DNA from: a virus
Virus record (IMG/VR): IMGVR_UViG_3300002835_000316
Coordinates: 1 to 47,897 of that record
Strand: one strand, 5' to 3'
DNA: 47,897 nucleotides
Shown: positions 1 through 47,897 of the stretch, piece by piece
Layout of the letters: each line of letters starts with the position of its first letter
Numbering within the stretch: position 1 is the stretch's first letter
The notes under the pieces: generated by a model
Seen by the model: only the letters and a program-made list of their open reading frames with translations
Told to the model about the DNA's origin: nothing
Database searches by the model: none
Position numbers and translations under genes: made by a program

Positions 1-2
1 CC

Positions 3-221
3 ACCCCTGGTGCTCGAGACGATCGTCACAAACTGGACGCCGGAGCCGTCGAGTTTCCCGAGGAACTCGCAGGGCCGATCCCGATGGTGGAAACGATCCG
101 ACCCCGACCGCGGAAACCCGAGCCCCCCGACCGTGGAAACCCAAAAATTCTCACGATACCAACTGTCCGCCGACCCCCCGAACGTAACAACCCGCGGCGA
201 AAACCGCAGAAATTATTTTAG
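3..221 (+). CDS. Possible C-terminal end of an unknown protein (5' partial)
   Basis: An open frame enters from the left edge and ends at TAG 219-221. The readable 72 residues begin with an acidic, ordinary-looking stretch (EFPEELAGPIPMVET) and then become rich in proline and arginine (RPRPRKPEPPD), ending RRKPQKLF. The end lies just upstream of a good promoter for the next operon, as expected for the tail of a preceding gene. Two copies of the leader box found before the downstream genes lie inside this frame, so the second half may be leader DNA read by chance. No family is recognised. Confidence 0.3.
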   Translation, partial: TPGARDDRHKLDAGAVEFPEELAGPIPMVETIRPRPRKPEPPDRGNPKILTIPTVRRPPERNNPRRKPQKLF

Positions 222-223
222 GC

Positions 224-251
224 TTGACTCGCAACGTGCCGATGTTATATT
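224..251 (+). promoter_or_regulatory. Sigma70-like promoter for the left operon
   Basis: TTGACT at 224-229 and TATATT at 246-251 are separated by 16 bases, close to consensus for both elements. The promoter lies just after the preceding open frame ends and about 60 bases before the first complete gene. Confidence 0.65.
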
Positions 252-309
252 TCAGACGTGGCCGGCAGACCCCGGCCGTGGAAACGACGACCCCGTAAGA
301 GGAAACGAG

Positions 310-588
310 ATGACGACCAACGAAAAAAACGCTGCCATTAGCCGAATGATCGTCGACCGGGTCGCAGCCGGCGAAGAGCTGTCGGCGGCGATCGATGCCG
401 TTCTCGGCGCCGGCACCCATGCTGCCATCGTCGACGACGTCTACCGGGCGCTCGTCGCCCGGAATGTGCTCGAGCAGGTCTGCGAGAACATGGGCACCGA
501 CGCCGCCGATGAATACGAAAACCTCGAGACAATGACCGTCGACGACGTGGCCGACGAACTGACCTACCTCGCCGACTATCAAGGCTAG
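310..588 (+). CDS. Hypothetical acidic protein, 92 aa
   Basis: The start is the ATG directly after the ribosome-binding box AGAGGAAACGAG, giving MTTNEKNAAISRMIVDRV. The frame is open further upstream, but the leader boxes and promoter lie there, so the internal ATG is preferred. The protein is acidic and probably all-helical, with no transmembrane segment and no recognised family. It is the first complete gene after the left promoter, which suggests early expression. Confidence 0.7.
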   Translation: MTTNEKNAAISRMIVDRVAAGEELSAAIDAVLGAGTHAAIVDDVYRALVARNVLEQVCENMGTDAADEYENLETMTVDDVADELTYLADYQG

Positions 589-669
589 CCTACATACCAC
601 GACATCCGGCCGGTGGCGCGTTGCCCCCGACCGGCGGAACGATTCGACCCCGATAGAGGAAACGAGATC

Positions 670-1782
670 ATGAGCACGACGATTCAAAAGACCGACCTTG
701 AGACGATCGCCGCCGCCGGGCTGGGCCGGAAGGCGAAGACGGCTCACGAGACGATGCAGGGTACCGCGGTCGGCTTCGCCACCGACGGCGAGACGTGGGT
801 GGAGGTGGTCGGCGACGCCGCCCCCGACGCCTCCCCGGGCCGCGTGGGCGAGGTCGACGCCGCCCCCGTGTGTGCGTCGATCACCGCCGGCGCGACGATC
901 GGCGGCCGAGACTTTCGGCGGATCGTGGCCGGCATCGTTCCGGCGACCGACACCGAGAGCAGCCGCTACGCTCTCGGCGGTGTGCTCCTCGAGGTGGCGG
1001 AGGGGTCGATGCTCGCCGCGGTGGCGACCGACGGCCGCCGGCTCCACGTCGGCCACGTCCAGCCCACGACGATCCACGGGCAGGCCGCCCCGATCGTCCG
1101 GTCGGAACACTGGCAGGCGCTCGCCGCGGCTGTGCGGGCGGCCGTGCGGAAGCTGTGCGGCGCCTCCGGCCGTCGGCTCGACGCCGTGATCGACCGGGGC
1201 GCCCTGTCGATCCTGGTCGGCTCCCACAAGCCGACCGGCGGCGAGGTGGTCGTCATGACGTGGGAGTCGTCGACCGACGACGGCCACGGTCGGCCGGTCG
1301 TCGTGCGGGCCGCGGCGCTCGCCGTGGCGGGGCGTTTTCCGCGGTGGCGGGATATCAAGCCGGCGGCCGGGTCGCGTCTCACGATCGACGTGGGGCGGGT
1401 TGCCGATGCCGTGGCCGACTACGCTCCCCTGCATCGGGCGGCCGAGCGTGCCGGGCGGGCGGCGTGGAAACTCGAGCAGGAAGAGAAGAAGCGCCGCCGG
1501 CAGTATCACGGCGGCGAATACCGGCACCCCGCCGGCCTGGTGTGCACCATCGAGGGCATGAGCGGATGCGGCGCGGATTGGGCGGCGCCGGTGCCGGCCA
1601 CACCCGTGCGTGTGAAGCTCGATCACGCGTACCTCGCCGATGCCCTCGCCGGGGCGGCCGCGTGGGGGGCGACGACGGCCGACGTCGACGCCACCGACGA
1701 CACGTCGGCGGTGAGCATCTCCGCCGGCGGTGAGCACGGCCCCCAGTTCCTCGCCGTCATCATGCCCATGTGCATGGATTGA
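670..1782 (+). CDS. Divergent DNA polymerase III beta sliding-clamp homologue
   Basis: Beta clamps are ring-shaped dimers that encircle DNA and hold polymerases and repair enzymes on it. This 370-aa product has nearly the family length (366 in E. coli). Residues 82-127 match clamp domain 2: a helix FRRIVAGIVPATD, then RYALGGVLLE (compare RYYLNGMLFE) and VATDGRRLHV (compare VATDGHRLAV). Further on GRFPRWRDIKP matches GRFPDYRRVLP. The C-terminus has YLADAL and a terminal VIMPMCMD matching the clamp ending VVMPMRL. The first domain is much shorter and hard to recognise. The central insert (about 255-300) is charged. The start follows a leader box with GAGGAAACGAG. Clamp ancestry is seen in the motifs; a processivity role for phage replication is inferred. 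Confidence 0.82.
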   Translation: MSTTIQKTDLETIAAAGLGRKAKTAHETMQGTAVGFATDGETWVEVVGDAAPDASPGRVGEVDAAPVCASITAGATIGGRDFRRIVAGIVPATDTESSRYALGGVLLEVAEGSMLAAVATDGRRLHVGHVQPTTIHGQAAPIVRSEHWQALAAAVRAAVRKLCGASGRRLDAVIDRGALSILVGSHKPTGGEVVVMTWESSTDDGHGRPVVVRAAALAVAGRFPRWRDIKPAAGSRLTIDVGRVADAVADYAPLHRAAERAGRAAWKLEQEEKKRRRQYHGGEYRHPAGLVCTIEGMSGCGADWAAPVPATPVRVKLDHAYLADALAGAAAWGATTADVDATDDTSAVSISAGGEHGPQFLAVIMPMCMD

Positions 1783-1888
1783 TCGCTGACCCCCGAGCCG
1801 GCCCCGTCGCCCGCGGGCGGGGTCGAGTCGGCGGCCACCGTGGCCCCGTGGATGGAAACCAGAGAACCCCGTAGAAGGAAACGAGACG

Positions 1889-2197
1889 ATGAAACAGGAA
1901 TGCGTGACGATCGGAATGCAGGCCCGCGTGAAGATCGGCCAACGGCTCGCCGAGGTGACGGTGCTCCGGCGGCTCGAGGGCCGCGGGCGGGCCCGGTTCG
2001 AGTGTCGCACGAGCGACACTGGCCGGCTCGTGAAGGCGACCGCGGCCCGGCTGCGTCCGGTGCCGCCCCCGGCGGTGCGTGCGATGGTCGATCGGATGGT
2101 GGCGGCGTCGGTGGCCCGTGCCGACGTCGACGCGATCGTGCTCGATCCGGCGCCCGGCTTGGAGGCTTGGGCCGCGTGCCCGGTTGGAGCCTACTGA
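1889..2197 (+). CDS. Hypothetical protein, 102 aa
   Basis: The ATG follows the leader box with AAGGAAACGAG. The N-terminal half (VTIGMQARVKIGQRLAEVTV, then KATAARLRPV) reads like a small beta-barrel of the type often found in phage translation- or nucleic-acid-binding proteins. The second half is predicted helical and alanine-rich. No family is recognised. It is preceded by a pair of leader boxes. Confidence 0.7.
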   Translation: MKQECVTIGMQARVKIGQRLAEVTVLRRLEGRGRARFECRTSDTGRLVKATAARLRPVPPPAVRAMVDRMVAASVARADVDAIVLDPAPGLEAWAACPVGAY

Positions 2198-2276
2198 CCG
2201 GCCGCCCCTGGACCCGCCGGCGCCCGTGGCCGGCGGCGAGGGGGATGCCGATCAACCCCGAAGGAGGAAACGATAC

Positions 2277-2600
2277 ATGAGAATCCCCCCGACCGTAGAA
2301 ACCGAATACCGTCTCTCGCCGCGCGTCGTGCTCCGGCCCGGCGATCGGTTCAAGGCGAGCGCCGGGCCGTATTATCGGCTCGACGACGGCCGCCGCGTGC
2401 CGATGGCTGCGAGGGGCACGTTCGTCCTCGTGGAGATCGTCAGGCAGCGTACTCGCGTCTTTCTGCTGGCCTACGGCCGCGATGGATGGGCGCTCCTGCA
2501 CGTCGAGGGCCGGCGGCGGTCGCGTGTGCCGGGGCTCGTCTGCCGCCCGTACAAAATCCGGCGAGCCTCAAGGGTTGACACCCGGCGCGCCGATGCGTAG
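2277..2600 (+). CDS. Hypothetical basic protein, 107 aa
   Basis: It starts at the ATG after AAGGAGGAAACGATAC. Its first codons contain another leader-box copy (2287-2302), read as PPTVET. The protein is basic, with beta-rich stretches (GTFVLVEIVRQRTRVFLLAYG) and an Arg-rich end. A promoter lies in its last codons. No family is recognised; a nucleic-acid-binding role would fit the charge but is not shown. Confidence 0.68.
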   Translation: MRIPPTVETEYRLSPRVVLRPGDRFKASAGPYYRLDDGRRVPMAARGTFVLVEIVRQRTRVFLLAYGRDGWALLHVEGRRRSRVPGLVCRPYKIRRASRVDTRRADA

Positions 2601-2603
2601 AGT
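2575..2603 (+). promoter_or_regulatory. Sigma70-like promoter inside the end of the preceding gene
   Basis: TTGACA at 2575-2580 and TAGAGT at 2598-2603 are spaced by exactly 17 bases. It lies about 80 bases before the next start codon and ahead of a paired leader box, so it probably gives a second transcript of the left operon. Confidence 0.65.
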
Positions 2604-2682
2604 ATCCGACAGATCAAGACAAGCAGGGGCAGCGTAGCCCCGACCGTGAGAACAATAGAACCCCGTAGAAGGAAACGAGATC

Positions 2683-2961
2683 ATGGCTGCGATGAAACGG
2701 TTTTACGAGGATTGTGCGGTGGCTGGACGGTGCCCGATCAGCCAGCGGACATTCAACTACCTGAACGACCTGGAGTCGATCGACGCCTCGATCGACTGGA
2801 TCGGCTACTGCGAGCACGACCACCGCAGTGCCGTCACCGGCCTGCTCGTGTCGCACGATTGCATCACGATGGAGTCGGCCCGCCGGCTCGTCGCGATCGG
2901 CTTGGCGAACGCGGAGATCGGTTCGTTCGTGGACAACTTCGGGGACTACTGCCCCGCCTGA
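2683..2961 (+). CDS. Hypothetical acidic protein, 92 aa
   Basis: Begins MAAMKRFYEDCAVAG after a perfect second leader box with its ribosome binding site. The protein is acidic and mostly helical, with a central stretch DWIGYCEHDHRSAVTGLL and a C-terminal NFGDYCPA. Cysteines and histidines are scattered rather than arranged as an obvious zinc site. It is the first gene after the promoter at 2575. No family is recognised. Confidence 0.68.
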   Translation: MAAMKRFYEDCAVAGRCPISQRTFNYLNDLESIDASIDWIGYCEHDHRSAVTGLLVSHDCITMESARRLVAIGLANAEIGSFVDNFGDYCPA

Positions 2962-3055
2962 CCGACTGCCGCCCCGGCTCGTTGCCTGGGCGGTTCGATG
3001 ATGGGATGATTTCACCGACCCCCGGATGGGGGGAACGATACGAAAGGGAACAACG

Positions 3056-3379
3056 ATGGCGACCGAAACGATGAAGCACACGGCGGCCCCCTGGACGATC
3101 CACTGGGGCATGGCGCAGGGTGGCGACGGCCACTGGATCATGGACGCGCAGGATCACGGCGAACTGTCGCGGATCGCGATGGTTGCTTTCCACGACGACA
3201 CTAGCGGCGACGAGACGCGGGCGAACGCGAAGGTGATTGGTGCGGCCCCCGAGCTGCTCGCGGCGCTGATGATCTGCTGCGACCAGTTGGCCGGGTGGGT
3301 CGATAGCGGCTCTGGCGATGCCCGCGACTTCTGGGCCGTGAAGATGGCGAAGGCCGCAATCGGTAAGGCGACGGCCTAA
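3056..3379 (+). CDS. Conserved phage protein of the 'NAKVIGAAPELLAAL' type, 107 aa
   Basis: The start MATETMKHTAAPWTIHWG follows AAAGGGAACAACG. An N-terminal 'H-T-x-x-P-W' stretch, a middle strand region, and the helix ANAKVIGAAPELLAAL are the marks of a very common family of small phage and prophage proteins whose function is unknown. Its presence supports the phage assignment. An ATG 30 bases upstream is possible but lacks a ribosome binding site. Confidence 0.72.
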   Translation: MATETMKHTAAPWTIHWGMAQGGDGHWIMDAQDHGELSRIAMVAFHDDTSGDETRANAKVIGAAPELLAALMICCDQLAGWVDSGSGDARDFWAVKMAKAAIGKATA

Positions 3380-3486
3380 CGACCCGCCCGCAACCCCCGG
3401 CCGGCGAAACGCTGGTACGGGGGCGACGGGCGGGCCGACGTGGCCCGGATCGTGGAAACCTAAAACCTAGAGATGAGGAGAGAAAA

Positions 3487-3723
3487 GTGTCATACGCGCA
3501 ATGCAAGATTGTGGATCATGCCGTGGAGTTCAAGCGGCTTTCATCGGGATACATTTCGGTCGGCGTCGATGGGTCGCTGGTCGGCAACTATGCCAACGAC
3601 GCAGAGGCGATCGTGGCTGCCCTCGAGCACGTTCGCATCGTCGAGCACATGCTGGAGCGGCCACTGCTCCCCAACAGCGTCCGCAAGACCTTGCGAGAAA
3701 TGGCGACGGCCAGCGTCGGCTGA
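3487..3723 (+). CDS. Hypothetical protein, 78 aa, GTG start
   Basis: A GTG start follows GATGAGGAGAGAAAA, a strong ribosome binding site. An upstream ATG at 3473 is in another frame. The product has a short beta hairpin region (RLSSGYISVGVDGSLVG) followed by two helices, the second containing ALEHVRIVEHMLE. No family is recognised. Two leader boxes (3395 and 3444) precede it. Confidence 0.62.
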   Translation: MSYAQCKIVDHAVEFKRLSSGYISVGVDGSLVGNYANDAEAIVAALEHVRIVEHMLERPLLPNSVRKTLREMATASVG

Positions 3724-3794
3724 CCCCGGCCTGTGGAAACGAGAGTTCGATTCAACCCTGCCGCCGCGTGCGGCGAAACCAGAGGAGATGGACG

Positions 3795-4142
3795 ATGATC
3801 TACTGGATTCTGACCGACATCGCCGGCGAGCATGGCCGGCGGCACGATGGCGACTGGGAGCCGCTCGAGCGGCGATCCCCGGCGAGCGACGAGGTGGAGC
3901 GGTTCCACCGCTACCGCGATGCCGTGGCGAAAGCGAAGAAGCTCAAGGCGAAGGACTGCCACTGCAAGCCGCTGAAGCAGGAGGGCATCGTGCTCTACTG
4001 GCGGCTGCCGGAGCGGGCCGGCGAGAGCGACCTGGCCGAGGTGATCGAGTTCAAGTCGAAGCGGCAGGCCGATGCGTGGAAGAAGCGGGCGATCGCAGAG
4101 GGCTGCGAGGTGATCGAGTGCCTGGGGACGGCGAAACGATAG
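3795..4142 (+). CDS. Hypothetical basic protein, 115 aa
   Basis: The ATG follows AGAGGAGATGGACG. The product is rich in lysine and arginine (AKAKKLKAKDCHCKPLKQ) and then alternates strands and helices (GIVLYWRLPE, LAEVIEFKSKRQADAWKKRA). The layout suggests a small alpha/beta fold. The gene lies between two leader-box regions and a 10-base spacer from the next gene, so those two are probably co-translated. No family is recognised. Confidence 0.62.
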   Translation: MIYWILTDIAGEHGRRHDGDWEPLERRSPASDEVERFHRYRDAVAKAKKLKAKDCHCKPLKQEGIVLYWRLPERAGESDLAEVIEFKSKRQADAWKKRAIAEGCEVIECLGTAKR

Positions 4143-4152
4143 GAGGCCGATC

Positions 4153-4335
4153 GTGACAAACAGACTCACCCCATACGAAGCAGGCTGGCTCACGATGCTC
4201 GTGGCCCGCGGGCTGGCGACGGAGGCCGAGGCCCGCGAGGCGATGCACCGCGTGGCCCAGGCGGCCGTGGACGAGCTGAACGCCAGGAGGGCCGCGAAAA
4301 AGCGGCTCAAGCGGCGGAAGCGAAACGACGATTGA
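4153..4335 (+). CDS. Hypothetical 60-aa basic protein, GTG start
   Basis: GTG start with AGGAGG directly upstream, 10 bases after the previous stop. The product is two helices followed by a strongly basic tail (RAAKKRLKRRKRNDD), as in small nucleic-acid-binding proteins. Without a recognised family this remains a suggestion. Confidence 0.58.
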   Translation: MTNRLTPYEAGWLTMLVARGLATEAEAREAMHRVAQAAVDELNARRAAKKRLKRRKRNDD

Positions 4336-4361
4336 CTACATAACGCGATTGTGGATAGCCT
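4332..4361 (+). promoter_or_regulatory. Sigma70-like promoter, -10 TAGCCT
   Basis: TTGACT at 4332-4337 and TAGCCT at 4356-4361, spaced by 18 bases, precede a leader box and the next gene. The same unusual -10 (TAGCCT) is used at 13766 and 24143 on the other strand. Confidence 0.55.
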
Positions 4362-4399
4362 ACAAACCCCGACCGTAGAAACCCAAGGAGGACGAGAAG

Positions 4400-4699
4400 A
4401 TGATTCTGCATGATGGCGAAACCGTTTACCTGTCGTTCACGTCAGCCGGCAACTACCGCGAGGCACCCCGTGCGTGGGTAACCGAGGCGATTGTGATCGA
4501 CGCCACGCACCGCGTCGTCCGCGAGCCGGAGAACGGCGACCGTGTCCGTGTGCTGTCAGATGTCGAAGGCGTCCACCAGTGCAAGGCGGCGGCGTGGGCG
4601 AGGTGCTCAAGCGAGTTGGCGGCGTTCGCGTCGTCCGTCCGTCTCAGGGCCGAGGAGTGCGCCGCCCAGGCCGCGAAACTTGAGGTCGCGGTAGCATGA
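4400..4699 (+). CDS. Hypothetical protein, 99 aa
   Basis: The ATG follows CAAGGAGGACGAGAAG, one of the best ribosome binding sites in the left operon. The N-terminal two-thirds is beta-rich (ETVYLSFTSAGNY, WVTEAIVIDATHRVV, DRVRVLSD) and the C-terminal third is one long alanine-rich helix. No family is recognised. A leader box (4367) lies before it and another (4701) directly after its stop. Confidence 0.68.
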   Translation: MILHDGETVYLSFTSAGNYREAPRAWVTEAIVIDATHRVVREPENGDRVRVLSDVEGVHQCKAAAWARCSSELAAFASSVRLRAEECAAQAAKLEVAVA

Positions 4700-4842
4700 C
4701 CCCCGACCGTTGGAACCAGTGCATCCGCGGCTTGCTGCTCGTCCGCCTCGGGCAAGAACTCGGGACGGACGGGCCGCTGGCGCGGGCTGTTCACGATTTT
4801 CTGGATGCCCTTATTGGCCTCGTCAGGTAGAATGCCACTGCT

Positions 4843-5118
4843 ATGACAACCATCGACACGAAAGACTATTACACGATGAGCCAGGCGGCCGTGAAGGCCG
4901 GCTGCCCGCGGCGTTCGCTCTACCGGATCATCGAGCGGCTTGGGGTCGACAGCATCGTCACGAGGGTGTTTGGGCGCAGCCTGATCCACAAGTCGAAGAT
5001 TCCGCTGATCCGGGCCGAGCACGCACCGCTGGGGTCGGATCGGCGGCACGAGATCGCCGTCGAGTACGGCCGCATGGGCGGCACGCAGAAGAAGATCAAC
5101 GCCGAGGCCAGGGGCTAG
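4843..5118 (+). CDS. Small helix-turn-helix DNA-binding protein, 91 aa
   Basis: The segment YYTMSQAAVKAGCPRRSLYRIIERLGV reads as a winged helix-turn-helix of the MerR/excisionase type: a 'tls eAA' helix, turn, then a recognition helix. The C-terminal part (YGRMGGTQKKINAEARG) is basic. It could be an excisionase-like architectural protein or a small repressor. The preceding 143 bases hold one leader box and a TAGAAT hexamer at 4831 but no clear -35. Its TAG stop shares the palindrome CTAG with the stop of the convergent HNH gene. Confidence 0.62.
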   Translation: MTTIDTKDYYTMSQAAVKAGCPRRSLYRIIERLGVDSIVTRVFGRSLIHKSKIPLIRAEHAPLGSDRRHEIAVEYGRMGGTQKKINAEARG

Positions 5119-5402
5119 GCGTTCTCAGCCGCAGTCTTCCGCGAGTGGCATTCGGCGTGGGCGAACTGGAGATTCTCCATCGCGTCCGTGCCGCCCCTGG
5201 CCTTCGGGATGATGTGGTCGACGTCCCCCCGGGCCGTGACGAGCTTGCCGCATATCTGACAGATGCCGGCGTCGCGGGCAATCACCGCCAGGCGGGTGCG
5301 GCGCCACGACGCGGAGCAGTACCCCCGTTCGTGTGAACTCGGGCGGTTCTCCTCCCTCCGGCGAAACGCGGCGGGCCTATACGTTGGGATTCTGCGCGGC
5401 AT
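5115..5402 (-). CDS. HNH endonuclease, 95 aa
   Basis: HNH nucleases cut DNA with a beta-beta-alpha metal site; phages use them with terminases or as free-standing nucleases. The ATG chosen gives the typical family opening MPRRIPTYRPAAFR. Residues 40-90 hold RLAVIARDAGICQICGK (CxxC zinc pair), DVDHIIPKARGGTD (catalytic DH) and ENLQFAHAECHSRK (asparagine, histidine and second zinc pair). A longer frame reaches 5459, but its start would overlap the preceding gene more deeply. It is the last gene of the long minus operon. Terminase genes are not nearby, so a packaging role cannot be argued from context. Confidence 0.85.
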   Translation of the reverse strand: MPRRIPTYRPAAFRRREENRPSSHERGYCSASWRRTRLAVIARDAGICQICGKLVTARGDVDHIIPKARGGTDAMENLQFAHAECHSRKTAAENA

Positions 5403-5712
5403 TCTGTGCCCACCCGACCATGAGAACCCGATGGGCATCGCGGGCAAACCACCACTCAATCACGATCCGCACCAGGGCATTGACCAAGATCGAGATCAGG
5501 AACATCGCGACGACGGAGCCATACTTCTCGCGGACGCGGCGGCAGACCTTCGCCTTCAGCACTTCGTCGAGGTGCTCCGGCCGGCAGCCGATCGGCCATT
5601 CCTCGACGATGATGTCGACGATGCGATCGCGGAGCCGGCCGTGCATGGCAAGCCGCATATCGCTCTTGCGGGCGACGAACGACTTCAGGGCGTGATATTG
5701 CGCGTCGGCCAT
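5377..5712 (-). CDS. Membrane protein, 111 aa, one transmembrane segment
   Basis: Begins MADAQYHALKSF after CCGGAGTTTGCC. A basic helical N-terminal region is followed by a hydrophobic segment (VVAMFLISILVNALVRIVI) near residues 73-93 and a short tail WARDAHRV-like region. It sits between the lipoprotein and the HNH gene and overlaps both, so translation is coupled. Size and topology would fit a holin or lysis accessory protein, but no holin family is recognised. Confidence 0.6.
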   Translation of the reverse strand: MADAQYHALKSFVARKSDMRLAMHGRLRDRIVDIIVEEWPIGCRPEHLDEVLKAKVCRRVREKYGSVVAMFLISILVNALVRIVIEWWFARDAHRVLMVGWAQNAAQNPNV

Positions 5713-5981
5713 TGGCAAACTCCGGTGGCGCATTGCGTGCCGCTAGAGACAACCCCCTTGCCGTCGCAGACGGGGCACTTCACCGGGGCCACGCGGCCGT
5801 CGGACAACTTTCCTGTCCCGTTGCAGTTGGTGCATTTTCCAGACGGTGCAGGGGCGGGCTTCGTGGAGGCGAGCACGGCGTAATACCCGAACGCGGCAAC
5901 CTGCGGCTGGACGTCCGCCGGCCGGGCCGGGCCGCGGGAGCACCCGATCGCGAGCACAGCGGCGATGGCGAGGAGTCGCAT
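5685..5981 (-). CDS. Lipoprotein with DnaJ-like CxxCxGxG zinc motifs, 98 aa
   Basis: The start codon overlaps the protease stop (TGATG). The N-terminus MRLLAIAAVLAIGCSRG is a lipoprotein signal with the lipobox LAIGC, so the mature protein is probably a membrane-anchored lipoprotein starting at Cys15. A proline-rich linker leads to two cysteine motifs, CTNCNGTGK and CPVCDGKG, which match the repeat of the DnaJ central zinc finger. Two more cysteines follow (CATGVC). An exported DnaJ-type zinc finger is unusual; a role next to the papain-like protease, for example as a chaperone or inhibitor, is only inferred from the overlap. Confidence 0.72.
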   Translation of the reverse strand: MRLLAIAAVLAIGCSRGPARPADVQPQVAAFGYYAVLASTKPAPAPSGKCTNCNGTGKLSDGRVAPVKCPVCDGKGVVSSGTQCATGVCQWPTRNITP

Positions 5982-6979
5982 CAGATGTTCCCCTTGGCTC
6001 CGTAGGACGGGAGCTTGCGACGCGGCCAGCCGGCGACGCTCGAGAGGGCGATGCAGGAGCACTTGTCGATCGTCGAGGCCAAGGCCCAGAAGGCACCGTG
6101 CGGGATGTCAATCTCCGTGCCCATCACGCGGCGCTGGCCGGTGTTCCATCGCGCCCAGGAGTTTTGCCAGCACACGAGCGGCTGGCCGTACTTGCGCACC
6201 GTCTCTGGCCGGTCGTCATAGCCGTGGAAGAGTTGGGCATGATGCCAAACCCCAACCTGCCGGCTCACGCCGTCCTCGTTCCGCTTGTTGTCGAAACCGA
6301 GGGCCGAGCAGTTGAACACGGCGTAGCCGGCCGCCAAGAAATCTCGCACCTGCTCGCGGCCCTTCACGACCGTGGCCGTGCGGGCGACGTACTTGCTGCT
6401 CTCAGCGAGCCACATGGCCCCCGGCGTCCGCGATCCGCCAAGGCGGATCGTCTTGTCAGTGTATCGGGTGAGGTCGATGCCGAGGTCCGGGTATGGTTTG
6501 CGAACCAGGAACCCTTTGGTCGTTGCGACCTCTGCGGACTTCGAGCAGACCCATCCGTCGGAATCGTAGCCTCGCCACGCCCACAGGCTCTCCGGGGCGA
6601 TCGCGCCCTGCTCGACGCCTTCGCGCGGCAGCTCCGGTGCGCCTTCGACGAGGCCAGTCACCTCGTCGGGCTTGCCGTCGTTGATCTCGACGGCGATCGT
6701 CGTGAGCAGGCAGTTCGCGGTTGCCCTGGCAACGCAATCTCCAGTCAACTGGGTCGGACCGGGGAACGAGCCGGGGAAGATTTTGTCGACCACCGGAAAG
6801 AGCATCGTGAGCTTGCCGCGGCCGGCGTCTGCGAACTCCCACTCGTGGGCCACAGCGGACCCGTCTGGGTTGCCGCCGCGACGAAGCACCGAATCGGCGA
6901 ACTCCTCGTCAGCCCGCAGGTCTTGCCGGCAGCCGAGGAGGCCGTTCGTATAGGCGTCGAGCGGATTGAAATCACTCAT
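5981..6979 (-). CDS. Papain-like (C1 family) cysteine protease, 332 aa
   Basis: Papain-type proteases use a Cys-His-Asn triad plus an oxyanion glutamine. All four are in the right order: Gln77 and Cys82 in GPTQLTGDCVARATANC, His247 in VGVWHHAQLFHGYDD (compare HAVxxxGYG), and Asn273 in VCWQNSWARWNTG (compare NSWGxxWG). No clear signal peptide or propeptide is visible; about 70 residues precede the active-site region. The gene lies in a run of membrane proteins and overlaps both neighbours. Phage-coded C1 proteases are uncommon. It may act in host lysis, in virion maturation or after ejection into the cell; the sequence does not decide this. Confidence 0.85.
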   Translation of the reverse strand: MSDFNPLDAYTNGLLGCRQDLRADEEFADSVLRRGGNPDGSAVAHEWEFADAGRGKLTMLFPVVDKIFPGSFPGPTQLTGDCVARATANCLLTTIAVEINDGKPDEVTGLVEGAPELPREGVEQGAIAPESLWAWRGYDSDGWVCSKSAEVATTKGFLVRKPYPDLGIDLTRYTDKTIRLGGSRTPGAMWLAESSKYVARTATVVKGREQVRDFLAAGYAVFNCSALGFDNKRNEDGVSRQVGVWHHAQLFHGYDDRPETVRKYGQPLVCWQNSWARWNTGQRRVMGTEIDIPHGAFWALASTIDKCSCIALSSVAGWPRRKLPSYGAKGNI

Positions 6980-7457
6980 CTCTGCCGATCCCGAATGACC
7001 ACGAGAGGACGCCGCAGGCGGCGATCAAGCGGCGGCGGGCGTCGGCGTCCAGCTCGCGAACGTCGGCCCCGAGGGCGTTGACGTACACCTCGTCGATGGC
7101 CTCGGCGAGGCCCGGATACTTGCCGACGGCGGCCTTGTCGATCGCCAGATTCAGCGTGCCGGCGTGAAACGCGGCGAACTGGTCATTTGAGGAGATGATC
7201 GGCTTCGCCCGGTCGCCGTCCCGCATGAGGACGTAGGCCATCGCGTCGTAGAGCGTGGCGAGGTAGATGCGATCCTTCGGCAGCATCCTGGGCAGGATCG
7301 GCTTCAGCGGCGCGGCGAGTTTCAATAGTTCTGGCGAAGGCTGCGGCGTGTCGATGGCCTTGAGTGGTGCAGGGGGCCAGAGCGCGGTCAACTCGGAACC
7401 CTTCCACGCGAACACGAGCAGCACCGCAGCCACGATGTACCTCACTGGGATATTCAC
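6972..7457 (-). CDS. Membrane-anchored protein of unknown function, 161 aa
   Basis: The GTG start overlaps the preceding stop as GTGA, giving MNIPVRYIVAAVLLVFAWKG, an N-terminal membrane anchor or uncleaved signal. The rest is soluble and mostly helical, with a proline-rich linker (ALWPPAPLKAIDTPQPSPE). Its stop overlaps the start of the C1 protease. Topology would place the body outside the cytoplasmic membrane. It could help deliver or regulate the protease; this is inference from the order of genes. Confidence 0.65.
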   Translation of the reverse strand: MNIPVRYIVAAVLLVFAWKGSELTALWPPAPLKAIDTPQPSPELLKLAAPLKPILPRMLPKDRIYLATLYDAMAYVLMRDGDRAKPIISSNDQFAAFHAGTLNLAIDKAAVGKYPGLAEAIDEVYVNALGADVRELDADARRRLIAACGVLSWSFGIGRDE

Positions 7458-7717
7458 TTGTCGCTCCCGTCGACGAGGGCGAGCGTCAGGACGTCGATCG
7501 CGTTTCGCTGATCCTGCTCCAGGCACCCCGTGCGAACGAGCCGCAGGCGAACGCTCTGGAGGTCATCCATCGCCTCGCTGTAGGGTGGCTTCACGGCGGC
7601 GGGCGACACTGGCCCGACGGGCCGACGAGCCGCCAGCCACGCCGCAGCGGCCTTCAGCGTCGGCCACGCCGCCACCCCGACCGCGGCAACCGCCGCCAGC
7701 GTCTGCTCGATGGTCAT
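7454..7717 (-). CDS. Small protein with a hydrophobic N-terminus, possible holin-like protein, 87 aa
   Basis: The ATG overlaps the preceding stop (ATGA). The first 33 residues (TLAAVAAVGVAAWPTLKAA) form a moderately hydrophobic helix, and the C-terminal half is a charged helix ending DGSDK. A single-membrane-pass class of phage holin is one possibility; a peripheral protein is another. No family is recognised. It lies directly before the membrane-anchored protein and C1 protease. Confidence 0.55.
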   Translation of the reverse strand: MTIEQTLAAVAAVGVAAWPTLKAAAAWLAARRPVGPVSPAAVKPPYSEAMDDLQSVRLRLVRTGCLEQDQRNAIDVLTLALVDGSDK

Positions 7718-7995
7718 GCCTGCACCTTACTGACGATCCACTGGAAGAACGCCTGCCCTTCGGGCGTCTTGAGCAACGCCTCCAGGTGAAAGAGAGCCTC
7801 GTCGTCGACCTCGACGTCGCTCTTCCCCGCGGCCCACTGGAGAGCCTTCACGACGGCCAGAGCCTGGTCGTAGGGCGTCTTCGCGTCCATGATCACTTGG
7901 ACACGGCCCAACAAAGGTGCCCACTCGGCCAAGAGCTTCAGTTTGTCGAGGATGGGCAGATTCGCCCCGTACAGGTCTTCAGGTCGCTCTTCCAT
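7714..7995 (-). CDS. Hypothetical helical protein, 93 aa
   Basis: The ATG is preceded by CAAGGAGGTTCGAG, a near-perfect ribosome binding site that lies within the last codons of the previous gene. The product MEERPEDLYGANLPILDK... is acidic and entirely helical (KLLAEWAPLLGRVQVIMDA, YDQALAVVKALQWAAG). No family is recognised. The longer frame to 8022 is unlikely because it would skip the ribosome binding site. Confidence 0.62.
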   Translation of the reverse strand: MEERPEDLYGANLPILDKLKLLAEWAPLLGRVQVIMDAKTPYDQALAVVKALQWAAGKSDVEVDDEALFHLEALLKTPEGQAFFQWIVSKVQA

Positions 7996-8185
7996 CTCGA
8001 ACCTCCTTGTTTTTGGCGTCAAACAGAAACCGCATATAAGCCTGTGAATTCGTCCTGCCCCGGCTCGTGAGTTTGCCCCAGTGGCTCGGCGGGGGCTCCT
8101 GAACCTTGTTCATCAGCGGCGGCGTGTCGTCGCCCGTGCGTCGCTCGAAATCCCTCTTGTCGATGGGCGTGCGGTCGTCAATCAT
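7979..8185 (-). CDS. Hypothetical 68-aa basic protein
   Basis: The ATG overlaps the end of the preceding gene. The product is polar and basic (MIDDRTPIDKRDFERRTGDD, HWGKLTSRGRTNSQAYMRFLF) without hydrophobic segments. It carries the ribosome binding site of the next gene in its last codons. The overlap pattern on both sides supports a real gene, although no family is recognised. Confidence 0.5.
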   Translation of the reverse strand: MIDDRTPIDKRDFERRTGDDTPPLMNKVQEPPPSHWGKLTSRGRTNSQAYMRFLFDAKNKEVRDGRAT

Positions 8186-8372
8186 CGCCGTGGCACGTCC
8201 ACTGAATCAGGTCGTAGGCGTCGTCAAAACACACCCGGGCGATCTCCATAGCCTCGCTGCGGCCCAACTGCCGGTCGAACTTCCACACCTCGTCCTCGAC
8301 GATGTCGTCGCCACGCCGGAGCGTGAGACGGGCCTCCTTCGGGGCGATGACCAGACGCAGTTCCGCACTCAT
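8178..8372 (-). CDS. Hypothetical 64-aa protein
   Basis: The start overlaps the previous stop (ATGA). The product has beta strands (LRLVIAPKEARLTLRRGDDIV) followed by a helix (RSEAMEIARVCFDDAYDLI). It may be a small beta-hairpin plus helix protein. No family is recognised. Confidence 0.55.
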   Translation of the reverse strand: MSAELRLVIAPKEARLTLRRGDDIVEDEVWKFDRQLGRSEAMEIARVCFDDAYDLIQWTCHGDD

Positions 8373-8701
8373 CCATTGTCTTGTCCTGTCGGCTCATTCA
8401 TTCTAACAGTCCTGGCGGCCTCAAGGCGGGCTTCCCGCTCCGTTTGCGACCACCCGGCGCGGATGCGTGCCGTCTCGAGTCTGATCTCGGCGGGGGTCGG
8501 CAGATAGAACTCAGGCTCCGCTCGCTCGCCCAATCCGAGCGATGCCGCGAACTCACGGACGCCGTCTGGCGTCATCCCCATCTCTTCGCAGATTTCTGCG
8601 AACGTCGAGTCGCCGGCCCAGAGCCTGTGCAGCTTGCGCTTCTCGTTGGCGCGTCGCTTGTTCCTTGCGATCTCATCCTCGGTGAGTCGCCTGCGGTTCA
8701 T
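8369..8701 (-). CDS. Helix-turn-helix-like protein with a 'WSxxERxxR' tail, 110 aa
   Basis: ATGA overlap with the preceding glycosyltransferase. After a basic N-terminus (NRRRLTEDEIARNKRRANEKRK), STFAEICEEMGMTPDGVREFAASLGL reads as a helix-turn-helix. The tail ARIRAGWSQTEREARLEAAR shares a motif with two other small proteins of this operon (RARWSDEERESRR and QKRWSEEERHARG). DNA binding is likely; its target is unknown. Confidence 0.6.
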   Translation of the reverse strand: MNRRRLTEDEIARNKRRANEKRKLHRLWAGDSTFAEICEEMGMTPDGVREFAASLGLGERAEPEFYLPTPAEIRLETARIRAGWSQTEREARLEAARTVRMNEPTGQDNG

Positions 8702-9561
8702 TTCCAGTGCGCGATGTACCTAGAGCCTGGGTTTAGATAAAGCTGGTAGCCGGCCGCCTGCATATGCCGGTGCAGGAAGACGTGCTCGCAGTCGCCGCCC
8801 TCGTAGTGGACGCCTGGGGCCAAGATCGCGTCGGCCATGTAGACACAGAGGCCGCCGAACGCCGAATTCATCGGCACCGGCGGGGCGCCGACAGGGAAGA
8901 GCAGCATCGAAAACCATGCGAAGCCGATTTCCTCGCGGCGGTCACGCCACCAGTTCGGCCGCGCCGCCCATGAGTCGTACTGCGCGATGTGCGGCGGTTC
9001 GCCCTCTTCGCGGTGCTCTGCCCACAAACTAAAACTCGCCATGCCGCCGGGGCCGAGGGTCGACTGCTGTGTCTGCTTGTAGGCTAACCACCCGATCGAG
9101 TTGAAAATGCCGTCGACGCTGAAGCCGCCGTGTGGGTCGAGGTCGAGCACGATCACCCACGTCGCGTGCCGCCCCCGGCCGCGAATCCAGTCGAGGCACT
9201 TGTTCCGGCAGTGTGCCAGCCTCTCAGTCCGCTCCGGCTCAAACCCCCGAGAGTCGATGCCGCCGAGGGTGTCGTGCTCCACGGTGAACCACGGATTGCT
9301 GGCCTCAAACCCGTCAAGGCACTCAGCGGTCCCGTCGGTCGAATCGTTCTCGTAGACGTACATGACGCACGACAAGAACTCAGGGACGGCCTCGGCTACG
9401 AGAGCCAGCGTGTTCGCCAGATGCGGCATCGCGTTGCGGGCGATCCCGACGATCACGGCGTCTCCATGCTTCGCCGCTTCGCGGCCAAGCGCGACCATCT
9501 TCGTGTAGGAGTCCTCGAACTCCTTGTCCACCGGCCAGACGTCTTCAGGTCGTCGCAGCAC
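8698..9561 (-). CDS. GT-A fold glycosyltransferase, 287 aa
   Basis: A GTG start follows GGAGGCTCT. The sequence YVYENDSTDGTAECLDGF is a typical nucleotide-sugar-binding segment of GT2-like enzymes. RLAHCRNKCLDWIRG leads to VIVLDLDPHGGFSVDGI, which contains the metal-binding DxD in the form seen in CAP59/CAP64-like (GT69-type) transferases. The C-terminal EGGDCEHVFLHRHMQAAGY matches the 'GEDvdlhrRlraaGy' acceptor segment. The substrate is unknown: virion protein, host surface polymer or modified DNA base are possible. It overlaps a second glycosyltransferase by 17 bases. Confidence 0.8.
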   Translation of the reverse strand: MLRRPEDVWPVDKEFEDSYTKMVALGREAAKHGDAVIVGIARNAMPHLANTLALVAEAVPEFLSCVMYVYENDSTDGTAECLDGFEASNPWFTVEHDTLGGIDSRGFEPERTERLAHCRNKCLDWIRGRGRHATWVIVLDLDPHGGFSVDGIFNSIGWLAYKQTQQSTLGPGGMASFSLWAEHREEGEPPHIAQYDSWAARPNWWRDRREEIGFAWFSMLLFPVGAPPVPMNSAFGGLCVYMADAILAPGVHYEGGDCEHVFLHRHMQAAGYQLYLNPGSRYIAHWK

Positions 9562-10189
9562 AGAGCCTCCGAATCTCGCCGAGGCGGTCGGCGTACTGCG
9601 TCACATGAACGAATGCCGGCTTGCCAGGCCGGTGGCGGTCTGCGGGGTGATCGTTCCACCGCGACGGCAGAAACTGCGTCCGGTCGCGGAGTTCCGTGGC
9701 GGCCTTGAGCGTTGCGTGCGGCCACCCTCCTGTGAGGGTGATCTCATAGCCCATCATCGTCATCACGGCTGCCTGCTCCCACCACGGGTGGTCTGCGAAC
9801 GCCTCGCGCATCTTGTCCCACGCGAACTCGAGCCACGGGATCATCTCCCGCGTGACGAGCCACACGCCGCAGTTCGGCACTAGGCCGCACTCAGTCTCGT
9901 GCTCGACCACGGCCTGCCAGGCGTCGGCCTCCAGCCAGTCGAAGATGTTCTCCGACGAGTCGACGATCACGACGTCGGCGTCGAGCCAGAGAACCCGATC
10001 GTGATCGGCAAGGGCGGCGCCGATGTTCGGCACCTTCATCCACGACGGCGGCGCCTGTGTGCTAGCGAGGTTCACGCAGTAACACTCCAGCCCATGCCTC
10101 TGGGCGTAGGCGTCCATGACGGGGAGCGTGTGCGCCGCCATCCTGGCGTATTCCGTCCCTCGCCATCCGGTCATCAGGATGTCGCTCAC
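9545..10189 (-). CDS. GT-A fold glycosyltransferase (GT34-like), 214 aa
   Basis: The GTG start overlaps the methyltransferase stop as GTGA, giving MSDILMTGWRGTEYARMAAH. HDRVLWLDADVVIVDSSENI contains the DxD metal site typical of galactosyl- and mannosyltransferases of the GMA12/MNN10 type. NCGVWLVTREMIPWLEFAWD and WWEQAAVMTMMG match the later conserved 'N.G.fl.r...w....l..W' and 'EQ.a' segments. A terminal HVTQYADR is close to the conserved histidine region. The family is clear in outline; the sugar and acceptor are not. Confidence 0.8.
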   Translation of the reverse strand: MSDILMTGWRGTEYARMAAHTLPVMDAYAQRHGLECYCVNLASTQAPPSWMKVPNIGAALADHDRVLWLDADVVIVDSSENIFDWLEADAWQAVVEHETECGLVPNCGVWLVTREMIPWLEFAWDKMREAFADHPWWEQAAVMTMMGYEITLTGGWPHATLKAATELRDRTQFLPSRWNDHPADRHRPGKPAFVHVTQYADRLGEIRRLCAATT

Positions 10190-10710
10190 TGCTTCCACCC
10201 CACGAACAGATGCCGCCCCTTCGCGTCGGCTGTCGACGTCCACCTAGCGAAGCGATTGATCAGATCGTCTTGGTGCGGCTGGGAAAGTTGCTCCCAGTCG
10301 TGGATCGCGAGGATGCGGGCAATCTCGGCGCAGGCGACGTACTCGTCCGCCGCGGCGTCGCCGTGGACGGCGTCGTGGAAGACGAGGTCGAACGTCTCGC
10401 CGGCCCGCTTGCACCGTGCCAGGTATGCCGCAGCGTCATCCCAGACGGGGAAGATGTTCCTGATTCCGAAGTTCTTCCAGTAGGCGACCCGCGTCTCCTG
10501 CGGCACGGTGTCGCAGAGGTCGACGGCGACGACGCGGGCGTCGGGGGCCGCTAGAGCCATCGCGGCTGTTGAGAATCCTCGGTGGCTCCCCAACTCCAGA
10601 ATGTTCTTGCAGCCGTGCGCGGCGATGCTGGCGAGTTGCAGAATGTGCCCCTTCCAGGTGGTCATCGGGTGCGAATCGTCGATGTCGCGGCAGTAGTCGC
10701 TGGCATTCAC
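10186..10710 (-). CDS. Class I SAM-dependent methyltransferase, 174 aa
   Basis: GTG start overlapping the VRR-NUC stop (GTGA). Motif I is ILELGSHRGFSTAAMALA, followed by ARVVAVDLCD, where the acidic residue would bind the ribose of S-adenosylmethionine. FDLVFHDAVHGDAAADEYV and ILAIHDWEQ resemble the Methyltransf_24/CmcI-type small-molecule or sugar O-methyltransferases. It lies directly upstream of two glycosyltransferases, so sugar methylation is a reasonable guess, but a DNA target cannot be excluded. Confidence 0.78.
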   Translation of the reverse strand: MNASDYCRDIDDSHPMTTWKGHILQLASIAAHGCKNILELGSHRGFSTAAMALAAPDARVVAVDLCDTVPQETRVAYWKNFGIRNIFPVWDDAAAYLARCKRAGETFDLVFHDAVHGDAAADEYVACAEIARILAIHDWEQLSQPHQDDLINRFARWTSTADAKGRHLFVGWKQ

Positions 10711-10997
10711 CCGAGGCTCTCCAAAAATGCCTTGGCGTCCCCGGCCGACCGCACGATGGCCACCGGGCACCCGACCCCAATCAACTCACGCATCCGATGC
10801 TCCTGAATCCGCGTCGGCTCCTCGCCCGGGCGTTTCGCCTCGAGCCAGACCGCACGGCCCTCCCTGATGCACAAAACATCGGGGAGGCCGGCAACGGAAA
10901 ACTGGCTGCCGTGATTCTTCATGGTCCAGTACCCCAGCGACCGGGCCACGGCCATGACGTTCGCGACGATCGTCTTCTCGAGCGGTGGTTTCTTCAC
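10707..10997 (-). CDS. VRR-NUC domain nuclease, 96 aa
   Basis: VRR-NUC proteins are PDDEXK nucleases, some of which cut Holliday junctions or flaps. The core is complete: KNHGSQFSVAGLPDVLCI gives the aspartate after GxP, RAVWLEAKRPGEEPT gives the ExK pair, and IQEHRMREL gives the conserved glutamine helix. At 96 residues it is a stand-alone minimal domain as found in many phages. A role in processing replication or packaging intermediates is likely. Confidence 0.88.
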   Translation of the reverse strand: MKKPPLEKTIVANVMAVARSLGYWTMKNHGSQFSVAGLPDVLCIREGRAVWLEAKRPGEEPTRIQEHRMRELIGVGCPVAIVRSAGDAKAFLESLG

Positions 10998-11023
10998 CCA
11001 CGGATTGTCTGGCTATGTCGGAA

Positions 11024-11380
11024 TTAGTCTATAGCGTTCTGGACGAAGGCGCAGACGCGGCCGTCGTAGGCGTAGGAAGGCGGCCTCCACGGGCGGGCGG
11101 TCGAGCCGACGCGGCGGCTCTCCCGCTCCTCGTCACTCCAGCGGGCACGAATCTCGGCCTTGCGGCGCTCGTACTCCTCGCCTTCAATATCCACGCTCTC
11201 GGATTTTCGGCGGTTGAACTCGCCGTGCATGTGGACGCGAGGCGGGAGTTTGTGCCGTTGCCCGAGCGTGTAGAGCTGGTAGACGCTGATCCCTAGTTCC
11301 TTCGCGATCTCAAGGTTCGGCGTCTTGCCGTGCCAGAGGGCGAAGAGTTTGACGACGTCGACCTGTGGGTTGTGTTTCAC
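11024..11380 (-). CDS. Helix-turn-helix-like protein with a 'WSxxERxxR' motif, 118 aa
   Basis: The GTG start overlaps the previous stop (GTGA), giving MKHNPQVDVVKLFALWHGK. TPNLEIAKELGISVYQLYTLGQRH fits a helix-turn-helix. Later ERRKAEIRARWSDEERESRR carries the motif shared with genes at 8369 and 13579. The C-terminal PWRPPSYAYDGRV is unstructured in appearance. Probable DNA-binding protein of unknown target; it lies 26 bases upstream of the VRR-NUC gene. Confidence 0.6.
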   Translation of the reverse strand: MKHNPQVDVVKLFALWHGKTPNLEIAKELGISVYQLYTLGQRHKLPPRVHMHGEFNRRKSESVDIEGEEYERRKAEIRARWSDEERESRRVGSTARPWRPPSYAYDGRVCAFVQNAID

Positions 11381-11664
11381 TGTTGTTTTTCTCCGTTCCA
11401 CCCTGCAATCAGTCGGAGCGACAGCCGCTCGACCTTGTTTTTGAGGCTGGCGTTCTCGTTCCACAGCCGGCCGAGCTGGGCGTTCTTCGCGGCGTACTCC
11501 AGCCGCTGCTCCGACTCCAGCCTCGCGACCTTGCGAAGCGCCCTCTCCAGCCCGCGCTGGTGCCCGCGGCAGGCTTCCTGGGAGCGGCGGTAGAGCAACT
11601 CGTACCGTCCGACGACGGCCAGGAGACGCTGAACCTCGGCCTGGAGGAACTCAAGGTCGGTCAT
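11377..11664 (-). CDS. Coiled-coil protein, 95 aa
   Basis: ATGA overlap with the preceding stop. The whole product is a helical heptad-like sequence (EFLQAEVQRLLAVVGRYELLYRRS, ASLKNKVERLSLRLIA). It probably forms a coiled coil. There is no recognised family and no membrane segment. The longer frame upstream runs over the preceding gene and was not used. Confidence 0.6.
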   Translation of the reverse strand: MTDLEFLQAEVQRLLAVVGRYELLYRRSQEACRGHQRGLERALRKVARLESEQRLEYAAKNAQLGRLWNENASLKNKVERLSLRLIAGWNGEKQQ

Positions 11665-11888
11665 TCGACGATGTCCCCGAGGATGAAGCGGTTCAGTTCC
11701 TTCGCGTACTCTTCGATGCTCTCCTTCATCAAGAACGTCGCCACGGCGAGGCCGCCGGCCCCCGCGGCTTTTGCGAGTTGCCCTGCCTCCTCGGCGCCGT
11801 CGATGACCGTCCGCAACGCCTGCTGCATCGCAACCAGTCGCACGGCGAGGTCGACCCGTTCTTCGTGAGTCACTGGACGCGGAGCCAC
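11661..11888 (-). CDS. Hypothetical helical protein, 75 aa, GTG start
   Basis: GTG start with GAAGGAGGGCGGGCG upstream. A second GTG five codons later overlaps the previous stop and is the alternative start. The product is helical (VDLAVRLVAMQQALRTVIDGAEEAGQL) with a mildly hydrophobic stretch AGAGGLAVATFLM and an acidic end. No family is recognised. Confidence 0.5.
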   Translation of the reverse strand: MAPRPVTHEERVDLAVRLVAMQQALRTVIDGAEEAGQLAKAAGAGGLAVATFLMKESIEEYAKELNRFILGDIVE

Positions 11889-12292
11889 CGCCCGCCCTCC
11901 TTCTCAAAGAGAGTCGGCCAGAACCCGGCCCGGCGGGCCACGAGCAGCATGTGCGGGTGGAAGACGGCGACCGTGCCGCCGTTTTCGTGGAGCACGGCCG
12001 AGAAGATGCCGGAGGCGGCGAAGGCGGCGATGCCTCGGAGGCGGTACGACGGCGCGACGAAGGCTTCGAGCGTGTCGTATACCGACCAGCCCTCCGTCCT
12101 TGCCCACCCGATGATCTCGCCGTGATCTAAGACCAGGGCGATGTATCCGTCGGCGGCCGTCGGTTTCGACGACCCGTCGAGCCAGGCGGTGAGTTTCCGC
12201 TGGAAGTCGCTGCCGGGGCGGGTCAGGTGGTCGCGGACATAGGGAGCCGACGAGGCGACGAAGTCGGCGATGGCGAGGGTGGTACAGATCAT
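11870..12292 (-). CDS. GNAT-family acetyltransferase, 140 aa
   Basis: GNAT enzymes transfer acetyl from acetyl-CoA to amines. The start overlaps the preceding stop (TGATG). The central strands GYIALVLDHGEIIGWAR and TLEAFVAPSYRLRGIAAFAA match motif A, with RLRGIA as the pyrophosphate-binding loop (family RxxGxG/A). VAVFHPHMLLVARRAGFWP matches the C-terminal 'N..a...y.k.GF' segment. The substrate is unknown; an antirestriction or anti-toxin-like modification, or a metabolic one, cannot be told apart. Confidence 0.75.
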   Translation of the reverse strand: MICTTLAIADFVASSAPYVRDHLTRPGSDFQRKLTAWLDGSSKPTAADGYIALVLDHGEIIGWARTEGWSVYDTLEAFVAPSYRLRGIAAFAASGIFSAVLHENGGTVAVFHPHMLLVARRAGFWPTLFEKEGGRWLRVQ

Positions 12293-12585
12293 CACTCCCC
12301 ACCCTTCAACGGCTTCGTCCGAAAGAACCCGCGATACTCCGGGTGCTCGTCCATGAACAGCCGCGCGTAGTACGCGATGAAGTTGTTGCTGATCTTGAAG
12401 TCGCCGCCCAGCGTCTCGACCGTCGTCTCCCAACGAATGCGGTTTACGATCAGCCAGGCACTCAGCTTGCGGTGGCCGCGGTCGATCGCCTCGAACGTAA
12501 ACCGTTTGAATAGGTCGTAGACCTGCGGGTTGGCCGCGTGCCAGTCGAGCCAGCGTTGACGTTCTGTGGAGATTTGGACGAGCAT
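12292..12585 (-). CDS. Conserved phage protein, 97 aa
   Basis: Starts MLVQISTERQRWLDWHAANP with a TGATG overlap. The sequence follows a pattern I recognise from many phages: 'F..NP.VY..F...A', 'S.w.I..RIRWET', 'DFKISNNFIAYYARLFM', 'HPEYRGFFRTK'. Its function is not established. Conservation of several aromatic residues suggests a small folded, possibly nucleic-acid-related protein. Confidence 0.68.
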   Translation of the reverse strand: MLVQISTERQRWLDWHAANPQVYDLFKRFTFEAIDRGHRKLSAWLIVNRIRWETTVETLGGDFKISNNFIAYYARLFMDEHPEYRGFFRTKPLKGGE

Positions 12586-13301
12586 CACTTCCCCATCACC
12601 TTCGCGATCCACTCCCGAAACAGCGACAACCGCGTGTGCCCCATCTCCTCGCCTCGACGACTTCGCAGCGGCCCTCTGTCGGCCATCGTGAACGACGCGA
12701 TCCCGACGAGTCGGCCCGCCGCGAACATCGGCCCGCCGGAGTCTCCCGGCGAAATGCAGAACTCCATCGGCGACAAGCCGCCGGCCGTGCAGACGATGAG
12801 ACTGCGCTCAACCCGCTCGACGGCGTTCGTCCCGGCCCGCAGGCGGCCGTCGGCCGTCGTGTACCCCGTCCCCAGCCGCCCGTGGAGGCCGTAGCCGGCC
12901 ACGCTCACGATGTCGCCGACCTCGGCGTCTTGCTCTGTCGGCAATGGCGGATAGAACGACAGCCCGAACGGCTCTGCCACGCGGAGCAGGGCCAGGTCGT
13001 TCCAGCCCAGGTTCTTTGAGTCGAAGTCTGGATGCACGACGATCTCGACGGCATCGTGCGTCAGGTTGATGGTGACGCAGTCGGCCCCGTGGACGACGTG
13101 TCCTGCCGTCAGTGCCCAGTGGTCGTCGATAAGCGTCGCCGACGCGAAGGCGATGTGCCCGTCGGTGCCGGTGACGGCGAGTTTCGCCGTGTACGGCCGA
13201 AAGCCCTCCGCGTAATCAAGGTATACCGAATCGGGTATACGCTCGTCCGTCGTGCCGGCGAGGGCTGCGGAGGCGAATAAGGCTGCGACGACGGCCTTCA
13301 T
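12585..13301 (-). CDS. Secreted trypsin-like serine protease, 238 aa
   Basis: The ATG overlaps the previous stop (ATGA) and gives a clear signal peptide, [16 protein letters not shown], with likely cleavage near residue 15. The chymotrypsin-fold triad is complete: His68 in WALTAGHVVHGA, Asp102 in GWNDLALLRV, Ser188 in ISPGDSGGPMF. The glycine-rich stretch VGIASF follows as expected. It is the third gene of the csrA operon, after a small membrane protein. Because it is exported, its substrate is likely in the host periplasm or envelope, or it acts at lysis. No inhibitor or pro-domain is visible. Confidence 0.88.
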   Translation of the reverse strand: MKAVVAALFASAALAGTTDERIPDSVYLDYAEGFRPYTAKLAVTGTDGHIAFASATLIDDHWALTAGHVVHGADCVTINLTHDAVEIVVHPDFDSKNLGWNDLALLRVAEPFGLSFYPPLPTEQDAEVGDIVSVAGYGLHGRLGTGYTTADGRLRAGTNAVERVERSLIVCTAGGLSPMEFCISPGDSGGPMFAAGRLVGIASFTMADRGPLRSRRGEEMGHTRLSLFREWIAKVMGK

Positions 13302-13405
13302 TCGTCCCTCGTCATGTAGGGGAACAGGGTGCAGTAAAACGCCGCCCCGACGAGAGCGAGGAGCGTGCCGACGTTGAGCCAGACGTGAAGGAGGTTGTCG
13401 ATCAC
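13298..13405 (-). CDS. Small single-pass membrane protein, 35 aa
   Basis: GTG start overlapping the csrA stop (GTGA) and stop overlapping the protease start (ATGA). The product [20 protein letters not shown] continues [15 protein letters not shown], one transmembrane helix with a short polar tail. Coupling on both sides supports a real gene. It could be a small lysis-type peptide or an anchor for its neighbour; neither is shown. Confidence 0.6.
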
Positions 13406-13566
13406 TTCTTCGCCTCCGCAGGCAGAAGCTCCGTCCGCATGATCTCCGTATCCGGCGGCGCCTTGATCGCAAGGCGAACGCTGCCGTCCCAAATCTTCGT
13501 CACGACGATTTCGATGTCGTCGCCGATCTTGATGCGCTCTCCGCGCTTTCTCGTCAGAACGAGCAT
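13402..13566 (-). CDS. csrA: CsrA/RsmA RNA-binding regulator, 54 aa
   Basis: CsrA is a dimeric post-transcriptional regulator that binds GGA motifs in mRNA leaders and blocks or stabilises translation. The product is [20 protein letters not shown] followed by [27 protein letters not shown]. The opening MLVLTRK with Leu4 and Arg6, the IxIGDDIxI strand, and [15 protein letters not shown] with the critical arginine match CsrA almost residue for residue. Ribosome binding site AAAGGAGTCAGCC. It is the second gene downstream of the operon promoter. A phage copy may control phage mRNAs or the host CsrA network. Confidence 0.93.
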
Positions 13567-13578
13567 GGCTGACTCCTT

Positions 13579-13740
13579 TCAGCGAACTTGGTAATAGCGG
13601 CCACGAGCGTGCCGCTCTTCCTCACTCCAACGCTTTTGCAGTTTCTTGCAGGCGACGATGATCTCGAGCGGCTTGGGGTCCGGTGCCCGAACGCTCGCGC
13701 CGCCGCGGTGGCCTAGGTTCTCTTTCAGCGATGACTTCAT
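13579..13740 (-). CDS. Small protein with a 'RWSEEER' motif, 53 aa
   Basis: Start MKSSLKENLGHRGGASVRAP chosen for the GGAG six bases upstream; an in-frame ATG four codons earlier is possible. The C-terminal KKLQKRWSEEERHARGRYYQ carries the motif shared with the genes at 8369 and 11024. It is the first gene of the csrA operon, 12 bases before csrA. Basic charge suggests nucleic-acid binding. No family is recognised. Confidence 0.6.
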   Translation of the reverse strand: MKSSLKENLGHRGGASVRAPDPKPLEIIVACKKLQKRWSEEERHARGRYYQVR

Positions 13741-13765
13741 CGGACACTCCATTGTCGTGGTGCGT

Positions 13766-13794
13766 AGGCTATCCTGCGGACTGATTTCTGGCAA
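13766..13794 (-). promoter_or_regulatory. Promoter of the csrA/protease operon
   Basis: Reading the minus strand, TTGCCA (13794-13789) and TAGCCT (13771-13766) are spaced by 17 bases. The promoter lies in the last codons of the upstream gene and about 25 bases before the first start codon of the operon. Confidence 0.6.
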
Positions 13795-14242
13795 GCCACG
13801 TTTCGCAGGCGGTTTTGACCGCCGGCCGCTTGTGTTCCTTGGCTGCCCAGATGACGTAGTCCAGCCCCCGCGGCAAGGCCACGGCCTCGTCGATCGTCAG
13901 GCCGACAAAGCGACCGTCTCGGAATTGGAACTCCGTTGGCTTCGGCTCGAGGTGGCCTTTGATCACGGGAACCCACTGGCACGTCAGGCAGAAGCAGCAC
14001 TGGATCAGCCATTCGCCACGGTCTTCGTGGATGATGTCGTGGGCGCTGCCACGGCAGAGGGTGTCTGCGCACTCGTGGGTGTGATCGAGGCGGCCGAGGG
14101 TTTTGAGGGCAGGCTGCGGCGGTTTCGCCTTATAGATTGGCCTATTTTCATCGCCGGGGGCGTCATTTTGGGCGATTTTGATTGTCTTGCGCGCGCGCTT
14201 GCGCGGCGCGTCTTCTTGCGGGATGTCAAAAAGTAGACTCAC
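13769..14242 (-). CDS. Hypothetical zinc-binding protein, 157 aa
   Basis: The GTG start overlaps the helicase stop (GTGA), giving MSLLFDIPQEDAPRKRARK. The central region HTHECADTLCRGSAHD and QCCFCLTCQWVP holds a likely Cys/His metal site. The C-terminal part (ETWLARNQSAG) is helical. It follows the helicase directly, so a role in replication is possible. No family is recognised. Confidence 0.62.
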   Translation of the reverse strand: MSLLFDIPQEDAPRKRARKTIKIAQNDAPGDENRPIYKAKPPQPALKTLGRLDHTHECADTLCRGSAHDIIHEDRGEWLIQCCFCLTCQWVPVIKGHLEPKPTEFQFRDGRFVGLTIDEAVALPRGLDYVIWAAKEHKRPAVKTACETWLARNQSAG

Positions 14243-15888
14243 AGGGGCAGCTCCATTGCGTAAGGTTCGTCGGATTCGCAGACAACCAGCCTCTCCTTGG
14301 CCCGCGTGACGGCGACATATTCAATTCGGCATTCCTCGTCAAAGCAACGCGGGTCAAGTTCTCGCTCCCGCTCGACTCGGGCCGCCGTCTCCGTGGACAG
14401 GATGACATCCTGGGCCTCCATCCCCTTGGCCCCATGAATCGTCGAAAGCCTGACGTTCGGCTTCGTCGCCACGTCGGGGCCGTGTCTTTTGGCTGCTCCG
14501 TACCACTTCCCGCCGCCGTCGAGCAGGGCGGCCCAACGTCCATCGGCAATCATCCCGGCCATCTCAGGCGTCACCCCACCGAGCCCCACGATCTCGTCGG
14601 GCATGATGAAATCGATGTCTTCTCGCCGGCCGCTCGTCCAGGCCGTTTTTTCGCCGTGCCGGAGCAAAACCTCTTTTCCGGCGGCCTTCGTGGGCGTCAT
14701 TCCGATGGCTGCGGCCCAGTCAACGCCGGAAACCCCATTGCCATGCTGAAGCTTCCAGTAGGTGTTGTAGGCGATCATGGCCTTGGTGTCCGACTTCTCG
14801 TTGATGTATGCGTGCGGAATCTTCCGAGACTCGAGCATCGCCGCGAACTTTGAGAGCGAGTATTTGCATCTCGCGAGCACAAGCGTTGTGCGGCTTCCGT
14901 CGACCTGGCTGATGGCCCGCTCAATCGACGGCTCGCTGACAACGCAGCCATCGTGGGACGCCGGGGCGATTCCGCGGTCAAAGTACCCCTCCCGCATCCG
15001 CCGCAGGCAACGCTCGCCGAGAGCCATGACCGCTGGGGGGCATCTCCACGACTGTGGCATCGTCCGCTCTTTGTCTACATCCCACCCCATGAAGTTGCGG
15101 TAATCAGCCCCGCCGAAGCCGAAGACACTTTGAAATGGGTCTGCGGCGAGAAACGCCCACTTGACGCCGTCGGCGTAGGCCAGCCGTCGGCAGACGGCGT
15201 CAAGCAGCTTCGACGCATCCTGGGCCTCGTCGAAAATCCACGCCTGAACCCCGGGTGGCGTCGGCCCCTCTGGCTCCACCCACTCCGGCCCATCGAGTCC
15301 GAACTTGATGCCGGCAAACCGCCCCAAGATGTCGACGAAGTCCGACTTGCCGTCGGCTCGCTTGCTGTCTTCAAACTTCTTCACGAAATACTTCACCGTG
15401 CCGTAGGACGGAACGTCCAGCCCAGCTATCGACTTCTCGCGGTGGACGGCCTCCAGCGGCTCGACGCGGTTTCTGGAGATGTCCCAGAGCGTCAGCGCCG
15501 ACGCCGCCTCCTCGTCTCCGATGCACGCAGAAAACCCGCTGTCGTCGATCTTCTTCCAAGAGACGTTCACCCGCAGCCGGTCGGCCACCCACTTTGACGC
15601 CTTGTCGTCGCCGGCGAGCAGGTCATCTGTCTTGATCTGTAGCATTTTGTGGCAGGTCGAGTGTGCCGTCCTGAACCACCCAGAACGCTCCAGAAGGCTG
15701 GGGTGGCAGTCGAAGGCAGCAGAGGCCCTGGCGACCATCTCCTCTCTGGCGGCCCTCGTGAGGCTCGCAAAGCCTATCGCCGACGGGTCGTCGCCAATCC
15801 GCTCCATGATCTTCCGCATGATGGCAAGCAGCTCGGTCGTCTTTCCGGTCCCGGCGCCGCCGATCAGCCTCGCAATTCCGACGTCCAT
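14239..15888 (-). CDS. UvrD/PcrA-like SF1 DNA helicase, 549 aa
   Basis: SF1A helicases unwind DNA 3' to 5' using ATP. Walker A is GGAGTGKTT (residues 10-18). RTAHSTCHKML follows as motif Ia, WIFDEAQDASKLL (DEAQD 220-224) is motif II, and LAADPFQSVFGFGGAD is motif III. Late motifs are RLSTIHGAKGMEAQDVIL and EYVAVTRAKERLVV. The start at ATG 15888 has AAAGGA upstream; a longer form from 15936 is possible. It is shorter than UvrD (about 720) and lacks large insertions. It is likely the phage replication or recombination helicase, next to the prim-pol gene. Confidence 0.9.
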   Translation of the reverse strand: MDVGIARLIGGAGTGKTTELLAIMRKIMERIGDDPSAIGFASLTRAAREEMVARASAAFDCHPSLLERSGWFRTAHSTCHKMLQIKTDDLLAGDDKASKWVADRLRVNVSWKKIDDSGFSACIGDEEAASALTLWDISRNRVEPLEAVHREKSIAGLDVPSYGTVKYFVKKFEDSKRADGKSDFVDILGRFAGIKFGLDGPEWVEPEGPTPPGVQAWIFDEAQDASKLLDAVCRRLAYADGVKWAFLAADPFQSVFGFGGADYRNFMGWDVDKERTMPQSWRCPPAVMALGERCLRRMREGYFDRGIAPASHDGCVVSEPSIERAISQVDGSRTTLVLARCKYSLSKFAAMLESRKIPHAYINEKSDTKAMIAYNTYWKLQHGNGVSGVDWAAAIGMTPTKAAGKEVLLRHGEKTAWTSGRREDIDFIMPDEIVGLGGVTPEMAGMIADGRWAALLDGGGKWYGAAKRHGPDVATKPNVRLSTIHGAKGMEAQDVILSTETAARVERERELDPRCFDEECRIEYVAVTRAKERLVVCESDEPYAMELPL

Positions 15889-16029
15889 GGCCCGAAAATC
15901 CTTTCTCGGTGTTTTGTGGCCCGGTTTTTGGCCCACTGTAAGTAACTGTCAACACTGAACTTGCATCAAATTGGCCCGCAAACCCGCGTTCCCGCGCTCG
16001 TTATTGGAAAAAAATTTTCAATTTGGCCC
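15889..16029 (-). promoter_or_regulatory. AT-richer intergenic region with repeated GGGCCAAwwTTG boxes
   Basis: The 141 bases between the prim-pol stop and the helicase start are clearly richer in A+T. On the minus strand they hold two near-identical direct boxes, GGGCCAAATTG and GGGCCAATTTG, an A/T-rich partial palindrome (TTGAAAATTTTTTTCCAA) and TTGACA at 15952-15947 with no good -10 at 17 bases. A promoter or operator for the helicase transcript, or a terminator for the gene before, fits; the sequence does not decide. Confidence 0.4.
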
Positions 16030-17706
16030 CTAACTAATAGGCGCGGCTTGGTTCTCAGGGTGGGCGATGTTCTCAAGGTGAGTGACGTGGGCCTGGGTCC
16101 AGACGATGTACCGGCGGCGTACACCGGCGTCCGTCCGAATCCGCTCGATGCGGAACTCCTGCTCGCCGGAGGCCGCCAGCATCCGCCTTTTGAGGGCGAT
16201 CATCTCCCCCTCGCCGAGCCTGACCTTTCTGGTCTTCTGGATGTCCTCGAAGACACGGTTCCACGAGAAGTAGAGTTCAAACTCACCGTCCTTGTTCCTG
16301 ACCCACGAAGCCTTGCCGGAGGGGTGCGGCGACGTATCGTCGGAGTCCGGGTCTGGCGGCGCAGTGCTGGAGAGGGCGTCCAGAAGCCAGCCGGCGACCT
16401 GAGCAAACCGCTGCTGCTCTGCCGGGGGCCACTCTTCCGTCTTGTCGTCCATCAACTTGACCTTCAGCCCGCGAACGCGAGTCCACTGCTTCTCGCCCTC
16501 CTTCTTGAAGGAATAGCCGTTCCAGATTTTCGCCCACTCCTTGGGATTTGGATCGGTGACGTCGATCGTCCCCGTGGCCTCCAGAATCTTTCTGGCTACC
16601 GAGATCGGGCTTGACCAGTCTGCGCTGGACAGGCTGACGTGGACGTAGTCGCTCTTCCCGTCGCTGTTTGCGACAACTGGAACGTGCAGCCGAAACTCCT
16701 TCGGATCAGAGTGAACGACGGTCAGTTTCCACATCCCTGGGAACCACTCACCACTCCTGAACTCTAGCCCGCTGGCAGCGTGGACATTGTCTTTCCTGGC
16801 CTGCTCGACCTTGGCCTCGGCGTCCGGGTCGGTGCTGGCGACCTTCGTGGCACCAGCGGCGCGGGCCTTCATGCCCCACCGCAACTGACCGATCCAGATG
16901 CTCCGCAGCTCGTCGTCTTTGAGCGGAGGATTGCACTGCATCTTGTTGAGCGCCCTCATCATCAAAAGCACGTTTTGCTGCTCGGTGGCATCATGCGGGT
17001 CGCGCATTCGCATGATTTCCGAAGAAATCCATGAAACCATTGAGTCGTTCCGTTCGCCTTCACCGACGATTCGCTCGTAGAGAGTGTTCTTTGTGATGAC
17101 GCCCTCGCCGCTCATCTCGCCGGAGCAGGCGGCAAGCACGGCCAGAACGAGCGCCTCCGGCATCGGTGCGGCTTCGACCTCGTCGGGTGAACGGCCAGCA
17201 TCCCACTGGTAGATGCGGCCAGTGTGATGACGGCTCGGGGGAATGATCGACTGCGTCTGCTTGCCGCCGCCGCCGAAGCGCACCTCGAGTCCGCCGATCT
17301 TCTTCACGCTCTTGGGAACGGAAATGAGCCGCTCGTCCAGAATCCAGAGCCTGTGGCCGCCGCGGTTCGATGAGTATCCGATTGTCTTGGCGTCAATCAG
17401 GCCGAACTTCTTCGCGGTCGCGAGCGACTTCTCATCATCCCACTCTGTGTCGCAAAGACCGCTGGCCGGTCCCATCGGCAAACCGATGTTCCATCGTTCG
17501 TCGTTCTCAAACCAAGACGCGATGACTTCCTCGTCTGTCGTGATGTGCTTTAGCCAGTCGTCTTCAATAGGGTGCTTTCCAGGCGTTGCGCAGCCGTGGC
17601 CGCGGTAGCACATGCAGCTACCGTCCTCTTGCATCCCGTAGTTTTTGACCATCGGCCAGCCGAACTCTGCGGCGTAGTGCGCCGCTGCCTTGAAGATGTC
17701 GCTCAT
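16030..17706 (-). CDS. Bifunctional primase-polymerase (AEP prim-pol with PriCT-1-like region), 558 aa
   Basis: Prim-pol enzymes of the archaeo-eukaryotic primase type make primers and can extend DNA. Near the N-terminus, AAHYAAEFGWPMVKN and CATPGKHPI are the usual opening; NIGLPMGPASGLCDTEWDDE holds the catalytic acidic residues (Asp86, Asp90 region), and SSNRGGHRLWI holds the catalytic histidine (118). Around residues 215-275, GERNDSMVSWISSEI to NPPLKDDELRSIWI matches a PriCT-1 module. The last 250 residues are not assigned, and no helicase domain is fused, unlike many plasmid and phage prim-pols. Start ATG overlaps the preceding nuclease stop. Confidence 0.85.
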   Translation of the reverse strand: MSDIFKAAAHYAAEFGWPMVKNYGMQEDGSCMCYRGHGCATPGKHPIEDDWLKHITTDEEVIASWFENDERWNIGLPMGPASGLCDTEWDDEKSLATAKKFGLIDAKTIGYSSNRGGHRLWILDERLISVPKSVKKIGGLEVRFGGGGKQTQSIIPPSRHHTGRIYQWDAGRSPDEVEAAPMPEALVLAVLAACSGEMSGEGVITKNTLYERIVGEGERNDSMVSWISSEIMRMRDPHDATEQQNVLLMMRALNKMQCNPPLKDDELRSIWIGQLRWGMKARAAGATKVASTDPDAEAKVEQARKDNVHAASGLEFRSGEWFPGMWKLTVVHSDPKEFRLHVPVVANSDGKSDYVHVSLSSADWSSPISVARKILEATGTIDVTDPNPKEWAKIWNGYSFKKEGEKQWTRVRGLKVKLMDDKTEEWPPAEQQRFAQVAGWLLDALSSTAPPDPDSDDTSPHPSGKASWVRNKDGEFELYFSWNRVFEDIQKTRKVRLGEGEMIALKRRMLAASGEQEFRIERIRTDAGVRRRYIVWTQAHVTHLENIAHPENQAAPIS

Positions 17707-18572
17707 GCCAGCGCTCCCTTGTTGCGTGCTCGTTCAATCTGCGATTCGCACCATCCGTAATTGCCAAGCTCGTCAAATGCGTCCATTCCGCATTCGCCGC
17801 AATATGTGTATCCGTCGTAGTCCCTATGCCAGCATTGCGGCACCCAGCGAACGCTCTCGCTTGTCTGGTATTCGGAGAAGCAAAACGCGCCGAACCTGCG
17901 GCAAAAATCCTTGTGAGAAACAAGGCGACCCCACCCGTACCCTTCGTGTCGCTTTTTCACCTCAAGCAACAAAAGATCGTGAATCGCTTTTTGCCATAGT
18001 GTGTCGCCGCTTCGTAAAACCCCGTCGTCGGCCGGTCGTTGGAACGGCTTCCCGCAATCTGAAAAGGCAAAGCCAAGGTCTATGAAAATCGGACACGTCG
18101 CGTCGTCAAAAGACCTCCTCCTGCTTTTCCAACGAAACTTCACATACTCCCTTCCTGACCCCGCTGGAGCGACAGTGCAGAGGCCGATTCTTTTCTTCCT
18201 GAAAGCCTCTGCACCATCCAAGACCCAGACCATCCGGTCGTAGAACATCTCTCGTTCGTCTATTTCCTTCGGCGACAGCGCGCTGTGCTGAAACTCAATC
18301 ACGACGTTAGAGTCGGATAAGGCATCCGCCCGGTGGCGCTCGCCGCCGCGCTCAAGCGGCACCTCCGTGTAGGCGAATCGAGACTTCCACGCTGCGTGCC
18401 ATAAGGTTTCTCCCTCGCTCCACGAGTCGCAGTCTTCAAGTGACTCATGCGCCCAGTGCCACACAACCTTGCTGCCGCATTTTGAGACGACACGCGACCC
18501 GCAGGACGGGCAAACCCCGTTTTCTTTGGGCGTTGCGAGTTTTTCCTCGCCGCCCACGAGTGCCTTGAGCAT
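17703..18572 (-). CDS. CoiA-like nuclease, 289 aa
   Basis: CoiA family proteins combine a zinc finger with a PDDEXK nuclease domain. CPSCGSRVVSKCG is the N-terminal cysteine region, VWHWAHES matches the 'HFAH' segment, and WSEGETLWHAAWKSRF, RHRADALSDSNVVIEFQHS, and DEREMFYDRMVWVLDG match the nuclease core, with the aspartate of RADA and the ExQ of VIEFQ as catalytic residues. A second set of cysteines (CWHRDYDGYTYCGECG) lies near the C-terminus. In competence it aids recombination of incoming DNA; in a phage it probably works with the helicases in recombination. Confidence 0.82.
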   Translation of the reverse strand: MLKALVGGEEKLATPKENGVCPSCGSRVVSKCGSKVVWHWAHESLEDCDSWSEGETLWHAAWKSRFAYTEVPLERGGERHRADALSDSNVVIEFQHSALSPKEIDEREMFYDRMVWVLDGAEAFRKKRIGLCTVAPAGSGREYVKFRWKSRRRSFDDATCPIFIDLGFAFSDCGKPFQRPADDGVLRSGDTLWQKAIHDLLLLEVKKRHEGYGWGRLVSHKDFCRRFGAFCFSEYQTSESVRWVPQCWHRDYDGYTYCGECGMDAFDELGNYGWCESQIERARNKGALA

Positions 18573-18773
18573 TTCTTTACTCCTTCGTCAAAGACCCCCC
18601 CGCGGAGCCGGCTCATGCCGGCCCCGCAGGGGAGATGTCTCGCCCGATCGGCGTGGCGGGGAAAGGTGGCCGCCAGAGGCTCGTCAGACTTCCGTAGTTA
18701 CTCGCCACGAACGGCTAGGCGGCCGGGCAGTCCCGATGAAGACCGCTTATGGGCCGCCGGCCCAGCCGCTGGA
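18573..18773. other. 200-base non-coding spacer with strong hairpins
   Basis: No convincing gene is present between the unknown gene ending at 18774 and the CoiA-like gene. On the minus strand there are several GC-rich inverted repeats (GGGCCGGCGGCCC near the start, a strong hairpin at 18602-18627) and a final AAGGAG ribosome binding site for the nuclease. The density of possible pairing suggests a structured leader or small RNA, or simply a terminator plus leader. Confidence 0.4.
18602..18627 (-). terminator. Strong GC hairpin, possible terminator or leader structure
   Basis: GCGG-A-GCCGGC-TCAT-GCCGGC-C-CCGC forms a 10-pair stem with one mismatch and a four-base loop. On the minus strand it is followed by seven G and TCTTT, not a clean T run, so intrinsic termination is uncertain. 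It lies about 30 bases before the CoiA-like start codon. Confidence 0.4.
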
Positions 18774-19550
18774 TCACTCCTCCTCGTGGGCGTCGACCGT
18801 CACGGTCGCGCCGCTCGGCGGGGCCGAGAACATCCGCTTCAGCGGCTCGGTGTAGGTCACGCGAGCCACCTCGGCCTGCTCCGGCGTGATCGTGCCCACC
18901 AGGCGTGGGACGATCTGGGAGTAAGGCTGACCGCCGCTCGACTTCACCTTCGTCAGCTTGAGGCCGATCACGCAGGCGTAGTGGAAGTCAGGCAGCCTCT
19001 TGGCGAACGGGAGGAACGCACGCAGCGACCCAGGCCCGATCGACACGAGGAGCGGCCACACGTCGCCCTGACGAAGGATCGCGAGCACGCGAGCCTCCTT
19101 CACCTTCTTCCCGGCACCGCTCTTGCCAGAGCCGTAGCCGAACTCCGGCGAGGCCGAGAGCGCGGCCCAGTCGTAGCGGCGGTCGCCGACACGGAACTTC
19201 TCCAGAGCCTTCGGGTCGATGTCCCCGAGATCATCGCTGACCCGGTAGCCCACGAGCAGGTCGTTGCTCACGAGCACGGGCCGCATCTCGGACGGATCGT
19301 CCTTCGGCCAGAGCACACCCTTCTTCCCGATGGCAACGAGCAGGCCGACGATCTCGTCGGTGCTCTCGACGTTCCCGTTGTTGTCGACGTTCCACGTCAC
19401 GCCGCCTCCTGCCGGCGTCGGAACCTTGATCAGGTCTTGCTCGTTCATCGGCTCGCCGTCGAGGTTCGCCGAAATGATCTTGGCCTGTCGGCTATCAGCC
19501 GACAGGGCCGGGTAATCGACCGTCTTAACCGTTGCAATCGCAGTGCTCAT
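18774..19550 (-). CDS. Phage protein of unknown function, 258 aa, in the replication module
   Basis: Opens MSTAIATVKTVDYPALSADS. The middle and end (VLAILRQGDVWPLLVSIGPGS, FLPFAKRLPDFHYACVIGLKL, QPYSQIVPRLVGTITPEQ) are beta-rich and resemble conserved phage replication-region proteins that I cannot name. Position between two helicases and nucleases makes a single-stranded DNA-binding or annealing protein plausible, but no signature OB-fold motif is clear. The C-terminus is acidic (DAHEEE), as in many SSB-like proteins. Confidence 0.65.
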   Translation of the reverse strand: MSTAIATVKTVDYPALSADSRQAKIISANLDGEPMNEQDLIKVPTPAGGGVTWNVDNNGNVESTDEIVGLLVAIGKKGVLWPKDDPSEMRPVLVSNDLLVGYRVSDDLGDIDPKALEKFRVGDRRYDWAALSASPEFGYGSGKSGAGKKVKEARVLAILRQGDVWPLLVSIGPGSLRAFLPFAKRLPDFHYACVIGLKLTKVKSSGGQPYSQIVPRLVGTITPEQAEVARVTYTEPLKRMFSAPPSGATVTVDAHEEE

Positions 19551-19614
19551 GGCTTTCTCCTTGAGCGTGTTACCGATCCATCAACCATCACTGCGGCGAC
19601 GCGCCGCCGTGACA

Positions 19615-20061
19615 TCAACCAACCGTGACGTGTCGGAGCCTCGGAGCGACGTACTCGCCCACGAGTCCCTCGAACGGCGTCCCGGCAGACCAGGGCTGGC
19701 TGGCATCCGTGCCAGCCTCCCTTGACTGCTCCTTCAAGAAGGACTTCAGCCTCGCTGTGTTGACGCTTGTCAACGCCTCCAAGCATCCAGCCTTCCGAGC
19801 GGCTTCCATGACCGCCTCCTTCGTGGCCTCCGTGACACTGCACGAGTGCTCCCACTCGACACGCCAGCTCCGTCCTGCGACCCGGACTCCGTCCAGCCGC
19901 TGCGTTTGCATTTCCTCGACGGCGAGCCGCTCCAGATGCGTGCGGCGCTTTTTCAGCGTCTCGATCTGGCCGTCGAGTTCCTTGATCTGCTTGTCCACGT
20001 CGGTGATCTCAGCGAGCACCGGCTGTAGTGTTGTGTCGGCTAAAACCTCTGATGATGACAT
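19615..20061 (-). CDS. Coiled-coil phage protein, 148 aa
   Basis: Start ATG with GAGGTAGTCG upstream, overlapping the end of the SF2 helicase gene by 53 bases. Residues 15-50 (DVDKQIKELDGQIETLKKRR) form a coiled coil. GVRVAGRSWRVEWEHSCSV is a short beta region seen in other phage proteins of this type, and a helical domain follows. It may be a partner of the neighbouring helicase or nuclease. No name can be given. Confidence 0.62.
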   Translation of the reverse strand: MSSSEVLADTTLQPVLAEITDVDKQIKELDGQIETLKKRRTHLERLAVEEMQTQRLDGVRVAGRSWRVEWEHSCSVTEATKEAVMEAARKAGCLEALTSVNTARLKSFLKEQSREAGTDASQPWSAGTPFEGLVGEYVAPRLRHVTVG

Positions 20062-21412
20062 CGACTACCTCTTTTCTCTCACGAAGCGCCTCGTACACGC
20101 GGCCGTCCACAGTGGAGCGGCCATTGATTGTCGCGACGAGGTGATACACGAAAACTTTCTTCTCCTGCCCGGGGCGGTGCAGGCGGGCGACGGCCTGCTC
20201 GTATTCCGCAAGCGAGTAGCCGAGCGAATAGAAAAATGCGTAGCAGCAATTCCGCTCACCGCAGCGGGTCATATCGACGCCGATGCCGCCCGACTGAATC
20301 TGAGTGATGAGGGTGTTCGTCTTGCCGGCCTGCCAGTCGGCCAGCTCGTTCGCGTGGCCTGAGAGTTCGCTGACCGTGCGGCCGTCGGCGAGCGCCGCAG
20401 CCTTGGCCGCGGCAATGTCAGAAGTGAATCGGCAGAAGACCACAAGCGGCTCAGTCGTTGGCAGGTCTTGTAGTCTATCGGCCAGAGTCGCGGCCTTGGC
20501 TGGATGCTCGGCAATTTGGCTGGCCGCCGCCTCGCCGTCGAACCGAACGTACCCCCCGCAGATTTGCTGGATTCGTAGCAACTGCACCAAAGCGTTGGCC
20601 GGCGTCACCGTGCCCGCCTCGCACACGGCACAGAACTCAGTCTCCACCTCGCGGTAGAGCTTCGCCTCCTGCGGAGAGAGTTCGCAGGGCACGTCCTGAA
20701 ACGTGATCGGCGGGAGATCGAGGACGTCGCACGACCGCACATGGTGCGTCGTCGCGGCGATTTTCTTGTGGGCCTCGGGGAGATTCTTAAACCCGACGAT
20801 GAAGTTCCGCCCCGGCGGCGTCACGGCGTAGTTTGCCTTGTGCAGGGTGTACGACGTACCAAAAGTGGTACAGTCCGGCGATTCGACGCTTCGATAGATC
20901 GCCCAGGCGTCAAGGATCGAATGCGGGATCAGCGTGCCCGACAGCCCCAGCCGCTTCGCCTGCGGGTTCGCCTTCGTCATCTTTCCAGCCCAACGGCTCG
21001 CCACCCCCGACGCAGACTTCAGCCGGTGAACCTCGTCCCACACCAAGAAATCCCACTTGGCCTTCTCAATGCCCTTGACGCGCCAGGCCGATTCGTAGTT
21101 GCAGACGACGATCACGGGCGACGTATCGGCGATCGCGGCCTGGAACGCCTTCTCTTTCGCCGCCGACGATGCCTTGTCCAGGGCAACGACGCGAATGTGC
21201 GGCGCCCAGAGGCCGACCTGCTTCACCCAGGCAGCGATGACAGCCTTCGGGCAGCAGACGAGAATCCTCGAGCCGCCGTGCTCGGCGAGCCACCGCTTGA
21301 TCAGCTCGAGCGTCGTGCGGGTCTTGCCGCTGCCCATGCCGTGGTGCCAAATCGCCCACGGCCGGCTCCACGCCCAAGCAATCGCGTCTTCCTGATGTCG
21401 CCAGATCGGCAT
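20009..21412 (-). CDS. SNF2-like SF2 helicase/ATPase, 467 aa
   Basis: SNF2-type proteins are ATP-driven DNA translocases. MPIWRHQEDAIAWAWSRPW is the Q-like opening, HHGMGSGKTRTTL is Walker A, WDFLVWDEVHRLKS is the DExH box, and RLGLSGTLIPHS is motif III. In the C-terminal half, VVFCRFTSDIAAAK (motif IV), NTLITQIQSGGIGVDM (motif V) and EQAVARLHRPGQEKKVFVYHL (motif VI) are all present. Phage homologues often drive replication or recombination. A promoter lies about 25-50 bases upstream. Confidence 0.9.
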   Translation of the reverse strand: MPIWRHQEDAIAWAWSRPWAIWHHGMGSGKTRTTLELIKRWLAEHGGSRILVCCPKAVIAAWVKQVGLWAPHIRVVALDKASSAAKEKAFQAAIADTSPVIVVCNYESAWRVKGIEKAKWDFLVWDEVHRLKSASGVASRWAGKMTKANPQAKRLGLSGTLIPHSILDAWAIYRSVESPDCTTFGTSYTLHKANYAVTPPGRNFIVGFKNLPEAHKKIAATTHHVRSCDVLDLPPITFQDVPCELSPQEAKLYREVETEFCAVCEAGTVTPANALVQLLRIQQICGGYVRFDGEAAASQIAEHPAKAATLADRLQDLPTTEPLVVFCRFTSDIAAAKAAALADGRTVSELSGHANELADWQAGKTNTLITQIQSGGIGVDMTRCGERNCCYAFFYSLGYSLAEYEQAVARLHRPGQEKKVFVYHLVATINGRSTVDGRVYEALRERKEVVDVIIRGFSRHNTTAGAR

Positions 21413-21436
21413 CGCCGCTCCTCCGTGAGTTCGGAG

Positions 21437-21465
21437 AAAATAGCGGCTGATTGGCTACATGACAA
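21437..21465 (-). promoter_or_regulatory. Promoter for the SF2 helicase transcript
   Basis: On the minus strand TTGTCA (21465-21460) and TATTTT (21442-21437) are spaced by 17 bases. The -35 lies within a 12-base word, TGTCATGTAGCC, that recurs before the minus-strand recombinase (24155-24144). Confidence 0.5.
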
Positions 21466-21471
21466 GACCAC

Positions 21472-22032
21472 CTATTTCACTTTTTTCGACCGTGGCCTGC
21501 CGACCTTCGTGCCGGCGGCTTCCTTGGCTTTCGTGGCCTTGGCGTGCTCGAGGCACGACCGGCGGGAGACGATCCAGTTCCTAGCCCCAGTGCGGAGCCC
21601 CCGCGGGTTCCACGGGCGGCGGCCGACAATTTTCCCTGCCCCGACGAGCCGAGGGATCAGAGAGATGTGGACACCTAGTATCTCGCTTGCCTCGACGAGC
21701 GTGATCGCGTCGTCGAAGGCGATCGGCGTTGCGATGGCTTTGAGCCGCCGGACAGCCTCGGGCCGCAGGTGCAGCCACGACCGCGGGCGTCTCTCAGTCT
21801 TCCCGCCGCGGGCCGCGCATCCCTCCTCGTAGTCCTGGTAGTTCTGCTCGCACTCAGCCCCGTCGTAGATCGAAATCAGTCGCGTCGGGTCGGCGGAATA
21901 GGCCGATGTCGTGATCGTGCGGGCGGTGAGGACGCCTTTCGCGATCAGCTTTTGGGGCTGGCCGAAATGAACCCCCATCAAGGCAGCGGCCTCGTAGGAG
22001 CCGAGGGCCTGGTCGTAGAATTTCTTTGCCAT
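21472..22032 (-). CDS. DNA-binding protein with two helix-turn-helix-like segments, 186 aa
   Basis: Starts MAKKFYDQALGSYEAAALMG. The first segment (SYEAAALMGVHFGQPQKLIAKGVL) and a second one (TLVEASEILGVHISLIPRLVGAGKI) both read as excisionase/MerR-type helix-turn-helix domains, each followed by a strand with basic residues. The C-terminus is strongly basic (KEAAGTKVGRPRSKKVK). It is transcribed divergently from the recombinase region, so it may regulate it or the replication operon. Confidence 0.7.
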   Translation of the reverse strand: MAKKFYDQALGSYEAAALMGVHFGQPQKLIAKGVLTARTITTSAYSADPTRLISIYDGAECEQNYQDYEEGCAARGGKTERRPRSWLHLRPEAVRRLKAIATPIAFDDAITLVEASEILGVHISLIPRLVGAGKIVGRRPWNPRGLRTGARNWIVSRRSCLEHAKATKAKEAAGTKVGRPRSKKVK

Positions 22033-22077
22033 CTTTCCCAATCTGAGGAGGTGTCGCATTCGGTTTTCACGCCGCAA

Positions 22078-22107
22078 ATGCTACACCCCCCCAGTTGGGC
22101 TTGACAA
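22078..22107 (-). promoter_or_regulatory. Promoter for the two-HTH regulator, in a divergent intergenic region
   Basis: On the minus strand TTGTCA (22107-22102) and TAGCAT (22083-22078) are spaced by 18 bases. The plus strand of the same region holds TTGACA at 22101-22106 but no good -10 at 17-18 bases, so a promoter for the plus-strand genes is less clear. Confidence 0.45.
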
Positions 22108-22170
22108 GTGAACTGGAGGCGGCAACAGTCTAATGCTGTGGACGGCATAACCCGCAAGGAGGCCCACAGC

Positions 22171-22380
22171 ATGGCCGCAAAACGATGGATCGTAGTGATT
22201 GATTGGGTTGACGGTGACGTTTCTGATTCTGACGAAGTTGCCGTTATAGCCGATAGTGGCGCGCAAGCCGTGAAAAAAGCTCTTATGCGTTGGACGCCAA
22301 AAACCCTGGCGAAATGGCCTAATTGTGTAGTTGAAAAAGTTGAAATCCTAACTCCAGCACGGCTGCGGAGTTTTGCCTAG
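22171..22380 (+). CDS. Hypothetical 69-aa protein
   Basis: ATG with GCAAGGAGGCCCACAGC upstream. The product MAAKRWIVVIDWVDGDVSDS has two beta strands, a helix (AQAVKKALMRWTPKTLA) and a final strand (CVVEKVEILTP), a compact beta-alpha-beta layout. Codon use is less GC-rich than in its neighbours. It lies directly before the plus-strand recombinase. A GGGGG/CCCCC hairpin follows at about 22403-22416. Confidence 0.58.
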   Translation: MAAKRWIVVIDWVDGDVSDSDEVAVIADSGAQAVKKALMRWTPKTLAKWPNCVVEKVEILTPARLRSFA

Positions 22381-22435
22381 TTCGCAAGGAGGTGGCACTT
22401 TTAGGGGGCGGCCCCCCAAGTGATGAGCACCTCTG

Positions 22436-23314
22436 ATGCTACTCCGCGACCTCCTTCGCGACGTTTACGCGCCGCTGAAGGGCATCTGCGACCGCACGAT
22501 CGAACTGTACCAGTTCACCATCGACGCCTACGGGCAAGTTCTCGGCCGCGAGCCGACGCTCGCCGACCTCGAGGAGCTGTCGGTGGCTAGATTCCTCGCC
22601 CAGCGTGTGCGGACGCGGTCGCCGGCCACCGCGGCGAAGGACCGCAGCCAGCTCCGTGCCCTCTGGGAGTTCGCCTCTCGCCGCAAACTCGTCGACACCT
22701 GGCCGACGATCCCGCTGATCCGCGTGCCGGAGCGTGTCCCTGAAGCCTGGATGACCGACGAGATGAAGCGGCTCCTGGCCTCTGCGGCACAGGAAACCAC
22801 CGCCTACGATGGCATCCCGGCGTCGCGCTGGTGGACGGCCCTGATACTTCTCGCCTACGACTCAGGCGAGCGCGCGTCGGCTCTGGTCGCCCTCCGGTGG
22901 GAGAACGTCCGTGGCTGCAACGTGATCTTCCGTGCCGAGGACAGGAAGGGCCGCCGCCGCGACATCCTCCGCGAGATCAGCGTTCACACCGCCGACGCGA
23001 TCCTGGCGATCAAGGGCGACCGATCACCAGGCGACCTCGTCTTCCCGTGGCCGCGGTGCCGATCGTACCTCTGGCGGCGGCTGGAGATCATCCTTGAGCG
23101 GGCGGGGCTGCCGGCGGGCCGGAAGGACAAGTTTCACCGCATCCGCAAGACGACGGCCTCCTACTACCAGGCCGCGGGCGGGTCGGCCCAGTGGCTGCTC
23201 GACCACGCCGACCCGGCGACGACGAGGAAATACCTTGACCCCAGGATCGTGCGGGGGCAGCCTGCGCCGGAAATCATCCCGCCGATTGGTTTGCCTCCAG
23301 CAGCCGCGGGGTGA
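22436..23314 (+). CDS. Tyrosine recombinase/integrase, 292 aa
   Basis: Tyrosine recombinases cut and rejoin DNA through a phosphotyrosine. The N-terminal SAM-like core-binding region (ELYQFTIDAYGQVLGREP) is followed by the catalytic domain: Arg146 in YDSGERASALVALRW, a basic residue near 171, His234-x-x-Arg237 in FHRIRKTTAS, His257 in WLLDHADPATT and Tyr266 in RKYLDP. ATG 22436 is used because a stop lies just upstream in frame; the SD before it is weak. Its last 41 bases overlap the end of the opposite recombinase. Confidence 0.9.
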   Translation: MLLRDLLRDVYAPLKGICDRTIELYQFTIDAYGQVLGREPTLADLEELSVARFLAQRVRTRSPATAAKDRSQLRALWEFASRRKLVDTWPTIPLIRVPERVPEAWMTDEMKRLLASAAQETTAYDGIPASRWWTALILLAYDSGERASALVALRWENVRGCNVIFRAEDRKGRRRDILREISVHTADAILAIKGDRSPGDLVFPWPRCRSYLWRRLEIILERAGLPAGRKDKFHRIRKTTASYYQAAGGSAQWLLDHADPATTRKYLDPRIVRGQPAPEIIPPIGLPPAAAG

Positions 23315-24110
23315 CGGGCGTCGTCTTCCTGACCTGCCCCCAGTCGATGTACGCCTGGGCGGCGAGCGTGGCCGTCCGGTGGCCCAGATGCAGCGAAGCC
23401 TTGCCTGGCTGCACCATCTCGATGTGGGTGGCTCCGCTCCTTCGCAGCCACTTGCTCGTGCCGTCGAGGCCGCATCGGTCTAGGTGCTCACGCATATGCC
23501 GCATTGCCATCCGCCGGCCGCAGGCCCAGCCAAGGATCGACCCGTCGGGGGAGGCCGCCAGCATCGCGGTCACGGCGTCCAGGCAGGCCGGCGAGAGCAC
23601 TTTGACGATAGGGTCGCCGGTCTTCGCCTGCGTCCACCGCAGGGTGTCGCCGTCGATGTGCTTTCTGGTCATGGCGAACAGGTCGCCGCGGCGTGCCCCG
23701 GCTTCGTAGCCCAGAAGAATCCACGCCCGTAGGAACTTGCCGAGGCTCGCGCCGCTGCGAAGTCTCTTTGTGTCGCATTTCGCCGTCATCGCGATTGCGT
23801 GCTGGAGTTGCTCGACCGTCCAGGCCCGTGTCGGCAGCTTCCGCGACTTGATCCGCATGATTCCGCGTGGCATCGCCGGGAGCAGTTCGTTCTCGTAGGC
23901 CCACTTCCACAGAGTGAGCAGGATTGTCCGCTCCGACCGGCAGGTGAGCGGCGAGATGACTTTCAGCCGCTCCTGGAGGTAGGCGTTGAATCGTTCCTTC
24001 GTGACGACGCGGCAGCGGCCGGCGATTCGTCGGACGTTGGCGGCGTAGGTGCCGGAGACGACGCGGGACTCGAGGTACTGACGGGCGATCTCTGGGAACG
24101 TGATTTCCAT
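23274..24110 (-). CDS. Second tyrosine recombinase/integrase, convergent with the first, 278 aa
   Basis: Starts MEITFPEIARQYLESRVVSG. The core-binding domain covers the first 90 residues. Catalytic features are Arg140/141 in YEAGARRGDLF, Lys163 in RWTQAKTGD, LRRS at 222-225, His244 in LHLGHRT and Tyr254 in AAQAYIDWG. At the HxxR box the sequence is KWLRR, so the usual first histidine is lysine or tryptophan. The protein is not closely similar to the convergent recombinase. It has its own promoter overlapping an inverted repeat. Confidence 0.88.
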   Translation of the reverse strand: MEITFPEIARQYLESRVVSGTYAANVRRIAGRCRVVTKERFNAYLQERLKVISPLTCRSERTILLTLWKWAYENELLPAMPRGIMRIKSRKLPTRAWTVEQLQHAIAMTAKCDTKRLRSGASLGKFLRAWILLGYEAGARRGDLFAMTRKHIDGDTLRWTQAKTGDPIVKVLSPACLDAVTAMLAASPDGSILGWACGRRMAMRHMREHLDRCGLDGTSKWLRRSGATHIEMVQPGKASLHLGHRTATLAAQAYIDWGQVRKTTPVTPRLLEANQSAG

Positions 24111-24115
24111 GCTTT

Positions 24116-24149
24116 GTAGCCTCCCTTTCCGTGGGTGGAGGTAGGCTAC
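24116..24149. repeat. Inverted repeat over the recombinase promoter, possible operator
   Basis: GTAGCC (24116-24121) and GGCTAC (24144-24149), extended to GTAGCCT and AGGCTAC arms, flank a 20-base spacer between the promoter and the start codon of the minus-strand recombinase. The right arm covers the -10 box. Confidence 0.45.
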
Positions 24150-24170
24150 ATGACAGGAATTCGGCGTCAA
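24143..24170 (-). promoter_or_regulatory. Promoter of the minus-strand recombinase
   Basis: TTGACG (24170-24165) and TAGCCT (24148-24143) are spaced by 16 bases on the minus strand, about 30 bases before the start codon. Confidence 0.5.
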
Positions 24171-24186
24171 TGGCCCTGCGCGAGGA

Positions 24187-24477
24187 TTACTCCTCGCGAA
24201 CCAGGGTCACGCCGAACTCGCCGGGCTTTGCTGGGGGGATCGTGTCGGCAGCGACGAACTCGAACACGGCTGGCTCGCTGACATTGCCGGCGTCATCGAC
24301 GTCCACGAGGGTCAGGACGACGGCGTCGTTGTCGGCAAAGCCGTGCTCGCCGAACGAGGTTGCGTCGGCTTCAAAGTCGGCCTGCTCACGGGCCTCGCCG
24401 TTTACGGTGACGGACAGGCGCCGAGAGACAACGTCGGCGTCGACGGCGGGGGCGGCGGAAACAGCGTAGATCAGCAT
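24187..24477 (-). CDS. Ig-like phage protein, 96 aa
   Basis: Starts MLIYAVSAAPAVDADVVSRR. The series LSVTVNGEA, DNDAVVLTLVDVDDAGNVSEP, VFEFVAADTIPP is the pattern of a small bacterial Ig-like or fibronectin-like sandwich, with 'D.AGN.S' typical of such folds. These are frequent on phage virions. The frame is open up to 24582, but the ATG here fits better with the domain start. It is preceded by about 100 bases of leader with a possible extended -10 promoter. Confidence 0.65.
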   Translation of the reverse strand: MLIYAVSAAPAVDADVVSRRLSVTVNGEAREQADFEADATSFGEHGFADNDAVVLTLVDVDDAGNVSEPAVFEFVAADTIPPAKPGEFGVTLVREE

Positions 24478-24588
24478 CTGGAGCCTCTGGGTTATGGGGT
24501 GAGCGCGAAGACCGACTGGCCTTGTTTGCTTGCGAACGAGCCTCGCGAGCTGTCGCTCAATTCCGCGACTGAAAGGCCACATAACAAC

Positions 24589-24597
24589 AGTATAGCA
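24589..24597 (-). promoter_or_regulatory. Possible extended -10 promoter element
   Basis: TGCTATACT on the minus strand is a good extended -10 (TGn-TATACT) about 110 bases before the Ig-like gene. The -35 region is poor, as is common for extended -10 promoters. Confidence 0.35.
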
Positions 24598-24600
24598 AAG

Positions 24601-24828
24601 TCACTTGTGCTGCGGCACCCGTCGGGGCTGGGCGGGGTGGTCGATGCCGTACATCGCGTTGCCCATGACGCGAACCTCCGAGCTGTCGACGTGCGCAACG
24701 CCGCCGCCGTCGAACTGATGGACGAGCCAGACCGTGTTGATCGACGGGCCGTAGTCGATGAGGAACAGCGCGTGCCCCTCGCCCAGCGGCGTCGTGACCC
24801 AGATCGGCGGGTTGCATTGGAGGATCAT
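24601..24828 (-). CDS. Conserved small phage protein, 75 aa
   Basis: Starts MILQCNPPIWVTTPLGEGHA with GAGAGAACGA upstream. The pattern 'NPPI.V.TPLGEG.A..LIDYGP....W.V......G......S.EVR' is familiar from many phages with small accessory genes near the tail region. It is a compact beta protein; function unknown. Confidence 0.68.
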   Translation of the reverse strand: MILQCNPPIWVTTPLGEGHALFLIDYGPSINTVWLVHQFDGGGVAHVDSSEVRVMGNAMYGIDHPAQPRRVPQHK

Positions 24829-24874
24829 TCGTTCTCTCGCCGCAGTAGCGCACCGGGCCAGACGCTAGGTTCGC

Positions 24875-25099
24875 TCAAGAGCGCACCGGCGGCTCGTTCC
24901 GCTCTCGCAGCATGGCGTCTGCCCACTTGTAAGCAGCCTCGCACAAGAAGTGGTATTCCAGCGGTTCGTCGTCAATGTCTGGGCGGGCCAGCATTCCAGA
25001 AAGTGCAGCCGCCGCGAACTGGTCGCGAAGCGGAGTAAGCCGCTCCTGCTCACGCGCCCATTCGGCAATGTTTTTCTGCCTGTCTGTCATCTCTTCCAT
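24875..25099 (-). CDS. Conserved small phage protein, 74 aa
   Basis: The start MEEMTDRQKNIAEWAREQER is preferred; a TTG start seven codons upstream overlaps the previous stop and is possible. The LRDQFAAAALSGMLA helix and AAYKWADAMLRER segment are typical of a widespread family of phage proteins with no known function. Confidence 0.65.
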   Translation of the reverse strand: MEEMTDRQKNIAEWAREQERLTPLRDQFAAAALSGMLARPDIDDEPLEYHFLCEAAYKWADAMLRERNEPPVRS

Positions 25100-25116
25100 G
25101 ATGTCTCTCTCTGATT

Positions 25117-25350
25117 TCAAGAGCGTCGTTCAGGCTTCCGGTAGCCAACGTGCTGGAACCATTCCGCCACCCGACTGCCGATGGCGTAATACTTCCGTTC
25201 GTATCGGTGTTCGCCAAACGTGGTGCCGACTGTGCCGTCCTCTCGGACATAGTGGGCAACGTCCTGCGAGTCAGGGACGATGTAGACGCTGGCCGCGCTT
25301 GCCTCGCGTTCCTCGCCGTCAAACGGGCCTCCGACGAATGGCAGTTTCAT
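25117..25350 (-). CDS. Conserved small phage protein of the 'GGPFDG' type, 77 aa
   Basis: Starts MKLPFVGGPFDGEEREA after GAGAGAGCC. The opening FVGGPFDGE, a middle 'VYIVPD..Y' and a terminal tyrosine-rich segment (HRYERKYYAIG) match a common family of short beta-rich phage and prophage proteins. No role is known. Confidence 0.65.
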   Translation of the reverse strand: MKLPFVGGPFDGEEREASAASVYIVPDSQDVAHYVREDGTVGTTFGEHRYERKYYAIGSRVAEWFQHVGYRKPERRS

Positions 25351-25373
25351 GGCTCTCTCTGCGGCGTGTGGTG

Positions 25374-25547
25374 TCACAGTTTGTCACAGCGGGGCTGCGG
25401 CGCGTCCGCACCGATCAAAGCCCGCCGCTCCTCACGGAGTGCGGCGATCTCCTGTCGTTGCGTCCGCACCTCTAGGCGCAGGGCGTCGATGATTGCTCGC
25501 AGTCGGGCGATGTCATCGTTTTCGTCCACGTTTCGTTCCCAATCCAT
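25374..25547 (-). CDS. Short coiled-coil protein, 57 aa
   Basis: MDWERNVDENDDIARLRAII leads into a continuous amphipathic helix with heptad leucines (DALRLEVRTQRQEIAALREE) and ends CDKL. It is shorter than most gene-calling limits. No strong ribosome binding site is seen, but a cluster of operator-like repeats lies immediately upstream and overlaps its start codon. This suggests a regulated gene, perhaps a small dimeric regulator. Confidence 0.5.
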   Translation of the reverse strand: MDWERNVDENDDIARLRAIIDALRLEVRTQRQEIAALREERRALIGADAPQPRCDKL

Positions 25548-25637
25548 ATCAGAAATGATACGTTTTTCGGTGAGTTTCCTATACAGAAACTGTCACTTTT
25601 CGCCAGTTTTTGTTTGGCTTGTGTATCACAAATGACA
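25547..25637. promoter_or_regulatory. Cluster of three operator-like inverted repeats
   Basis: Three related 14-base words, TATCAGAAATGATA (25547-25560, perfect 5-base arms), TACAGAAACTGTCA (25582-25595, containing the perfect ACAG-AAA-CTGT) and TATCACAAATGACA (25624-25637, 4 of 5 arm bases), lie 35 and 42 bases apart in an AT-rich gap. Their arrangement is typical of a phage operator with three sites. TGTATAGG on the minus strand could be a -10. Confidence 0.5.
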
Positions 25638-25638
25638 C

Positions 25639-25845
25639 TTATCGCTCCAGCAGTTCCGCTGGTATCAGCCGCCGAATTTCCTCCGCTAGTTCGCGCTCCG
25701 CTGGCGTCGGCTCGCCGTACTTCACGCGCGACCGGCAATGCTGGTCAATCTCCCAGAGCGTTGACAGAGCCTCGCGGCCCAGCCGGGCGGCGTCGAACTC
25801 ACCCTGTTCGTCTGGCAACGTGAATCGGAGGGTGACGGTTGGCAT
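25639..25845 (-). CDS. Conserved small phage protein, 68 aa
   Basis: MPTVTLRFTLPDEQGEFDAA is followed by a helix with ALSTLWEIDQHCRSRVKYGE and a terminal helix. This 'FTLPdEq.Ef......al..lwd.dq.lR...KYG' pattern is a very common small phage protein of unknown function. It precedes the operator cluster on the minus strand. Confidence 0.7.
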   Translation of the reverse strand: MPTVTLRFTLPDEQGEFDAARLGREALSTLWEIDQHCRSRVKYGEPTPAERELAEEIRRLIPAELLER

Positions 25846-25867
25846 GGGTCAGATTCTACCGCCTCGC

Positions 25868-26029
25868 CTAACGGGCGCAATGCCGTTTTGCGGCCGGTTT
25901 CGCGGCCGTTGCAAAACCTCTGCCGGAGGCGTTGCTAAGCAGCGGTTTCGTTACAGGCGTGGCCGCTTCGGTGGCCGCACCACTCTGGTGCAAGAGCGCA
26001 CATTCACAACATAAGGTGAAGAGCGTCAC
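25868..26029 (-). CDS. Doubtful small gene, 53 aa
   Basis: A GTG overlapping the previous stop (GTGA) opens a 53-codon frame beginning MTLFTLCCECALLHQSGAAT and ending in a basic tail. The overlap pattern is the same as in real genes of this phage. The composition is ordinary and no family is recognised. The 180-base gap has no other content I can identify. Confidence 0.3.
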   Translation of the reverse strand: MTLFTLCCECALLHQSGAATEAATPVTKPLLSNASGRGFATAAKPAAKRHCAR

Positions 26030-26238
26030 GCAGGCCGAGCAGGCCAGACGCACCGGCCGTCAGCGTCGGCAGCGTCTGGCAGGTCGCGGAGGAGTTGCCG
26101 ATAGGCGGCCCACTCAGCCTTCTTGGAAGCCGAGAGCGGAGCGTCTGCGAGTTGCGTCCAGTCAGACCGTGCCAGCATGAGATCGCGGCGATCGCGATAG
26201 CGTTGCAGGCGATGGGTTGCGGTAAGTTCGTTGCTCAT
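26026..26238 (-). CDS. Phage tail assembly chaperone-like protein, 70 aa
   Basis: The pattern RYRDRRDLMLARSDWTQLAD, APLSASKKAEWAAYRQLLRDLP is that of the small 'tail assembly chaperone' family (Phage_tail_APC-like) found next to tail fibres. It follows directly after the LamG fibre gene, which fits a role in fibre folding or attachment. Confidence 0.78.
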   Translation of the reverse strand: MSNELTATHRLQRYRDRRDLMLARSDWTQLADAPLSASKKAEWAAYRQLLRDLPDAADADGRCVWPARPA

Positions 26239-26241
26239 TGG

Positions 26242-27069
26242 TTACTCCGTAAACGCGGCGGTTGGTGGCGTGAAGTTGTCTGTGTACCGTGCTAATCCGG
26301 TGGTTACGCGAACCTCGTCGATGTAGCCGATAAAAGTTTCCGACGTATCGTTTTCGTCAACCGCACCGATAGTCAGAGTGTTGTGGGTTATAGAAGCGTC
26401 GTCGGATGCTGTCGCAACGCTAGCGCCACCAACATACAAAGTAACGACCCCGCCTGAACGGACGAGAGCAACATGATTCCACGCATTAGCGACATAACTT
26501 GACGCGGCCGCATCAAAAGCGCCGAAGCGGTAGTTTGTTCGCGTCGTGCCGCCGTCAGCATAAAAGGCGAGCGAAGCGTTTGAACCATCTCTGTATGAAA
26601 ACAACTGGTTGAAGGTGATCGAAGTTGGCCTCACCCACGCTTCCAACGTGAAGTCGCCCGTGCCGGGAATCAGCGAATTGCTAGTCACTTGAACGCATCC
26701 GCCGCCGTCTAGGTACAGCGATGAACCGCCGAACTTGCTTTGGGCAGTGCTGATCTCAGCGGTTCCTTCGGCTGCGCAAGACAGATTACTCGCAGACGAG
26801 TCGGTGATTGTAGTGCTGCCGTTTGTGCCGTCGAAGTGCAAGAGCAGTCTCGTACCGCCGGATACTATAGGAGACGCATTAGTGTTCCACACAACCGCGT
26901 CTGAAATCGTGTGCGCGTAGAACGTGTCGCCCTCCAGTGTCTTTGTAATGGAAGAAATCTGGCCGACCGTTAACTTCTCGGTGAGCGTCCCAGCACCATT
27001 GTCGGCGGCGACAACGGCACTGACGCTGACGCTGTTTGCTGCGGGCAGTTGCGTGATGGTCTTAGGCAT
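26242..27069 (-). CDS. LamG/concanavalin-like tail fibre protein, 275 aa
   Basis: Residues 1-60 (MPKTITQLPAANSVSVSAVV... TLTEKLTVGQIS) form a fibre-like attachment segment. From about 75 to 275 a LamG-type jelly roll is visible: LLLHFDGTNGSTTITDSS, KFGGSSLYLDGGGCVQV, DFTLEAWVRPTSITFNQLFS, NHVALVRSGGVVTLYVGG, LTIGAVDE, and FIGYIDEVRVTTGLARY. Such domains bind sugars. This is a probable receptor-binding protein. It overlaps the GH43-like gene by 8 bases. G+C is lower than in neighbouring genes, as often in host-range genes. Confidence 0.85.
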   Translation of the reverse strand: MPKTITQLPAANSVSVSAVVAADNGAGTLTEKLTVGQISSITKTLEGDTFYAHTISDAVVWNTNASPIVSGGTRLLLHFDGTNGSTTITDSSASNLSCAAEGTAEISTAQSKFGGSSLYLDGGGCVQVTSNSLIPGTGDFTLEAWVRPTSITFNQLFSYRDGSNASLAFYADGGTTRTNYRFGAFDAAASSYVANAWNHVALVRSGGVVTLYVGGASVATASDDASITHNTLTIGAVDENDTSETFIGYIDEVRVTTGLARYTDNFTPPTAAFTE

Positions 27070-28081
27070 ACTGAATTGTCCTCAATGGGTCGTCGGAAAG
27101 GTCTGTTAACGTCTCGCCAGAAATCGTTTGTAGTAGCGCGACCTGCGGCGTGTATTCGGCAAACAGCCGAGCGGTGAGCGACGGCGTGGCCTGCACAATC
27201 GAAATGTGCGCCCAGTTGAACGAGTAGCCAGCACTAGCGCCAGCAAACGTCAGCGGCACCGCCGACCCCCAAGTCGCAAAGTCGTCCGACTCGTAGTACC
27301 ACATCTCGTAGGTGTGGAAGTTTCCGTTTGAAACGTAGGCCCGGAACTTGCCGTCGCTAGTAATGACCAGCGGCAGCGTGTCGCCGCCGTCTGCTTCTGC
27401 CCCAACGCCCAAAGCAGACTCAGCGCCCCAGCCAGACAGAAGCGACGAAGACGTACGCTTCTTGTATCCAGACCAGCCAACGTCGTTGAAGGCCATGTAG
27501 TACGTCCCGGCTTTGTAGGCGATGAACGTATTTCCCTGCACAAGGGCCGTCGCGGATGCGCCGGTGATGGCAACCGGAGTTGACCAATTCGCGGACGATC
27601 CCCATGTCGCTGGGTCGGTGCTGGTAGGCCGGATCACCTCAACGTAATGCGTTGAGTTTGGGACGTACACAATCGCAGGGCCAACATCGTCCACGACCCA
27701 AGTCGGAATGTTTACGATGTTGTCGCCGCCTTGCGAGCCAACGGCGATCTCCACAACTGGCGTCCATGCCACAAGGTCATTGGACTGAACGATGTGGATG
27801 GTCGGCGGGTTGCTGCTCCAGCCAGAATAGCCGTCGCTGTAGCACATGTAATACTTGCCGCGCCACCACAGAACAGTCGGGTCGTTGATTCCTCGCTCGG
27901 GAATCAAGACGCCGTCATCCGGGCCGACAGAGATGAAGTCCTTGCCGTCTCGCGAGATAAACACAAACGCCCGAACTCGCGTGGTTTCGCCAGTGCCGCC
28001 CTCGCCTGGATAGGCGGCGGCAATCCACAACGGCTGCAAGGCCGATGCCGTTGGTCGCATTGTTCTCGGATTCATCGGCAT
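27062..28081 (-). CDS. GH43-like five-bladed beta-propeller protein, 339 aa
   Basis: The blade pattern of glycoside hydrolase clan GH-F is visible: VRAFVFISRDGKDFISVG, INDPTVLWWRGKYYMCYSDG (the 'DP.v....g.YY...S' blade with the likely catalytic Asp67), IHIVQSNDLVAWTPV, FIAYKAGTYYMAFNDVGW, and KFRAYVSNGNFHTYEMWYYES. GH43 enzymes cut arabinan, xylan and related polymers. In a tail module it probably cleaves or binds host surface polysaccharide. The other catalytic residues cannot be assigned with confidence. Confidence 0.75.
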   Translation of the reverse strand: MPMNPRTMRPTASALQPLWIAAAYPGEGGTGETTRVRAFVFISRDGKDFISVGPDDGVLIPERGINDPTVLWWRGKYYMCYSDGYSGWSSNPPTIHIVQSNDLVAWTPVVEIAVGSQGGDNIVNIPTWVVDDVGPAIVYVPNSTHYVEVIRPTSTDPATWGSSANWSTPVAITGASATALVQGNTFIAYKAGTYYMAFNDVGWSGYKKRTSSSLLSGWGAESALGVGAEADGGDTLPLVITSDGKFRAYVSNGNFHTYEMWYYESDDFATWGSAVPLTFAGASAGYSFNWAHISIVQATPSLTARLFAEYTPQVALLQTISGETLTDLSDDPLRTIQYA

Positions 28082-28126
28082 AGGAGTTGCGCTACTGTAG
28101 GTGATGTAAGGTCAGTATACCGCTGG

Positions 28127-28693
28127 CTACAGCGCCGCAGGTATCAAGTCAGTATTGCGCCGGATCGGCGTGAGGTCACTGCCGCGCGCGACCCCGTAAC
28201 TGGTCAGCGCCTGCTCGATGCCAGCGCCGCCGTCGGCAGTCACGACGGTCGAGGCGGCCGATTGAATCAAGAGGGTTTGGACTCCGGCGGAATAGGCGAT
28301 GGGGTCGCCGGCTGGGCCTCCGACAAGGTTTCCTCCGGCGACTCTGGCGACGTAGTTTCCAGCGGCAAAACGAAGTTGCCAGTTCCCCAGTAGTTCGCCA
28401 GATATTCCCGCAAGACTCGCGTCACCCCTAGCCGCTGTGCCGGTTTGGCTTGAAACAAAGGTGATTGCCGTGCCTTGCGCACTTTCCAGAACGTCAAAGG
28501 TCGTACCAGTCACGGCGGCAACCATCCAGTTGCCGTTGTAGCTGGTGGTGCCGGTGATCCGAACCACATTGCCCGCCGCATACGACTGCGTGCAGGTAAA
28601 GCGCACCCCGCCCGTGATGGACGCAGCCGCCGTGATGGCAATGCCCGCCTCATTGGACTGCGTGATAACGCTGCCGGAGAGCGAGAACGACAT
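28127..28693 (-). CDS. Probable minor tail/fibre protein, 188 aa
   Basis: Start overlaps the previous stop (TGATG). The product is Ser/Thr/Gly/Ala-rich and beta-structured (SFSLSGSVITQSNEAGIAIT, SYAAGNVVRITGTTSYNGNW, FDVLESAQG), a composition normal for phage fibres and adhesins. No named family is recognised. Its position between the BppU-like and GH43-like genes supports a baseplate or fibre role. Confidence 0.65.
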   Translation of the reverse strand: MSFSLSGSVITQSNEAGIAITAAASITGGVRFTCTQSYAAGNVVRITGTTSYNGNWMVAAVTGTTFDVLESAQGTAITFVSSQTGTAARGDASLAGISGELLGNWQLRFAAGNYVARVAGGNLVGGPAGDPIAYSAGVQTLLIQSAASTVVTADGGAGIEQALTSYGVARGSDLTPIRRNTDLIPAAL

Positions 28694-29145
28694 CAGGCGT
28701 ACCCCACGCTCGCCAGGCTGTCGCCCGAGTACGTCAGCGTCTTCGTGGTCGCGATGCCAGACGGCAGCGATCCCGAGAGGACGATCGACGCGAGCCGGCC
28801 GGCGACGCGGTTGAATGTTTTCACCACCGCGCCGCCCGGCGTCGCGTAGGAGATCGACGCCAACTCGCCCGCCGCGTAGGAGAGTGTGGCGGGGTAGGAC
28901 TTCAGATTGCGGCTGACCGTCTCGTAGGTTTCGGGGGCGGGGGCGGACTCGCCGCTCGACGGCGGCACCGCTGGTGACACGACCGCCTGGAACGCCAACG
29001 GCGGCGAGACGCTCATTGGAGTGGGTGCCACGCCAGCAACAGACACCGCTGCCATCTGCGGCGCGGGCGTGTTGGCGAGCACGACTTGCTCTGTCACGGC
29101 GACGCTCGGGGGCGAGGCCGTCACGTTCACTGTGATGTCACTCAC
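28693..29145 (-). CDS. Probable tail fibre or linker protein, 150 aa
   Basis: GTG start overlapping the previous stop (GTGA). The first 75 residues are Pro/Val/Ala-rich (ITVNVTASPPSVAVTEQVV, SPAVPPSSGESAPAPETYE) like a flexible linker. The second half (LKSYPATLSYAAGELASISY, TKTLTYSGDSLASVGYA) has two strands of a repeated 'sY..G.las..Y' hairpin motif. A virion role is likely; the exact one is unknown. Confidence 0.62.
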   Translation of the reverse strand: MSDITVNVTASPPSVAVTEQVVLANTPAPQMAAVSVAGVAPTPMSVSPPLAFQAVVSPAVPPSSGESAPAPETYETVSRNLKSYPATLSYAAGELASISYATPGGAVVKTFNRVAGRLASIVLSGSLPSGIATTKTLTYSGDSLASVGYA

Positions 29146-29459
29146 GGCAGCACCTCGACAAAGCCCTGAAACAGCGTGCGGGTGTTTCCGCCGACGGTGC
29201 CGACCACTTCCCAGCGATAGGTGCCGCGAGCCAGCGAAGCAGTCTGCGTGTCAGTGAGCGACACGACAGCGATGCCGTTGGCGGCATCCGTGATGCTCAC
29301 CGACAGCGGCAGGACAAGCGATCCTGCGGTGACGGTGTAGATAGAAGCCGCCAGGGAGTAGCCCGTGAGAGCCATCGAAAAATCGAGGGTCACTGCGAAA
29401 TCATCACCCGCCCGGAACTCCAGGTTGAACCGGCCCGGTCGCTGGGAGAAGGTTTCCAT
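29142..29459 (-). CDS. BppU-like baseplate/tail protein, 105 aa
   Basis: FNLEFRAGDDFAVTLDFSMA, LTGYSLAASIYTVTAG, TDAANGIAVVSLTDTQTASL and RGTYRWEVVGTVGGNTRTLF match the N-terminal immunoglobulin-like domain of phage baseplate upper proteins, which attaches receptor-binding proteins to the baseplate. The protein contains only this domain. Confidence 0.68.
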   Translation of the reverse strand: METFSQRPGRFNLEFRAGDDFAVTLDFSMALTGYSLAASIYTVTAGSLVLPLSVSITDAANGIAVVSLTDTQTASLARGTYRWEVVGTVGGNTRTLFQGFVEVLP

Positions 29460-29517
29460 GTCAGTTCACGTCGCGCCCTGCGTCGCTGCCTGTCGCGTTC
29501 ATCTTCGGTTGTAGAGA

Positions 29518-29838
29518 CTAATTCTGCACGGGCGGCTTTGGCCCGGAGATCACAGTCCTGACCTGCTCGCGGAGTTCACGCTGGCCGTGAGCGAGTTCCT
29601 CGAGCGTCTCGACCTGCTGGCCCTGCGCTGCAGAAATCTCCTTGAGCGTCTCGCTCGTCGCCTCAAGGAACTGGACGTGGGCCTCGACCATAGGCTCGAC
29701 GAGCGTGCCGTGCAGTGTGATTGCCGCCTCGCGGCCAAGCCAGATCACTACGCCCAGGAGCACCACCGGAACGCCGAAGCGTTCGGCGACCCGCAACAGC
29801 GAGTCCAGAATGCCCTGCTTGAGTTCGTCGGCCGTCAT
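29518..29838 (-). CDS. Single-pass membrane protein with coiled coil, 106 aa
   Basis: An N-terminal helix is followed by a transmembrane segment (VPVVLLGVVIWLGREAAITL, residues about 23-42) and a long coiled coil (FLEATSETLKEISAAQGQ, ETLEELAHGQRELREQV). This is the layout of some phage holins and spanin-like proteins and of small membrane proteins near tail genes. The call stays open. A 58-base gap without content follows on the minus strand. Confidence 0.6.
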   Translation of the reverse strand: MTADELKQGILDSLLRVAERFGVPVVLLGVVIWLGREAAITLHGTLVEPMVEAHVQFLEATSETLKEISAAQGQQVETLEELAHGQRELREQVRTVISGPKPPVQN

Positions 29839-29845
29839 CGCAGCC

Positions 29846-30202
29846 TCACGTCTTCATCGTGACGATGCAGACGGCGGCCGTCGAGTTCGTCGACACCGAC
29901 ACGAGCTTGATCGCGCCGCAGCCATACGTCTCGTCGGGGAGGGCGTAGACGCGGGCCTCAGTCGTCGAGGGGGCCAGGGTCAGGTCGGCAGCCGAGCCGT
30001 CGACCTTGTAGAGTCGGCCAAACGTGCTGGTGAGGGCGTCGGACGCCCAGACCTGGAGGGTCGTGGCTGCCGTGCTGACGGTGCCCATCTCCAGGGTGCC
30101 GCCGGCCACGTCGTCCCAGCGGAGCGTCGTGGCCGCGGCCACCGACGTCGAGAGCGTGATGGGGATCGCTTTGAACTTACGACGAATCTTCGGCTCAGAC
30201 AT
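29846..30202 (-). CDS. Probable virion structural protein, 118 aa
   Basis: ATG with AAGGAGG seven bases upstream. The product is beta-rich with alternating Ser/Thr/Ala (PITLSTSVAAATTLRWDDVA, TLEMGTVSTAATTLQVWASD, IKLVSVSTNSTAAVCIV), typical of small decoration, head or tail proteins. No family is recognised. Confidence 0.6.
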   Translation of the reverse strand: MSEPKIRRKFKAIPITLSTSVAAATTLRWDDVAGGTLEMGTVSTAATTLQVWASDALTSTFGRLYKVDGSAADLTLAPSTTEARVYALPDETYGCGAIKLVSVSTNSTAAVCIVTMKT

Positions 30203-30259
30203 CAGCACCTCCTTGTGCGTTGCGGGCCTCGATGGGCCGCTCGTGGCGTGTCACAGGGC

Positions 30260-30808
30260 TTATTGTTGTATTGTAGCCTTTGGGCAGGCCGCGATGGCTG
30301 ATTCGACGGTCTGCCGGAGCCGCTCGATGGTCGACCAGTTGCCGATCACGCGGTCGATGAGCAGGGGGTCGACGCCGCCCTCGCTGGCGTGGCGGGCCGC
30401 CAGCCCCTTGATGCTGCCAAGCCCGCGAACGACCTGCCAGATGACCCCGCCTGCCGCCTTGATCGCCGCCGCCTCGTTGTCGAACCTGCAATCCGTGACG
30501 ACAACGTCGCGGCCCTCGTCGAGCAGCCGCTGCACCCGCCGCATGGCCGTGTCGACCCAGATCGACTGGCTGATCGTGTCGCGGCCCCACTCCGTGCCGA
30601 GGGTCTGGAGGAGCTGCCTGGGAGACTGACCAAGCCAGTCAATCGGCCGCTCCTTCGCCTCGCGGTCACGCATCTCGGCCGGTGTCAGGCCGGTGACGAT
30701 CGAAACCATCTCGTACAGCGGGTCGGCAAACGCTACCCGGTCAAACCCCAGGATGCTCGCGACCGTGTCCTTGCCGCTCCCGGCCGCCCCACACATACCG
30801 ATCAGCAT
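30260..30808 (-). CDS. Deoxynucleoside monophosphate kinase, 182 aa
   Basis: These kinases phosphorylate dNMPs, supplying precursors for phage DNA synthesis, as T4 gp1 does. The P-loop is IGMCGAAGSGKDTVA. FADPLYEMVSIVTGL is the substrate-side helix, DVVVTDCRFDNEAAAI the conserved 'D.RF.nEa' segment, and LAARHASEGGVDP the conserved 'R...E.g' region. The domain is complete. It sits away from the replication module, between virion genes. Confidence 0.85.
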   Translation of the reverse strand: MLIGMCGAAGSGKDTVASILGFDRVAFADPLYEMVSIVTGLTPAEMRDREAKERPIDWLGQSPRQLLQTLGTEWGRDTISQSIWVDTAMRRVQRLLDEGRDVVVTDCRFDNEAAAIKAAGGVIWQVVRGLGSIKGLAARHASEGGVDPLLIDRVIGNWSTIERLRQTVESAIAACPKATIQQ

Positions 30809-31000
30809 CTAGTCGTGCCTTCCTAGCCACTGCGGTGGCGGGTTGTTTTCCATCATCGCGACCCGGTACTTGAGCCGCTCGATCTCCTCCAGCGCCCGGC
30901 CCAGGGCTGCTGCGAGGGTGCCGTTCGCTGCCGTCCAGGAGTTCGGCGGGCCGTATTTGTTCACCAGCAGCCACGCTCGTTGGATTTCGTCGTTGGTCAT
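30809..31000 (-). CDS. Hypothetical 63-aa helical protein
   Basis: ATGA overlap with the metallophosphoesterase stop. Begins MTNDEIQRAWLLVNKYGPPN and contains a helix LGRALEEIERLKYRVAMMEN, probably a short coiled coil. It precedes the dNMP kinase without a gap. No family is recognised. Confidence 0.55.
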   Translation of the reverse strand: MTNDEIQRAWLLVNKYGPPNSWTAANGTLAAALGRALEEIERLKYRVAMMENNPPPQWLGRHD

Positions 31001-32079
31001 TTCTTGCTCTCGCGGAGGTCGCGGTCGCACCAGATCGGCATCGCCTTCGTCACCTCGTTCCGCGAATGGTCAATCACCACCGCGGCTTGACAAGGAGCCT
31101 CGAAGCCAGCCTTGATCCGCACCGTATAGCTGGAGTGGCCGATAACGCTCCCGTTCGATACATACCGCCCGCCCCGGAGCCAGCCAAACGAGTGGTAATG
31201 CCCAAAGCAGGTGAGGCTGGCCCTCCGGCTCGCATCCCATGCCGAGATCGCCTTCATGGCCGGCAGGGCGAGGCCGTAGACGCCGCCTGAATACTTGATC
31301 GAGAACCCATGTAGGAAGCGGATCGTGAAGTCGTCGACATCGACGTAGTTCAGCTCGCCCTCTGCCACCTGCCAGCGGACGTTTGGCTTCGTCTCAGCCG
31401 CCGCCATCATCAAATACAGATTCTGTTCAAATGAGTGATCCAGTTCCGTCTGGCAGCGGAGCTTGGGGGTACTCCTGCCATGATTGCCGCTTGAAGTCGC
31501 CACGACGACTTCGTCTGCGTTCTCGGAGACGGCATCGACGAACGAACGCATCCGGCCGCCGATCCACCGGCAGGCAGCCAGCGGCGCAAGTTGGCTCGTC
31601 TCGGCCAACTCCTCGTGGATATGACCACTGATCATATCGCCGCCAAACCAGATCACGACGCGGCCGATGTCGGCAAGCTGCCGTTCGTGCTCGAGCAGCG
31701 CGAAGAACCGGCTCTGCAATTCGGCGAGTCGCCGGTCGCAGATGTCTAGCGAATACTGGTTGAGGCCGTTGGTTTCCGCATACGACACCGGCTCCTCGCA
31801 GTGGACGTCGGAAATGAGCACCACCATTGTGGCTGGATTCTTGCCGCGCTTCTTCGGCTTCGTGGCTGGCCTGCGGACGGCCTTGATGCCCCGGAGGCCG
31901 ACGAGCGTGTCGGCCCGCGACCGCTCGGCGTCAAGTTGGCGGATAGCCGACTCGTACTTCTTGCGAACCGACGAGAGTTCATCCCGCAGCCGCGCCGCCT
32001 CGGCGTCCTTGCCGACTTCTACTTGTCGGGCGACCGCAGCCACCGACTGATTGTTTGTTCGGCCTCTGGAGCGTGCCAT
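30997..32079 (-). CDS. Calcineurin-like metallophosphoesterase, 360 aa
   Basis: The start MARSRGRTNNQSVAAVARQV has GGAGG upstream and overlaps the previous gene by 61 bases. About 75 residues of coiled coil (AARLRDELSSVRKKYESAIR) precede the catalytic domain. Metal-site motifs are VVLISDVHCEEP (DxH), VIWFGGDMISG (GGD variant of GDxxD), ATSSGNHGRST (GNH), and CFGHYHSFG (GHxH). Such phage enzymes are usually predicted nucleases or phosphatases (Mre11/SbcD-related); the coiled coil would fit a DNA-processing complex. Confidence 0.85.
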   Translation of the reverse strand: MARSRGRTNNQSVAAVARQVEVGKDAEAARLRDELSSVRKKYESAIRQLDAERSRADTLVGLRGIKAVRRPATKPKKRGKNPATMVVLISDVHCEEPVSYAETNGLNQYSLDICDRRLAELQSRFFALLEHERQLADIGRVVIWFGGDMISGHIHEELAETSQLAPLAACRWIGGRMRSFVDAVSENADEVVVATSSGNHGRSTPKLRCQTELDHSFEQNLYLMMAAAETKPNVRWQVAEGELNYVDVDDFTIRFLHGFSIKYSGGVYGLALPAMKAISAWDASRRASLTCFGHYHSFGWLRGGRYVSNGSVIGHSSYTVRIKAGFEAPCQAAVVIDHSRNEVTKAMPIWCDRDLRESKK

Positions 32080-32282
32080 CCAACCTCCGTGCAACGGGCG
32101 ACGATTCCGCGATACACGGTGACGATCGGTGCTCCCTGAAGAGCACCAGACAACCACTCGCGTTTCACCTCACTCATCTCGGCCTGCGCCTCCGTGGGCA
32201 GGCGACTGAACCATGATCGTTTTGGGCGATGGATCGTGCCGACGGCCTGCACGACGCTTTGCAGTGCGGACTTCTTCGCCAT
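32019..32282 (-). CDS. Hypothetical DNA-binding-type small protein, 87 aa
   Basis: Starts MAKKSALQSVVQAVGTIHRP with a GGAG upstream. WFSRLPTEAQAEMSEVKREW and VARCTEVGWHAPEAEQTISR read as two helical segments with a possible helix-turn-helix, a pattern common in small phage proteins with predicted DNA-binding. It overlaps the metallophosphoesterase start. A small-terminase-like role cannot be supported by sequence alone. Confidence 0.55.
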   Translation of the reverse strand: MAKKSALQSVVQAVGTIHRPKRSWFSRLPTEAQAEMSEVKREWLSGALQGAPIVTVYRGIVARCTEVGWHAPEAEQTISRWLRSPDK

Positions 32283-32286
32283 GCGG

Positions 32287-32574
32287 TCACTCCGTTTCGC
32301 GGTATCCGAGCGTCCAGAGAACGCGGGCAATGTCGCGGGCGCTCTCGGTGATGTGCTCCTCCGAAACGGTCGGGAAGCAAACGTGGAGAAGTTCGTGGAT
32401 GATCGTTTCCAGGCGGCTCCGTTTGGAGAGCTTCTCGTCGACCAGAATCTTCCGGGGCATCTCCGGGTTCTTGGCATCCGGCAGATACGCCCAGCCGGCC
32501 GCCTGGCCCTTCAATCTGCAAAACCGCAGGAGCCAGCGAGCCCCGGCCACAGTGAAATGGTGGTCATCCGGCAT
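32287..32574 (-). CDS. Small HExxH metalloprotein, 95 aa
   Basis: SRLETIIHELLHVCFPTVSE has the zinc-protease motif HELLH, and ITESARDIARVLWTLGYRET follows. Similar short phage proteins with 'HE.lH....l.Ee.v....d...vLw.lGyr' are common and look like minimal metallopeptidases of the ImmA/SprT type. Its substrate is unknown. Confidence 0.72.
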   Translation of the reverse strand: MPDDHHFTVAGARWLLRFCRLKGQAAGWAYLPDAKNPEMPRKILVDEKLSKRSRLETIIHELLHVCFPTVSEEHITESARDIARVLWTLGYRETE

Positions 32575-32598
32575 GGGGCTATATTGTCGCGGTGTAGC

Positions 32599-33051
32599 CT
32601 ATTCGGTCAATGGGGGTTTCTCCGCTTTGCGGGCGTTGCGGATTGCCCGTTTTACCAAGAGGCGGCCAGCGGCGTCGATGAACGGAAGTTTTCGTTTCGT
32701 CGCTTCCTCGCGCAGCCAGCCGACGATCTCGTCAATTCGCTTTTCGCTTTCGTCCGCGCCCCATGCGTTCATTTGCGCGGCGCGAGCGTTGCATGAGCAG
32801 TTTGCCGAGGCTGTGATTCCGACCTTGGAGAGCAGTTTTTTTAGTTCAGTACCAGGGCCATCTTGCACCTCCTGCGGCTCTGGCTGAAACCGCATTTTCA
32901 GAACGTCTTCGAGGGTTGTGTTTTCCCTCTTGATGCCAACCATGCAGGCAGAGAAGGGCTTTTCTGGCACAACGCTCTTTGGCACGACGGCCTTGCACTG
33001 GCCGCATACCCACGACTTGTCAAGCTCCTCCCACTGACACCAGATCGACAT
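32599..33051 (-). CDS. Conserved phage Cys-rich protein, 150 aa
   Basis: ATG with CAGGAGGTAAT upstream. The start MSIWCQWEELDKSWVCGQCK has a CxxC pair, and TELKKLLSKVGITASANCSC with NARAAQMNAWGADE holds a further cysteine pair, which together suggest a zinc ribbon or two. RIDEIVGWLREEATKRKLPF followed by AAGRLLVKRAIRNAR is a helical end seen in many phage proteins of this type. Position after the large virion protein gives no firm function. Confidence 0.68.
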   Translation of the reverse strand: MSIWCQWEELDKSWVCGQCKAVVPKSVVPEKPFSACMVGIKRENTTLEDVLKMRFQPEPQEVQDGPGTELKKLLSKVGITASANCSCNARAAQMNAWGADESEKRIDEIVGWLREEATKRKLPFIDAAGRLLVKRAIRNARKAEKPPLTE

Positions 33052-33052
33052 A

Positions 33053-36000
33053 TTACCTCCTGTACGGCGTGCCGTTGGCGTGGTCGGGGCAGCTAGCTGG
33101 AGTTTCGGCAGACAGCGAAAGCGTCGGGCCGTACTCAATCACCGTGTATTCGTAGGAGTACGGAATACCTGCGGGAGTTCTTTCGGGATTTTTTCTTTCG
33201 AGCAGTGCGTACCCCGTCGTCGGTTGCGCGTCTCTGTTTGATGGGCTGTCTGGAAAGGCATAGTCAAACGGCGCGCCTGCCCCGAAAAAGCAACCAGCCC
33301 CCCAGACTTTCACAAGAGGGTAAGTCTTGTTCAGCAAAGAGTGATAGCAGTCCGAGAAAGCGCACACACTGCTTCTCGGAACAAATGACGGCATTTCGCC
33401 AGAAAATACGTTGTGTGTTGAGAACGTCTCGTGATTGAAATTTCTCGGCACAAGCGGCTCCGCAGCGGGCTGGCCGGGGGCGTGTCCGTGCCATCCCAAG
33501 TGAGCCTGAAGGAACCACTGCTGGTCGAGGACAGGCCCGCCGACGTATGTATTTTCCAGCATCCAAAAATACCCCGCCGACTGGTCAGCGTAGTCGCGGC
33601 CTCCAAATGGCATCGACGACGGCGCCTCAATCCACCCGCCGTTTGCGTCTGGCACGCCAACCCCCGCCGTCGAGATGCCGGGGTGCTTTGGGTCAACCGT
33701 GATCGACGGGTCTGCGGTTATTGAAACCGACAGCAATGCTCCGCTTTCGCTGAATGTTCCCGTAGCCATCGCGCCGTATCCAAGCGTGGACGTAAGAATG
33801 ACGTTCGCATCTGGGTTTTTTTTGGCAATCGAAAAAACAGTCTTGAACATCATGCCCCTATGCACGACTTCAAGCCCAGTGATTCCGCCGCTTGCGTTTA
33901 CCGAAGAAATTCGGAAAACGCACACTGGATGCGGAGATGAAACAGGCTCGCCATATTGCCCTGTTTCTTGGTTTACAAGCAAGGAGAAGTATCCGTATGC
34001 GTTTATCCCGGTTGCCCTCGGGCCGTCGTACCACGCGCCGTTTGGGCAAACGTCAGGCGAGTCGCCTCCCGTGGCCTTCCACATATCGGTTACGGCGCGG
34101 CCGCCGTCAGGCTTGACCTCAAACTCTTGCCCAACTTGATACCCGCTTCCTCCGGCAGAGATTGTCGCGCCAGTCACGGGGAAGTACGAAAACCGATACG
34201 CCGTTGGTGGAGAGCTACCCCACGCCATGCCAGGGTTGGGGAAATTGTGTACTGCGCCAAACTGGAATGCAGCAAACGCAGCGCCAGAGCCGCCGCCGAT
34301 TGCTGGGATGTTGAGCGGAAGCGTGGGCGGAACATGGTATTTATCTCGAAAGGTGTACCCCGCGCCGCCAGCGCGCACGACGCCGCCGACAATTGCACTT
34401 CCCCAATCAGACTCGTTAGCGCCAGCCGCGCCAAAAACGGGAGTAATAACTGCTCCGCCGCCCGCGCACTCCGGATACGGAGGCCAAAGGGCTAGAGCGC
34501 GGTCGTTGATCGACGTTGAGTTCGCTATCTGGTCGCCAAACGGCCAAGCGTAAACGTAAACCTCGATGGCGGTTTCACACTGGCGTCGTGTAATTTGAAG
34601 CGCCAGGGTTGTGAAGTTGCTCTGATTTTCCCCGGTGTTGCAAAGCGCTCTGGTTTCCACGCTGCTTCGGACTTTCCTGACAGGAACCCCAACGGCTTCC
34701 CACCGCAGGTCGCACAGCACCTTCGCCTTCCACTCGTAGTGTCCGCGGTCGTCGGCTTGGTCGGGCGGATTGACTGGGCGCTGCGTGCAAGTTGCAACGC
34801 AGTAGTAGTTTCCGTCTGAGCCCCCCGTCTCGTCGCACACATTGACTGAGGCATACGCACCAGGGAAGTCGCTTCCACGAATCTTCCAGTCAAGTATTCC
34901 GCCCTCGTCGTCAACGTCCGAAACTATGGCTGTCGCGTACTGGAATATCAAGCATCCCGGGGTTTCGCAAACCCAGGTTATTTGGTCGCCGACGCTGTAG
35001 CCAATGCCGGGCATAGCAACGGAAATTGGGTGGCACAGCACGCGGCCGTATGAGGTGTAAAGTATTGTCCTCTCCGCGTCCGTTTTTTCGACGTTGCAAA
35101 GCGGCGGGTCTTTATACTCTGGCGTTTTGAAGATCGGAACAACTTCAAGAGAAACGATTGAACCCGGTCCCGCAACTTCGGAGATGCGAATTCTTTGGTA
35201 GAGCAACACGCCGCCTTCTACGTTCTGGCCTGAATATCCATACTTGTCTATGTAATTTGGGTAATACGCAGGAAAGCAGGTTGTGTCTGGTCTTGGGAAA
35301 AAACTTATTCGCTCACCGCCGAGCGGCGGACGCGAGTTGTCGAAGTTGACGTAGAAGAACTCGCCAACCTCATACCCATAGCCGCCGTCCTTTATGTCTA
35401 CGCCGATCACCTTCCAACTGTCGGGAAATCGGCCGTTGGGGTCTGGTTCGTGGCTTGCAGGCCCAAGCCGCAAATACAACTGAGCGGTGTGATTTAGCGA
35501 TTGGTGGTACGGAGCGAGGTGAGGCTTCACGACGCCCTGGTTTAGTCCAAGGCACCTGCCGCGAGTGCAGATTTCCCCGCCTTCCCATGCGTACCACGGA
35601 TTCCGCTTTCCGCAGCGGTAGTCGACAATGAACTTGTCTCCGTCATTCGGAAACAGAATATCCCAGCACTCATACGGAGGCGGCAGAAACACCCACTGGC
35701 GGTCCTCCGCGACGTTGTAGAGAAGCACCGCCTCAGTGACGCCTGGGTATTGCGAGGCGCGTTGCGGCGAGAGCGGCACCTGTCGCGTGATCACAGGCTT
35801 GAGTTGCGGTCGGACGAACTGGTTTGGGCGGTGGCATACATAGGTGCCATTCAAGTCCTCTTGGTTTGTACAGAGTATGCCTTGGTTGGGGTTGCATGGG
35901 CCTGCCTGAAAAGGCCCAAACTCCGGACGCTCGCAAAACTTTGGATGCCCCGGTGGAGTTGCGTCTGGGTCGCACTTTGCTTCGTTTACGAAAACCCCAG

Positions 36001-36493
36001 TGATAATTGCAGCAGGGCAGTTGTCGCATGTGTCGCCTGGGTTTGGGCAGTTTGTTTTGTCAAAGTATCCGCTAAAATTTTGGCCGCACATCGGGTCTAC
36101 GTTGTCCCTGCCTTGCCCCTCGCCAAGCCTAAAATATGGAACTTGAGGCGGAAAAAACTGGCGCGACCACGCTAGATTTTCAGAGTCTCCGAAATTATAA
36201 GTCCAGCCAAGGATATTTCCGCTTACATTCAAAGGGATTACACATCCAAGGTGCTCCTCGGCAAGAATAATGTCTGCGTAAGACCCGCGGCTGTCGCCAA
36301 GAAAGGCATAGGTTTCTTCGCACTCTTCATCGCACTCAAAGAACCGGCTCTCGTGAAATGCAACAATAACACTCTCCACGCCATAGGAAACTATCTGCCC
36401 AGACATTCCATCAACGCTCGCCGTCACCGTCTCCGGTGTGCAGCACCGCATCTCGGGGCAGCAGTTGCACGAGTCCTTGCTGTTGACGAGCAT
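33053..36493 (-). CDS. Large Cys- and Gly-rich virion protein, 1146 aa
   Basis: ATG overlaps the previous stop (TGATG). The N-terminus is very Cys-rich (KDSCNCCPEMRCCTPETV). Through the protein runs a recurrent 'GG.GY.vGd.f.V' unit: GYGYEVGEFFYV, GIGYSVGDQITW, GGAGYTFRDKYHV, GGSGYQVGQEFEV. Such units are found in large phage and cyanophage virion proteins and may be repeated beta domains. Many other pieces are rich in Pro, Asn and aromatic residues. Base composition is visibly less GC-rich than around it, suggesting later acquisition or host-range evolution. A fibre or adhesion role is likely but not proven. Confidence 0.72.
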   Translation of the reverse strand: MLVNSKDSCNCCPEMRCCTPETVTASVDGMSGQIVSYGVESVIVAFHESRFFECDEECEETYAFLGDSRGSYADIILAEEHLGCVIPLNVSGNILGWTYNFGDSENLAWSRQFFPPQVPYFRLGEGQGRDNVDPMCGQNFSGYFDKTNCPNPGDTCDNCPAAIITGVFVNEAKCDPDATPPGHPKFCERPEFGPFQAGPCNPNQGILCTNQEDLNGTYVCHRPNQFVRPQLKPVITRQVPLSPQRASQYPGVTEAVLLYNVAEDRQWVFLPPPYECWDILFPNDGDKFIVDYRCGKRNPWYAWEGGEICTRGRCLGLNQGVVKPHLAPYHQSLNHTAQLYLRLGPASHEPDPNGRFPDSWKVIGVDIKDGGYGYEVGEFFYVNFDNSRPPLGGERISFFPRPDTTCFPAYYPNYIDKYGYSGQNVEGGVLLYQRIRISEVAGPGSIVSLEVVPIFKTPEYKDPPLCNVEKTDAERTILYTSYGRVLCHPISVAMPGIGYSVGDQITWVCETPGCLIFQYATAIVSDVDDEGGILDWKIRGSDFPGAYASVNVCDETGGSDGNYYCVATCTQRPVNPPDQADDRGHYEWKAKVLCDLRWEAVGVPVRKVRSSVETRALCNTGENQSNFTTLALQITRRQCETAIEVYVYAWPFGDQIANSTSINDRALALWPPYPECAGGGAVITPVFGAAGANESDWGSAIVGGVVRAGGAGYTFRDKYHVPPTLPLNIPAIGGGSGAAFAAFQFGAVHNFPNPGMAWGSSPPTAYRFSYFPVTGATISAGGSGYQVGQEFEVKPDGGRAVTDMWKATGGDSPDVCPNGAWYDGPRATGINAYGYFSLLVNQETGQYGEPVSSPHPVCVFRISSVNASGGITGLEVVHRGMMFKTVFSIAKKNPDANVILTSTLGYGAMATGTFSESGALLSVSITADPSITVDPKHPGISTAGVGVPDANGGWIEAPSSMPFGGRDYADQSAGYFWMLENTYVGGPVLDQQWFLQAHLGWHGHAPGQPAAEPLVPRNFNHETFSTHNVFSGEMPSFVPRSSVCAFSDCYHSLLNKTYPLVKVWGAGCFFGAGAPFDYAFPDSPSNRDAQPTTGYALLERKNPERTPAGIPYSYEYTVIEYGPTLSLSAETPASCPDHANGTPYRR

Positions 36494-36981
36494 CAGCACT
36501 CCACCGCGATCAAGAGCCACAGCTTGCTGTACGGACGCAAAATTGGAATTTCCTGCTGGTCTTCGTATGTCACTTGGCCCGTGTCATAACTTCCTGCCAA
36601 ATCACTGATCGGCACGACTGCACACCACTTCAAAAGGTCGCCCTGTCCAACTGGAATATGCGTGAACCAGTTGATCGTGACGGCGAACACTGGGTCGCCG
36701 AATGAATCCGTCTCGGGAATCCAGTCGGCTGGGCCGGTTGGGTTATCTGGCTGCTTGAATAGGCGAACAACTCGGACGTTGAGCGGCGGCTCGTTGGGCC
36801 ACGGGCCTTCGCACTGACCGAGACGGATCGTGGAGATGCCGCCACCACCACCGCCAGGAATCGTCTCAAACCTCGTCGGTATCTTCGTCGCCCCCGTGCC
36901 GTAGGGCATCCCATCGACGCGCGCGATCGTCTGCTTGATGTCTCTGTGCAGGCCTTCGCTGATGAGGAATCCGCGTGCCAT
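36493..36981 (-). CDS. Probable minor tail protein, 162 aa
   Basis: Begins MARGFLISEGLHRDIKQTIA and overlaps the start of the large virion protein. A Gly run (IPGGGGGGISTIRLG) separates a helical N-terminus from a beta-rich C-terminus (FAVTINWFTHIPVGQGDLL, QEIPILRPYSKLWLLIAVEC). The tight coupling suggests that it works together with the large protein in the tail tip. No family is recognised. Confidence 0.62.
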   Translation of the reverse strand: MARGFLISEGLHRDIKQTIARVDGMPYGTGATKIPTRFETIPGGGGGGISTIRLGQCEGPWPNEPPLNVRVVRLFKQPDNPTGPADWIPETDSFGDPVFAVTINWFTHIPVGQGDLLKWCAVVPISDLAGSYDTGQVTYEDQQEIPILRPYSKLWLLIAVEC

Positions 36982-36984
36982 TGG

Positions 36985-38079
36985 TTAGTTGAGGCGGAGT
37001 TGGAGGGTTTGGGTGAGGTCGATGTTCAGTTGCGTGCGCACGCGCCAGATCAAGACCTTCGGTGTGGCGTTCGGCGACCGCGGCGTTCCATCTTCGTTCA
37101 GCGCGATGGGTTGGGCTGACGGCTGCTGGTTGATAGTTTTCTCGCTGCCGGCAATCCGCACCATCGCCCGAACCTTGTCTCCGACCGCGACTCCGTCCTG
37201 AAGGGCGAGCGGTTGAACGATTGGGCCGTATTCGCCGTCTCGCTTGAGCGGCACTGCATATGGGTCTTGCGCTCCGCCTTCGGCATCATTGCCGCCCCTG
37301 GGCTGGGCAGGATTGAACGCCTTGCAGTTGAACCCAGTCACTGGAAGAGCCATGTCCCAGCCGTACTTCCCGGCATACCCAGGAGCCTCCACCTCATTTG
37401 CTTTGTAGGCAAACTCGTAGGAGTTCATAAAGCCGCTGAAGACAGCGTTCCCGAACGTCTCAACGTGCGGCTGGGCCTCGACGCCACGAAACAGGACGGT
37501 GCTCGGATCGCAGGTCATGTAGGAGCCGAGATTCATCGTCTCTAGGTTGACGTACCCTGCGTACCGCTGAAAAACAGTTCCCGGAAACGAATTGAATTGT
37601 GTTACGCGGATGGTCGTAATTGGCTCCATCCTTGTGACGCCGTCCATGAGGTCGCCGACAGGGTTGTGCGCCGGCTCCCATTGACCATCGCGAACCCACA
37701 GGTACGCTGCGGCCTCATACAAACTCGTACTCGTCGAAAAGTTCGCCGGTCGTAACTCCGGCATGACGAGCATCGGGTCGGGCATCCCCGTGCCGCCCTC
37801 GCCGTCGACCATGCCGGAGGTGCGGTACTGTGCCGTGACGATCCGCACCAGCCGGCTCTCGCCGTCGGCGCGGCCCTCGACGCTCACGCAGGGCATCGGG
37901 TTCGACGAGTTGTACGGGTCGCCGATCTGGACGCCGACGGCCGACATGAGGTCGATCGACTCGCTCGGCGAATCCAGGATGATCTTGAATACGCGCGTCG
38001 CGGTGTCGGCCAGTTGCCCGCCGTCAGACGAGCGGCTGAAGGCATTGCCCTGCGCGAGTTCCGAAATCATCTTGGGCAT
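36985..38079 (-). CDS. Probable tail-tip/structural protein, 364 aa
   Basis: Starts MPKMISELAQGNAFSRSSDG. The product is mixed beta with stretches such as RVFKIILDSPSESIDLMSAV, TTIRVTQFNSFPGTVFQRYA and a C-terminal RTQLNIDLTQTLQLRLN. It lies between the tape measure and the large virion protein, the position of distal tail and baseplate proteins in siphoviruses. No named domain is recognised. Confidence 0.65.
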   Translation of the reverse strand: MPKMISELAQGNAFSRSSDGGQLADTATRVFKIILDSPSESIDLMSAVGVQIGDPYNSSNPMPCVSVEGRADGESRLVRIVTAQYRTSGMVDGEGGTGMPDPMLVMPELRPANFSTSTSLYEAAAYLWVRDGQWEPAHNPVGDLMDGVTRMEPITTIRVTQFNSFPGTVFQRYAGYVNLETMNLGSYMTCDPSTVLFRGVEAQPHVETFGNAVFSGFMNSYEFAYKANEVEAPGYAGKYGWDMALPVTGFNCKAFNPAQPRGGNDAEGGAQDPYAVPLKRDGEYGPIVQPLALQDGVAVGDKVRAMVRIAGSEKTINQQPSAQPIALNEDGTPRSPNATPKVLIWRVRTQLNIDLTQTLQLRLN

Positions 38080-38082
38080 CTA

Positions 38083-38451
38083 TCAGCCCTCCGTGATGTC
38101 GACGCGAAGGCGGGTGCCGGCCGCGCCGATCGCCTGGTAGTTCGTGCCGCTGCCCAGCCGGAAAAGCGCCGGCTCGCCGGCCCGCAGGGTGCAGAACCGG
38201 AGGAACGACCCGCCGGCGTCAATGCCGATTGCCGCCGTCGAGGCGGTCGCCGTCGACAGGTTCCGCAGGAACGCCAGCCCGACGCTCGTCAGGTTCGCCG
38301 TCGAGATGTTGACGGGATTCGTCGAAAGGGCGAGCGTCACGCTGTTCATCCCAACCTGGCTCATGGTCGCCGTCACGTTGACGACGGAGACAGAGTTGTT
38401 GAGGAAGTCCTTGTCTAACTTCATTGAGACGTTGTAAGAGATGTCTGGCAT
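38083..38451 (-). CDS. Probable minor tail protein, 122 aa
   Basis: Start codon overlaps the tape-measure stop as TAATG. The product is a beta protein (ISYNVSMKLDKDFLNNSVSV, LRAGEPALFRLGSGTNYQAI, RLRVDITEG) of about the size of a small distal-tail or head-decoration domain. Function is inferred from position immediately after the tape measure. Confidence 0.62.
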   Translation of the reverse strand: MPDISYNVSMKLDKDFLNNSVSVVNVTATMSQVGMNSVTLALSTNPVNISTANLTSVGLAFLRNLSTATASTAAIGIDAGGSFLRFCTLRAGEPALFRLGSGTNYQAIGAAGTRLRVDITEG

Positions 38452-41400
38452 TACGGTGCTACTCCGATCTTAGTAACGAGGTCTTTGATCCCCTTGTTGA
38501 TCTGTTCCAGTTCACCTGTCTGCTTTTGCATCTCGACCATATCCGCGTCGCGCGCGGCGTCGTCGCCTCGCAAGAGCCTGTTGAGTTCCTGCTGGCCTTG
38601 AGACGTCGTCCCGTCGGAGGCGTTGAGGGCGGCCCGCGACGGGCCTTGGAGGACGGCGTTGCGGACGGATCGAGCCATCTGGACGGCGATGCTGTTCTCC
38701 ATGAAGTTGTCCCTCATGGTTTCTAGGTTTTTTCTTGCCGACGCTAGGTCGCCGTCCAATTCCGCTTTGACGTCGGGGAACTTCTTGAAGATGTCAGAAA
38801 GCTCCTCGAGTGACAGCACTCCGTCCTCGAGTGCTTTTTCAATTTCGCCGTAGGCTTCATCGTTTCCGATGTTGACTGCGGCGTTTTTTAACGGCTCAGT
38901 GATGCCCTCAATTACGGCGTTTGTTGCGTCGTTAAGTTGCCCCTCTATCTCACGGGCGCGGCGTTGCTGCGGGGACAGGAATGATTCGCGGCCGCGAGCC
39001 GCAGACTCCCTGACCTGCTGCACCTGCCTTGCTCGTTCCGCAATTTCCTGAGACGCGATGTCTATGCCGTCTGCTAGTTTAGCAAGCGCTTCCGCAACGT
39101 CTGTTTGCTCAAACGCCGCAATGATCTCTCTGTTGATCGCTTCGATCGCCGACCGCGCAGCCTGCTTCTCTTCTACTGTCGCCTTCTCGCTGTCAAGGAC
39201 TGCCTGCTGTCTGTCGCGCTGCGCTGCCAAGTCTCGCGCTGCACCACCTGGCCGACGCTCGAACTCACGGATTGCGCGCGTCCTTTGTTCGTCTAGTTGA
39301 GCGACACGATCTCTAATGCCTCTTGCCGCCTCCTCGGCTCTTTGCCTGTCTCCGATTGCCTGGGCTTCAACGACAGGCTGTCTGCGAAACTCGTCGAAGA
39401 GCAGGCCGTCAGGAAGCGACCCTGGGAGCCTGCCCGGGCCGGTTAGCCGGCCAGCGCCGAGGGCGGCGTTCTCCCGCCGCCGAGCATCCGTCGCCGAAGA
39501 CTCCGCCTCTCCGAGAACAGTTCTGGCGAGGTCGCCGGCTACGCGGTCGAGCACGGATGCGAATTGGCTGATGCTAGTAGCTGCTGATCGGGCCGCGTCG
39601 GAAAGCGGAACAAGCCGATCAACTTGCTCACGCAGTTGCTGCTCTCGTTCCGGCGTTGTGTTTCCTTGACGAAGTTCTTCTTGGACCGCGCGCAGTTCCT
39701 TTGATATTCTTTCCGCCTCTTGCCCCACTGCGCTGAATTGGACACCGGACTCGCCCAAAAGCTCCTGAACAGTAACCAGCGACCTGCCGACCTTGGAGCC
39801 GCCCTCCAGGATGCCTTTCACGGCACCTTCGCTTGCGGCGACGAGCGCCTGGTCAAGCCGGCTCGCTAGGCTCTCAAGTTGGGAGTAACTTTCTGCCAGT
39901 ATGTCAAGCCGCGGGCCTCCAAAAAAGCCGTCGCGCTGTGCGTCCTGCAATCGTCTTCGCAGGTCTTCAAGAGCCGGCTCAAGTGCGTCTCGCCTCGCCC
40001 GAATTGCGTCGACCGTCTGTCCCTCTGGGAGATTCGGCACGTTGTTTCTGAAGGGTGCTGTTCCGCGACGACGGAGCGTCTGCTCGACCTCGGCAGCATC
40101 AGGCGCCGGCCGCGCTCTCACCGTCCGATTAAGTTGGTTGAGCCGCCTTTCCGCTGCGTCGATCGCGGACTGGGCCGCGACGCGCCGCCCGAACGTCGTT
40201 GCGGCGTCTCGTTCTCTCTCTGAGCGAGCCACATTTGCCCGCTGCCGCTGCGCCTCGGGGTCTGCCTCCAGCGCCCTGTTGGCGGCCAGGTCGCGGCGAA
40301 GTTTGAGTATCTTTTCGATCGCCCTCGCTTCCTCAAAGGCCCGTTCGGCCCCCTCGCTCATGGTGCCGCGGTTCATCGAATCGGCCAACTGGTCGAACGC
40401 CTGCTTCAAGTCGTCAACGATTGACTTCTGCCGAGACAGAACGCTGTTCAGGGCCTTTGTCTGATCCTCGGCAGTTCGGCCAGAGTTGATCCACTTGTTC
40501 AGGGCCAGGACTGCTTGCCCCGCGATAACAGCACCAATGCCGACCCAAAGCCCAGTAGTTCCGCCAAGAATAAATGCTAGTTGCGTGATGTTGTTGCTGA
40601 CTGCCCTGATTCGCTGGTCAAGCCCGCCAGTTGCGGAGAAGAAGTCGTCGACGGCGAACCCAGCCTGTTGGATTGCGAGTGACCAGCGGTCAAGACCAGC
40701 GCGTCCAACATCGCCGATTCGCTGCAAGTCCCTGTTAAGGCCAGCAGGGTTTATGCCGGCCGCTCTCGCTGCTACATCCGCGAGCGACCGCACCATCGCG
40801 TCGATCTCTTCGCGTGTGCCCCGCAGGCGTATGGTTCCGTCTTCGGCTGCTGCTGCGATGCGAGCGCGAACAGCCTCGAATCCAGCAGTCAGCGCCTGCG
40901 CTGCCGGGCCCGAGATTCCGGCCATGACGCCTTGGAGCAAGTTGAGCTGCGCGACATACCCCTGCACGGCACGGGTATCAAGGCCAAGCGTTACGCCTTC
41001 CATACCAGCGCCGCCAAAGCCGCGAAGGACTGAGTCGATAAGGCTCAGTCTCGCCGAAGCCGTCGACGCTTCGTTTCCGAGCTGAACGACCCTTAGACGA
41101 AGTCTTTCAATCGCTTCTTCGGTGGCGCCTGGCGTGGCGGCGAGCGCCTCCAATTCGTTTTGCGCGTCAATGACGGCGGGTATAAACCGCGTCCTAAATC
41201 CAAGCGGCAGCGAGTCGATCTGCGACTTGAGCGAAACGATTGAGCCTCGCACAGACTCAACCTGCCTTGCTGGGGCGTCAAGGTCTAGGCCGAAGTCAAT
41301 CGCCGACTCTCGCTGGGCGCGACCGCGGTTGATGGCTGGGGCGATTTCATTGGCGGCGTCCGCGGCGGCGACGGCATCACGGCGTCGGCGCTCCTCCTCA

Positions 41401-42560
41401 AACTCTTGCTGTGCTCTGGCCTGCCTAATGAGCAACGTGGCGGTGTCTTCGGCGGCTTGCTTTTCCAGCCGTGTGCGCTCTTCGTAACCCTCTCTTTGGG
41501 CATTGGTTCTGCGCGCTATGAGGGCCGCCTCGTCAGCGGCGGCCTGCCTTTCAAGGCGTATCCGCTCCTCGTAGCCTTCCCTCTGGGCGTTAGTCCTTGC
41601 GGCTATCAGTGCTGCGTCGTCGGCCGCTGCCTGCTTCGCAAGCCGCTCGCTCTCTTCGTAGAACTCACGCTGGCCGCGGGCGCGGTTTATCAGCGTGGCG
41701 GTTTCTGCATCCGACCCGCCGCCGATCGCACTGTTGATCTGATCCCGAACGCGCTTGGCTACGGCAAGCAGGTTCTCAAGGCTTGCCCTGGCCTGCGTGG
41801 TGTCGATGTTCAGGATCGTGCCAGACTCGATCTCCGCGCGACGCTTCTGGATGAGGTTGTCGAGGGCGACGAGCTTCTGGACATCGCTGGACACCCGGCC
41901 GCCCTCGAGGGCGGCGGCGGGAGCGTTCGCGGCACGCTGGCGAACGTCGGCCGATGCGGACAGAGCATCCCGCACTCGAGGTGCCGCGAACGCCAGCTCG
42001 TTGCCGCGGGGGCCGGCGGCGGCTAGCTGCGAAGCCTCGGCCAGACGGTTGGCGGCCTCGGCGGCGGCAATAGCACGCTGGCGGATGCGCTCAAAACTCT
42101 GCTCTCCAACGACACCGCCGCGAGCCAGTGCTGAGTTGAGGTACTCGGCGCTCTTCTGGGCACGCTTGAGTGCCGGGTCGAATGACTGCTGGACGCTGGC
42201 AGACAGCCGTTCCACACTTCTGGCTGCACCAGCGAGCGGCTCGTTGACCGCCACGGCTGCGGCCTGAAGAGCCTTGAACTGGTCGATCGCCCTGGTGAGC
42301 GACTCGAATGTTTTTGTGTCGTATCCCTTGAACTGAAGTCGCTGCGACGCGGCCGCTTGGAGAGCGCGGGAAACCTTCTGCGACTCTGTGTAGATATTGC
42401 GCAGAGACGCAGTGGCCGATGACTCGGCTCGCGAGATTTGCGACTGCATCGCTCGCGCAAAACTGCCGACCTCCTTCGCCGACGCATTCAGCTTGCTATT
42501 GAAGTCACTGGTATTCGCAGTGACCAGCGCCGAGATTTTGCCGAGGTAGGCTTTTGCCAT
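38451..42560 (-). CDS. Tail tape measure protein, 1369 aa
   Basis: Tape measure proteins set the tail length and are ejected with the DNA. This is the longest gene of the window, follows the chaperone gene by 8 bases, and is mostly long helices and coiled coils, as expected. A hydrophobic segment lies near residues 665-690 (FILGGTTGLWVGIGAVIAGQ). Around residues 290-380 a 28-residue unit (NAQREGYEERIRLERQAAAD and variants) is repeated about four times. The N-terminus (GKISALVTANTSDFNSKLNA) has the usual 'v.a.t..f...l..a' opening. No peptidase or lysozyme domain is seen. Confidence 0.9.
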   Translation of the reverse strand: MAKAYLGKISALVTANTSDFNSKLNASAKEVGSFARAMQSQISRAESSATASLRNIYTESQKVSRALQAAASQRLQFKGYDTKTFESLTRAIDQFKALQAAAVAVNEPLAGAARSVERLSASVQQSFDPALKRAQKSAEYLNSALARGGVVGEQSFERIRQRAIAAAEAANRLAEASQLAAAGPRGNELAFAAPRVRDALSASADVRQRAANAPAAALEGGRVSSDVQKLVALDNLIQKRRAEIESGTILNIDTTQARASLENLLAVAKRVRDQINSAIGGGSDAETATLINRARGQREFYEESERLAKQAAADDAALIAARTNAQREGYEERIRLERQAAADEAALIARRTNAQREGYEERTRLEKQAAEDTATLLIRQARAQQEFEEERRRRDAVAAADAANEIAPAINRGRAQRESAIDFGLDLDAPARQVESVRGSIVSLKSQIDSLPLGFRTRFIPAVIDAQNELEALAATPGATEEAIERLRLRVVQLGNEASTASARLSLIDSVLRGFGGAGMEGVTLGLDTRAVQGYVAQLNLLQGVMAGISGPAAQALTAGFEAVRARIAAAAEDGTIRLRGTREEIDAMVRSLADVAARAAGINPAGLNRDLQRIGDVGRAGLDRWSLAIQQAGFAVDDFFSATGGLDQRIRAVSNNITQLAFILGGTTGLWVGIGAVIAGQAVLALNKWINSGRTAEDQTKALNSVLSRQKSIVDDLKQAFDQLADSMNRGTMSEGAERAFEEARAIEKILKLRRDLAANRALEADPEAQRQRANVARSERERDAATTFGRRVAAQSAIDAAERRLNQLNRTVRARPAPDAAEVEQTLRRRGTAPFRNNVPNLPEGQTVDAIRARRDALEPALEDLRRRLQDAQRDGFFGGPRLDILAESYSQLESLASRLDQALVAASEGAVKGILEGGSKVGRSLVTVQELLGESGVQFSAVGQEAERISKELRAVQEELRQGNTTPEREQQLREQVDRLVPLSDAARSAATSISQFASVLDRVAGDLARTVLGEAESSATDARRRENAALGAGRLTGPGRLPGSLPDGLLFDEFRRQPVVEAQAIGDRQRAEEAARGIRDRVAQLDEQRTRAIREFERRPGGAARDLAAQRDRQQAVLDSEKATVEEKQAARSAIEAINREIIAAFEQTDVAEALAKLADGIDIASQEIAERARQVQQVRESAARGRESFLSPQQRRAREIEGQLNDATNAVIEGITEPLKNAAVNIGNDEAYGEIEKALEDGVLSLEELSDIFKKFPDVKAELDGDLASARKNLETMRDNFMENSIAVQMARSVRNAVLQGPSRAALNASDGTTSQGQQELNRLLRGDDAARDADMVEMQKQTGELEQINKGIKDLVTKIGVAP
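41370..41700 (-). repeat. Tandem degenerate repeats in the tape measure gene
   Basis: About four units of roughly 84 bases encode variants of ARTNAQREGYEERIRLERQA. The two central copies (about 41453-41622) are the most alike; outer ones are diverged. In-frame unit number changes would change tail length. Confidence 0.7.
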
Positions 42561-42567
42561 CGTGTCG

Positions 42568-43217
42568 TCATCCCTGACGCGGTGCGTTCAACTTCATCAG
42601 CTCGTTGATAATCTGCGCCTGCGACTGTTCCGGCTTGACGGCCGTCGGTATGAAGACCGCCTCGTCCGGTACGTCGCCCTTCTTGTAGTTACCGCTGGCC
42701 GCCATGATGATGCGGCAGATTCTCGCTGTCTGAGCCCATGAGTCGGGGAGCGGATGCCTCTGGTCGTAGGCATACCACTCCGCGATCTCTTCCGAATCAA
42801 CCTCCCGCAGCAACCGCTTGACCGACATTCCCAGGGAGAGCGCTAACTTGAGGTAGAACTTCCGCTCGGGCCTGTCGGCTAGTCTTTTCCCAGCGCCTCC
42901 ACGGCCTCGTTCGTGAAGGCGTTCACCTTCCAGGCCGTGTCGAAGACGCGATTGATCACGACGCTCGACTTCTTGCCGAGTTCCGCCGTGTCCTCGTCCT
43001 TGAAGATGCGCTCCCCAGCCTCGTCGCACAGGGCGAGCACGAGGAACCGCACGCGGAACGCCTTCATCTTCTGCTCGGCGTAGGACTCCTCGAAGGCGTC
43101 GCGGTCGGTGCCGCTGATCACCTTGATGTAGTAGGTGCCGCCCCATTCGGGGATTTCGACAGGCTCCACCTTGATGTCGTTCGCCGCCAGAATCCGTTTG
43201 CGAAGATCAGTCGCCAT
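42568..43217 (-). CDS. Tail assembly chaperone fusion (GT-type) made by -1 frameshift, 216 aa
   Basis: Siphoviruses make a short and a frameshifted long chaperone before the tape measure gene. The short frame runs to residue 111; after the slippery GGGAAAA the -1 frame continues with RLADRPERKFYLKLALSLGM for 105 more residues and stops at 42568. The downstream part has no good start of its own, and it ends 8 bases before the tape measure. Its helical content (LREVDSEEIAEWYAYDQRHP, WAQTARICRIIMAAS) matches T-domain partners in other phages. The fusion is inferred; the signal and the frames are seen. Confidence 0.82.
42879..43217 (-). CDS. Tail assembly chaperone, short (G-type) form, 112 aa
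   Basis: MATDLRKRILAANDIKVEPV, EIPEWGGTYYIKVISGTDRD and FLVLALCDEAGERIFKDED match the conserved 'evPeWg..vyv..lsg.er' and 'lv..C..DeeG..lF.deD' elements of siphovirus tail chaperones. It ends at TAG six codons after the start of the slippery stretch. It binds the tape measure during tail assembly. Confidence 0.85.
   Translation of the reverse strand: MATDLRKRILAANDIKVEPVEIPEWGGTYYIKVISGTDRDAFEESYAEQKMKAFRVRFLVLALCDEAGERIFKDEDTAELGKKSSVVINRVFDTAWKVNAFTNEAVEALGKD
42885..42891 (-). promoter_or_regulatory. -1 ribosomal frameshift slippery site GGGAAAA
   Basis: In the zero frame the codons read CTG-GGA-AAA-GAC-TAG. The heptamer G-GGA-AAA fits X-XXY-YYZ and can re-pair as GGG-AAA in the -1 frame. 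Lambda uses GGGAAAG in the same place. A GC-rich region follows downstream. Confidence 0.85.
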
Positions 43218-43218
43218 G

Positions 43219-43584
43219 CTAACTCCCTGAGTAATCAGTCATCTGAAACCGCAGCGACCCCCGGACGACCTCGCCGACGCGGGCCTCCGTGGACGCCGAA
43301 ACTAAAACTGCCCTCCTGGCAACCGAATACGAAGTCGACGAGAAGGACAGTTGCCCCACCGTTCCGACGATTGTTTGCGTGTCGAGCGTCCCGTGGTGCA
43401 GGTAGTCGACGTTGATCGTGCCGCCGGTCCAGTCGCCCGTTGGCACCATGACCAAGAACCCCTTGGCCGTCGAGGCGTCGGTCATGTTCGTGACCTCGGC
43501 CGTCGGCGTCTCCACCGAGATGCCTGTCACATACCCCCAACTTCCGTTGAAGGAGAACGTCGCACTCTGCGGGATGCCAGGCAT
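43219..43584 (-). CDS. Tail-tube-like protein paralogue 1, 121 aa
   Basis: Opens MPGIPQSATFSFNGSWGYVT, and continues with beta strands (GTINVDYLHHGTLDTQTIVG, EVVRGSLRFQMTD). It aligns in length and layout with the next two genes upstream: 'M.G....a.FsF.GS...VT...V', a middle 'v.VdY', and a terminal 'G....GsatFrv'. These are the traits of small major tail proteins. Three copies in a row before the chaperone are unusual. Confidence 0.75.
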   Translation of the reverse strand: MPGIPQSATFSFNGSWGYVTGISVETPTAEVTNMTDASTAKGFLVMVPTGDWTGGTINVDYLHHGTLDTQTIVGTVGQLSFSSTSYSVARRAVLVSASTEARVGEVVRGSLRFQMTDYSGS

Positions 43585-43586
43585 GG

Positions 43587-43940
43587 CTACACCTGAACGC
43601 GAAACGATGCTGTGCCGCGGACGATGTCGCCGACGCTGGCTGTGACCTGCGACGAGACGCAGGTTGCCGTGCCGGTGATTGCGATCCTGCCAGATACGGT
43701 GAGCGTTGCGGATGCGCCGACGCTCGGGATCGTCTGGCCGATGTAGTCGACGTCGACCGTTTGCAGCGAGTCGACCGACCTGTGCAGGTAGTAAAACGGC
43801 TCTGTGTCGTTCGGCCCCAGGCCCATGTGCGGAGCCGACACCCGCTGCCGCTCGGCGCCGCCGTTGACGGTGACGCTGGTGACGGTGTAGTTCGACCCAG
43901 CGAAGGCGAAGTAGGTGCCTTGTGAGCTGACCCCGGCCAT
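43587..43940 (-). CDS. Tail-tube-like protein paralogue 2, 117 aa
   Basis: Opens MAGVSSQGTYFAFAGSNYTV and ends DIVRGTASFRVQV. It shares MAGVSxQGxxFxFxGSN, VDVDYIGQTI-like and RGTASFRV segments with paralogue 3, which is its closest relative, and more weakly with paralogue 1. A middle segment (HMGLGPNDTEPFYYLH) matches HLGIGPNQRREFVGG of paralogue 3. Confidence 0.78.
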   Translation of the reverse strand: MAGVSSQGTYFAFAGSNYTVTSVTVNGGAERQRVSAPHMGLGPNDTEPFYYLHRSVDSLQTVDVDYIGQTIPSVGASATLTVSGRIAITGTATCVSSQVTASVGDIVRGTASFRVQV

Positions 43941-43946
43941 GTCGCC

Positions 43947-44282
43947 TTACGCGACGCGGAAGGTCGCGCTCCCGCTGATGAGGGCACCCACCGAACCGCC
44001 GATCGAGGCCGATGAGCAGGTTGCGTTGCCGCTGAACGACATCGGGCCGGAGATCGACAGGGCGCCGGACGTGCCGGCAGCGAGCACCGTGGTCGAGATG
44101 TAGTCGACGGTGACTTCACGCTCCGTGGCGAAGCCGCCGACGAACTCACGACGCTGGTTCGGGCCGATGCCGAGGTGCGAGCCGTCGATGAGGTCTTGGG
44201 AGTCACTGACCTGGACCGATGTGACCGTGAGGTTGGAGCCACCAAACGAGAAGGTAAGCCCCTGTGCTGAAACGCCTGCCAT
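43947..44282 (-). CDS. Tail-tube-like protein paralogue 3, 111 aa
   Basis: ATG with GCAAGGAGGCGCAAACAA upstream, the strongest translation signal of the three paralogues, so this may be the most abundant product. MAGVSAQGLTFSFGGSNLTV, HLGIGPNQRREFVGG, EVTVDYISTTVLAAGTSG and GSATFRVA follow the shared layout. It is the first of the three in the direction of transcription and directly follows the tail completion gene. Confidence 0.8.
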   Translation of the reverse strand: MAGVSAQGLTFSFGGSNLTVTSVQVSDSQDLIDGSHLGIGPNQRREFVGGFATEREVTVDYISTTVLAAGTSGALSISGPMSFSGNATCSSASIGGSVGALISGSATFRVA

Positions 44283-44321
44283 TTGTTTGCGCCTCCTTGC
44301 GCCGTAATCTTGCCGTGTAGG

Positions 44322-44750
44322 TTACGAGGTGGCTTCGTTCCACCGAATCTGAAACAACTGCCGGACTTCGTAGGCCGGAGGCAGTTGCGCCCCAGCGACC
44401 GTCGGATCGAGGAAGTCGTCCGTTTCGGACATCAGCCTCATATCTTGTATTGTAGCCCCGGCCAGCGTGCCGGTGTGTCCATCCAGAGCAAGGCGAACCT
44501 CGTCGGCCAACTCGCGGACGGCGTCGTAGGAGAGCGCCCACGAGGCAATCTGGAGGTTGACCATCGGCACGAACAGGGGGCCGCCGAGGGCGACATCCCG
44601 CATGATGTTCGACCGCTTGTAGACGATGAACGGCAGGCTCGCCCCAGTCTTCGGCACGGCGATCGGGTACACCTGGAAGCCGACGATCCTCGCCACGCCG
44701 GGCGTCGATACGAGCTTCTGGTAGACGTGTTTTTCGGGTGAGATGAGCAT
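44322..44750 (-). CDS. Tail completion/terminator protein (DUF3168-like), 142 aa
   Basis: HVYQKLVSTPGVARIVGFQV, VYPIAVPKTGASLPFIVYKR, VNLQIASWALSYDAVRELAD and EVRLALDGHTGTL match the alpha/beta fold of DUF3168/gp17-type proteins, which cap the tail or join it to the head. Its place between the HK97 gp10-like gene and the tail tube genes is the standard one. Confidence 0.82.
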   Translation of the reverse strand: MLISPEKHVYQKLVSTPGVARIVGFQVYPIAVPKTGASLPFIVYKRSNIMRDVALGGPLFVPMVNLQIASWALSYDAVRELADEVRLALDGHTGTLAGATIQDMRLMSETDDFLDPTVAGAQLPPAYEVRQLFQIRWNEATS

Positions 44751-44752
44751 GG

Positions 44753-45523
44753 CTAGAACTTGTTGATTTCGGCTTGGATGAGTTGGGCGAGCACGGCCTG
44801 CACCTGCGAGGCTGAATTCGAGATCGTCCGCTCCATCGGGTGGTAGGCCGGCATCGGGTCGATGCTCTCGCCGGGGCCGAGGGTGATCGGGTGCGTGTCA
44901 CCGTCGGGGCCGGTGGCGAAGTCGTGCGAATAGCCCTTACCCCGCTTGGACTGCCGCGTCGGCTCGTTTATGCTCCCCATGAGGAAGTAATACCCGCGGC
45001 TGCGGCGGGCGAACTCCTCGTCGTTCATGGCAGACGTCGTGCGACGCATCTTGCCGTTGATCATCTGGTGGACGTTGACGTATGTGCGGCGGTTCTGCGT
45101 GCCTGGCTTTCTGCGGCCGGAGCCGAACTCGACCAGCCAGGCGTGATTCCCACTTTCGCGGCCCTCTTCGGAGCCGACGGGGCCGGTCTGACGGGGGCCG
45201 GTGATCGCGACGGCGACCTGGCCGCCCTCGTACTCTTTTGTCTCCGTGATCGTGGACTTGGCGAGATTCCCCGTGGCGCCGCCGCTGCCGGGGGCCAGGG
45301 GCTTCGACACGAGGTCTTTGTAGCCCGTCAGGATCGGCCGCGACGCCTGCTTGACGCACTTCTTGAGCAAGCCCGGCGCTGCCAGCGCCCCGGCCACACG
45401 CTCCAGTTCCTTCGCCAGCTCGCGGACGCCAGCGGTGTCGATCCGCACGAATCCTTCGGTCTGGCTCTTTGCGGTGCCAAGGCCGACGTCACGAGGATTC
45501 GGGTTGCTGGGGTTGATCGCCAT
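44753..45523 (-). CDS. HK97 gp10-like head-tail/tail completion protein, 256 aa
   Basis: IDTAGVRELAKELERVAGAL, LLKKCVKQASRPILTGYKDL, SGGATGNLAKSTIT and HAWLVEFGSGRRKPGT match the gp10 family ('l...L..l......k...ka......a.......TG.Lk.si' and 'ya.fvEfGt'). At 256 residues it is longer than HK97 gp10 (about 130); the additional part lies in the second half (RSRGYYFLMGSINEPTRQSK) and is not assigned. Confidence 0.8.
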   Translation of the reverse strand: MAINPSNPNPRDVGLGTAKSQTEGFVRIDTAGVRELAKELERVAGALAAPGLLKKCVKQASRPILTGYKDLVSKPLAPGSGGATGNLAKSTITETKEYEGGQVAVAITGPRQTGPVGSEEGRESGNHAWLVEFGSGRRKPGTQNRRTYVNVHQMINGKMRRTTSAMNDEEFARRSRGYYFLMGSINEPTRQSKRGKGYSHDFATGPDGDTHPITLGPGESIDPMPAYHPMERTISNSASQVQAVLAQLIQAEINKF

Positions 45524-45524
45524 G

Positions 45525-45839
45525 CTACTGCACCTCGTTGACGAGGAGTTCTAGGCGGGTGCGGTTGTCTCTGGGGCTGACGCTCACGATCTCGAGCGTC
45601 TTGCCTCTCCAGAGCAGGCGGTACTGCGGATTCACCGTCGCGCGGTATCGCATGATCACCTTGTGGGACGCAATGACGTTGGCCTGCTGGGCCTGGAGCA
45701 CGTCGCGACTCGCCAGCCCATCGACGCTCGCCCAGACCGTGGCTTCAGTGGCCCATGACAGCGTGGCTTCGCCCGTCGGGCTTCGCAGTTCCTGCGGAGC
45801 CTGGAGGGCGACGCGCTCACGCATCATGCCGATGTTCAC
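45525..45839 (-). CDS. Head-tail joining protein (Phage_H_T_join family), 104 aa
   Basis: The GTG start overlaps the previous stop (GTGA), giving MNIGMMRERVALQAPQELRS. The sequence then follows the adaptor family: GEATLSWATEATVWASVDGL, LQAQQANVIASHKVIMRYRA, NPQYRLLWRGKTLEIVSVSP, RTRLELLVNEV. These small beta-barrel proteins close the connector after DNA packaging. Confidence 0.85.
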   Translation of the reverse strand: MNIGMMRERVALQAPQELRSPTGEATLSWATEATVWASVDGLASRDVLQAQQANVIASHKVIMRYRATVNPQYRLLWRGKTLEIVSVSPRDNRTRLELLVNEVQ

Positions 45840-46315
45840 GTTACTGTGCCCTCGCCGATGAGGACGACTTGAGCGCTGGCGACGGGACTGTCGTCGCCAG
45901 CATTTAGGCCAAACGCATAATCCGCGTTTGCGGGCCATCCATTCGCGTCCGGGCACACAAACAGCGCCGCCGCGCCTGGCCTAAAGAAGGCCGAGCCGTT
46001 TTCAGATATGGGGCCGTCGGGCCACCCGCTCACATAAAAGTCAATGCTCCCCGTGTTCTTGATATAGATGGCCTTGAGTGCAGAAAAATCAACAGTCCCG
46101 CGGTTGTCGCTGAAGACGAGTCCGTTGGAGCCGAGGGTATATTCGCCATCAAACGTCCCCTCAAAGCTCCACACGACCTGCGCCTGATTCGCCCCGGTGC
46201 CGTCCGTGAGTGACACCGCATACGAGGCCGGCGTCGCCCGCAGGGTCTTCGACAAGTCGCCGGCGCTCGTCTCGTGAGCCAGGATCGACAGCATGATTTG
46301 TGCGTTGAGGGGCAT
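45836..46315 (-). CDS. Virion protein, paralogue of the next gene upstream, 159 aa
   Basis: MPLNAQIMLSILAHETSAGD starts the product. VVWSFEGTFDGEYTLGSNGL, KAIYIKNTGSIDFYVSGWPD and GAAALFVCPDANGWPANADY are beta-rich and run parallel to segments of the 162-aa neighbour (KLLCIKNLSKTNQIAFSAGW, GGAMLLSCPNSAGFATTFGG). The pair probably derives from a duplication. Function unknown; a head decoration or connector-associated role fits the location. Confidence 0.7.
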   Translation of the reverse strand: MPLNAQIMLSILAHETSAGDLSKTLRATPASYAVSLTDGTGANQAQVVWSFEGTFDGEYTLGSNGLVFSDNRGTVDFSALKAIYIKNTGSIDFYVSGWPDGPISENGSAFFRPGAAALFVCPDANGWPANADYAFGLNAGDDSPVASAQVVLIGEGTVT

Positions 46316-46316
46316 A

Positions 46317-46805
46317 TCAAGTTCCCATCACATAGATTTCGTAGGACTGGCCGTTCGTTCCGCCGATGCGAAGGGTCGAGCCGCCAAAGGTGGTCGCAAA
46401 GCCGGCCGAGTTCGGGCATGACAAGAGCATCGCGCCGCCCGCGCGGATCGGATACCCGCGAAGCGTCAAGGAGCCCAGGTTGATCATCGGCGAGAAGTTC
46501 CAGCTCGTAGCGTCCTGCCGGAACACGCTGAACTGCGACCCCGTCCAGCCTGCTGAGAAGGCGATCTGGTTCGTCTTCGACAGGTTCTTGATGCAGAGCA
46601 ACTTCACGACGCTGATACCAAGCGTCGCGAAGTCGACCTCGTCGAAGCCACCGGACAAAATTGTCCGACGGTCGCTAAACACCTTTGTGCAGTCGCCGAC
46701 GTCGAACGAGAACTCGATCGGGTGCTCGGTGATCGCGGTCGTCAGCCCCTGCTGCGATTGCAGCCTGGCCGTCACGCTCGCCTGCACCTGTGCCGTGAGG
46801 CTCAT
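46317..46805 (-). CDS. Virion protein, paralogue of the next gene downstream, 162 aa
   Basis: Start MSLTAQVQASVTARLQSQQG overlaps the connector stop (ATGA). EFSFDVGDCTKVFSDRRTIL, FDEVDFATLGISVVKLLCIK, NQIAFSAGWTGSQF and GGAMLLSCPNSAGFA align with its neighbour. Both open with a short helix and continue as a beta sandwich. Function unknown. Confidence 0.7.
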   Translation of the reverse strand: MSLTAQVQASVTARLQSQQGLTTAITEHPIEFSFDVGDCTKVFSDRRTILSGGFDEVDFATLGISVVKLLCIKNLSKTNQIAFSAGWTGSQFSVFRQDATSWNFSPMINLGSLTLRGYPIRAGGAMLLSCPNSAGFATTFGGSTLRIGGTNGQSYEIYVMGT

Positions 46806-47452
46806 CGGTAGCCGCCCCAGCCGCTCGCAGCGAGCAGCGTCTCGAAGGTCTGCGGTACCGGAAGCACTTGGCTGTAGCCGGCCACGACGGGCTGCCGCAT
46901 CTCGTACCAGTGAGCCACCAGGAGCATGATCAGGCTCTTCACGGTCGCCGGCACGCTCGCGCCGCTGGCACCGTAGCCAGCCGTCCATCGCACGGTGACG
47001 CTGTTCTCGTCACCTCGAACCGCCGGCCAGACGCCTTCGTAGAGCGGGTAGATGCGGCCGGGCGTGGCGTAGGCGTCCACCTGGAAAGCGTTCGCCGCGC
47101 TCGTGATCGTCCGATTCACGCCGCCCTCGTCGCGGTAGATCACCGTCACCGTCGCCGCCTGCATGGGCGGGCGGGGAAGGATGATCTCCCACAGGGGGAA
47201 CGTGTCGTAGCGTGCCTCCCAGACTTGGGTTATCAAACTCAAGTCCAGCACGTTCTCGACGTACTCGCGGGCCGCGGTGATCAGGCTCGTGATGTAGGCG
47301 TCCTCGTCGGTGCCGTCGACGCGGCACTGCACCTTCGCCTCGGCGAGCGTCACGGGCTCGACGGCCGGGGCCGTGAACCGCGTCAGGCTGCGATACGGCG
47401 TGATCGTGCTGTCTGGATGCTCCGGCGAGCCGTAGGTGATCGTGACGGTCAT
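46802..47452 (-). CDS. Head-tail connector protein (gp6 / phiE125 gp8-like), 216 aa
   Basis: FTAPAVEPVTLAEAKVQCRV with DEDAYITSLITAAREYVENV is the hallmark of the connector family ('pvtlaeak..lrid...D..i..li.aA....e...g'). The middle (LPRPPMQAATVTVIYRDEGG, NSVTVRWTAGYG) and end (VKSLIMLLVAHWYEMRQPV) match the phiE125 gp8 longer form. These proteins sit below the portal. The portal gene itself is not in the window. Confidence 0.85.
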   Translation of the reverse strand: MTVTITYGSPEHPDSTITPYRSLTRFTAPAVEPVTLAEAKVQCRVDGTDEDAYITSLITAAREYVENVLDLSLITQVWEARYDTFPLWEIILPRPPMQAATVTVIYRDEGGVNRTITSAANAFQVDAYATPGRIYPLYEGVWPAVRGDENSVTVRWTAGYGASGASVPATVKSLIMLLVAHWYEMRQPVVAGYSQVLPVPQTFETLLAASGWGGYR

Positions 47453-47646
47453 TTCACTCGCTTCCTTGCTTGCGTCTGAACCGTGGCCTTCTCTGTCCGC
47501 TCCTCGAGCGTGGCCGTCTCAGCGGCCTTTTCGTCAACCGACTCGATCATCCCGCGGGCGATGAAGATGCGGGCCATCCCGTCGCCCCAGTCAAACACCT
47601 GACCGACCCGATACCCGTTGAACGCCTTCGTTACGCGAATCTTCAT
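47449..47646 (-). CDS. Small protein, 65 aa
   Basis: ATGA overlaps on both sides. MKIRVTKAFNGYRVGQVFDW, DGMARIFIARGMIESVDEKA resemble short phage proteins of the head region with a 'v.v..g..yk.Gev...p...A..li..G.ae' pattern. The tail is Lys/Thr/Glu-rich. Function unknown. Confidence 0.65.
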   Translation of the reverse strand: MKIRVTKAFNGYRVGQVFDWGDGMARIFIARGMIESVDEKAAETATLEERTEKATVQTQARKRVK

Positions 47647-47897
47647 TTTAAAACGCCCCAGGCTGTCTCTGGCGGCTTCTGGCCGCCGTTCCAATAGTCG
47701 GTCGTGTGCTGCTGAACCTTGCCGCCGTCGACCTCGCGGCTGGGCCAGGTGATCATCAGTTCGGCGTGGCCGACACTGATGTTCGTCGCGAGGCCCAACT
47801 TGTTGCCGGCCTTCGCGAACCCTCGCCAGAACGAGATGTCCTCGTCGACGTGCGAGCCATTCCAGTCGCCCTGCTCGTTCGGCGTGGCGACGAACCA
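47643..47897 (-). CDS. C-terminal end of a glycosyltransferase-like protein (partial, cut by the window edge)
   Basis: The open frame enters from the right edge and gives 84 residues before the stop. GSHVDEDISFWRGFAKAGNK, LGLATNISVGHAELMITWPS reads as the 'GEDi.f..rar.aG.ki....si.vgH' end segment of GT2-like glycosyltransferases. The remaining part up to the left is not visible. It overlaps the start of the small 65-aa gene (ATGA). A head-module enzyme with a similar end cannot be excluded. Confidence 0.6.
   Translation of the reverse strand, partial: WFVATPNEQGDWNGSHVDEDISFWRGFAKAGNKLGLATNISVGHAELMITWPSREVDGGKVQQHTTDYWNGGQKPPETAWGVLK

Follow-up and report, generated by a model that had tools for sequence, protein, structure and literature searches.

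The window analysed here, one linear IMG/VR viral record of 47,897 bases, encodes a reduced sliding clamp of the DnaN family in which both canonical ring-interface faces are lost and the peptide pocket is kept. Our leading reading, which we hold tentatively, is that this is a non-canonical, pocket-bearing clamp that would compete for host clamp-binding proteins, a function that we infer.

Assignment to the beta-clamp family

670..1782, + strand: reduced DnaN-family clamp gene, with its ATG start at 670 and stop at 1782, 370 aa

The first-pass annotation had placed this product in the beta-clamp family from four segments, RYALGGVLLE (residues 99-108), VATDGRRLHV (118-127), GRFPRWRDIKP (221-231), and VIMPMC (363-368), and all four are present as claimed. 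Searched as a single sequence, the ORF matched phrog_947 ('processivity factor') at E = 5e-10, DnaN in the PDB at E = 0.01, and the Pfam central domain DNA_pol3_beta_2 at E = 5e-4, which falls under that family's cut-off. At the level of sequence comparison, such single-sequence evidence for the clamp family is weak, and that obtained with relatives is decisive. Specifically, a profile built from full-length clamps only matched the window clamp at E = 5.4e-35, in pieces (profile positions 128-272 and 316-368), which upholds the family placement; in the profile control, 8 of 500 shuffles reached E < 0.01, about chance level. A chance match or a false ORF is ruled out by the profile match (E of 5e-35), the relatives, and the dN/dS given below, and the ORF is a genuine DnaN homologue.

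Relatives, selection, and host

As a single query against viral contigs and GenBank phages, the window clamp found no relatives. They were reached via the neighbouring UvrD-like helicase, which led to 57 related viral loci. The 48 helicase-related records searched held two clamps, one of the same reduced form (G034), with 57% identity over its whole length, and one full-length (G042/L068). An alignment of the window clamp with these two relatives (A1) found more phage clamps, as well as planctomycete chromosomal DnaN. The reduced form occurs in five loci, namely the window, L065 (= L059), L066 (partial), L067, and L092, which form a clade with support of 100/100; the full-length L068 is its sister (83/82), and the branches are long. 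In the closest pair, L065 and L066, dN is 0.06 and dS is 0.33, for a dN/dS of ~0.18. Because the five loci form one clade and the closest pair has this dN/dS, the reduced clamp is under purifying selection, not decaying. The long branch and the accompanying loss of a module could be expected of a functionless, decaying remnant of a full clamp, but the open frames at all five loci, the dN/dS of the closest pair, and the retention of the pocket residues already disfavour that explanation, to which we give almost no credence. As for the host, L092 sits in a metagenome-assembled genome (MAG bin72) that also holds a planctomycete-type chromosomal DnaN (L162), and, for this reason, the relatives point to a planctomycete.

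Loss of the second domain 1 module

Each DnaN domain consists of two similar modules, which in domain 1 are beta-alpha-beta units. The AlphaFold2 model of the window clamp (pLDDT 86.5, pTM 0.85) matched solved DnaN chains with a Z of 26.5 over 299 residues (rmsd 2.5), so that the clamp fold, whose absence would have refuted the first-pass annotation, was obtained. The parts of the protein are as follows.

691..819, + strand: first domain 1 module (residues 8-50), kept and folded, pLDDT 90-95
820..870, + strand: junction (residues 51-67) with the second domain 1 module missing, from profile and alignment; the L068 model has this module
871..1368, + strand: domain 2 (residues 68-233); the region of its second helix is lengthened, as it is in L068
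1390..1494, + strand: domain 3 helix of 35 residues (241-275) in the AlphaFold2 model, replacing the short Ile272/Leu273 helix

In E. coli numbering, domains 2 and 3 are present, and 48 of 60 residues align in the first domain 1 module, as opposed to 14 of 58 in the second. The description of domain 1 as strongly reduced was thus accurate, with the first module kept and the second absent, and the protein does not have the three complete two-module domains of a canonical DnaN clamp. Missing are ~44 residues of E. coli 61-118, including the dimer face Ile78/Arg103/Phe106. In the model, residues 10-49 form a short helix and three strands, followed by one short strand and then domain 2. An invariant GRK in this first module aligns with E. 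coli Gly23-Arg24, and Arg24 is a DNA contact in E. coli. Identification of the module draws on the predicted model and the alignment; the corresponding profile piece keeps one register across four members and is not significant as a sequence match by itself. Within the module, L065 and L066 show a dN/dS of ~0.12. The long domain 3 helix has a charged end, EEKK and then RRR.

The AlphaFold2 model of L068, obtained likewise, has a complete domain 1, with the second strand-helix-strand set at 69-108, and a domain 3 helix of 13 residues, compared with 35 in the window clamp. It matched DnaN with a Z of 36.9 over 355 residues, and the difference in alignment length from the window clamp is, in these predicted models, about the size of one module. 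The missing module does not appear to be encoded separately, as a profile of E. coli 61-120 found no match at E <= 1 among the 314 window ORFs.

A lost ring interface and a retained pocket

The core of the E. coli dimer packs Ile78 and Phe106 against Ile272 and Leu273, with additional ion pairs, and the same source lists the residues of the clamp pocket (PMC11139829), which we located in the window clamp by alignment.

964..975, + strand: pocket RYAL (E. coli Arg152, Leu155)
1027..1044, + strand: pocket TDGRRL (E. coli Thr172-Leu177)
1330..1356, + strand: pocket GRFPRWRDI (E. coli Pro242, Arg246, Val247)
1621..1632, + strand: pocket subsite II, DHAY (E. coli Asn320, Tyr323)
1756..1770, + strand: pocket VIMPM (E. 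coli Val360-Met364)

With 14 planctomycete chromosomal clamps as the reference for conserved sites, the window clamp keeps the consensus at 13 of 16 positions of the hydrophobic peptide-binding pocket, at 1 of 11 positions of the domain 1-domain 3 dimer interface, and at 40 of 107 other sites in domains 2 and 3 (Fisher test: pocket versus other, p = 0.002; pocket versus interface, p = 0.0003). Specifically, Ile78 and Phe106 are absent, and positions 272/273 are Lys-Lys. Summed over four members of the reduced clade, the counts are 57/64, 4/44, and 150/428, respectively. Full-length phage clamps keep 5-8 of the 11 interface residues (L069, L071, L077, and L080), and, because L068, the closest full-length sister, keeps just 3, a replacement interface may exist.

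This raises the main rival to the competitor reading, namely a clamp that still works but closes into a new ring. Its subunits would meet through the long domain 3 helix and what is left of domain 1, and the resulting trimer, or dimer of reduced size, would tether either host Pol III or the phage prim-pol to phage DNA. It holds that place because the first domain 1 module is retained, constrained, and carries the residue aligned with Arg24. The same features count against a pure pocket decoy, which would not need that module, and shorter phage homologues do without it. Further, every member that has the region shows the helix change, and several phage homologues depart from the canonical interface. 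However, when distant members are compared, the helix ranks with the more variable parts of the protein (28-42% identity), which would be unusual for a ring seam, and the phage genomes supplied neither a clamp loader nor an excess of clamp-binding motifs, as set out below. We regard a new ring as rather unlikely, though it deserves serious consideration.

Genome context and the search for partners

16030-17706: AEP prim-pol (PF09250, E = 1e-19)
14239-15936, - strand: UvrD-like helicase
20009-21412: SNF2/DEAD-type helicase
30997-32157: exonuclease (PHROG match)
22436-23314, + strand: tyrosine integrase, occurring at about 60 related loci
310..588, + strand: small ORF of 92 aa upstream of the clamp gene
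625..663, + strand: two start-associated repeat copies (625-640 and 648-663) directly upstream of the clamp gene

As the first-pass annotation had stated, searches of the window gave no polymerase of family A, B, or C, and 14 other virus records gave none either; all of these records, the window's included, are linear and possibly incomplete. Similarly, the clamp-loader family PF13177 (DNA_pol3_delta2) was not found in 19 linear, possibly incomplete records, and a search of 11 further records of this kind, which carry full-length phage clamps, turned up no polymerase of family A or C. The right end of the window holds head-tail adaptor and head-closure genes, and the contig seems to stop inside the head module; the portal and terminase genes therefore probably lie beyond the record. 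Phage proteins were considered as pocket ligands and rejected, since their clamp-binding motif counts were near those of shuffles (3 versus 1.9, 2 versus 3.5, and 3 versus 2.8). One match, QAWIF, lies in the UvrD-like helicase and resembles a helicase motif. The prim-pol contains none of the motifs listed, and the earlier suggestion that the clamp serves that enzyme is not supported. With no polymerase or loader found and no excess of motifs in phage proteins, host proteins are the likelier ligands of the pocket.

The clamp gene is one of a series of small + strand ORFs (310-5118), with most of the rest of the genome read in the opposite direction, and this arrangement fits an accessory role in host takeover better than a core replication role. 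An AGAGGA resembling a ribosome-binding site, at 655-660, precedes the clamp ATG, and a 31-residue stretch of the 92-aa upstream ORF recurs ahead of the clamp in L067 and L092. Two further small genes near the clamp, at 2277-2597 (+) and 4153-4335 (+), are common to L065, L067, and L068 (59-69% identity) and are possible partners of the clamp module. The tyrosine integrase, read opposite to the surrounding replication genes and present in so many related loci, suggests that these phages are temperate.

Against an expectation of 1.2 copies, the window contains the repeat CCCCGACCGTRGAAAC 19 times. The first 4.7 kb (79-4716) accounts for 15 copies, all of these on the + strand, mostly between small genes or just upstream of them. 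Copies beside an ATG carry AGAGGAAAC or AAGGAAAC, and relatives have arrays with 21-26 bp spacing (L065 286-395; L068 7872-7963). The placement is like that of the start-associated sequences of cluster K mycobacteriophages, from which the repeat differs in sequence (PMC3203893). A repeat module confined to clamp-bearing phages was rejected, as the exact 16-mer turned up in 27 contig stretches, and the majority of the searched records that contain it have no clamp. Elsewhere in the window, a stand-alone protein of 275 aa (26242-27069, -) matches a domain of large baseplate wedge/virion proteins, and two glycosyltransferase-like genes adjoin a methyltransferase-like gene, along with a gene for a trypsin-like protease (8698-10770, -; 12585-13472, -).

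A proposed competitor for host clamp-binding proteins

Because the pocket is kept but the ring-closing parts are lost, the protein may bind or divert host replication machinery. In the competitor reading, a DnaN-derived protein would have given up the canonical head-to-tail dimer and retained the peptide-binding pocket. Without the canonical interface, it would exist as a monomer or a loose oligomer, and its host-like pocket would bind host proteins with clamp-binding motifs, above all the delta subunit of the clamp loader and Pol III alpha. It could thereby compete with the host clamp, such that host replication is slowed or the bound proteins are diverted to phage DNA. An engineered monomeric E. 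coli beta, I272A/L273A, has lost the same interface positions with its pocket intact, binds delta ~50 times tighter than the dimer does, and cannot tether Pol III (PMC11139829). By analogy, a natural protein like it would compete effectively for the loader, although the E. coli variant is a laboratory mutant with a complete domain 1, unlike the window clamp.

Among the roles listed by the first-pass annotation, poisoning of or competition with the host clamp fits the anatomy best, and recruitment of host Pol III as an ordinary clamp would do is weakened, since both canonical ring-interface faces are lost. Poisoning in the narrower sense of a subunit that forms a dead heterodimer with host DnaN, or caps an open clamp, could build on the host-like fold and pocket; with both of its own interface faces altered or missing, however, the window clamp presents no canonical partner surface to the host clamp, and we consider this very unlikely. 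A hub for repair or recombination proteins, with MutL-, MutS-, or translesion-polymerase-like ligands in place of a replication role, would be compatible with the pocket, which is the common docking site for all such ligands (PMC11139829), but no observation singles out repair partners, and we judge it improbable.

Comparison with known clamps

Like E. coli beta and planctomycete chromosomal DnaN, the window clamp has the domain 2-3 fold, the first domain 1 module, and the peptide pocket; unlike them, it has no second domain 1 module, has lost the canonical dimer residues, and has a charged domain 3 interface helix that is almost three times as long. The full-length DnaN homologues of phages (L068, L069-L090, and those of Aurantimonas phage AmM-1, Rhizobium phage 16-3, and Microcystis phage Mae-JY04) are also phage encoded, and no polymerase of family A or C was found with them in the IMG/VR records examined, but they have a complete domain 1. 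Since the full annotation of AmM-1 likewise has a processivity factor (a full-length clamp gene) and primases with no polymerase, the highlighted pairing of a clamp with no phage polymerase stands for the window but is not in itself unusual.

Short phage homologues, comprising Rhodococcus phage REQ2 Orf51 (266 aa), BFVD entries of ~202-208 aa, and L091, are more reduced than the window clamp, which keeps two full domains and half of domain 1; REQ2 Orf51 and L091 are reduced like it, with pocket-forming segments retained. REQ2 Orf51 (L207 36591-37391) matched the Pfam DnaN central domain at E = 5e-6, just above the cut-off, phrog_947 at E = 2e-15, and the clamp profile at 9e-8. Its families, phrog_12598 and phrog_3007, are labelled 'RusA-like Holliday junction resolvase', a label that, judging by these matches, looks wrong, as the families appear to be short clamp homologues. 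L091 (743-1432, 230 aa) retains mainly the pocket segments TDGRRL and FPNWLRVIP, and the distant L086 (5846-6766, 307 aa), outside the clade, has a short domain 1, with 1/11 interface and 13/16 pocket residues; as queries against viral contigs, each matched itself only.

E. coli also makes a shorter DnaN product, beta*, which is the C-terminal part of the clamp without a full domain 1 and is reported to be active; as an internal product of the host gene, unlike the phage-encoded window clamp, it offers a lead only. Twort Gp168 is a phage protein that targets clamp function, as proposed for the window clamp, but it binds the DNA channel of the host clamp and is not reported there as a clamp homologue (PMC11139829). 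On truncated clamps of phages, or on the shorter E. coli product, the literature searched offered nothing on point, and we found in it no description of a clade in which the pocket is held but precisely the domain 1 half that closes the ring, along with the domain 3 residues opposite, is lost. Clamps encoded by phages are already known, including cases in which no polymerase is annotated, as are much shorter phage homologues; the new part is the form with the pocket kept and the ring interface lost.

More speculatively, and at a strength that we would call doubtful, phages may have repeatedly stripped the clamp to a pocket-bearing unit incapable of a canonical ring, a docking module or decoy that captures the host replicase and clamp loader, with the present clade as an intermediate step of reduction. 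The usual view of sliding clamps is of ring proteins that must encircle DNA to function. If a natural homologue under selection has kept the docking pocket and lost the ring seam on both sides, docking would be separable from encircling, and the protein would reveal either a new way for phages to take over host replication or a new way of building a ring, both of which could be tested with one purified protein.
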